From: Bacteroidota bacterium
GTDB taxonomy: Bacteria; Bacteroidota; Ignavibacteria; UBA10030; BY39
DNA: 38,909 nt
Assembly (NCBI GenBank): GCA_030682385.1
Contig: JAUXOG010000047.1
Location: forward strand, 1-38,909
Direction: 5' to 3'
Part shown: piece by piece, positions 1 to 38,909 of the stretch
Layout of the letters: the number at the start of each line of letters is the position of its first letter
Numbering within the stretch: the stretch's first letter is position 1
Position numbers and translations under genes: made by a program
The notes under the pieces: generated by a model
What the model was told of the DNA's origin: nothing
Databases searched by the model: none
What the model saw: only the letters and a program-made list of their open reading frames with translations

Positions 1-84
1 CACAATATGGCAGTTGAATCGCACAATATGCCAAGGGGATTGCACAATTTACCAATAGGATTACACACTTTACCAATGGAATTT
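1..84. repeat. Four degenerate 21-bp tandem repeats
   Basis: Four consecutive 21-bp units begin with CACAAT or CACACT and continue with a CCAAnnGGATT-like core; the copies start at 1, 22, 43 and 64. Because 21 is a multiple of three, any reading frame through them gives a degenerate seven-residue repeat (LHNLPIG-like). The array may extend left beyond the window edge. No function is evident. It lies just before the promoter-like sequence of the first large gene. Confidence 0.75.
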
Positions 85-111
85 TCCTATAAACATTCTA
101 TTAATAAAAAC

Positions 112-140
112 TTGACAAAGGATTTGGGTTTCACTATATT
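112..140 (+). promoter_or_regulatory. Sigma70-like promoter for the 1925-residue secreted protein gene
   Basis: TTGACA at 112-117 and TATATT at 135-140 are separated by exactly 17 bases. It would give a transcript with an untranslated leader of about 140 bases before the start codon at 290. The same hexamer pair and spacing recur upstream of the TonB-receptor operon (6537-6565), which strengthens both calls. Bacteroidota in the narrow sense use a different promoter consensus, so this assumes a more classical sigma70 pattern in this lineage. Confidence 0.5.
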
Positions 141-190
141 CTGCTCGGAGGATAAAGTAGGGATGGGTTGCATTTGTGAAGGAGGCGAGG

Positions 191-249
191 ATGAAAAGGT
201 ATTACCTAAAAAATACAATTTTACCATGAAGTTTACTATCAAAGTTTAA
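191..249 (+). other. Possible short leader ORFs in the 5' leader
   Basis: A 12-codon ORF (191-229, starting MKRYY) sits 5 bases after a strong GGAGG ribosome-binding site. Its stop overlaps, as ATGA, the start of a 7-codon ORF (226-249, MKFTIKV). Both lie between the candidate promoter and the 1925-residue protein gene. They could be a translated leader, but they are too short to prove anything and no attenuator hairpin was recognised. Confidence 0.2.
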
Positions 250-289
250 CATTAAAAAAGTAACCTAGCAATATACGAGGAGATCGGAT

Positions 290-3200
290 ATGAAATATTG
301 TGTAATTTTATTCATTGTAATGGCAACGTTCATTCTGTTGCCATTAAACGCTTTTTCTCAAAAATATTCAGAAGAGAATTTTTTTAATACATACCAAAAG
401 TTTTTGAATAACCAAAATACACCTTTGCTTCAAGCAGATGATGAATCTTTTTACATTGAAGGGGTAACTTGGCACAGATTGTATGGAGAGAAAGAATATT
501 TTTTATCTCCATCTGTAAAGGATATATCCGCATTTTATAAACGAATAAATAGAAAAAGTGATAGCGAAAAGAAAATAATCAAAAACAAGTTTTATTTTAT
601 TAAAATCCAAATTACGCCTTATACTACAGAGTTATTATCACAAATGGATGTTAATGTTCCACTGTTAAATGGCAAATCGGTGATTGTATACTTACCCGAA
701 ATTGATATAGATGTTTTAAAAGAAAAAAATATCAGCTATGAAGCATTAAATGATTATGGTAAAAATCAAAAAATAGAATTACCCCCCAAACTTAAAGTCG
801 CAACTACAATTTGGTCCGAAGGGTGGGAGGGTTCATTAAACGCATATGGTAGATTGGATAATAATCCATCGAATGGTGCTGATTATTTTGGAGATGTTAC
901 TTGTGATAAGTTCAGTGGTTCTTGGAGCTTATGGTGTGCAGACGAAGGGGACCAGATAGATTGTCAAAAATACGATGACAATATGGAAGCGTGGGTATAT
1001 ACTGCTTCTACCAATCCTATATATACTGCTGGTTATACAAATCTGAAGTTCAATAGGTATTGGAAATTATCATGCGAACCTTCTTATGATTACGTTGACA
1101 GGTTTTATTCGCGAGATTTTGTCACTTGGGATTTGCAAGCCAGAACAACCGGAACATATAGCGGGTGGCAATATAGCTCATCAGACATTGGCGCTTATTC
1201 TCCAACGTTTTATTGGTGGTATGTTTTTTTCTCTGATGGATCTAATTCTAATTATACTGGATTTTTCCTTGATAATATGTCGGTTGAGGGAGATCCTGCC
1301 CCTCCGGATTTTATTGTTGTATCTGTTTCTGGTCCTTCAAGTGCTACACCGGGGCAGTCAGTGAATGTGACAGTTCAGGCAAGAAACCAAGGGCCAAATC
1401 CTACACAAGCCGGATCATACGTTGTTCTTAGAATGATCCTTTCACCTGATCCTCAGATAAACCTTGCCGACATTTATTACCAAGATTTCAACATTCCCAT
1501 CAGTTCGTGGAACGGTGGTGTTACGGTCGGAAACAATTATTCTTATACGATACCATCAGGTCTTTCAGGAACATACTATTGGGGAGGATATGTTGATGCG
1601 ACCACCTACTGGAATGAATCAAATGAAAATAATAATGCTTTAGCAGGTAATTCAGTACAGATACAATGTACTTACTCAATTTCTCCGACCAATGCTTCAT
1701 TCAGTTCAAGTGGCGGAACAGGGAGCGTGAGCGTCACAGCACCAAGTGGTTGTCCATGGACAGCCGTGAGCAACGATGCGTGGATAACGATCACAACAGG
1801 TAGCTCAGGAAGCGGAAACGGATCGGTTGGATATTCAGTCTCAGCGAATCCAAGTTCAAGCCCTCGTTCCGGCACAATGACAATTGCTGGAAATACTTTC
1901 ACGGTAAATCAGAGCGGTGTAAGTTGCTCGTACTCTATTGTTCCAACAAACGCAAGTTACAGTTCGAGTGCAGGTACGGGGAGTGTTTCGGTTACAGTAC
2001 AGAGCGGTTGTGCTTGGACAGCCGTGAGCAACGATGTGTGGATAACGATCACATCAGGTAGCTCAGGGAGTGGGAACGGATCAGTTGGATATTCAGTCTC
2101 ATCAAATTCAAGTTCAAGTCCTCGTTCCGGCACAATGACAATTGCTGGAAATACTTTCACGGTAAATCAATCTGGCATTACATGTAGCTACTCGATTTTT
2201 CCAACAAGTGCTTCATTTGGCTGGAATGGAGGAACGGACAATATTAGTGTGACAGCTCCGTCTGGATGTTCATGGACGGCTAATAGTAATTCAATATGGA
2301 TCACAATTACTTCTGGTAGTTCTGGGAGTGGGAATGGGACAGTTGCCTATTCAGTAGCCGAAAACCAAGGAACAAATTCACGAAGCGGTGAGATCACTGT
2401 ACAAGGAAACGTGTTCACAATAACTCAAGCACCGGCATTTGTATCGATGCAAGTTGGTATTCTAACTGTGTATGCACGTACAATAACTCCCCAAGGTGGA
2501 TCACTTTATAGGGCTTCTGGATCGGTCAACATTAATAATGTTCTAAAATTTAATGACGATGTAACAATTGATAATTCGAATAGAACCATTGTTGGGAATT
2601 GTCGAATCTACGTTGAGAACATACCTGTTTTAGGAACGGTAAATTTGTATCAAGGTCAGTTCACTTTCATCGCATCAAGTACTCAGCAGTTCCTCACCGG
2701 TCTTGTTATCTATGACATTAACAACCTGTTTACCCTAACAGGTCTACCGGTACGAATCCAGAATATGGAGATTTTATCAGATGGAATACGAGTAGAAGGT
2801 AGCCTGGAACTTCCAGATATAATGGGGCATCTTAGAGCTAGTCTCAATCAATTGCAAATTCGTCAATCCACCGGAGTTGGGATAGCTGGTAATGTATGCA
2901 TAACTAGCGTACGGGTCAGAACTGTGTTTGAGTTGAGAGATCTCTGCTTAAATTTTAATTCAATTAGTAATGAATTTGAAGGAAGCGCCACTTTGATCAC
3001 TCCATCATTTGGTATCTCTGCTGGTGCAATGATTATGCAGGGTAGATTGCAATCAGTGAACGTTTCGGTTATATTAGGTACACCCATCCCCATAGCAAGT
3101 ACAGGTTTGTCAATTTCAGAGGGCGGTGGATCTGTGAGTGGACTTTATGTGCCACCAATGGCACTTTCGCTCAGTGTTAGTCTTGTACCGACGATTCAAG

Positions 3201-6067
3201 GTTCATTTAATGCAGTAGAGTTTAATAACCTGACTCTTGCTTACACATTTGGGAATTCGTTTGAAGGAAGAGGGAATTTGAGAATTTTTGGCCATTCCGT
3301 AGCTAGCGGTTTACTTCGAATCTCTCGTTCATCAGCTTCAGTTGAGGGGAATGTCAATTTAATCAATATTCTTTATGGTTCAACTTCAGCTACAGTAGCA
3401 AAGAATTTACAGGGTTCATTGGATCTTTCGGGGCAATGTGAGGCTCGCCTTACAATTCCACGCCAGGACGGTTACCCATTTGATCTTATAAGTAGCGTCC
3501 TGAACCTACCATGGACCATTGCATCAACCCAGAATCAAATAAGTAACCGAAGGGTATGGGGGAGTGTTTTTATCACTCGTATCTTCGAAGTGACTTATGG
3601 TCTTGATTGGAACGGATCAAATCTATCGGCAAACTGGGGTCTTAATTGGCATTTATTTAATCGATATTTATTCGAGGCGAGAAGCCTGATCAATGTACCT
3701 GTAGCGCAAAAGAAGAACAGATTTGAGGGCCAAAGCTTAGTTGTAAGCACGACGAGAACAAATCGTGGTTTGCTGATAAAAAATAATATGATGGACCAAA
3801 TCTTTGACCTAAATGTTTCTGTACCTGCAATTATTATACGAGTACGAGGTGAATTAGAAACGCCTGTTGTAAATATTATACTTCCAGATTCTACAGTTTT
3901 AACTCCTGATAATATTCAAACGTTTCCAGATGCAGAGTATTCAATACTATCATCTGAAAATAAGATTTTTTATGTTCTTAGGAATCCCCAACTTGGTCAA
4001 TATTCTATACGGATTCAAGGATCCTCTACATATTACATTGATGTGTTTGGCGCAAAGTTTCCTCCTGCAATTCAACTCGATACGCTTATGAGAGAAGGTT
4101 ACGGATTTCGTATAAAAGGAAATGTTTTCAATCCTAGTGCTAATTCTACCGTGAGCATTTATTACGATAAAGATAACGCAAACTTAGACGGTGTATTGAT
4201 TGCATCAGAACTTCCTCCAGACGTCATCGTCAGTGGCTATTTGTGGCAACCAGATACTCTTCACACAGGAAACTATTATATTTACACAAAGATTGAAGAT
4301 GGAGAGAATGTTCCCAGATATTCGTACTCTACGAAACCAATTACATGGATACAACCCGGTGGTCCAAATCCGCCATCATCCTTGACGTATTCAACTGATG
4401 ATTCAACCATAGCCTTAAGTTGGGAAAGAAATAATCTTGTAGAAGTTAAGTATATTGTTTACTACTCCACCATAGATGGCATTGATTACAATTCTCCCCA
4501 TTTCATGATCGGAGATACATCCAGTTTCACTTTCCAAAACTTTATTCCTGGGCGCATTTACAAGTTCGATATAACTGCAATCGATTCAATGAATCGAGAA
4601 AGTTATTTTTCAAACGAAGTTGCTGTGAATTTCATAAGTTCTTCTAATAATGCTCCCTCTTTCGTGTCACAGCAATACAGTACTACGGCTTTCCCGAATG
4701 TGCCATATCAATCCCACATAATTGCATTAGATCCCGATGGTGATCCGTTGATTTATTCACTTTCAGAATCGCCAATTGGCATAACGATAAACACAGATGG
4801 CGTAATAAACTGGATACCTTCCTCTTCGCAAATAGGTCTTAATCCTGTTACAGTGAAAGTAACAGATCCTGCTGGATTAAGTGATTCGGTTGCCTTTCGA
4901 ATCACTGTCTTAGATTCGCTTTCCGCTAGTTCTAGGATTCGGTGCAACCTTTCCACGTATTATACTTACGGTTCTATGGTCTTTTTTGAATTGACTGATC
5001 GTAAACGTAATTCATCAACTAATAAATTGGACTCATCTGTCGTCCATATATATTCCCAGTCAGATCCTACTGGTTTTGATGTGTTGTGCTTCGAAACTTC
5101 CACTAACTCAGGCTCTTTCGCTGGTTCATTCTTTTTAAGCACTTACACTAACAACTCTGAAAAACTGTTACACGTCTCAGATCAAGATTCTTTTCATGTC
5201 ACCTATTTCGACTCAATCAACGGATATATGATTAAGTCATCATGTAAATTCAATCGCTATGAACGAATGCTCACACAGAGAAAGACTAGCGGATGGAATT
5301 TACTTTCTTTACCACTGGATGTTGAAAATGGATTTTACCAAACAAATTTCCAAAATACTGTTTCACGACCATTTGCTTATGTTGGTGGATACAAAAACGA
5401 AGATACGCTTGTTAACGGTTTTGGATATTGGCTTAAGTTTGGTTCAGAACAAGATGTTACAATAAAAGGTTCGAATATAGCCTTCTTCACGATTCCTGTA
5501 CAGCAAAGATGGAACATTATTGGTTCAATCAGTTATCCTGTTCCAGTATCGTTAATCTCAAGCGAACCACCTGGACTTATAACGAGTATGTTTTTTGGAT
5601 ATGATGGTAATAACTATCAACATACAGACACAATCGAACCAGGAAAAGGCTATTGGGTCAAAGTTAACCAAGCTGGTTCGCTCATTTTGTCATCAACATA
5701 TGCTGGTCTTGCGAAGTCATCAGCTTCTCACATACGCATTATGGCAACATCAGAGCTTCCGCCTCCACCACCAGATGAAAATACTGTTTCTGTTGAAATT
5801 CCAAAACAATTTGCTCTAGAACAGAATTACCCTAACCCATTCAACCCAATCACTGTATTCCGTTATCAGCTTCCTATCGGGTGCAAAGTAACTTTGAGAA
5901 TTTATAACTTGCTCGGACAGGAAATAAAATCATTAGTCAATGATTGGCAAGACGCTGGTTATAAAACTGTTGAATGGGATGCGAGTAATTTTGCAAGCGG
6001 GGTGTATTTTTATCGTATCAACGCTGGTAGTTTTATCCAGACCAAAAAATTAATCTTAATGAGGTGA
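290..6067 (+). CDS. Large secreted multidomain protein: CARDB, three BACON repeats, FN3, cadherin-like domain, T9SS type A sorting domain
   Basis: The product is 1925 residues and probably a cell-surface or secreted adhesin-like protein. An N-terminal signal peptide occupies about residues 1-23. A CARDB-like domain starts near 339, followed by three BACON domains at about 460-543, 546-628 and 632-714. A long beta-rich middle part has no recognised domain. Then come a fibronectin type III domain (about 1361-1447), a cadherin/Ig-like domain (about 1453-1543, with the DPDGD motif) and a 'GWNLLSLP...GYWLKF' module (about 1664-1800) common in secreted proteins of this group. The last 85 residues (1841-1925, with YPNPFNP) are a T9SS type A sorting domain. 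BACON domains are usually carbohydrate- or mucin-related; binding here is inference. The start at 290 is supported by GAGGAG about 8 bases upstream. An attC-like site starts 12 bases after the stop. Confidence 0.9.
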   Translation: MKYCVILFIVMATFILLPLNAFSQKYSEENFFNTYQKFLNNQNTPLLQADDESFYIEGVTWHRLYGEKEYFLSPSVKDISAFYKRINRKSDSEKKIIKNKFYFIKIQITPYTTELLSQMDVNVPLLNGKSVIVYLPEIDIDVLKEKNISYEALNDYGKNQKIELPPKLKVATTIWSEGWEGSLNAYGRLDNNPSNGADYFGDVTCDKFSGSWSLWCADEGDQIDCQKYDDNMEAWVYTASTNPIYTAGYTNLKFNRYWKLSCEPSYDYVDRFYSRDFVTWDLQARTTGTYSGWQYSSSDIGAYSPTFYWWYVFFSDGSNSNYTGFFLDNMSVEGDPAPPDFIVVSVSGPSSATPGQSVNVTVQARNQGPNPTQAGSYVVLRMILSPDPQINLADIYYQDFNIPISSWNGGVTVGNNYSYTIPSGLSGTYYWGGYVDATTYWNESNENNNALAGNSVQIQCTYSISPTNASFSSSGGTGSVSVTAPSGCPWTAVSNDAWITITTGSSGSGNGSVGYSVSANPSSSPRSGTMTIAGNTFTVNQSGVSCSYSIVPTNASYSSSAGTGSVSVTVQSGCAWTAVSNDVWITITSGSSGSGNGSVGYSVSSNSSSSPRSGTMTIAGNTFTVNQSGITCSYSIFPTSASFGWNGGTDNISVTAPSGCSWTANSNSIWITITSGSSGSGNGTVAYSVAENQGTNSRSGEITVQGNVFTITQAPAFVSMQVGILTVYARTITPQGGSLYRASGSVNINNVLKFNDDVTIDNSNRTIVGNCRIYVENIPVLGTVNLYQGQFTFIASSTQQFLTGLVIYDINNLFTLTGLPVRIQNMEILSDGIRVEGSLELPDIMGHLRASLNQLQIRQSTGVGIAGNVCITSVRVRTVFELRDLCLNFNSISNEFEGSATLITPSFGISAGAMIMQGRLQSVNVSVILGTPIPIASTGLSISEGGGSVSGLYVPPMALSLSVSLVPTIQGSFNAVEFNNLTLAYTFGNSFEGRGNLRIFGHSVASGLLRISRSSASVEGNVNLINILYGSTSATVAKNLQGSLDLSGQCEARLTIPRQDGYPFDLISSVLNLPWTIASTQNQISNRRVWGSVFITRIFEVTYGLDWNGSNLSANWGLNWHLFNRYLFEARSLINVPVAQKKNRFEGQSLVVSTTRTNRGLLIKNNMMDQIFDLNVSVPAIIIRVRGELETPVVNIILPDSTVLTPDNIQTFPDAEYSILSSENKIFYVLRNPQLGQYSIRIQGSSTYYIDVFGAKFPPAIQLDTLMREGYGFRIKGNVFNPSANSTVSIYYDKDNANLDGVLIASELPPDVIVSGYLWQPDTLHTGNYYIYTKIEDGENVPRYSYSTKPITWIQPGGPNPPSSLTYSTDDSTIALSWERNNLVEVKYIVYYSTIDGIDYNSPHFMIGDTSSFTFQNFIPGRIYKFDITAIDSMNRESYFSNEVAVNFISSSNNAPSFVSQQYSTTAFPNVPYQSHIIALDPDGDPLIYSLSESPIGITINTDGVINWIPSSSQIGLNPVTVKVTDPAGLSDSVAFRITVLDSLSASSRIRCNLSTYYTYGSMVFFELTDRKRNSSTNKLDSSVVHIYSQSDPTGFDVLCFETSTNSGSFAGSFFLSTYTNNSEKLLHVSDQDSFHVTYFDSINGYMIKSSCKFNRYERMLTQRKTSGWNLLSLPLDVENGFYQTNFQNTVSRPFAYVGGYKNEDTLVNGFGYWLKFGSEQDVTIKGSNIAFFTIPVQQRWNIIGSISYPVPVSLISSEPPGLITSMFFGYDGNNYQHTDTIEPGKGYWVKVNQAGSLILSSTYAGLAKSSASHIRIMATSELPPPPPDENTVSVEIPKQFALEQNYPNPFNPITVFRYQLPIGCKVTLRIYNLLGQEIKSLVNDWQDAGYKTVEWDASNFASGVYFYRINAGSFIQTKKLILMR
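1666..2430 (+). repeat. Tandem 258-bp BACON-coding repeats
   Basis: Three consecutive BACON-coding units are present. The first two have an exact 258-bp period (86 residues): the same run of bases appears at 1757 and again at 2015, and the ends of both units are nearly identical at DNA level. The third copy (from about 2182) is clearly related in protein but much more diverged. This pattern indicates a recent internal duplication of one BACON domain. Confidence 0.85.
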
Positions 6068-6078
6068 AAGGGCACTTC

Positions 6079-6311
6079 GCTTAACAACAGCAAAAACGGT
6101 TCGTGCAAAATATGCCCTCACCCAAATTGCGGCACTCACATTTTGGTATTTGTCAATGCAAGCAACACTTATTTATTTTATGTTCGCAAACGCAGCCATG
6201 TTAAAAACGTGTGCAAGTAGGTTCGCTTTGCTCACATAGAATTTCCCAGCACGCCGGGAATTTCATTTTATAGTTCGTGCCGCAACTTCGTTTTTGCTGT
6301 ACACGTTATAC
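6079..6311 (+). other. attC-like recombination site 1 (233 nt, oversized)
   Basis: The R''-type box GCTTAAC (6079-6085) is followed by ACAGCAAAAACG (6087-6098). This arm pairs perfectly with CGTTTTTGCTGT (6289-6300), which is followed by ACAC and the R'-type box GTTATAC (6305-6311). An inner perfect stem TTGCGGCAC (6127-6135) / GTGCCGCAA (6277-6285) nests inside. The region between holds a further GGGAATTTC-type hairpin at about 6239-6264, so the site is much longer than the usual 57-141 nt. It begins 12 bases after the stop of the 1925-residue gene, as expected for a cassette. The unpaired spacer is longer on the R' side, as in the other three sites. Confidence 0.6.
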
Positions 6312-6343
6312 GCCATGCCGTGCCTAAAAAAGAATTTGAAAGA

Positions 6344-6470
6344 ATGTATTTATGTTACGTCGAGATGCCGGAAATTGGCGAAACGAAAGTTCTCAAACTT
6401 GCTATAATACAACCAGAAATTTTAGAAAGGTAGTTTTGGAGGTGATATGAAATATTATATTATCTTAATG
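6344..6470 (+). pseudogene. Remnant of a T9SS-protein 3' end plus lipoprotein 5' end
   Basis: These 127 bases match 12001-12120: the last 26 codons of the 928-residue T9SS protein (one I-to-V change) followed by the first codons of the lipoprotein gene. The copy keeps a very strong GGAGGTGATATG ribosome-binding site and start at 6438-6449. It then breaks off into a GC-rich palindrome at 6470. Because it begins 33 bases behind attC-like site 1, it is best read as the scar of a deleted copy of the operon that still stands intact downstream. The GGAGGTGAT insertion is shared with the copy at 18.65 kb but not with the intact copy at 12.09 kb. Confidence 0.85.
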
Positions 6471-6508
6471 CCCGCCTGCCTTAACGGATTCAATATAGCG
6501 GGCAGGGA
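6470..6508. repeat. GC-rich palindromic element
   Basis: GCCCGC (6470-6475) pairs with GCGGGC (6498-6503), extended by CCTGCC with GGCAGG. It interrupts the lipoprotein remnant. Related GC-rich palindromes occur at 22341-22394 (inside a coding region) and 23413-23432, suggesting a dispersed small repeat family. Confidence 0.5.
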
Positions 6509-6536
6509 TAAATGAATCAATTTCCCCTTCGTCAGC

Positions 6537-6565
6537 TTGACAGTTCCTTTTAAATGTTTTATATT
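6537..6565 (+). promoter_or_regulatory. Sigma70-like promoter for the TonB-receptor operon
   Basis: TTGACA (6537-6542) and TATATT (6560-6565) are separated by exactly 17 bases, identical in both hexamers and spacing to the candidate at 112-140. Transcription would begin near 6572, about 25 bases before the start codon at 6597, with AAAGGA (6583-6588) as ribosome-binding site. Confidence 0.6.
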
Positions 6566-6596
6566 GTAATAACTTATTATTGAAAGGATCTTCAAA

Positions 6597-9302
6597 ATGA
6601 GTCGAACAATATTACTGATGAAAACTTTTCTGTTCACGTTGATAATACTTTTCCACATTCAATTGAACGCTCAAACAAAACCCACCTCCCAACATCCACA
6701 TACCTTCTATCGACTTACACTCAGCGATCTTAACCGTCTCCCAATCCGCGGTATCGAATCATATCTCCCCATATTTCCCGGGATCATAGAAATCAACGGC
6801 AACCTGCATTTTCGTGCAAGCCGCGCAAACGATATCGCATACTTACTCGACGGTTTTAATGTAACAGACGCCGTCAATCATTCGAATGGTGTTTCATTGA
6901 TTCCCGAAGCAATCGATCAGCTCGAAATACATACCGGGGCATTCGGCTCTAAATACGGACGAACTACAGGCGGTGTTGTTCACAGCAGAATGCGAACAGG
7001 AGGAGATGAATATGAATTTGGTGCGGACATTCGTTCCGATGATTTTGCCAATCCGGGCAATCAATTTTTTAAAACAAGCTCATTCGGTTACCGCAACGTT
7101 GTGATGACAGCGGGAGGGACGTTGCCAATTGGAATAAAATTCTTTGTTGCAGGGCAGCACAACTTCTGGCGCAACCGGCAGCCGATGTTCTTAGAAAATT
7201 TCCGTTTCGATTCTTTAAGGGAAGATCGGTGGTCTATCAATCCTGGAAAGCCCTTACCCGGACCGCTTGAATTTCAGAACAACTATCTCAACAACAACTG
7301 GAACGAGAACAATACAATTCAGGCAAACCTAACTTCAAACTACGACAACTTTCACTTCCAGTTGATCGGTTCTTTCACACACGACCGCACACCTCAAGGC
7401 AGCCAGTGGCCCCTCGCCCTCGATAATTATTACAGGCAAAAACGTAATATGCTGCTTACTAATTTCACTTCGTTTGTTGGGATGCGAACGATACACGAAA
7501 TTCTTCCTTCTTTCTACTACAAAGTATCAATTGCTTACTTCAATAAGTCATCAGAGCTTACAGACCCTGATTTTGGAAACAACTGGCAATTATTTACAGA
7601 CAGCATCGCGTACGCAGAAAAGGGATACAATGGATTCAGAAGCCGTTATGCAGGACCGCATTCAATTTACACTCTCAATAGTTTTATATTCAACCATCCA
7701 GACACCCCCAATAATAAATACGAAAAATCCAACAGCCAATCATTACAAACTTCGCTTGAAGCGGTTGCAAAGTTAACCGACTCGTGGGAGTTGCGCTCAG
7801 GAATTGCAAGCGAGTGGTGGACTCTGCGAAAATATTCAATTCAAAATATTTCTTCATTGATGCAATCTCTCTACGGTTATTATGGAAATTCTCCGAGAGT
7901 ATTTAAGGATGGATTGGAACGAAGAATTCAGATGTTGAGAGGGGGAAATATCCATCAATATGGTTATAATGTGGATGGGAAAATTGTTAATAGCGGATAT
8001 GATGCACCGCGAACACCATCCTTCAGTTCAGCTTATGTAGAAAATATTTTTCAGGGCACGGGGCATACAATCCACGCCGGACTTCGGCTCGAGCGTTATG
8101 ATTTGCAGTTACCGATGATTCCTGATTATCCTAATACTTATTATGATCCTAACTATGGCTGGTTTGATGAATCCCGTTTTACGAAAAGTAAACCAATCCA
8201 TCTTTTTTTACCACGTATTTCAGTAGTAACTAAACCGCACGATAGAACGGATGTATATTTTTCTTTTGGAAAATATGCAAGATATGTTCCTTTAGAAGAG
8301 GTGTTAATCTCAACAAAAGATTTGAGTCAGATACTGATTGATGGCCTCCGGTATTACGGACTTAAAGGCTCTGTTTCAGGACAGTTCTTACAACCCGAAC
8401 AAACGATGCACTACGAAGCAGGGATTTCACACCGCTTTAACAAACTAGTAGCTGCTGATGTACGCCTTTACTACAAGTTGCTTTCCAAGCAGGCACAGCT
8501 TGCTTGGGCTGATTCAAATGTAAGTTATCTACGGTGGCTTGTGCTTAAAAATGAAGGGGGAGGAAAAGCAAGCGGGCTTGAGCTTACAATTCATTTTACG
8601 CCTGAGTCGCGTTTTGCTGCTCAACTGAATTACTCTTTAACCGATGCAACAGGAAACTACTCCGATAGCCGCGGGAACTGGAAAACCTTAGCATCCGGGT
8701 TGTACTGGGAACACCCGCAGCAGTATCCCCCAAATGCATCTTACCCATTTAGTTACACTCCAACCCATCACGGTTCTTTGATGCTTGAATTCAAGTTCGA
8801 TGAACGCGACGGCTGGCTTCTGGATGGTTTGCGTCTCATACAACTGTCATCGTTTCACAGCGGCAAGCGATATACCAGAGTTGACCCGGTAGCATATTAC
8901 GCTTATGGGTCATACGAGCCTGGTGTTGTAACAATTATTGACCCGCTTCTCTCAGTACCAAGTGAAACTCCCAACGCATCTACAACTCCTTGGTATTATA
9001 ATTTTGATTTACGCATCGAGAAAATTTTTTTAAAAAGTCCTGTGCGGGCTTTACTTTCGCTCGACATCCTGAATCTCTTTAACCGGCGGAATGTTTTAAA
9101 TGTTTATCCCACCACCGGCTCACCCACCGATGACGGTTGGTTGCATTCTCTCCCCGCTCAACCATTTATTGCAAATCCAGAATACGAAAAGGCATACCGT
9201 ATTTTCAATCTCCAAAACCGTTGGGCATATATGAATGCAGCAGGATTTGATATTTACGGAACACCGCGTCAAATACGATTAGGTTTGAGAATCGAGGTAT
9301 AA
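6597..9302 (+). CDS. TonB-dependent outer-membrane receptor
   Basis: The 901-residue product has a signal peptide (about residues 1-26, ending LNAQ). A plug domain covers about residues 37-140, with a receptor-type LDGFNV motif and a GxxYGRTTGGVV segment close to the usual plug end. The rest is a long beta-rich barrel full of aromatic residues. There is no N-terminal carboxypeptidase-like domain, so it is not a typical SusC. It should import an unknown ligand across the outer membrane with TonB energy. AAAGGA 8 bases upstream supports the ATG at 6597 over the in-frame ATG at 6618. It is the first gene of an operon with the next two genes (gaps of 1 and 5 bases), which suggests a receptor with surface partner proteins. 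The ligand cannot be told from sequence. Confidence 0.88.
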   Translation: MSRTILLMKTFLFTLIILFHIQLNAQTKPTSQHPHTFYRLTLSDLNRLPIRGIESYLPIFPGIIEINGNLHFRASRANDIAYLLDGFNVTDAVNHSNGVSLIPEAIDQLEIHTGAFGSKYGRTTGGVVHSRMRTGGDEYEFGADIRSDDFANPGNQFFKTSSFGYRNVVMTAGGTLPIGIKFFVAGQHNFWRNRQPMFLENFRFDSLREDRWSINPGKPLPGPLEFQNNYLNNNWNENNTIQANLTSNYDNFHFQLIGSFTHDRTPQGSQWPLALDNYYRQKRNMLLTNFTSFVGMRTIHEILPSFYYKVSIAYFNKSSELTDPDFGNNWQLFTDSIAYAEKGYNGFRSRYAGPHSIYTLNSFIFNHPDTPNNKYEKSNSQSLQTSLEAVAKLTDSWELRSGIASEWWTLRKYSIQNISSLMQSLYGYYGNSPRVFKDGLERRIQMLRGGNIHQYGYNVDGKIVNSGYDAPRTPSFSSAYVENIFQGTGHTIHAGLRLERYDLQLPMIPDYPNTYYDPNYGWFDESRFTKSKPIHLFLPRISVVTKPHDRTDVYFSFGKYARYVPLEEVLISTKDLSQILIDGLRYYGLKGSVSGQFLQPEQTMHYEAGISHRFNKLVAADVRLYYKLLSKQAQLAWADSNVSYLRWLVLKNEGGGKASGLELTIHFTPESRFAAQLNYSLTDATGNYSDSRGNWKTLASGLYWEHPQQYPPNASYPFSYTPTHHGSLMLEFKFDERDGWLLDGLRLIQLSSFHSGKRYTRVDPVAYYAYGSYEPGVVTIIDPLLSVPSETPNASTTPWYYNFDLRIEKIFLKSPVRALLSLDILNLFNRRNVLNVYPTTGSPTDDGWLHSLPAQPFIANPEYEKAYRIFNLQNRWAYMNAAGFDIYGTPRQIRLGLRIEV

Positions 9303-9303
9303 A

Positions 9304-12090
9304 ATGAAATTGAACTTACAAATTGTGTTTTTTATCCTCCTACTTTTTACAATTAATGCCAACGGACAACAGTATGAATTTTTTGATAAATCAAAACCAC
9401 GAATACCGCTTGCAAAAATTTCAGGCTCTCCATCCTATCAGATTCTAAACATAAACAACATAACAACCTGGCAACGCGCCGACGGACAATCGAATCACAC
9501 ACCATTAGGAGGTAACGGATGCATTTTCCCACGCGGCACTGCTTCGGTTATTTATCAGGATGGTATTTTATGGGGCGCAAAAACTTATCTCGATTCATCT
9601 TATACAGTGCCCCACTTAAATCAAGTCATTCGTGTCGGAGGAGCCACATACCATGTTGGTACGCGTGCGGGACGAATAGTTGGCTGGGATTCGAATGCCG
9701 TGCGGGCAAATGAAAACGACGCAGATGTCAGAACTTACCGCATCCGCCGGGATTATGCAGAGTTTGGACGTGTCCCTTATAATTGGGAACTTTTTAGAGA
9801 TGCCTCTGAATATTTTGAGATTCCAATCGGTAACCTCACTCATTCTCAAATTATACAAATTTTAAATTGGTACGAACGGGATTGGCTTGAGTGGCCCGTT
9901 CAATACGGGGCGCCATACATTGAACGGAATGGAATTGCGGGCTACCAACCACCACCACCGTTCAGTGTGGATTTTACCCACCACGATTTAATCTCAGGAA
10001 ATTACGATGAACCGGGAATTGGGGGTTACGACCACTCCTCTCCTGCTGATCAGGTTATCTGGACTGTTTACAATGACCTCGATCGTACAGCAACTCTTGG
10101 CTTATTTGGTTCTGAACCACTCGGACTTGAAATTCAAGTTACACTTTGGGGATATAAATCCACACTTCACATCAACAATGGATATTTTAAACGTGTACGA
10201 ATTATCAACAAAGGCGGCGTGGATATTGGCGGCGGACAGAAAGGATCATTGTGGATCGATAGTTTATTTATTGGTATCTGGTCGGACATTGACATCGGCG
10301 ACTTTGCGGACGACCTGATTGGCTGTGATACATTGCGTCAATCAGCTTTCTGCTACAACAATAATTCGACGGATGCAGAGTTCAAGAGATTCGATTTAAC
10401 ACCACCCGCAGTTGGGTATGCACTCCTCTACGGTCCCTTAGTACCGGGAAGTCCAACTGACAAGGGTGTTTTTGATTTCCGTAGTATTAATGGAAAAAGA
10501 AATCTTGGGATTACTTCTTTCTCACCAAAATTTTCAGGTAGTAGTTTTGGCGATCCTCCTTTTAGTTACGAGGGAGCGCTCCGTTGGTGGAAATGGCTTC
10601 GTGGATATCTTCCTGAACCGTCAACTAATCCCGATCGTCTCTATCCGCATCCACCCGGAATGTTGCCAACTAAATTTCCCTTTTCCGGGGATCCAATCAA
10701 CCGAACAGGTTTCATTGACGGTTTGGGGACGCTGTACTCAGCACCTGCGGGTGATCGAATATTCACACTCAGCACCGGACCGGTAAAACTTGCACCCGGC
10801 GAATCGACTGAAATTGTTTACGCCGTAATTGGAGGGCTTGCCAACGAACGCCTCGCAAGTTTTTCAATATTACGTCATTACACAGACATAACTCGCCATT
10901 TAGCAAAAATAAAATTTGCACTACCCCGTCCGCCGGAATCACCGAAGGTACGAGTTATCGAGCTTGACAGGGAAATTATTCTTGAGTGGGGGTCTGACCT
11001 TGCAAGTGTTCAGAAAATTGAAAACCAAGTTTTAGCTGAGGAATATGAATTCGAAGGTTACAACATCTATCAACTCCCCGCTGCCAATTCGTTAAAATCG
11101 GATGCAACCCGGATTGCTACGTACGACTTGAAAAACAATGTGGGATGGATAACGGACAAGTTTATCGATCCAACTTTTTATTATGTGCGGGAAGAGGTTG
11201 TACAACGCGGCGAGAATACAAGAATAAAACGCTATATCAGTTTCAAGCAGGATGTATTGGATATGAACCGCCAACTTAACAACGGACAGGAATATTACTT
11301 TGCAGTAACATCTTATAACTATTCGCAATCGCCGGATGCGTTACCGAGGGCAATGGAATCGGAAATAAATGTTCTGAAAGCCAAACCTCAAATCCCTTTT
11401 GGAGTCGGATTGCAAACAAAACACTTCGATAAACTTCTTGTCAAACATATACAAGGGCAAAGCGAGGGAATTATTTCACCTTACGTAATTGACCCGACAT
11501 CGGGAACCGGTGATACTTACGAAATTCGTTTTGACACAATAAATGGCGGAGTAAAGTGGAATTTATACAATTTAAATTCCAACAGACAAATCGTTACAAA
11601 CCAACGTGTGAACGGCGATCCAGACCCGCCGATAGTCGAGGGGGGAATTCTCCTCAAACTTGACTATGTGGATGTCGATACGGTAGGACTTCCACCTCAA
11701 CGCTACTACTGGCTTGATGATATTTATCAGTACACAGTACCGGCAATTGATAGTAGTCTTGAGCAGCAAAAGGCGAGCAGCCGCAGGGTGAATGTGTTTC
11801 CGAATCCGTACTATGCCGGGCACTCGCACGTAACCTCAAATTTTCAATCGTATGTAACATTCAACAATCTTCCGCCACGAGCGATAATACGGATATTTAA
11901 TTTAGCCGGACATCTTGTGCGAACGCTGCGCAAATCCGACACATCGCAGTTTGTCGAGTGGAATTTGAGAACTGAAGAAAACTTGCAGATAGCAAGCGGA
12001 ATGTATTTATGTTACGTTGAGATGCCAGAAATCGGCGAAACAAAAATTCTTAAACTCGCGATTATACAACCGGAAATTTTAGAAAGGTAG
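9304..12090 (+). CDS. Secreted T9SS protein partnered with a TonB receptor
   Basis: The 928-residue protein has a signal peptide (about residues 1-22, ending NANGQ). The main body is unrecognised and rich in W, Y and G. A fibronectin-like segment lies near residues 540-680, and the C-terminal T9SS type A sorting domain occupies about the last 100 residues (VFPNPYY motif, then IRIFNLAGHLVRTL). It should be exported through T9SS and attached to or released from the surface. A GAGGT ribosome-binding site sits inside the end of the receptor gene, and the start lies 1 base after that stop, so the two are translated together. The receptor plus large T9SS protein pairing recurs in this phylum, but the substrate is unknown. 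The last 26 codons are duplicated at 6344-6421. Confidence 0.8.
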   Translation: MKLNLQIVFFILLLFTINANGQQYEFFDKSKPRIPLAKISGSPSYQILNINNITTWQRADGQSNHTPLGGNGCIFPRGTASVIYQDGILWGAKTYLDSSYTVPHLNQVIRVGGATYHVGTRAGRIVGWDSNAVRANENDADVRTYRIRRDYAEFGRVPYNWELFRDASEYFEIPIGNLTHSQIIQILNWYERDWLEWPVQYGAPYIERNGIAGYQPPPPFSVDFTHHDLISGNYDEPGIGGYDHSSPADQVIWTVYNDLDRTATLGLFGSEPLGLEIQVTLWGYKSTLHINNGYFKRVRIINKGGVDIGGGQKGSLWIDSLFIGIWSDIDIGDFADDLIGCDTLRQSAFCYNNNSTDAEFKRFDLTPPAVGYALLYGPLVPGSPTDKGVFDFRSINGKRNLGITSFSPKFSGSSFGDPPFSYEGALRWWKWLRGYLPEPSTNPDRLYPHPPGMLPTKFPFSGDPINRTGFIDGLGTLYSAPAGDRIFTLSTGPVKLAPGESTEIVYAVIGGLANERLASFSILRHYTDITRHLAKIKFALPRPPESPKVRVIELDREIILEWGSDLASVQKIENQVLAEEYEFEGYNIYQLPAANSLKSDATRIATYDLKNNVGWITDKFIDPTFYYVREEVVQRGENTRIKRYISFKQDVLDMNRQLNNGQEYYFAVTSYNYSQSPDALPRAMESEINVLKAKPQIPFGVGLQTKHFDKLLVKHIQGQSEGIISPYVIDPTSGTGDTYEIRFDTINGGVKWNLYNLNSNRQIVTNQRVNGDPDPPIVEGGILLKLDYVDVDTVGLPPQRYYWLDDIYQYTVPAIDSSLEQQKASSRRVNVFPNPYYAGHSHVTSNFQSYVTFNNLPPRAIIRIFNLAGHLVRTLRKSDTSQFVEWNLRTEENLQIASGMYLCYVEMPEIGETKILKLAIIQPEILER

Positions 12091-12095
12091 TTTTT

Positions 12096-12452
12096 ATGAA
12101 ATATTATATTATCTTAATGCTCTTAGCTATCGTTAGCTGTCGGGAAATAAGCGGACCGAATAACCCAGAGCCAATTATACCGTCAGTTGATGAACTTATA
12201 TGGGTAGCAACAATCTATGTTGGTGGAAGGCAATGTGATCCTGCTGACCGCTACACACCGCCGGATGTTAAGCTTGTTTTAAATGAAGCGGGCATTGCGG
12301 TTTACGATACTGCAATCGAATACTATCTTGTATGTGCCGCTTGCAATTGTCCTTCTTACGCCGCGATGCACTTCGCATCAATCAGTAAAAAACAGTTGGA
12401 GCAAGCTGAACAATTGGGCTTCCAACAGAAAGATCCGCCACCGACGAATTAA
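12096..12452 (+). CDS. Small lipoprotein, copy A
   Basis: The product is 118 residues with a lipoprotein signal (hydrophobic stretch then VSC; lipid-carrying Cys at residue 15) and a short Pro/Ser-rich linker. The compact domain ends in DPPPTN and contains a conserved pair of Cys-containing segments (VCAACNCPSYAA). No family was recognised. It follows the T9SS protein by 5 bases and closes that operon. A second full copy at 18664-19023 is about four-fifths identical by eye, and a 5' scrap lies at 6447-6470. The CxxCxC cluster could bind a metal or form disulfides; this is inference. Confidence 0.75.
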   Translation: MKYYIILMLLAIVSCREISGPNNPEPIIPSVDELIWVATIYVGGRQCDPADRYTPPDVKLVLNEAGIAVYDTAIEYYLVCAACNCPSYAAMHFASISKKQLEQAEQLGFQQKDPPPTN

Positions 12453-12471
12453 GTAAAATCACATCGCAACT

Positions 12472-12585
12472 ATAAATACCGTAAGAGTTATTTTTTTACT
12501 ACAGTTAATTCCGTGCTTGATATGTGCAATAGTTGAAGTGATTTCGTATATTGCATATAAAATAAACACAGACTCACAGTATTGA
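12472..12585 (+). pseudogene. 37-residue membrane peptide gene, copy A, start codon lost
   Basis: The reading frame matches the intact small ORF at 19043-19156, but the ATG there is ATA here. The encoded peptide is one hydrophobic helix (LIPCLICAIVEVISYIAYK). Its TGA stop overlaps the ATG of the restriction-gene remnant by one base. It could still start at an internal TTG or GTG. Confidence 0.45.
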
Positions 12586-12994
12586 TGAAAAAAAATTTGA
12601 CAATTCCTGTTTTAATTACTGAAGCTAAGTCCTTCTGTAAAGATGAATCAAAGTTCGATAACAAAGACCTTTTTGGAGTTACGGATGGTAAAGCGGTCGG
12701 AACTTTTATATCGGCTCTTCTGCTAACGGCATTGATTTACCTTCTGACGATATCAGTACAGATATAAAAGTTACTTCAATTGAACAACCGCAATCTTCCT
12801 GCCCATTTCGGAATCCGAGACAGAAAATATATGGACTCGGCTACAATTTGCTTCTTTTTGTTTATAAAAAGACAGATGACTCTACTAAGAAGGCGGCGCG
12901 TTTGAATTTCCTTAGTTGCTCATTCATACATAAGTATCGAACTTCCGATTATCAGATGACAAAGACAATCCGTCAGCTGATTGAAGAAAAAGCG
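12585..12994 (+). pseudogene. Restriction-endonuclease-like gene, frameshifted and internally deleted
   Basis: The N-terminal part (LTIPVLITEAKSFC..., ending GKAVGTF) is followed after a frameshift near 12705 by a segment with GSSANGIDLPSDD and TDIKVTS. The D...DxK arrangement of this second segment fits a PD-(D/E)XK nuclease core. A further conserved-looking stretch, SCPFRNPRQKIYGLGYNLL, follows. From memory these pieces resemble one family of type II restriction endonucleases, but part of the middle appears missing and the end is replaced by a recombinase fragment from about 12995. No methyltransferase partner lies beside it. It is almost certainly inactive. The start shares one base with the preceding peptide stop. 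Confidence 0.6.
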
Positions 12995-13350
12995 TTCGCA
13001 GCATCATCAGTGAATCAGACATTCAATGCGCTGCGTTTTCTCTATGTAGATTTGTACACGATGCCATTCGCGATAGGGGCAGTTCCACGACCGAGAAAAG
13101 AAAAGCATCTCCCGATTGTTCTCGACAAAGAAGAAGTGGTACGAATATTTGATGCAGTAGAAAACCTGAAACATAAACCTATGCTAATGCTCATTTACTC
13201 AGCCGGACTGCGAGTAGGCGAAGCAGTAAAATTACGGGTTGAAGATATTGATTCTAAGAGAAAATTGATTTATATTAGAAGCGCCAAAGGCTTTCAGAGA
13301 TCCAAAATCCGATTGATAGTATGTGATTACATGAGAAAACGAATCTATAA
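12995..13350 (+). pseudogene. Tyrosine recombinase (phage/Xer-type integrase) fragment
   Basis: Residues in the same open frame as the end of the nuclease remnant give a SAM-like N-terminal segment, the linker RPRKEKHLP, and the start of the catalytic domain with the arginine box SAGLRVGEAVKLR. The lysine hairpin region IYIRSAKG follows. The HxxR box and the tyrosine nucleophile are absent; similarity fades after about 13,310 and the frame stops at 13456. It is a fragment and cannot catalyse recombination. The visible part does not let me decide between an integron integrase and another Xer-like enzyme. Confidence 0.7.
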
Positions 13351-13476
13351 TACAAATAAACGAAGTTCGTCTATTATACCAAAGGTAGGTATATATACGA
13401 AGTTCATTAATACACTAGTTAGCGGTCATTGTAACGGACACAAACACGACAATTAAACACAACCGATAGAAATAAT

Positions 13477-14202
13477 ATGGACATAATCGGCTACATTATT
13501 TTGGGACTAAGTATTTTAATCACCTTAGGCTGGTGTTTACAAATTAGGGGAAAAGCCAAAAACGAACAAGCAACTGAAAAGTCAATGGAACTACAAGGCT
13601 TTCTAATGACCGTTTCTGTAATATTGATACCCTTGCTTCATCTTTCTCCCTTCCATTTACTTTGGATGCTTCCTGCCTCATTCATATTGGGACTTTTAAG
13701 CATTACTACACCACTTAGAATTTTGTGGATTTTTTCTTCAATCTACTTTTCATTATGGTATATTGGAATAAGCAACTTAGGTCGGAAGTATTATGTTGCT
13801 GGAGAGTATGACAAAGCAATAGATGCTTTTAAAGAAGAAATTATTAAAAATCCCTCATCCGCTGAAGCACACTTTAACCTTGGACTGGCATACGGCAAAA
13901 CGGGACAACACAACAAAGAAATTGCTGCATACGAAGAAGCAGTAAAATTTAATCCAAAACGACCTGAATTACATTTTAATCTTGGGACTGTCTATGACGA
14001 CATCGGGAATAAGCAACAAGCAATAAGCGTATTAAATGAAGCAATACGGTTAAGACCTGAATACCTAAAAGCACACTACACTATTTGCAAAATATATTCT
14101 GAAATAGGCGACCTTGACAATGCAATAAAAGAATTTGAGATAGTTAAAAAACTTGACAACGGTGTTGCAGACGAATTGGCTTCAATCATAAAGTTGGCGT
14201 GA
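13477..14202 (+). CDS. Membrane protein with TPR repeats
   Basis: The product is 241 residues. The N-terminal ~105 residues hold about four hydrophobic segments (near 3-21, 43-62, 66-84 and 86-104). Three to four tetratricopeptide repeats follow from about residue 108, with typical AHFNLGLAY and LHFNLGTVY signatures. TPRs mediate protein binding; the partner is unknown. The gene starts 20 bases after the end of the recombinase-fragment frame. It is the last gene before attC-like site 2, whose R'' box lies 55 bases after the stop. Confidence 0.75.
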   Translation: MDIIGYIILGLSILITLGWCLQIRGKAKNEQATEKSMELQGFLMTVSVILIPLLHLSPFHLLWMLPASFILGLLSITTPLRILWIFSSIYFSLWYIGISNLGRKYYVAGEYDKAIDAFKEEIIKNPSSAEAHFNLGLAYGKTGQHNKEIAAYEEAVKFNPKRPELHFNLGTVYDDIGNKQQAISVLNEAIRLRPEYLKAHYTICKIYSEIGDLDNAIKEFEIVKKLDNGVADELASIIKLA

Positions 14203-14533
14203 CAAATCGAGAGATGAAATGAATAACTTGAAACTCGTAACGAAAGAACAACGAACCGCTAACAGCAGTAGCAACGGCGCTCCATTTATGGTAGACGAAA
14301 ATTATAGTGGTCGCTCAATGTGCCGCCTTCACAGGAAAGTCATCGTTAATAGTTCGGCGGCACACTGCGTTGCTACTGCACACGTTATGCGTAATTTTGC
14401 GAAAACGACATAGCGGTCATTAACGGGCTGACCAACCCAAAGTCGGACAAAGCTGAACACCGACACCAAATAAAAAAGTAAGCACGGGGACGCTGAAAAC
14501 CGATTAGAGTAAGCAAAACAAAATTTCAAGAAA
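14203..14533. other. Gene-free stretch containing attC-like site 2
   Basis: The 331-base gap between the TPR gene and the small secreted-protein gene holds attC-like site 2 and about 140 further bases with no recognised promoter or RNA. An open frame at 14219-14413 runs through the hairpin arms of the site and is not considered a gene. Confidence 0.6.
14257..14390 (+). other. attC-like recombination site 2 (134 nt)
   Basis: CGCTAAC (14257-14263) is followed by one base and GCAGTAGCAACG (14265-14276). This arm pairs perfectly with CGTTGCTACTGC (14368-14379), then ACAC and GTTATGC (14384-14390). The inner stem is TGTGCCGCC (14319-14327) / GGCGGCACA (14356-14364). The length is within the range known for attC sites. 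The central segment (AGTGGTCGCTCAATG...) aligns with attC-like site 3, so the two are of one family. Confidence 0.75.
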
Positions 14534-14878
14534 ATGAAAAAACTATTTTTATTAACAGCAATGTTGGCAATAACAGTTTTAGGTGTAAACGCCCAAACAA
14601 AAAAAGACGGCACACCTGATATGCGTTATAAAGCCAACAAGGAAATGTATGGTAACAGTTACTCGTCACCGACCTATTCTACGCCAAGTTACTCAACACC
14701 GAGTTATTCAACTCCTTCCTATTCACAACCGAAACAAGAAAGGAACTACGACAACGGTGGACAGTTGAAAATGCAGAATGGTTATATGAAAAGTAACGGA
14801 ACATATGTTGAACCTCATTTAAAAACAACCCCGGACAACAATAAATTGAATAACAAAAGTTCGTGGGACCCTGAATGA
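14534..14878 (+). CDS. Small secreted protein with YSTPS repeats
   Basis: The product is 114 residues with a clear signal peptide (residues 1-20, cleavage after VNA-Q). A low-complexity tract follows at about residues 40-62, built of YSTPS units encoded by imperfect 15-bp tandem repeats. The C-terminal part (MKSNGTYVEPHLKTTPD) resembles a short conserved motif seen in other small secreted bacterial proteins. Function is unknown. It is the first gene of the cassette between attC-like sites 2 and 3, and a terminator hairpin follows it. Confidence 0.7.
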   Translation: MKKLFLLTAMLAITVLGVNAQTKKDGTPDMRYKANKEMYGNSYSSPTYSTPSYSTPSYSTPSYSQPKQERNYDNGGQLKMQNGYMKSNGTYVEPHLKTTPDNNKLNNKSSWDPE

Positions 14879-14897
14879 GAATTTATGAATTGACAAA

Positions 14898-14934
14898 GGT
14901 AGAGTAAAATAAATACTTTACCTCTGTTTTTTTT
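14898..14934 (+). terminator. Rho-independent terminator
   Basis: GGTAGAGTA (14898-14906) and TACTTTACC (14914-14922) form a 9-bp stem with one G-T wobble and a 7-base loop, followed shortly by eight T (14927-14934). It ends transcription of the small secreted-protein gene and separates it from the three-gene unit that follows. Confidence 0.7.
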
Positions 14935-14956
14935 ACTAACGCTAAAACAAATAACA

Positions 14957-15184
14957 ATGACACCTAAAAATCACGGCAAAGAATGGACTGCACAAGACAT
15001 TAAGCAACTTGAAAAACTCGCAGACCAAAATACACCGACCAGAGTAATCGGATTAAAAATCGGACGGACAGAAAATTCTGTAAGAAGTGCTGCGTCTGAA
15101 AATGACATTTCTTTGAAGCCGACAAATCAATGTGTGGTGCATAAACGTAACACCAAAATGATTATTGTTCAGAGGACTCAATGA
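14957..15184 (+). CDS. Small HTH-like (SANT/Myb-like) protein
   Basis: The product is 75 residues. Residues 8-55 (KEWTAQDIKQLEKLADQNTP...GRTENSVRSAAS) have the tryptophan and helix pattern of a homeodomain-like DNA-binding fold, as in a family of small bacterial proteins. After KPTNQ (about residue 58) the tail looks unlike what I expect for that family, and base composition becomes more GC-rich soon after. The end may therefore have been rebuilt by recombination. The stop overlaps the next start (ATGA), so the two are coupled. It may regulate the unit; this is inference. Confidence 0.55.
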   Translation: MTPKNHGKEWTAQDIKQLEKLADQNTPTRVIGLKIGRTENSVRSAASENDISLKPTNQCVVHKRNTKMIIVQRTQ

Positions 15185-15924
15185 ATCGCATCAATCAATA
15201 TCCCAATCGCTCAGCGAATCGCTTCTATTACCTCATGTTCGTTTTCCTGTTAGTCACACAGGGAAAGGCTCAGGACATAAAGGTCTATGAAACGGATCGG
15301 TTCGGCATCAAGAGTATTAGCCCGAGCATCATTATCGACGAGAACTCAGCAACAGGTGAATTTGAGGTCTACTCGGTTGACAAGTTTGGCCTGCGAAATA
15401 TCAGCCCGGACGAAATTATCCAGAGAGACGACTATGGCGGCGCGTGGAAGGTTTATCGTGTGAACAATCTCGGGTTGAGAGACATAGTTCCCAAGAAGAT
15501 TGCAGACGAGAACCGGCAGGATGGTAGTGTGCAAGTATTCAACGTAAATGATCTTGGACTTAAGGAAATCTCCCCATCGACAATAATTGAAAAGGATAAC
15601 TTCAGTGGCGATATCAAACTCTATAATGTCAATGACTTTGGAATCAAGGAGATTTCGCCATTTGAGCTCATGAAGAAAGAAGGGGATCGCTACAGTGTTT
15701 ATGCGGTAAATCAGTTTGGATTACCGGGTATCACGCCCAAGCGCGTGGTCGAAATAGACCAGACCCATTCGGTTTTCGGAATCCTGCTTCTGCCATCAAT
15801 AAAGCAAATTAGCTTTGATCCTGGAAATACGAAAATCAAAATGATACGTCAACTCGACGACACGACCAACGTGAGAATTAAGGAGAAGGGCTGGTTGAAA
15901 AGCAACCCAAAGGTGAAACAATGA
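15181..15924 (+). CDS. Exported protein of six 28-residue repeats, unknown family
   Basis: The product is 247 residues. A hydrophobic segment at about residues 15-31 (ending GKAQD) looks like a signal peptide with a longer N-terminus. Residues 33-198 are six tandem repeats of about 28 residues with the pattern VYxVNxFGLKxISPxxII, the last two slightly degenerate. A short tail rich in Lys and Asp follows. The repeats would form stacked beta units; I do not recognise the family. It overlaps the upstream gene by ATGA (15181-15184) and the downstream gene by ATGA (15921-15924), so the three are translationally coupled. GC is visibly higher here than in the flanking cassettes, suggesting a different origin. 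Confidence 0.7.
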   Translation: MNRINQYPNRSANRFYYLMFVFLLVTQGKAQDIKVYETDRFGIKSISPSIIIDENSATGEFEVYSVDKFGLRNISPDEIIQRDDYGGAWKVYRVNNLGLRDIVPKKIADENRQDGSVQVFNVNDLGLKEISPSTIIEKDNFSGDIKLYNVNDFGIKEISPFELMKKEGDRYSVYAVNQFGLPGITPKRVVEIDQTHSVFGILLLPSIKQISFDPGNTKIKMIRQLDDTTNVRIKEKGWLKSNPKVKQ

Positions 15925-18440
15925 CTACCCCTGATCTTCCATCGGAAATTGATTCACGTGAACTGGTCTCTTGTCCAAACTGCAAGGCAATATATCGCAT
16001 TCCTCGTACCGAGACAGTTCTAAAAATTACTTGTTCACACTGTCAGACAGTGTTCTACAAGAACCTTCCTGCACGCAAGAACAGAAGGCGAATCAAGTAC
16101 CTGTTGCCAGCAGCCGTCATCGTTCTCATTACAATGATAATATTACTCGTTCAGTTTGCCGCAAAGCAAACTCCAAGTCCTAATAACTCAGCTATCTCAA
16201 AAATTGATGAAGAGTCTAAACCGGGCAAACCGAAAATCACAGGTCCGGCATCAAGCAATTGGATTACGATCTCATACGGCGGTTTGGTCGATGGCTCCAT
16301 AATAACTCACAGCGGTGAAACAGTCAGCGAGGTGGTCCGGAAGATTCCAGACTATGATGAAACGCTGAAGGGTTTAGTGCAGCAGTACCTCGAACCGTAT
16401 TCATTTCTCTGTCACGACGTCTTGCTCTCCATCAGCGACATTGATTCATTTCCCCTTGTCAACATCACCTACTACTATCCCATAGGGGTTCCACAACCCG
16501 CTTGGGCATCCCTCTTTCGGGAGGGGCATTTTCAGCTGTACTACAATCCTCATCTCATCCGCCTATTCTTGAAAGGAACCAATCCTCAACAAAGCTTCGA
16601 CAAGTATCGTTCAGTCGTAAGACACCCGATTCAGGATGTTCTGGAACGCCATCCGAGTTCAATCAAGCAACTCGAAGTCTACGTGTTCAGTAACGACTAC
16701 TCAAGAATGGAAATGCGATTGAACACTGTGCCCGCTATTTATCCAATAGATGCCTTCGACTTGTCACCAACGAACAAACAGATAGACCTTGCCAGCATTG
16801 AAGATTTCCTAAAGGAGGGAGTTATCTTGGAGGCTGTAGAAGTCGATGGCGACAACGATTTGTACTTTTATGGCAGGAAGGCACCTCGCCAAACAATCGC
16901 TGGCTTCCCAATTTCACTTTCAGATATTGCCGTCATATATAGGTCTGTTTTCCACTATGGCAATAATGCACCCTACATTAGCTTGGACAAACATGAAGAT
17001 AACAGATTTGCCAAAGTGAATTTCGGAGGTCATTTAGAAAATACTCGTGTCGGACAAGTGGTTCTAGAAGCAGATAAGCTGTTTAAGACCATTGGGACCG
17101 GTTTGGATCCAAACACGCACGAGAACGTGAAATCGCGAATTGCTAAATATGTCTCCGGTTTTCTCACAGAGGACGAGCGTTCGCTGCTGGAAGATCACAC
17201 GCCCGGCCACTCGCTTATCCGCTATTGGTTCTACCCAGATTCTATTGGGACAGTAACCGACGGATCAATTGGAGTTGTCATGACACACCAATTCCTCGCA
17301 GATGTCGAACGAATGGATGTGAAGGTAAGTGTCAGTAGTGCCACGCGCAGAACAATTGATCACCTAAATCACCACTTTAGCGAATACGAAAATGCGGATG
17401 TTACGTACAAAGAACTGAGCACAGTAGGGCGAATTATGGCGCTTGTCAACTGGCTAAAAGGAATGAATATGAATCAGAGGATCGAGTTGGACGAATTCCT
17501 TTCTGTGCCACTTCCTGCTTTAACGACTCCATTACACACAAAAAAACTGTTGGCAGTCTCAGCAATCGCTTATCCCAAATATTCACCCCCGGATGTTGGA
17601 GACGTAAGGGCTTACACTCGGGTCTTCTATCTCTCACAGTTGCTTGACCGGCATGGTCCCGCCACAAAAGATGAACGGTTTATGGAGAACGCCTCACGAT
17701 CTGTCCCTGACATTTCTGGTTTAGCCTTCCCCAGGCAGAAACAACTGAAATCAACAGTTGATGTGTACGAGCCTCTAATCAAAGAAAACGAGTCGAGGAT
17801 ACTGTCTCTCGAACGAGACATCGAACGGAGGAAGTACACACTCGATCGAACAAGTCAATACGAAGTTGATAGTTATAACGCTCTTGTTGAACGGTCTAAC
17901 GGGTTAATCCAGACCCAGAAGTCTTACATCAATATCTACAATGAAGCTGTCCAAGAACTCAACGAAATGCAGGTGCAGACTCGTCAGATAACTTCCATTG
18001 GCGGAGGAATCAACCTCAGCCCGAAGGAGTTCAAGGTGATGTCTCGCGATATCACATCACCAAGAATCCGTGAACTGAACGCCATCAGAAACAGCATCAG
18101 AACCGTGGGGAACGTTGCGAGATCGGGTGATTGGGTCCGAAATAATGTCGCTGGGCGGAGTTTGAGGGTGAACCTCATTCCAAGAGGTGAGTGGACTTCT
18201 TCCAAAAGAATGAATGGGAAAACAAAATACAGCTATCGGTCCAGTTCAGCGGAAGCTGTTTCAATGTCGCTTTTTGCGGAACAGAACCAGTGGGAATCCA
18301 ATATCTCTGTAAACAATTCTCACCACGTAGTCAGATTTTCAAAAACGACGAATGTTTTGCAGGTAAACAATTCACCCCTAAAAAGTGAATTGGTAGGAAA
18401 GCTATCCACAGATAGAAGACGGATTGTCTTTTCCAAATGA
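15921..18440 (+). CDS. Membrane-anchored zinc-ribbon protein with large extracytoplasmic part, unknown family
   Basis: The product is 839 residues. A zinc ribbon lies at residues 18-41 (CPNC...CSHC), of the type that opens many zinc-ribbon membrane proteins. A single transmembrane helix (about 58-80) follows after a basic stretch. The rest is probably outside the inner membrane. It has a mixed alpha/beta region with NFGGHLENTRVGQVVLEAD near residue 370 and a predicted coiled coil at about residues 604-690, rich in Glu, Arg and Gln. I do not recognise a catalytic motif. It is the last gene of the coupled three-gene unit, and attC-like site 3 starts 33 bases after its stop. It probably works with the 28-residue-repeat protein; the role is unknown. 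Confidence 0.7.
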   Translation: MTTPDLPSEIDSRELVSCPNCKAIYRIPRTETVLKITCSHCQTVFYKNLPARKNRRRIKYLLPAAVIVLITMIILLVQFAAKQTPSPNNSAISKIDEESKPGKPKITGPASSNWITISYGGLVDGSIITHSGETVSEVVRKIPDYDETLKGLVQQYLEPYSFLCHDVLLSISDIDSFPLVNITYYYPIGVPQPAWASLFREGHFQLYYNPHLIRLFLKGTNPQQSFDKYRSVVRHPIQDVLERHPSSIKQLEVYVFSNDYSRMEMRLNTVPAIYPIDAFDLSPTNKQIDLASIEDFLKEGVILEAVEVDGDNDLYFYGRKAPRQTIAGFPISLSDIAVIYRSVFHYGNNAPYISLDKHEDNRFAKVNFGGHLENTRVGQVVLEADKLFKTIGTGLDPNTHENVKSRIAKYVSGFLTEDERSLLEDHTPGHSLIRYWFYPDSIGTVTDGSIGVVMTHQFLADVERMDVKVSVSSATRRTIDHLNHHFSEYENADVTYKELSTVGRIMALVNWLKGMNMNQRIELDEFLSVPLPALTTPLHTKKLLAVSAIAYPKYSPPDVGDVRAYTRVFYLSQLLDRHGPATKDERFMENASRSVPDISGLAFPRQKQLKSTVDVYEPLIKENESRILSLERDIERRKYTLDRTSQYEVDSYNALVERSNGLIQTQKSYINIYNEAVQELNEMQVQTRQITSIGGGINLSPKEFKVMSRDITSPRIRELNAIRNSIRTVGNVARSGDWVRNNVAGRSLRVNLIPRGEWTSSKRMNGKTKYSYRSSSAEAVSMSLFAEQNQWESNISVNNSHHVVRFSKTTNVLQVNNSPLKSELVGKLSTDRRRIVFSK

Positions 18441-18472
18441 GAAGACTGTACCACATGTAGCAAACCAACGGC

Positions 18473-18603
18473 GCCTAACACGCCGCACTACGACGCTCCG
18501 TCATTTGATAAGGATTAAAGTGGTCGCTCAATGGCACGCCTTCGCAGAAGATTGATTTATTATAGCTCGGCGTGCCACTGCGTGGTACGGCGAGACGTTA
18601 GTT
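18473..18603 (+). other. attC-like recombination site 3 (131 nt)
   Basis: GCCTAAC (18473-18479) fits the R'' consensus exactly. It is followed by one base and CGCCGCACTACG (18481-18492), which pairs with CGTGGTACGGCG (18581-18592) with two mismatches, then AGAC and GTTAGTT (18597-18603). The inner perfect stem is GGCACGCC (18533-18540) / GGCGTGCC (18569-18576). Its middle aligns base for base over long stretches with site 2. Confidence 0.72.
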
Positions 18604-18663
18604 GAAATATCGCAAATTTTAGAAAGATAGTTTTTTAAAAAAAAATAATAATTTGGAGGTGAT

Positions 18664-19023
18664 ATGAAATATTGTATTATCTTAATGCTTGTAGCTATCG
18701 TTAGCTGTCGGGAAATAAGCGGACCAATCAGCTCAGAACCGATTGTACCACCAGTTGTTGATGAACTCATCTGGGTAGCAACATTGTATGTTGGTGGAAG
18801 GCAATGCGATCTTAATGACAGCTACACTCCGCCGGATGTGAAGCTTGTTTTAAACGAAGTGGGTATTCGGGTTTACGATACCGCAATCGAATACTATGCT
18901 GTATGTGCTGCTTGTGGTTGTCCTTCTTACGCAGCGATGCACTTCGCATCAATCAGTAAGGAACACTTGGAGCAAGCTGAAAAATTGGGTTTCCATCAGC
19001 AAGATCCGCCACCAACAAATTAA
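18664..19023 (+). CDS. Small lipoprotein, copy B
   Basis: The product is 119 residues, a paralogue of the protein at 12096-12452, with the lipobox VSC at residue 15, the same VCAACGCPSYAA cluster and the DPPPTN end. Here the receptor and T9SS protein are missing; only the last few codons of the T9SS gene (ILER stop, near 18615-18630) remain just behind attC-like site 3. A near-ideal GGAGGTGAT ribosome-binding site precedes the start, unlike copy A. It may be expressed alone or with the peptide and restriction genes that follow. Confidence 0.75.
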   Translation: MKYCIILMLVAIVSCREISGPISSEPIVPPVVDELIWVATLYVGGRQCDLNDSYTPPDVKLVLNEVGIRVYDTAIEYYAVCAACGCPSYAAMHFASISKEHLEQAEKLGFHQQDPPPTN

Positions 19024-19042
19024 GCAAAATCACATCGTAACG

Positions 19043-19156
19043 ATGAATGCCGTAAGAGTTATTATTTTACTACCGTTAATTCCGTGCTTGATATGTGCAA
19101 TAGTTGAAGTGATTTCGTATATTGCATATAAAATAAACACAGACTCAGAGTATTGA
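19043..19156 (+). CDS. 37-residue single-helix membrane peptide
   Basis: The product is MNAVRVIILLPLIPC followed by a hydrophobic stretch and a short polar tail ending NTDSEY. It looks like a single-pass membrane peptide. The frame is conserved in the copy at 12472-12585, which has lost the ATG. The stop TGA shares one base with the ATG of the next small ORF (19156). No ribosome-binding site is obvious, so it may depend on the lipoprotein gene upstream. Its near-identity between copies, higher than the lipoprotein's, suggests either selection or a very recent exchange. Confidence 0.45.
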   Translation: MNAVRVIILLPLIPCLICAIVEVISYIAYKINTDSEY

Positions 19157-19236
19157 TGAAAAAAAAATTGACAATTCCTGTTTTAATTACTGAAGCTAAG
19201 TCCTTCTGTAAAGACAGACAAAATTTCTACTTTTGA
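19156..19236 (+). pseudogene. 5' remnant of the restriction-endonuclease-like gene (26 codons)
   Basis: It keeps the first 19-20 codons of the gene that starts at 12585 (KKLTIPVLITEAKSFCKD), then runs into foreign sequence and stops. The stop lies 3 bases before the ATG of the restriction endonuclease at 19240, which has no ribosome-binding site of its own. The remnant may therefore now serve as a translational leader. Confidence 0.6.
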
Positions 19237-19239
19237 CAA

Positions 19240-20217
19240 ATGGAAAATAAAAACGACAAGAATTTTAAAACCGTAATAGATAAGAACACTTTCTACTTCT
19301 ACAACCCTGTTTTCCAAGAGAAGTATGAAAGTTATATTAACTCTCTCAAAGAAACGCTCCTCGTTCTTAAAAATAAGGTTGAAACAGACGGACTGAAAAA
19401 AGAATTTTTTGAAGCCCTACTCTTAGACAAAGAAAATGGACTTCGTGCCTTGCTCGCCTTGACAGGTTTTGCAAATGAAAGTTTGAAACGGTTACTAACC
19501 GTTGTGCGTGTTGCCGACAATAAAGAACTTTCGAAGCTGCTTTACAAGGATAAATGGGCGAAAAAAGAAAGTGGAATAGAACTTTCCGAATGGGGCGACA
19601 CAAAAATTATCAAACTACTCAAAGACAATTCCGATTTCAGAAAAGGAATTGTAAATCTTTTCTTTGAAGGTTCAACCATTCCGTTTTTAGCACAGACACT
19701 GCCGCTTTTTGAATTAAAGAAGTTAAGCATTTCAAAATTAAAATTTGAAGTGCCAGCAATGATTGACACGCTTGTTCGCTACAAAGAGAAAGGTTCATAT
19801 TCAGGAAAAGCGGAAAATAATCCAGAGGCACTTTTAGCAATGCTCATAGACGAGTGTGAACTCACTTATGAAAAAGGTGACCTAACAGAACTTTTCAAGA
19901 GGGAAAAGGTTGCGAAACGAACAATGGATTTTATTATTCCCGATAAGAAAAATCCCAAAGTAATTATTGAAAGTTCATTCCTCGTTACAACTTCTTCTGG
20001 ACAAGGTGACAAATCCAAGACAGAAGGTTCAATCAAAAAACTTATTTCCAAATATTATCCGAAAGCAAAGTTCATCGGCTTTGTTGATGGAATTGGTTGG
20101 TATGTCCGCAAAGGAGATTTGATGAGAATGGTTTCTGCTTACGATGATGTTTTTACTTTCCACAAAGACGAGATAGAACGCTTCAAACAATTTCTGAAAA
20201 AAGAATGTAAAAGATGA
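19240..20217 (+). CDS. Probable type II restriction endonuclease (DpnII-like fold suspected)
   Basis: The product is 325 residues and overlaps a DNA methyltransferase gene by 4 bases (ATGA), the standard restriction-modification layout. Near the C-terminus, MDFII (Asp230), IIESSF (Glu244) and GFVDGIGWY resemble the order of the DpnII-type catalytic region (DFVI, IEVN, TDGQGWY), recalled from memory. The N-terminal two-thirds is helical and rich in Leu and Lys. It should cut unmodified DNA; the site recognised cannot be read from sequence. The ATG at 19240 is the first possible in-frame start after a stop codon at 19234-19236. It is the main load of the cassette between attC-like sites 3 and 4. 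Confidence 0.65.
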   Translation: MENKNDKNFKTVIDKNTFYFYNPVFQEKYESYINSLKETLLVLKNKVETDGLKKEFFEALLLDKENGLRALLALTGFANESLKRLLTVVRVADNKELSKLLYKDKWAKKESGIELSEWGDTKIIKLLKDNSDFRKGIVNLFFEGSTIPFLAQTLPLFELKKLSISKLKFEVPAMIDTLVRYKEKGSYSGKAENNPEALLAMLIDECELTYEKGDLTELFKREKVAKRTMDFIIPDKKNPKVIIESSFLVTTSSGQGDKSKTEGSIKKLISKYYPKAKFIGFVDGIGWYVRKGDLMRMVSAYDDVFTFHKDEIERFKQFLKKECKR

Positions 20218-21326
20218 TTGATAAATTCCTAAATAAAATTACACAAGGCGACTGCTTGAAATTGTTAAAGCAAGTTCCAGACAATTCAGTTGATATAACA
20301 TTTGCCGACCCACCTTTCAATTTGAAAAAGGGTTACAACAGTTACAAAGACAGTTTGAAGTTGCAGGAATATTTGAATTGGTGTGAGCAATGGATTACAG
20401 AAATGGTTCGCATTACCAAGCCGACAGGTTCTATTTTCGTTCACAACATTCCCAAGTGGCTGACATACTATGCTTCATTTCTCAACAAGCAAGCGGACTT
20501 CAAACATTGGATAAGTTGGGACGCACCGACAGCCCCAATGGGAAAATCATTACAACCTGGACATTATGGAATTTTATTTTACGCCAAAGACGCAAAGCAG
20601 TTGAAGTATCACGAAATCCGCCATCCGCACAAGCGAACACGAAAAGAAAAAATACTTGCGAAAGATTATGGCGGGAAAAAATTTATGCTGCATCCGTTTG
20701 GACCTTTGGTTTCGGATGTTTGGACAGACATTCACAGAATTAAGCATAACAAGTTTCGGGACGAACATCCGTGCCAACTTCCAATTCATTTACTTGAAAG
20801 GATAATTTTAATGAGCACGGATGAAAATGATATTGTTCTTGACCCTTTCAACGGCACTGGCACGACAGCAATTGCTGCAAAACGGCTCGGTAGACAGTTT
20901 ATCGGCTTTGACCTTGATGAGCACTATGTAAAAATCACTCGACAAAAATTAGAACAAGTAGAACCAATTTCAAAAATTGGCGACCGCTGTGTAAGTTTTT
21001 ATCTTGACCAAGTTGTAACGCTACGCAATGACGACTGGGATTATTTAAAAGACTTCTATTACATTCCCAACATCGCAGAAGAAATTGACACGACACAAAT
21101 TATTCTTAAAACAAAAGTTTCTGTTCAGACACCTTTGAAAAGTTACTTGACAGTAAACGGTAACAGTAACGGACACGACCACAACCACCAGACAACTTTG
21201 TTTGAGCCGACAGTTCACTACGGACTAAACGGCAACGGACACGGACAGAAAAGAAAGGCGGCACATAACAGCGGCTTGGCAAAAGCGGGGGCGACTACGA
21301 AAAAGAAACGGAAGTATTCCAAATAA
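20214..21326 (+). CDS. DNA methyltransferase, beta-class N6-adenine or N4-cytosine type
   Basis: The product is 370 residues. The catalytic motif DPPF is at residues 32-35, and the S-adenosylmethionine site DPFNGTGTT comes late (about 210-218). This motif IV before motif I order defines the beta class. It modifies the DNA site cut by the overlapping upstream endonuclease, protecting the host. A target-recognition part lies in between. The C-terminal ~110 residues are less conserved in look, rich in Asn, Gly, His and Lys. The last ~21 residues are encoded by the left arm of attC-like site 4, which begins at 21263. The true functional core therefore ends earlier and the tail has been supplied by the recombination site. 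Confidence 0.88.
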   Translation: MIDKFLNKITQGDCLKLLKQVPDNSVDITFADPPFNLKKGYNSYKDSLKLQEYLNWCEQWITEMVRITKPTGSIFVHNIPKWLTYYASFLNKQADFKHWISWDAPTAPMGKSLQPGHYGILFYAKDAKQLKYHEIRHPHKRTRKEKILAKDYGGKKFMLHPFGPLVSDVWTDIHRIKHNKFRDEHPCQLPIHLLERIILMSTDENDIVLDPFNGTGTTAIAAKRLGRQFIGFDLDEHYVKITRQKLEQVEPISKIGDRCVSFYLDQVVTLRNDDWDYLKDFYYIPNIAEEIDTTQIILKTKVSVQTPLKSYLTVNGNSNGHDHNHQTTLFEPTVHYGLNGNGHGQKRKAAHNSGLAKAGATTKKKRKYSK

Positions 21327-21394
21327 ACTTTTGTGCTGGAAGACAGTGAAGTGTTTCAAACTCCCCGCCTTCGCCAAGCCGCAAACCGTTATAC
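21263..21394 (+). other. attC-like recombination site 4 (132 nt), overlapping the methyltransferase 3' end
   Basis: ACATAAC (21263-21269) is followed by one base and GCGGCTTGGC (21271-21280). This arm pairs perfectly with GCCAAGCCGC (21373-21382), then five bases and GTTATAC (21388-21394). An inner GCGGGG (21285-21290) / CCCCGC (21363-21368) pairing extends the stem. Orientation is the same as the other three sites. The stop codon of the methyltransferase (21324-21326) lies inside the site. Confidence 0.7.
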
Positions 21395-21463
21395 GCATCG
21401 TCAAACTCACAGAAAACATTGATGGGATAGTGCGAATAATCGACAAGGTATAAGATATTATCA

Positions 21464-23320
21464 ATGGAAAACGCCCTTCAACATATCAAAGAAACAACGC
21501 TCGACTTCTTAAGGTCTCGATTCAAACAAATTCATGGATTCGATGATGCAAACAGAGAGATGCTTCAATTGTCTGGTATTAACGATTTTTTCTTGACCGA
21601 ACAAGACTTCCAACTTTTCTTAGAACTTCTCGAACCACGTCCAAAGGTCGCTGATACGACAATGAGGCGAGAATACGGAGATTTCCAGACCCCACCTAAT
21701 CTAAGCAAGACTGTCTGCGATTTCCTTCTTTCATATGGAATATCGCCAAAGGTTTTAATTGAACCCACTTTCGGAAAAGGCTCGTTTATTCTCTCAGCAA
21801 TTGAAACATTTCCAATGCTCGAGGAAATACACGGCGTAGAAATCTATGAGCCTTATTGTTGGCATACTAAGTTTGCGGTGCTTGAACTGTTCATCGAAAA
21901 ACCCAATCTCAATCGTCCCTCAATCTTTCTTTACCGCAATGACGTTTTTAAATTCGACTTCCATAAACTTGTTGAAATCACTAGAAAACAAGAGATGCTT
22001 GTTTTAGGTAATCCACCTTGGGTTACAAGCTCTGAGTTAAGTGCACTTAATTCCACCAATATTCCGACTAAGAGCAATTTCAAGTCGCATAACGGATTAG
22101 ATGCCATTACAGGAAAAGGCAACTTTGATATTGGTGAGTATATTATTTTAATGATGCTCAATGCTTTCGCAGACCACACTGGCTCCCTTGCAATGTTGGT
22201 AAAGAATTCAGTCATCAAGAATGTCCTTCAGGATTTGCCAAACACTACGTACCCAATCTCAAATCTTGTTGCATTGAGGTTTGATGCAAAAGTACACTTT
22301 AATGCATCCGTTGATGCATCCCTCTTTCGATGCAGCTTTGGATCCCGCTCCACCAACGGCGGATCCGCCTCAGGCGGAAAAGCGGGACAAGATCAGTTAA
22401 CCTGCAAAGTTGCAACACTTGTTTCGCCACAGTCGATTGAAAGTGAATTCGGCTGGGTAGGAAACAAGTTTGTCTCTGACATCACTGCATATCAAGAGAC
22501 TCAATTTTATGATGGTTCCAGCCCATTTGTCTGGCGACAGGGAGTCAAGCACGATTGTTCCAGAATATTAGAGTTAGAGCTTATAGATAGAAAGCTCATG
22601 AACGGATTCAATGAATTTGTTGACATTGAAAATGATCTTGTTTTTCCTTTAGTGAAAAGTTCAGACATTCAAAACTCGCTAATTGTAACACCTCGAAAGT
22701 TTGTCATCATTACCCAGAAGAAAGTAGGTGAGGAAACTACCTTTATTGCTCAAAGATTTCCACGTCTAAACCGATACCTCTCTGATAATCTGCGATTCTT
22801 CTCAGAAAGGAAGTCGAGCATCTATAATGGTAAATCTCCCTATGCCATCTTTGGTATAGGAGAATATTCATTTAAGCCTTTCAAGGTGGCAATATCTGGC
22901 TTTTATAAGAAACCTTTTTTTTCGCTCGTACCGCCGTACAACAACAAGCCGACAATGTTAGATGATACATGCTACTTCCTTGGCTTCGATAACCAAACAC
23001 AAGTGGCTTTCGTTTTACTTATTTTAAACAGCGAACCTGTCCAGAAGTTGCTTCGCTCTTTGACGTTTTTAAATGCTAAACGACCTTATACTAAGGATAT
23101 TCTGATGCGCATCGACATTCACAAGGTAGCAGAACACCTTGGTTTTGACCGCGTAAGAGATAAAGGACTTGCAGATAAATTACCAGAAAGTATCCTGCAA
23201 TCGCTAACTCGGGAAAAGTGGGTTGAGTTCTTGGCAAGTTGCGAGAATGTCTCTCAAACTAAATCTCAGTATTCTCTCTTCAAGCAACCATCCTCCATCT
23301 CCGCGGGTATCGTTTCCTAA
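21464..23320 (+). CDS. N6-adenine DNA methyltransferase, gamma-class (Eco57I/type IIG-like)
   Basis: The product is 618 residues. The cofactor-binding motif EPTFGKGSF (100-108) comes before the catalytic NPPW (183-186), the gamma-class order. A C-terminal target-recognition-like region follows (about 350-580). There is no nuclease motif, so it is a stand-alone modification enzyme or the second methyltransferase of the neighbouring restriction system; systems with asymmetric sites often need two. Residues about 293-311 (RSTNGGSASGGKAG) are encoded by a GC-rich palindromic element inserted in frame. The start at 21464 is 69 bases after attC-like site 4. No fifth attC-like site was found after its stop. 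Confidence 0.8.
   Translation: MENALQHIKETTLDFLRSRFKQIHGFDDANREMLQLSGINDFFLTEQDFQLFLELLEPRPKVADTTMRREYGDFQTPPNLSKTVCDFLLSYGISPKVLIEPTFGKGSFILSAIETFPMLEEIHGVEIYEPYCWHTKFAVLELFIEKPNLNRPSIFLYRNDVFKFDFHKLVEITRKQEMLVLGNPPWVTSSELSALNSTNIPTKSNFKSHNGLDAITGKGNFDIGEYIILMMLNAFADHTGSLAMLVKNSVIKNVLQDLPNTTYPISNLVALRFDAKVHFNASVDASLFRCSFGSRSTNGGSASGGKAGQDQLTCKVATLVSPQSIESEFGWVGNKFVSDITAYQETQFYDGSSPFVWRQGVKHDCSRILELELIDRKLMNGFNEFVDIENDLVFPLVKSSDIQNSLIVTPRKFVIITQKKVGEETTFIAQRFPRLNRYLSDNLRFFSERKSSIYNGKSPYAIFGIGEYSFKPFKVAISGFYKKPFFSLVPPYNNKPTMLDDTCYFLGFDNQTQVAFVLLILNSEPVQKLLRSLTFLNAKRPYTKDILMRIDIHKVAEHLGFDRVRDKGLADKLPESILQSLTREKWVEFLASCENVSQTKSQYSLFKQPSSISAGIVS
22341..22394. repeat. GC-rich palindromic element inserted in frame in a methyltransferase gene
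   Basis: CCCGCT (22344-22349) pairs with AGCGGG (22381-22386). Inside are the palindromes GGCGGATCCGCC (22358-22369) and CCGCCTCAGGCGG (22365-22377). The element adds about 18 residues of Ser, Gly, Lys and Ala without breaking the frame. Similar GC-rich palindromes are at 6470-6508 and 23413-23432. Confidence 0.6.
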
Positions 23321-23358
23321 ACTATCTAATCGGCATGGCAGTGCAATTAACAACAACA

Positions 23359-23446
23359 ATTGAATCATTGAACCATTGGATCAATGATTCAATGTCAGCC
23401 GAAGGCTGATGTGCCCGCCTGACCGGACGGGCAGGCCTCTGGCACA
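23359..23446. repeat. Three stacked inverted repeats in the boundary region
   Basis: A perfect 13-bp inverted repeat with a 9-base loop (23359-23371 / 23381-23393) is followed by a TCAGCC/GGCTGA hairpin (23395-23409). A GC-rich palindrome (23413-23432, one mismatch) follows, enclosed by TGTGCC/GGCACA (23410-23415 / 23441-23446). There is no clear T-run, so a Rho-independent terminator is possible but not proven. This block marks the border between the accessory region and the housekeeping cluster. Confidence 0.6.
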
Positions 23447-23471
23447 AACAAATGGTCAAATTTTCCCCTCC

Positions 23472-23500
23472 TTGATTCTAACCTCTTTTTTGTATATATT
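23472..23500 (+). promoter_or_regulatory. Sigma70-like promoter for the fatty-acid synthesis cluster
   Basis: TTGATT (23472-23477) and TATATT (23495-23500) are separated by 17 bases, about 50 bases before the start at 23558. It is the only good candidate in the AT-rich stretch before the long gene run. Confidence 0.4.
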
Positions 23501-23557
23501 TTAGCTGCTTTTTTACAAAAACTGTTACTTTAATCGTTATTTAACATATTTTAGAAA

Positions 23558-24121
23558 ATGGAAACTCCGGCACAACATTCTAAAAAGCCAAATAGAGTAT
23601 CTGAATCCGGTTTGAGAATAAATATTTCAAAACTGTCGGAGGGAATACACGACTTTAATCTGCAGGCTGACCCGTCGCAACTTGAATTGGGCGATACGTT
23701 CACTTCACCTGTATCAGTAAATGTTAAATTAGATAAAAGTTCAACACAAATTTATCTGAAAGCCGAAATTGCGTTGGACGGAAATTTTACGTGCGACAGG
23801 TGCTTAATTGATTTTAAATCTGAATTTCGCACATCATTCAATATCGTTTTTATGTATGAAGCTCGCGGCTTGAAAGGCGAACAATCGAACGATATTCAGA
23901 TTCTAAGCCCCGACACAAACCATATCGATATCGCTGAGGATGTGCGACAATACATACTTTTAGCAATACCGATAAAGATTTTATGTTCAGAAAATTGCAG
24001 AGGGCTATGCCCTTCGTGCGGCACTGATTTAAACCAAAACCAATGCAAATGCGACAGCGAAACACACGACCCAAGATGGGAAACGTTATCCAAAATTATT
24101 AAGAATGAAAAAAATAATTAA
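23558..24121 (+). CDS. yceD: DUF177 / YceD family protein
   Basis: The product is 187 residues. The family pattern is visible: CDRCL in the middle (about residues 79-83), then a C-terminal CPSCGTDLNQNQCKC cluster giving a four-cysteine site. Members are encoded directly upstream of rpmF in most bacteria and are linked to 23S rRNA and L32 biology. That same arrangement holds here, with rpmF 19 bases downstream. It is the first gene of the long cluster. Confidence 0.88.
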   Translation: METPAQHSKKPNRVSESGLRINISKLSEGIHDFNLQADPSQLELGDTFTSPVSVNVKLDKSSTQIYLKAEIALDGNFTCDRCLIDFKSEFRTSFNIVFMYEARGLKGEQSNDIQILSPDTNHIDIAEDVRQYILLAIPIKILCSENCRGLCPSCGTDLNQNQCKCDSETHDPRWETLSKIIKNEKNN

Positions 24122-24140
24122 ATAGATGGAGAAATATTAA

Positions 24141-24326
24141 ATGCCAAATCCAAAACGAAGACATTCAAAATCACGTGGTGCAAAACGACGAACTCACTAC
24201 AAAGCAGCAACCCCGGCAGTAGGCGAATGCCCAAATTGCCACGAACACCGACTACTTCACCGCGCATGCCCAAACTGCGGGCACTACAACGGCAAAGCTG
24301 TACTTATTCCAAAAGAAACAAAATAA
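24141..24326 (+). CDS. rpmF: Large-subunit ribosomal protein L32
   Basis: The product is 61 residues and shows the family start [12 protein letters not shown] and two CxxC pairs (CPNC...CPNC) forming a zinc ribbon (the C+ form). It binds 23S rRNA in the 50S subunit. A GGAG ribosome-binding site lies 9 bases upstream. The coupling with plsX is the common bacterial order. Confidence 0.97.
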
Positions 24327-24342
24327 TTAGTTTTACATCTGC

Positions 24343-25371
24343 TTGTCAAAGCAAAATGGTAAAATAAAAATTGTTGTGGATGCTATGGGGGGTGATTTCG
24401 CACCTGCCAACATCGTAGCCGGCGGAATTGAAGCTTTGCGTGAAAGCAACAACCGATTTGAGATTATCTTTGTGGGTATCGAAGCCGATATCAAAAACGA
24501 AATCGCAAAGTTAAATGCTGATGGTTTGAGCTACTCGATCGTTCATGCGTCGGAAGTCATCGACATGCACGAATCACCTACGGTTGCGTTCAAACAAAAA
24601 AAAGATTCCTCGATTGTTGTAGGTTTAAACCTGCACAAAGCAGGCAAAGCCGATGCGTTCCTCAGTGCTGGCAATACCGGCGCAGTGATGTCGGCATCTA
24701 CACTTTTGCTCGGACGAATCAATGGAGTAAGCCGCCCCACAATTGGAACCTTCTTCCCTTCTCAAAAAGGGCAATGCCTGCTATTGGATGCTGGCGCCAA
24801 TGTCGATTGCCGTCCTCAACACCTTGTTGAATTTGCGATGATGGGGAGTATTTATGCTAATTACATTTTAAATTCCCCAAATCCTACGGTTGGTATTGTA
24901 AGCATCGGCGAAGAAAGTTCAAAAGGAAACGAAGTTACAATTGAAGCTCATCGTTTATTAAAAGAAAGTAAACTGAATTTCATCGGCAACATCGAAGGCA
25001 GGGATATTTTGAAAGGCAAAGCTCAGGTTATTGTGTGCGATGGTTTTGTTGGAAATATCGTGCTGAAATTTGCCGAGAGCACACTCGGTTTTTTAAAATC
25101 GAAATTTAAATCGTACGCCTCCGAGAGTATCTTTAAAAAGATATGGGTAGGTTTGATGTACGGAACTCTGAAAAAGATACTGAAAGATTTCGACTACCAG
25201 GAAGCGGGTGGTGTACCGTTATTAGGTGTTAAAGGAATTTCGTTGATCGGTCATGGCAGTTCTACACCGAAAGCAATTAAGAATATGGTTTACCGGGCTG
25301 AAGAAATGGCTGCTAAACAAATTGATAAACAAATAGCAAAATTGATGTCGAATACAAATACAAATGAATAA
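24343..25371 (+). CDS. plsX: Phosphate acyltransferase PlsX
   Basis: The product is 342 residues and converts acyl-ACP to acyl-phosphate for phospholipid synthesis. The family signature VDAMGGDFAP sits at residues 12-21, and AGNTGAVMSAS and the conserved FVGNI stretch are present. No in-frame ATG lies between the last upstream stop and the signature: the ATG at 24356 is out of frame and hits a stop. The TTG at 24343 is therefore the likely start, 16 bases after rpmF. The end overlaps fabH by 8 bases. Confidence 0.95.
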   Translation: MSKQNGKIKIVVDAMGGDFAPANIVAGGIEALRESNNRFEIIFVGIEADIKNEIAKLNADGLSYSIVHASEVIDMHESPTVAFKQKKDSSIVVGLNLHKAGKADAFLSAGNTGAVMSASTLLLGRINGVSRPTIGTFFPSQKGQCLLLDAGANVDCRPQHLVEFAMMGSIYANYILNSPNPTVGIVSIGEESSKGNEVTIEAHRLLKESKLNFIGNIEGRDILKGKAQVIVCDGFVGNIVLKFAESTLGFLKSKFKSYASESIFKKIWVGLMYGTLKKILKDFDYQEAGGVPLLGVKGISLIGHGSSTPKAIKNMVYRAEEMAAKQIDKQIAKLMSNTNTNE

Positions 25372-26368
25372 AAATAAAAAAACAATTGCTGCAATTACTG
25401 CAGTTGCACACTACGTCCCTGAAAAAATTCTTTCAAACCTCGAACTAGAAAAAATGGTTGATACTACCGACGAGTGGATTAAAACACGAACCGGAATATC
25501 GGAACGCCGGATATTGGAGAAAGGCGCTTCATCCGATATGGCTGCGAAAGCAATTGATCAGCTTTTAAAAAACCGCGGAATCGGACCTGAAGAAATAGAA
25601 ATAATAATTACCGCAACCGTAACTCCCGATATGTTGTTCCCTCCTACTTCAACCATCATTCAACGAAAAGTTGGAGCAAAAAATGCGTGGGGCTTCGACA
25701 TTGAAGCAGCATGTTCGGGCTTTCTTTACTCGCTGATAGTGGGGGCACAATTCATTGAAACCGGAAATTATAAAAAAGTTATTGTAGTAGGTTCCGACAA
25801 GATGAGTTCGATTACAGATTATACCGACAGGAACAGTTGTATATTGTTCGGTGATGCCGCCGCGGCTGTTCTGTTAGAACCGTCGAACGATGAAAACATA
25901 GGAATCCTTGACCACATATTTTATTCCGATGGAACAGGTGAAGAAGCTTTACACATGAAAGGCGGCGGTAGTTTGAATCCACCAACGCATGAAACAGTAG
26001 ATAAAAAATGGCATTACATCTATCAAGATGGAAAAGCAGTTTTCAAAGTTGCTGTAATGGGTATGGCTGATGTATCGGAAGAAATTTTGAAGCGGAATAA
26101 TTTAACCGGAAACGATATAGATTATTTCGTTCCTCATCAAGCTAACTTGCGGATAATTGATGCCGCCGCAAATAGAATGGGAATAGATCATTCAAAAGTT
26201 ATGATTAACATAGATAAATACGGTAACACCACGGCTGCAACAATTCCGCTTTGCTTGTCCGAGTGGTGGCTGGCAGGCAAGTTAAAACGTGGTAATACGG
26301 TCGTATTAGCAAGTTTTGGTGCCGGTTATACCTGGGGTTCAATTCTTTTAAAATGGGCGATTGATTAA
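25364..26368 (+). CDS. fabH: Beta-ketoacyl-ACP synthase III (FabH)
   Basis: The product is 334 residues and starts fatty-acid synthesis by condensing acetyl-CoA (or a branched primer) with malonyl-ACP. The catalytic triad is visible: Cys117 in AACSGF, His in PHQANLRI (about 259) and Asn in YGNTTAA (about 289). The start overlaps plsX by 8 bases. Length and motifs are normal. Primer preference cannot be read from the sequence. Confidence 0.97.
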   Translation: MNKNKKTIAAITAVAHYVPEKILSNLELEKMVDTTDEWIKTRTGISERRILEKGASSDMAAKAIDQLLKNRGIGPEEIEIIITATVTPDMLFPPTSTIIQRKVGAKNAWGFDIEAACSGFLYSLIVGAQFIETGNYKKVIVVGSDKMSSITDYTDRNSCILFGDAAAAVLLEPSNDENIGILDHIFYSDGTGEEALHMKGGGSLNPPTHETVDKKWHYIYQDGKAVFKVAVMGMADVSEEILKRNNLTGNDIDYFVPHQANLRIIDAAANRMGIDHSKVMINIDKYGNTTAATIPLCLSEWWLAGKLKRGNTVVLASFGAGYTWGSILLKWAID

Positions 26369-26375
26369 AACCGAT

Positions 26376-27263
26376 ATGCCGAAAACTGCAATCATTTTTC
26401 CCGGTCAGGGATCGCAATATGTTGGAATGGGTAAGGACTTATACGAAAACAGTTCGGTTGCCCGTGAAGTTTTTCAACGAGCTGACGACATTTTAGGATT
26501 TTCGTTGAGCAAAATTTGTTTCGAAGGACCTGAAGAGGAGTTGAAACAAACTAAGAACACACAACCCGCAATTTTTCTGCATAGTTGTGTTCTTCTAAAA
26601 ATGACACAAGATTTAAAAGGTGATTACACAGCAGGACATTCTCTCGGCGAATACACGGCAAATGTTTTTGCAGGATCAATAAATTTTGAGACTGCATTGA
26701 AACTCGTACGACTGCGTGGCGAATTAATGCAAAAAGCCGGACAAGAGCAAATAGGAACTCTCGCAGCAGTTGTCGGACTTGAACCATATATTGTTGAAGA
26801 TGTTTGTGCAAAAGCAAGTTCGCAGGGAATTGTTCAATGTGCAAATTATAATTCACCTGGGCAAATTGTAATCAGCGGTTCAATCGCCGGGATTCAGGCA
26901 GCGATGCTGCTTGCAAAAGAAGCCGGTGCAAAAATGGTGAAAGAGTTACCGGTGAGCGGTGCCTTTCATTCACCCTTAATGCTTTCTGCAAAAACCGGAC
27001 TCTCGTTAGCTTTAGATAATACAGCTTTTACAGATGCGAAGATTCCTGTTTACTCAAATGTAACAGGTAACCCGATTCAAAGTTCTGAAGAAATCCGAAC
27101 TGCGTTGAAAGAACAGTTAACAGCCGCCGTCCGTTGGGAGAGTTCTATCAGAAATATGATTGCCGATGGTGCCGATAATTTTATCGAAATAGGCCCCGGA
27201 AAAGTTTTGCAGGGTTTAGTTAAACGTATCAATCCGGATGTTACAATTTCAGGAATTTCTTAA
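26376..27263 (+). CDS. fabD: Malonyl-CoA:ACP transacylase (FabD)
   Basis: The product is 295 residues from the ATG at 26376; the frame is open to a TTG at 26361, but ATG with IIFPGQGSQ just after it is the normal family start. GQGSQ (10-14), the nucleophile Ser89 in GHSLGEY and the GAFHSPLM histidine are present. It loads malonate onto ACP. It follows fabH by 7 bases, and its stop touches the next ATG. Confidence 0.96.
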   Translation: MPKTAIIFPGQGSQYVGMGKDLYENSSVAREVFQRADDILGFSLSKICFEGPEEELKQTKNTQPAIFLHSCVLLKMTQDLKGDYTAGHSLGEYTANVFAGSINFETALKLVRLRGELMQKAGQEQIGTLAAVVGLEPYIVEDVCAKASSQGIVQCANYNSPGQIVISGSIAGIQAAMLLAKEAGAKMVKELPVSGAFHSPLMLSAKTGLSLALDNTAFTDAKIPVYSNVTGNPIQSSEEIRTALKEQLTAAVRWESSIRNMIADGADNFIEIGPGKVLQGLVKRINPDVTISGIS

Positions 27264-27848
27264 ATGGAAAAAAAAGAATTAACAATTAACAAATTAAGTA
27301 TCGACCCGGAACTTTTTGAGTTAGGGTTTGCTGAAAATGCCACACCGAACGATTGTTGCGGACAGTGCTGTCGAGGCGGAGTATATCTAAGTTTAGATGA
27401 AAAAGGAAAAATCCTTGAAAACCGCCAACTCATCAAGCAGTATATGGATGAGACCCAGCCCACTGATGATGATCTTTGGTTTGCAAATCAGCTAATAGAA
27501 GATGCCGATTTCCCGAATCATGTTTGCGACTCTACAAACGTTCACAACGATAAGTGTGTGTTCCTGAAGAAAGATAATAAATGCTCGCTACAGTCGCTCG
27601 CTCTCGATAAGGGATTCCATAAATGGTCGCTAAAACCATTATATTGTGTAGCTTTTCCTGTTGTAATTGCAGATAATCAAGTTACTTTCGACGATTTTTT
27701 ATCGGGTGAAGCCGAATGTTGCACGGCAAAAAAAGGTTTACCCATCAGTGTCATCGAAGCTTGCAAAGAAGAATTCTTGCATATTTTGGGAAAAGATGGT
27801 TATATTAAGCTAACTCAATTTGAAAAAGAGTATAAAGAATCAAAATAA
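27264..27848 (+). CDS. DUF3109 family cysteine-rich protein
   Basis: The product is 194 residues. Cysteine pairs are clustered: CCGQCCRGG near residue 30, CVFLKK and CSLQ near residues 93-102, and AECCTA near the end. Proteins of this type (related to the YkgJ cluster) are thought to bind a metal or iron-sulfur cluster; no reaction is established. It starts on the base after the fabD stop and ends 2 bases before fabG, so it is co-expressed with fatty-acid synthesis genes. This insertion inside the fab run is its main clue. Confidence 0.8.
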   Translation: MEKKELTINKLSIDPELFELGFAENATPNDCCGQCCRGGVYLSLDEKGKILENRQLIKQYMDETQPTDDDLWFANQLIEDADFPNHVCDSTNVHNDKCVFLKKDNKCSLQSLALDKGFHKWSLKPLYCVAFPVVIADNQVTFDDFLSGEAECCTAKKGLPISVIEACKEEFLHILGKDGYIKLTQFEKEYKESK

Positions 27849-27850
27849 TT

Positions 27851-28597
27851 ATGAAAGTTCTACAAAATAAAGTCGCATTAATTACCGGCGGTGCACGTGG
27901 AATCGGTAAAGCCATAGCACTCGAGTTAGCTGAAGCGGGTGCGAACATTGCAATTACCGACGTAGCGCCCCAACCCGAAATGGAATCAACAGTCAACGAA
28001 ATAAAATCGTTAGGTGTTGATGCGCTTGCTATCCATGCCGATGCTGTATCGTTTGCTCAAGCTCAACAAGCTGTGGATCAGATAGTTGAGTATTTTAAAC
28101 GACTCGATATTTTGGTAAACAATGCGGGCATTACGCGGGATGGACTTTTAATGCGGATGAGCGAAGAAGATTGGGATTTAGTAATGAATGTAAATTTGAA
28201 AAGTGTTTTCAATTATACGAAAGCAGCCATCCGACCGATGATGAATCAGAAATCTGGAAAAATTGTTAACATATCATCTGTTGTCGGAGTAATGGGAAAT
28301 GCAGGTCAATCAAATTATTCGGCATCGAAAGCCGGCATCATCGGATTCACGAAATCTATCGCAAAGGAAGTTGCTTCACGGAACATTCAGGTGAATGCAA
28401 TTGCGCCGGGATATGTAGAAACAGCAATGACCGAAAAGTTGACCGACGATCAGCGTAAACTTCTTACCGATGCAATTCCGTTGAAACGGACTGCACAGCC
28501 CAAAGATATTGCGAACGTAGTTAAGTTTTTATCATCACCCGATTCCGATTATATTACAGGTGAAGTTATTAACGTAAACGGTGGTCTTTACATGTAA
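27851..28597 (+). CDS. fabG: 3-oxoacyl-ACP reductase (FabG)
   Basis: The product is 248 residues, a short-chain dehydrogenase. It has the nucleotide site TGGARGIGKA (about 12-21), NNAG (about 88-91), and the catalytic Ser (ISSVVG, about 142), Tyr and Lys (NYSASKAG, about 155 and 159). It performs the NADPH-dependent first reduction in each elongation cycle. Start follows the previous stop by 2 bases. Confidence 0.96.
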   Translation: MKVLQNKVALITGGARGIGKAIALELAEAGANIAITDVAPQPEMESTVNEIKSLGVDALAIHADAVSFAQAQQAVDQIVEYFKRLDILVNNAGITRDGLLMRMSEEDWDLVMNVNLKSVFNYTKAAIRPMMNQKSGKIVNISSVVGVMGNAGQSNYSASKAGIIGFTKSIAKEVASRNIQVNAIAPGYVETAMTEKLTDDQRKLLTDAIPLKRTAQPKDIANVVKFLSSPDSDYITGEVINVNGGLYM

Positions 28598-28644
28598 TTT
28601 TTTTTAATTAAATCTAATCATAAACAACTAATAGGAGAAACTAA

Positions 28645-28881
28645 ATGAGTGATGTATCAACAAAAGTAAAAGAAATCGTAATGAACAAATTAGGTGTCGA
28701 AGAATCAGCAATAACACCCGAAGCCTCATTCACGAATGATTTGGGCGCCGACTCATTGGATACAGTAGAATTAGTAATGGAATTTGAAAAATCTTTCAAC
28801 ATTCAAATCCCCGACGAAGATGCCGAAAAAATCGGAACGGTCGGTGATGCCATTAACTATCTCACACAAAAATTAGAATAA
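28645..28881 (+). CDS. acpP: Acyl carrier protein
   Basis: The product is 78 residues with the phosphopantetheine attachment Ser37 in GADSLDTVE and the typical acidic helical make-up. It carries growing acyl chains between the enzymes encoded around it. A TAGGAGAAA ribosome-binding site lies in the 47-base gap after fabG. Its stop overlaps the fabF start by one base. Confidence 0.98.
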
Positions 28882-30152
28882 TGGGAAACAACCAAAATAG
28901 ACGCCGCGTTGTAGTTACCGGAATGGGTGCGGTTACCCCTATCGGATTAAATGTTAATGATTTTTGGAAAAATTTAATTTCCGGAAAAAGCGGAGCTTCG
29001 TATATAACTTCGTTTGATACTACAGCATTCGACACAAAGATAGCCGCTGAATTAAAAGGATTTGATCCGACTCTTTATATGGACAAAAAGTCAGTCAAAC
29101 GGATGGACCCTTTTACACACTATGCATTAGCAGCCGCCGAAATGGCGATAACCGACTCGGGAATGAATTTCGAGAAGGAAGACCGCAACCGCATTGGTGT
29201 TGTGTTTGGTTCGGGTATAGGTGGAATGTGGACTTATTATCACCAAACGAAAGAATTATTTGAAAGCGGACCAAGCCGGGTAAGTCCGCTGTTCGTTCCG
29301 ATGATGATTGCTGATATAGCTGCCGGCTATATCGCTATGAAATTCGGTGTGAAAGGTCCCAACTATGCCACAACATCAGCCTGTGCAACTTCGTCGCATG
29401 CAATTGCCGACGCAGTTATGCTTATTGAGCGAGGTAATGCTGATGTAATGTTATCCGGTGGTTCCGAAGCACCAATCTGCCCCATTGGTGTAGCCGGTTT
29501 CAACTCGATGAGAGCAATGTCAACGCGCAACGACGAACCTGAAAGAGCAAGCCGTCCGTTCGATGCAGAACGCACCGGTTTTGTTATGGGCGAAGGTGGC
29601 GCTGTTTTAGTGTTAGAAGAACTCGAACATGCTATAAAACGCGGAGCTAAAATTTATGCTGAAATTGCCGGTTTCGGACTCACAGCCGACGCGTACCACA
29701 TTACAGCTCCGGCACCGGGCGGCGAAGGTGCTGTCCGTTCGATGAGTCTTGCTATTCAAGATGCCGGTTTAAAGCCAACTGATATTGATTATATCAATGC
29801 ACACGGAACATCGACTCCGTTCAACGATAAAAACGAAACCGAAGCAATAAAAACAGTTTTTGCCGATCACGCTTATAAACTTCACATAAGTTCAAACAAG
29901 TCGATGATCGGGCATTTGCTTGGTGCAGCAGGCGCCGTAGAAGCGGTTGCAACAATTAAAACAATAGTTGAAGGAATTATTCCTCCAACAATCAACCTTG
30001 AAAATCCGGACCCTGAATGCGACCTGAATTATGTTCCTAATACAGCTATCCAAAAAACTGTAAATGCAGCTATTAGTAACACATTCGGATTTGGCGGTCA
30101 TAACGCATCAATTCTTTTTATCAAGTATTCCAATAATGATGGGAATTTTTAG
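28881..30152 (+). CDS. fabF: Beta-ketoacyl-ACP synthase II (FabF)
   Basis: The product is 423 residues and condenses malonyl-ACP with acyl-ACP. The catalytic Cys168 (TTSACATSS), His in NAHGTST (about 309) and His in GHLLGAAG (about 345) are all present. The start ATG shares a base with the acpP stop. The end overlaps rnc by 17 bases. Confidence 0.97.
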
Positions 30153-30951
30153 TCGGAAATTTTCGAAACTCTGGCGGCAATATTTTGTTAAAAAACAAAC
30201 AACAAGAAAATTCCCAATAGTTTCGGAACTTCCCGAAAGTTATAAAAATATAGATTTAAAAAAATTTGAGCAGGTGGCTGAGTATAGTATCAAGAATCCT
30301 GCTCTTTTCTATCAAGCTTTTACACATCGTTCTTATTTACAGTATGCTGATAAACCGGGAATAATTTCCAACGAACGATTAGAATTCCTCGGCGATTCAA
30401 TTTTAAATTTAGTAGTTGCCGAATACCTTTATGAAAAATTTCCGGATGCAGACGAAGGAGAGTTGACGAAGCTACGGTCGCGCCTCGTCAACCGCAAGGC
30501 GCTTGCCATTTTTGCCCGTGAATTAAATTTATGGAGTTATCTTCTCTTAAGTTCCAGCGCCTCTCAAGCAGTGGGACAAGGTTCTGATACCATATTAGCC
30601 GATGGATTTGAAGCTGTAGTAGGTGCAATGTATTTAGACCAAGGAATCGAACCGATACGTAACTTCATTATAAAAAGGTTGCTCTCCGCAATAAGGATAA
30701 AAGCTATCAGCATCGACGATACAAATTACAAAAGTCTTCTGTTGGAGTATGCACAAGCACGCGGACTTCCGGCTCCAAGATACAGCATATCAAACTCGGA
30801 AGGTCCCGACCACGACCGAATCTTCACAGTTGAAGTTTATATTAATAACGAAGTATGCGGCAAAGGCACCGGCAAAAATAAGAAATCTGCTGAACAAGAA
30901 GCCGCTGCTGAAGCTGTTGTAAAATTTAATATTTCCAATAACAATGCCTGA
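30136..30951 (+). CDS. rnc: Ribonuclease III
   Basis: The product is 271 residues from the first of two consecutive ATG codons at 30136; the frame stays open further upstream inside fabF but that part is not protein-like for this family. The RNase III signature [16 protein letters not shown] and the double-stranded RNA-binding domain (about residues 198-268, ending with the [12 protein letters not shown] helix) are clear. It processes rRNA precursors and structured RNA. fabF-rnc adjacency is common in bacteria. Confidence 0.95.
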
Positions 30952-32389
30952 AAAATTATTATTCGAAAAAAGTGTCGCAGGACGTAAAGGATACACTCTA
31001 CCGAAATTAGATGTACCCGAACAACCGATTGACGAATTTATACCTTCAAAGTTTATACGTAAAAACGAAGCTGCTCTTCCGGAAATCAGCGAGAACGAAG
31101 TCGTCCGCCATTTCGTCCGTTTATCGAATATGAACTATCACATCGACAAAGGATTTTATCCGCTCGGTTCGTGTACGATGAAGTATAATCCAAAAGTGAA
31201 TGAAGTTACATCATCAATGGCAGGCTTTACCAATCTCCATCCATTTTCCCCGGAAGAATTTTCGCAGGGTGCATTAAGGTTGATGTATGAATTAGGCGAA
31301 TATTTAAAAGCTATCTCAGGTATGGAAGGAGTAACGCTTCAACCCGCTGCCGGTGCACAGGGCGAGTTTACAAGTCTTCTTATGATACGTGCATACCACA
31401 ACAACAAAGGCAAACCGCGAAACATTATTTTAGTCCCCGATTCTGCTCACGGAACAAATCCGGCAAGCGTAACTATTTCGGGCTTCAAATCGGTGAATGT
31501 AAAATCGAACATCCATGGAACGATAGATATCGAGGATTTGAAACGCAACCTCAACGACGACGTTGCAGCAATCATGATAACAAATCCGAATACACTCGGA
31601 ATTTTTGAAAGTGATATTGTAACAATCGAAAAATTAGTTCACGAAGCCGGCGCCTTGATGTATATGGATGGTGCTAATCTGAATGCCCTTCTGAATATCG
31701 TTCGCCCCGGCGATATGGGCTTCGATGCAGTTCACATCAATCTGCATAAAACTTTTTCGACTCCGCACGGCGGCGGCGGTCCGGGTGCTGGTCCTGTTGC
31801 AGTAAGTAAACGATTGGAACAGTTTCTCCCAATACCGCTCATTACTAAAACCGGCAACCAATACCATCTGAAAAACAACGGAGAAAAATCTATCGGTCGT
31901 ATCCACACTTTCTTCGGCAACTTCGGAATGTTAGTCCGCGCCTACACATATATTCGAATGATTGGTTCTGAAGGATTACGTGATATCAGTGAGAATGCCA
32001 TTATCAATGCAAATTATCTTTTGAGCAGATTGAAAAACCACTTCGATGTTGCTTACAACGAAACACCGATGCACGAGTTTGTTCTTTCCGGAGAGAAACA
32101 AAAAAACCGTGGCATTCGGGTGATGGATATTGCAAAGCGGCTCCTCGATTATGGCTTCCACGCACCGACCACTTACTTCCCTCTCATCGTAAAAGAAGCT
32201 TTGATGATTGAACCGACTGAAACGGAAACAAAAGAGACTCTCGATGCATTTGCCGATGCGCTTATTAAAATAAATGGAGAGATTACAACAAATCCGGAAC
32301 TATTATTAACCGCTCCACAATCAACTCCTGTAAAACGATTAGACGATACACGCGGCACAAAACAACTCGACGCATGCTACAAGGGATAA
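30944..32389 (+). CDS. gcvPB: Glycine dehydrogenase (decarboxylating), subunit 2
   Basis: The product is 481 residues, the C-terminal half-type P-protein of the glycine cleavage system. The pyridoxal-phosphate lysine lies in [12 protein letters not shown] (near residue 268), and the SHGTNPAS-like segment reads AHGTNPAS. It needs subunit 1 (gcvPA), plus H and T proteins, none of which is in this window. It overlaps rnc by 8 bases and the next gene by 16. Confidence 0.94.
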
Positions 32390-32682
32390 AAATAGCCGAG
32401 AACAGTAGCGATATCAAATCTGTTTTAACAAGCAGCCGTGTTATCGCCGTTGTCGGAAGCTCCCCCTCCCCTGAAAAAGACAGCTACATGATAACCAAAT
32501 ATCTGATTAATAAAGGTTACAAAGTGTATCCGGTAAATCCGAATTATCAGGAAATTCTCGGAGTTGTGTGGTTTCAATTCGGAGTCGGTTCGGCAGAGGC
32601 AATCAAATATGCACTCGAGAATGAACTCACGGTCGTAAATGATCGCTGCATAAAAATTGAACACATGCAGCTTATCGGTTAA
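32374..32682 (+). CDS. CoA-binding (YccU-like) protein with an internal deletion
   Basis: The product is 102 residues where the family is about 135-140. The N-terminal Rossmann part ([16 protein letters not shown]... and [13 protein letters not shown]) runs at residue 63 directly into the C-terminal part (VVWFQFG...NDRCIKIEH). The usual stretch of some 35-40 residues covering a beta-alpha unit is missing, with the frame preserved at about base 32563. The start lies inside the end of gcvPB. Ligand binding may be lost; the gene may be decaying or specialised. Confidence 0.8.
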
Positions 32683-32695
32683 GCTGATAGGCGTG

Positions 32696-34009
32696 ATGAA
32701 AACATTTTTTTTAATAATATTTTTCTTTGCCTCAAATAATTTTTTACAAAGCAACAACCTACCTCTACAACAAACTCCAGACGCATTCATAGATAGCGTT
32801 ATAATTCTTGGTAATAATAAAACAAAATCGTTTGTAATTCTTCGTGAGATGAAGCTTAAGCCGGGCAGCGTATTGACTGACGAGGCAATCGACTACGATA
32901 AGAAACGGATTTATAGCTTACAATTATTCAATAGTGTCGAGATATTCAAAGTGGAAACTACTCAACCCAAATACAATCTTTTAGTTGTAGTTACAGAGCG
33001 GTGGTTTCTTTACCCCATTCCTATTTTTGGAATTAAAGACCGGGATTGGAAAAAAATTTATTACGGAGCCGGAATTGTAGATATCAACTTCAGAGGCAGG
33101 AACGAAAAAATTTTTGCTATCGGCACTTTGGGATACGAACCATCTTTACAATTATCCTACCGGAATCCTCAGATTGATTACTGGGAAGATGTTTTTGTAA
33201 ATACATCCTTTGGCTATTATGAAAATGAAAACAAAAGTTTATCGGCACAAAATGATGCTGCTAATTTTTTTCAATATCATACATCCGCTTCCATTTCAAT
33301 CGGAAAGCGTTTTCAAACCTCGCACACTGCCTGGATACACTTTGGCTACGAGGTAGTTAAACTATCCGATTACCAACCGGGGCGTTTACTAAATGCTTGG
33401 GGAAAAGATGCGTTCCCGATTTTTTCAACCGGCTACAATTACGATACGCGCGACTTAAACGACTATACTCTCTTTGGATCATACATAAATTTCCATGTAT
33501 CAAAGTTTGGATTATTTGAAAAAAATATTGACTACTGGAAGTATTCTTTCGATTACCGGCGTTTCATACCGTTGATACCCGACGTCGTGCTTGCATTTCG
33601 CTCGTTTGGAACATTTTCGAGCGGAGAAGAGCTGCCTTCGTATAAACATGTTTATTTCGGATATAGCGAACGAATAAGAGGACACTACAAAAATATTTAT
33701 GAGGGCGAAAATGTTTTAGGCAGCTCTGCTGAATTGCGGATTGTTTTATTACAACCACAATATTTTAATTTAGATTTCATGCCGATGCCCGAATTCAGCG
33801 TTTGGAAGTTTGGGATTGCCGCCGCTCTCTTCGGAGATGCCGGTAATGTTTGGTACCGGAAGCAACCACTTGCAATTGCCGATTTCAAAAAAGGTTACGG
33901 AGCGGGATTGCACTTTATGCTTTCCTATCACTTTGTATTTCGTGCAGAATATGCTTTAAATGAATTAAGAAAAGGCGAATTTATTTTCGATATTTCAGCA
34001 GCATTCTGA
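32696..34009 (+). CDS. BamA/TamA-like outer-membrane protein (POTRA plus barrel)
   Basis: The product is 437 residues from the ATG at 32696, which is followed by a signal peptide (MKTFFLIIFFFAS). The frame opens earlier at 32657, but that would overlap the previous gene and bury the signal. One POTRA-like domain lies at about residues 30-105 (VIILGNNKTKSFVILREM). A beta barrel with many aromatic residues follows, ending in phenylalanine as is usual for outer-membrane barrels. It is shorter than BamA (one POTRA only), so a specialised Omp85-family assembly or secretion role is likely. Confidence 0.82.
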   Translation: MKTFFLIIFFFASNNFLQSNNLPLQQTPDAFIDSVIILGNNKTKSFVILREMKLKPGSVLTDEAIDYDKKRIYSLQLFNSVEIFKVETTQPKYNLLVVVTERWFLYPIPIFGIKDRDWKKIYYGAGIVDINFRGRNEKIFAIGTLGYEPSLQLSYRNPQIDYWEDVFVNTSFGYYENENKSLSAQNDAANFFQYHTSASISIGKRFQTSHTAWIHFGYEVVKLSDYQPGRLLNAWGKDAFPIFSTGYNYDTRDLNDYTLFGSYINFHVSKFGLFEKNIDYWKYSFDYRRFIPLIPDVVLAFRSFGTFSSGEELPSYKHVYFGYSERIRGHYKNIYEGENVLGSSAELRIVLLQPQYFNLDFMPMPEFSVWKFGIAAALFGDAGNVWYRKQPLAIADFKKGYGAGLHFMLSYHFVFRAEYALNELRKGEFIFDISAAF

Positions 34010-34032
34010 ATAAATAAGAAACTGAAAAAACT

Positions 34033-34755
34033 ATGTCAGATTATTTTTATACTCCTCCAGCTAATATTAAAAACGATATTGTAGTTATCGAGGGAGAAGA
34101 GTTCAATCATCTTGTTCATGTGATGCGGAAAAAAGTAGATGACCGCATTATGATTGTGGATGGCTTGGGAACAGCTTACGAAGTTCAGATAAAAACAATA
34201 GTTAAACGAAACGCTGAAGCAAAAATATTACAGAAGTTTGAACAGCACAACGAGCCGAAAATGAAAGTTGCATTAGCGGTTGGCATTTTAAAAAATCCTT
34301 CTAAGTTCGATTTTTTAGTCGAAAAAGCAGTCGAATTAGGCGTTCACGAAATCATTCCTCTGAAAACCGAACATACAATTCCGCAGCATGCAAAAATTGA
34401 CAGATGGCAAAAACTTTCCCTCGCGGCTATGAAGCAATGCGGAAGGTCGTTCCTTCCAAAAATTCACGACCTTATGATATTCGATGAAGCAATTCGATAT
34501 TCTAAAAATTTCAACACAAAAATTATTTTGCACAAACCCGATGTGCATGGTGAAAGTGCTAATTGGCAAGTTACTATGCCGAATATTAATAAAGACACCG
34601 TAATAGTTTTTATTGGTCCCGAAGGTGGCTTCTCAGATATAGAAATTGAAAGCGCTAACGATTCGGGAATAAAGTGTTTGGCATTAGGAAAGAGAAGATT
34701 GAGGACCGAAACCGCAGCTATCGCGGCTTGCTCGTTATTGCTAACAGGATATTAA
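34033..34755 (+). CDS. rsmE: 16S rRNA (uracil1498-N3)-methyltransferase
   Basis: The product is 240 residues, a SPOUT-type RNA methyltransferase. The C-terminal knot motifs FIGPEGGFSDIE and LGKRRLRTETA, together with a PUA-like N-terminal part (VEGEEFNHLVHVMRKK-like segment), fit RsmE. It is the last gene of the + strand cluster. It ends one base before the end of the small minus-strand gene. Confidence 0.94.
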   Translation: MSDYFYTPPANIKNDIVVIEGEEFNHLVHVMRKKVDDRIMIVDGLGTAYEVQIKTIVKRNAEAKILQKFEQHNEPKMKVALAVGILKNPSKFDFLVEKAVELGVHEIIPLKTEHTIPQHAKIDRWQKLSLAAMKQCGRSFLPKIHDLMIFDEAIRYSKNFNTKIILHKPDVHGESANWQVTMPNINKDTVIVFIGPEGGFSDIEIESANDSGIKCLALGKRRLRTETAAIAACSLLLTGY

Positions 34756-34756
34756 T

Positions 34757-34987
34757 TTATTTCTTAACAAAACATCGAGCGTGTTTATTGTTGTAACGTT
34801 CAAACAACTTACAATAAATTGCAACCTCCCTATTACAGGCGCCGGATAAGCAGGTATCTGTAAATGAAGCATATAGGCAATAAACATCGCAGTACAAAGG
34901 TAAATTTTGGTGATTAGGTTTGTTGAGTTGGGAATTTGATATTTTCCTTTTTGTAAAACGTCTTTTAATTGTTGCTTTGTTCTTCAT
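34757..34987 (-). CDS. Small cysteine-rich protein
   Basis: The product is 76 residues. A basic N-terminus is followed by a cysteine-spaced region (CDVYC, then SGACNREVAIYCKLFERYNNKHARC). The regular cysteine spacing and the REVAIYCKLF segment look like a real small protein rather than a chance frame, though I cannot name the family. It is the only clear minus-strand gene in the window and converges with rsmE. Six cysteines could bind a metal. Confidence 0.5.
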   Translation of the reverse strand: MKNKATIKRRFTKRKISNSQLNKPNHQNLPLYCDVYCLYASFTDTCLSGACNREVAIYCKLFERYNNKHARCFVKK

Positions 34988-35025
34988 ACTTTATGATAAT
35001 TTATAAAATTTATTTGAATTTTGCT

Positions 35026-35053
35026 TGATTATCATACATCTTTTCCTTATAAT
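35026..35053 (+). promoter_or_regulatory. Sigma70-like promoter for the transporter genes
   Basis: TTGATT (35026-35031) and TATAAT (35048-35053), with about 16-17 bases between, lie about 35 bases before the transporter start at 35088. It is placed in the gap between the divergent minus-strand gene and the transporter pair. Confidence 0.5.
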
Positions 35054-35087
35054 TTCCCTTGATACAAATAATATAGAAATATAAATA

Positions 35088-36425
35088 ATGATAGAAGAAC
35101 AACGTTCGCAGTGGGGGTCAAAACTTGGGTTCATTCTTGCCGCTTCTGGTTCGGCAATCGGACTCGGTAATATCTGGCGCTTCCCTTACACGACGGGCGA
35201 AAACGGCGGCGCTGCATTCGTCCTCGTTTATCTAATTTGCGTAGTCGTTATCGGAATTCCAGTTTTAATCGCCGAACTATCCCTCGGACGACATACACAG
35301 CGCAATCCCGTCGGCGCTATCAAAACGATCGTCCCGAAAGGCGCATGGAAAATACTCGGTTATCTCGGAGTAATCACAGGAATAGTTATACTTTCATATT
35401 ATTCGATCGTTGCGGGCTGGACAATCGGATATATAGTAAAAACCTTCACTCACACTACCAGCGATTTCGGTCAGTTCATCGCCGACCCGAAAAGCGAGTT
35501 CGGTTACTTCATAGTCTTTCTCGGTTTAACAATGCTTGTGGTATTAGGCGGTGTTAAAGAAGGAATCGAACGCTGGTCAAAAATTCTGATGCCGCTACTT
35601 TTTCTTATCCTATTAGGATTGATACTTTTCGCAATAACACTCCCCGGCGCCGAAGCGGGAATTAAATTTTACCTCAGTCCCGACTTCAGCAAAATCACAG
35701 GTAAAACAATTTTAGCAGCATTAGGTCAAGCTTTTTTCTCCCTTAGTTTAGGTATGGGCGCTATGATAACTTACGGAAGCTATATTCCGAAAAACACAAA
35801 CTTAATTACTTCGGCTACCACAGTTGCATTATCGGATACTTTAATTGCCATTATGGCAGGATTGGTAATTTTTCCGGCATTGTTCGCAGCCGGTATGAGT
35901 CCGGCTCAAGGACCCGGTTTAGTTTTCAATGTACTTCCTCAAATATTTAGTCAGATGCCCGCAGGTACAATTGTAGGTGTTTTCTTTTTCATATTGTTGG
36001 CTATCGCTGCCTTAACTTCATCAATCTCGCTTCTCGAAGTCGGCGTTGCTTGGGCTGTTGACGAATTAAAACTTACCCGAACTAAAGCAACATTAGCTTT
36101 AGGTTTCGCTGCTTTTATTATCGGTATCCCTTCCGCAATGTCGCAGGGTTACAGTTCATTCTTCAGTAATCTTCATCTATTAGGTAAAACCGGATTTTTA
36201 GATATTGTTGATTTTCTTTTCGGAAGTTTCGCACTTACATTCGGCGGATTAATTCTTTCTATCTTCATCGGTTGGAAATGGGGTTCGGCAAAAGCATCCG
36301 ATGAAATAATGTACGGCTTGGATAAAAACTACAAGCCGGTACTTAAAATCTGGAGTTTCTTAATTCGCTTTGTTTGTCCTGTTGTAATTTTCTTTGTGTT
36401 GTTGAATATATTTGAAATATTTTAA
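35088..36425 (+). CDS. Sodium-dependent amino-acid transporter (neurotransmitter:sodium symporter family)
   Basis: The product is 445 residues with 11 to 12 hydrophobic segments. The family signature at the N-terminus (GSAIGLGNIWRFPYTTGENG, residues about 21-40) includes the sodium and substrate-binding unwound helix. Bacterial members take up amino acids such as leucine, tyrosine or tryptophan; the substrate here is unknown. The next gene, another Na+ symporter, begins 18 bases downstream, so both are probably one transcript. Confidence 0.93.
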   Translation: MIEEQRSQWGSKLGFILAASGSAIGLGNIWRFPYTTGENGGAAFVLVYLICVVVIGIPVLIAELSLGRHTQRNPVGAIKTIVPKGAWKILGYLGVITGIVILSYYSIVAGWTIGYIVKTFTHTTSDFGQFIADPKSEFGYFIVFLGLTMLVVLGGVKEGIERWSKILMPLLFLILLGLILFAITLPGAEAGIKFYLSPDFSKITGKTILAALGQAFFSLSLGMGAMITYGSYIPKNTNLITSATTVALSDTLIAIMAGLVIFPALFAAGMSPAQGPGLVFNVLPQIFSQMPAGTIVGVFFFILLAIAALTSSISLLEVGVAWAVDELKLTRTKATLALGFAAFIIGIPSAMSQGYSSFFSNLHLLGKTGFLDIVDFLFGSFALTFGGLILSIFIGWKWGSAKASDEIMYGLDKNYKPVLKIWSFLIRFVCPVVIFFVLLNIFEIF

Positions 36426-36443
36426 TAATGAAGGAATAACATA

Positions 36444-37835
36444 ATGGAAGAACTCTATTCGCAACTGGTTCAGTCGGTTGACCAATTCGCATCTTGGATA
36501 TGGTCGTATATGGTTTACGTACTTTTTGCCGTTGGTGCTTGGTTAACATTCAAAACAGGTTTTGTACAATTCCGCCGGCTCGGTGATGCCGCCAAATTAG
36601 TTTTCCGTGGATTTATGCGTAAAACTGATACTACAAAACTCGAGGGTGATGTTTCGCCATTCGCTGCACTCTCAACAGCCCTCGCAGCGACTGTCGGAAA
36701 TGGAAACATAGGCGGTGTAGCTACTGCTCTTTTCTGGGGCGGACCCGGTGCTATATTCTGGATGTGGGTGTGCGGATTTATTGGAATGGCAACCAAATAT
36801 GCTGAAGCATTATTAGGCGTTTACTACCGCGAAAAATATCCTGATGGTTCCATCGCAGGCGGTCCGATGTATTACATTAAAAACGGCTTGAAAAATAAAT
36901 CGGTTGCAGTTTACCTCGCCGCCGCATTTGCAGTTTGCGGCGTCTTTGCTGCTTTATTTGGTACCGGAAATATGATGCAGGCAAATCAGATGGCTCTGGC
37001 TTTTCACAGCCAATTTGGAATTCCAAAAGTTGTTTCGGGAATCGTAATTACAATATTAGTCGCTCTTGTGATGATTGGTGGTATCAAACGAATTGCTATG
37101 GTAGCCGAACGGCTTGTTCCAACGATGATTATTGTTTACTTCGTATTTGGTTTTGTTGTAATCGTTGAACATTATGCTGAAATTCCAAATGTATTTATGT
37201 TAATATTTCAATATGCATTTACCCCTTCAGCCGCAGTAGGTGGATTTTTAGGTGCAACTGTTAGTCAGGCAATTCAGTTTGGATTTCGGAGAGGATTACT
37301 CTCGAACGAAGCGGGTTTAGGCAGCGCACCTATCGCACACGCCGCAGCCCAAACTCCTTCACCCGTTCATCAAGGTTTAATCGGTTCTATGGAAGTTTTT
37401 ATCGATACAATTGTAGTTTGCACACTCACAGCTATAATAAATTTATCTACAGGAATGTGGCAAAGTGGTTTATCGGGGACTGCAATGACGGCAGCATCGT
37501 TCTCGGAAGGCATACCTTATTTAGGCGGTTTCGTTGTGGCTTTGTCGTCTTTTCTTTTTGGTTACACAACTTTAATCGGTTGGTGTTATTACGGCGAGCA
37601 ATGTCTGAAATATTTGTTCGGAATAAAAGTAACTTACGCTTATAGAATCGTTTATATAATTTTAATGTTCATCGGTTCGATTGCATCTATCGAATTGGTA
37701 TTTTTTGTTGGCGACATTGCTAACGCATTTATGGCTTTACCAAATTTAATCGCTCTTGCTTTGTTAGGTGGAACAGTCGGTGCTTTGACTAAAGAGTTTT
37801 TTAAAAAGTATCCAAAGATTGAGGAGTTTAAATGA
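36444..37835 (+). CDS. Sodium:alanine symporter (AGCS family)
   Basis: The product is 463 residues with about 11 hydrophobic segments. The family motifs TVGNGNIGGVATAL (about residues 84-97) and SNEAGLGSAPIAHAAA (about 290) are clear. It imports alanine or glycine with Na+. AAGGA about 10 bases before the ATG is the ribosome-binding site. It follows the SNF-type transporter, making a two-transporter operon. Confidence 0.94.
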   Translation: MEELYSQLVQSVDQFASWIWSYMVYVLFAVGAWLTFKTGFVQFRRLGDAAKLVFRGFMRKTDTTKLEGDVSPFAALSTALAATVGNGNIGGVATALFWGGPGAIFWMWVCGFIGMATKYAEALLGVYYREKYPDGSIAGGPMYYIKNGLKNKSVAVYLAAAFAVCGVFAALFGTGNMMQANQMALAFHSQFGIPKVVSGIVITILVALVMIGGIKRIAMVAERLVPTMIIVYFVFGFVVIVEHYAEIPNVFMLIFQYAFTPSAAVGGFLGATVSQAIQFGFRRGLLSNEAGLGSAPIAHAAAQTPSPVHQGLIGSMEVFIDTIVVCTLTAIINLSTGMWQSGLSGTAMTAASFSEGIPYLGGFVVALSSFLFGYTTLIGWCYYGEQCLKYLFGIKVTYAYRIVYIILMFIGSIASIELVFFVGDIANAFMALPNLIALALLGGTVGALTKEFFKKYPKIEEFK

Positions 37836-37870
37836 TTGTTGTTTACTCTTGATCTTATTTTTATATTAAG

Positions 37871-38126
37871 ATAGAAATATTTTCAAGAGCGGAAAATAAA
37901 TTATTAAAACTGGCATGGTCTTTTATACACGAAGATGAAAACTTGCTATGTCCATTCATCGAACGCAAAATTGAGATTGCTCGTTTATCAAAAATATGTG
38001 ATATAATAATACCTCCAAGATGCAATTCATTTAGCTTCTGCGATGTACAGTAAATGTAATTACTTTATTACTTGCGATAATAAGCTCATTAAACAATCGA
38101 AAAAACTTAATTTAAAAATTATATGA
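37871..38126 (+). pseudogene. PIN-domain toxin (VapC-like) remnant, truncated and frameshifted
   Basis: The first frame gives EIFSRAENKLLKLAWSFI and continues through KIEIARLSKICDIIIPP. A shift near 38015 then brings the other frame, DAIHLASAMYSKCNYFITCD followed by NKLIKQSKKLNLKII and a stop. The second part carries the acidic DAIHLA and TCD motifs of a PIN ribonuclease C-terminus. The N-terminal aspartate strand is missing. Its stop overlaps the next ATG (ATGA at 38123-38126), so this was a two-gene toxin-antitoxin-type operon. Confidence 0.75.
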
Positions 38127-38329
38127 GAACAAAATTAGCAAACGATACTACGTTAAGATTAAAAGGAATAGAAGCATTAAATAATAAATTAGGTTTTTCC
38201 GGCGCCTTGCGTTTTTTAACATTATTACATAGAGAATCAACTGATTATATTAAAATTTCCAAACGTCTTTATAAGGGGCAGTCAATCGAAGAGATATTTG
38301 AACGAGCCAGGAAGAACTGGAAAAAATAA
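38123..38329 (+). CDS. Small partner protein of the PIN remnant (antitoxin-like)
   Basis: The product is 68 residues, small and basic, mostly helical (TLRLKGIEALNNKLGFSGALRFL). Similar small proteins with a GALRFL-type segment are coded next to PIN-domain genes in many bacteria and are taken as antitoxins. It still has a complete frame although its toxin is broken. The start overlaps the toxin stop by 4 bases. DNA-binding or toxin-binding is inference. Confidence 0.55.
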   Translation: MRTKLANDTTLRLKGIEALNNKLGFSGALRFLTLLHRESTDYIKISKRLYKGQSIEEIFERARKNWKK

Positions 38330-38346
38330 TTCGTCGGCATGTAAAT

Positions 38347-38909
38347 TTGAAAATCGCTGTCGTACAAACAAATCCGACTTTCGGTGAAGTCAGGAAAAAT
38401 ATTGATGAAGCCGTTGAATTAATGAGCGGTATCTCAGCGGATTTTTTCGTTTTGCCTGAACTTTTCAATACCGGTTATAATTTCACTTCCAAAGAAGAAC
38501 TCGAACAATTAGCCGAACCTATCGAAGGAACAACCAGCACAATATTAAAAGCTTTTGCTCATCAGCGGCAATGCTATATAGTTTATGGATTTGCCGAAAG
38601 CGACGATGATGTGTTCTACAATTCTTCAGCTCTTGTTGGTCCGACGGGTTTGATCGGAATTTATAGGAAGGTACATCTCTATTATCGTGAAAATATTTTT
38701 TTCAAACGCGGAAACCTTGGCTTCCCGGTTTTCAATACCGAGTTCGGTAAAATCGGTATGATGATTTGCTTCGATTGGTTATTTCCCGAAGCCGCTCGTA
38801 CGCTCGCTTTGAAAGGTGCACAACTTATCGCTCATCCATCAAATTTGGTTCTCCCCCACTGCCCCGATGCTATGGTAACCCGATGTTTAGAAAATAAAGT
38901 TTTTTCCGC
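38347..38909 (+). CDS. Carbon-nitrogen hydrolase (nitrilase superfamily), 3' end outside window
   Basis: The window shows 187 residues of the N-terminal part. The catalytic Glu lies in FVLPELFNTGY, Lys in YRKVHLYYRE and Cys in MMICFDWLFPEA, in the right order for the Glu-Lys-Cys triad. It hydrolyses an amide or nitrile; the exact substrate is unknown. TTG at 38347 is the likely start, because KIAVVQTNPTFG follows at once as in the family and the nearby ATG (38339) leads to an immediate stop. It begins 17 bases after the previous gene. Confidence 0.85.
   Translation, partial: MKIAVVQTNPTFGEVRKNIDEAVELMSGISADFFVLPELFNTGYNFTSKEELEQLAEPIEGTTSTILKAFAHQRQCYIVYGFAESDDDVFYNSSALVGPTGLIGIYRKVHLYYRENIFFKRGNLGFPVFNTEFGKIGMMICFDWLFPEAARTLALKGAQLIAHPSNLVLPHCPDAMVTRCLENKVFS

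Follow-up and report, generated by a model that had tools for sequence, protein, structure and literature searches.

A linked gene pair encoding a secreted 28-residue-repeat protein and a zinc-ribbon membrane protein, candidate partners in an envelope complex

Which of three overlapping reading frames in a gene cassette region belong together, and what might their products do? The window analyzed here (38,909 nucleotides) is one entire contig of a source genome comprising 140 contigs. The initial annotation described a three-gene unit in it, and the three ORFs, with their two ATGA overlaps at 15181 and 15921, were found where it had placed them:

14957-15184, plus strand: HTH cassette gene with a lost 3' end, placed outside the unit by comparison with relatives and absent at the compared loci
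15181-15924, plus strand: gene 2, encoding a 247-aa exported protein (from its repeats, homologs and AF2 model)
15921-18440, plus strand: gene 3, encoding an 839-aa bitopic protein (from Pfam, topology prediction and relatives)

In relatives from the same order, the HTH protein reads ..PTNQSPYNR.. and stops shortly thereafter; in the window, the copy diverges directly after PTNQ and continues with foreign sequence. Nor was the HTH ORF found at any of the five related loci compared. Since the copy is broken after PTNQ and is missing from these loci, the most plausible reading of its overlap with gene 2 is that the junction produced it by chance. The ATGA at 15181 does speak for the original proposal, in which all three genes form a single operon under the control of the HTH protein, but with a gene that is truncated at its 3' end relative to its relatives, and that is missing beside the pair elsewhere, we regard such an operon as highly improbable and have rejected the HTH gene as a member of the unit. 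What stands is the linkage of genes 2 and 3; the true unit is two genes, not three, and is thereby distinguished from a fortuitous operon that includes the broken HTH cassette.

Whether the pair comes apart elsewhere was checked at the ten loci carrying the zinc-ribbon form of gene 3 (the window, L016, L017, L018, L019, L020, L021, L067, L069 and L070). The hosts range over distant environmental bacteria; besides that of the window, they are Cloacimonadota, Zixibacteria and a biofilm MAG, and one locus is on a phage contig. Gene 2 adjoins gene 3 in all ten. The arrangement is tandem in eight and tail-to-tail with touching ends in the other two (L017 and L018), whose gene 3 proteins are 90% identical and were counted as one lineage. 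At L019, a small membrane coiled-coil gene separates the two partners. As the pair is adjacent in both orders, its linkage probably goes beyond mere operon inheritance. The two genes also diverge in a correlated manner, with r = 0.83 between their pairwise distances and none of 5000 Mantel permutations reaching as high a value, a correlation that partly reflects shared host phylogeny. The MAG at L019 is labeled Armatimonadota; this label looks wrong, because the genome search puts the locus in the same phylum as a Cloacimonadota genome (G616).

The gene 2 protein begins with a hydrophobic segment ending in ..KAQ, followed by six 28-residue repeats, starting at approximately residues 32, 62, 90, 118, 146 and 172, and a conserved tail VFGILLLPSIKQI. 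When the sequence is compared with itself, 43 positions are identical at offset 28, no other offset between 20 and 35 gives more than 16, and none of 2000 shuffles reaches 43, which bears out the six-copy repeat that had been described. Homologs with 45-57% identity are found at the nine other loci. Structures were predicted for single chains, gene 2 and gene 3 each alone, and the AF2 model of the gene 2 protein is a beta-hairpin meander of moderate confidence (mean pLDDT 72). Its structural matches were weak and mixed, e.g. tubby (Z 8.4), OspA and propellers. The predicted secondary structure fits a MORN-like hairpin meander, and the model resembles the single-layer sheet of OspA and viral MORN proteins weakly, with Foldseek TM-scores below 0.35; the protein differs from these in its repeat length of 28 and its consensus, VYxVNxFGLKxISPxxII, as well as in the lack of a match to the MORN sequence profile, hmmscan returning just a sub-threshold DUF2963. 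The protein is probably periplasmic.

The gene 3 protein is composed of a zinc ribbon (residues 16-45), a single predicted transmembrane helix directly after it (61-77), a core (approximately 112-560), a coiled coil (604-683) and a strand-rich C-terminal part (755-839). The ribbon matches Pfam Zn_ribbon_4 (PF13717; 1.9e-07, 31.3 bits against a cut-off of 30.3), as it does in five of the six members tested, and its two CxxC pairs (C18, C21, C38 and C41) are kept in all ten members, L067, L069 and L070 included, while the score against NCBIfam TIGR02098 stayed below the model cut-off. The zinc ribbon of the initial annotation is thus confirmed; its large coiled-coil part, by contrast, shrinks to some 80 of the 839 residues. 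In its four cysteines and the helix that follows, the protein is like the MJ0042-type/Zn_ribbon_4 ribbons, from which it differs in that its other 790 residues match no family. Close relatives are 49-57% identical, conservation relative to the window copy being highest over residues 301-560 (66-73% identity) and falling to 32-42% in the C-terminal part. The predicted structure is poor (mean pLDDT 46) and too weak for a fold search, and the VIA-align rows of this protein mainly reflect coiled-coil coverage and carry little meaning.

Two further relatives have the same core, with 37% (L068) and 51% (L071) identity to the window copy, and an N-terminal signal-like segment, read from hydropathy and secondary structure rather than by a dedicated predictor, in place of the ribbon and transmembrane helix:

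L068, 979-2940: ribbon-less version of the gene 3 core with a signal-like segment
L071, 8494-10663: the same, interrupted by the contig end

Because these two carry a signal-like segment instead of the ribbon and anchor, the gene 3 core (approximately 112-560) is, as read from sequence, extracytoplasmic. No gene 2 was present on the 5.7-kb contig of L068, and none was seen near the interrupted L071 core, so the core may function without gene 2. The L068 core precedes a gene for a TPR/sigma-54-type regulator, and that of L071 follows an FKBP gene.

Searches of both proteins against Pfam, NCBIfam, PHROGs and PADLOC yielded nothing past the gene 3 ribbon, and sequence searches of the PDB, with single proteins as well as profiles, gave no match. 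The earlier statement that genes 2 and 3 belong to no recognized family consequently holds except for the Zn_ribbon_4 segment. Residues 302-441 of gene 3 are nonetheless homologous to an RHS-linked domain (hhalign 98.4%; a reverse profile search finds gene 3 at 1.5e-13), which lies beside RHS/DUF6531 in three genomes of the same phylum (L010-L012) and also occurs in a lipoprotein-like protein (L023), the distant relatives of this segment being exported-looking proteins or neighbors of RHS repeats. The likeness is confined to that homology: hmmscan finds no RHS/YD repeats in gene 3, and the RHS-linked proteins showed neither a ribbon nor a gene 2 partner. The domain N-terminal to the DUF6531/RHS repeats is itself uncharacterized and unnamed. 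Gene 3 motifs resembling EADxLxK, RYWFYPD and GGGIxLxP offer a lead to DUF1598 (PF07643), a family of planctomycete exported proteins. With an E limit of 10, the hmmscan list for gene 3 did not include DUF1598, and a genome search with PF07643 matched nothing anywhere, controls included, so that a remote relation is possible. Literature searches found nothing on DUF1598 and nothing useful on MJ0042 or MORN.

With gene 2 exported and gene 3 bitopic with an extracytoplasmic core, the envelope location proposed for both proteins is supported. On balance we favor the reading that they are partners in one envelope complex of the accessory genome, with a sensing or scaffolding role at the inner membrane and in the periplasm. 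The gene 2 protein would be secreted via Sec and fold, once in the periplasm, into stacked beta-hairpins, and gene 3 would be anchored in the inner membrane, with the zinc ribbon facing the cytoplasm and the large conserved core on the other side. This core would be bound by the gene 2 protein and serve as the envelope sensor or scaffold, and the ribbon would signal the complex's state to the inside or recruit a cytoplasmic partner; the input might, purely as a guess, be phage attack or envelope damage. We infer direct binding between the two proteins as well as signaling through the ribbon. Mutual binding is most likely because the two exported partners stay adjacent in different orders. This appears to be a two-protein envelope module that lies outside the searched family libraries save for its ribbon. 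Its borders are clear, ten loci carry it and its invariant residues are listed, and a module defined in this manner makes its function directly testable.

The assignment to the accessory genome relates to the surroundings of the pair in the window, where the following features were found:

12500-23471: island with the cassette remnants, missing in a congeneric sibling species
12095-12643, plus strand: left copy of a direct repeat, holding a lipoprotein-like gene and bordering the cassette block
14256-14391, plus strand: attC-like site 1
18473-18603, plus strand: attC-like site 2, just 3' of gene 3
18663-19214, plus strand: right copy of the direct repeat

The sibling species aligns 6509-12499 directly to 23472-26319, joining window positions 12499 and 23472, so that 11 kb are missing there, and a profile search found neither gene 2 nor gene 3 in it. 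This empty site supports the gain of the island. Along with the pair and the attC-like sites, the island contains a restriction-modification block, a TPR gene, the second copy of the lipoprotein-like gene, and an integrase fragment in fusion with what is left of a restriction enzyme; no tRNA was found to mark the island. The two copies of the 552-bp direct repeat are 89.5% identical, and the sibling has one copy. Transfer had been argued from base composition. The GC content of genes 2 and 3 (0.445 and 0.456) does exceed that of the adjacent cassettes (0.36-0.39), but it resembles that of other parts of the contig (0.41-0.43); GC is therefore weak evidence of transfer and was rejected as proof of it.

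The pair does lie between two attC-like sites, as had been noted, and these are 75% identical over 88 nt. Site 1 folds strongly (z -4.6, 0 of 200 shuffles) and site 2 weakly (z -2.0, 4 of 200 shuffles), the latter being the window's highest-ranking RYYYAAC...GTTRNNY inverted pair. Set against an integron cassette, the pair has an attC-like site directly downstream, at 18473-18603; in place of an intact integrase, the array has only a fragment at 12848-13456, corresponding to positions 37-165 of the 315 of the integron integrase model and fused to the restriction-enzyme remnant, and in place of one short ORF, four ORFs occupy the approximately 4.1 kb between the sites. The fourth of these, at 14534-14878, was not part of the initial description. 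At 12582-13456, a restriction enzyme and an integron integrase, each reduced to a decayed remnant, are fused in one frame. Elsewhere in this genome, BLAST found attC-like sequences on five contigs, with significant scores for four of them, and palindromes were located as follows:

L043, contig C76: one attC-like palindrome
L045, contig C11: one attC-like palindrome
L046, contig C47: one attC-like palindrome
L047, contig C64: one attC-like palindrome

No integrase was seen adjoining these four, and the scattered palindromes are either solo sites or an unrelated family of palindromic repeats.

A scan of 84,980 species genomes returned five close relatives of gene 3 (49-54% identity). Profile searches of two other phyla found members in five of the 125 genomes belonging to the phylum of L018 and in four of the 132 belonging to that of L020, counts that include four of these first five. 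In the window's class, 1 of 391 genomes has the pair, namely the window's own. Two weak early genome hits (L007 and L008) were dropped as not coding in appearance. No relatives of the pair were found in the phage and plasmid collections; a separate scan of viral contigs (IMG/VR) added one gene 3 relative:

L059, 233-3448: pair at one end of an IMG/VR contig with phage head genes

The pair on the phage contig, with a GC content of approximately 0.35, abuts head genes of approximately 0.56 at the contig end, and is possibly cargo, flanking host DNA or the product of a chimeric assembly. The gene tree largely tracks host phylum and so does not establish long-distance transfer of the whole family. 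Such a tree implies long retention, as would be expected if the pair were a plain structural or surface-maintenance module, i.e. an envelope scaffold or a factor that helps assemble exported proteins, with incidental mobility and no role in conflict. That the relatives of the core are exported-looking proteins, found also beside RHS repeats, and that upstream of the pair at L070 lies a gene whose 1668-aa product has a sorting tail of the secretion type, would suit this as well, yet the very patchy presence documented by the counts above is unusual for a housekeeping function. We consider such a module a real possibility, albeit a somewhat improbable one.

A defense role had been called possible in view of the restriction-modification block that follows the pair in the window. 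The other loci have different neighbors, and a constant restriction-modification partner was accordingly rejected. Nuclease or restriction neighbors occur in three of the seven independent informative lineages (the window, L017/L018, L019, L020, L067, L069 and L070), a raw count that is no more than a hint of defense. The two nuclease loci outside the window are:

L017, 1832-3648 (the same in L018): defense-type HNH nuclease and 214-aa membrane protein upstream of gene 3 (PDC-M68A and CBASS-effector-type models)
L070, 10527-11803: 135-aa membrane protein and 290-aa nuclease protein directly 3' of the pair

The nuclease at L070 is of the pPIWI-associated type (Pfam 2.7e-21; PADLOC Aga_Nuclease 1.1e-13), and its 135-aa membrane protein gene lies 28 bp downstream of the pair, possibly placing both genes in one operon with it. 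Elsewhere, a VapBC pair is found at L019, a Panacea gene near L018, a DnaJ-TerB protein at L067 and phage head genes adjoining L021, with ordinary genes at L020 and L069.

A defense role for the pair is possible, and the pair could, by analogy with Zorya, be the envelope-sensing part of an anti-phage module, its complex detecting phage entry and an adjoining nuclease acting on DNA. The combination of a nuclease and a small membrane protein next to the pair in two unrelated lineages (L017/L018 and L070), together with the restriction-modification block, VapBC, Panacea and phage head genes, favors this. However, neither protein matches PADLOC at E up to 0.1, the neighbors differ in every lineage, and the two small membrane proteins show no convincing relationship to each other (E = 0.13), which makes such a module unlikely in our view. 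The resemblance to Zorya lies in a membrane complex with a large extracytoplasmic part and assorted nucleases nearby, whereas the pair has neither motor proteins nor a detected sequence relation to that system, and its nuclease is not constant. Decidedly less probable still is the more specific notion that the repeat protein and the zinc-ribbon protein form a receptor with exchangeable nucleases (HNH, pPIWI-associated type and restriction enzymes) that aborts phage infection. The named nucleases do provide concrete partners with which a defense role can be tested. Lastly, the order of nuclease, membrane protein and gene 3 at L017/L018 is mirrored at L070.
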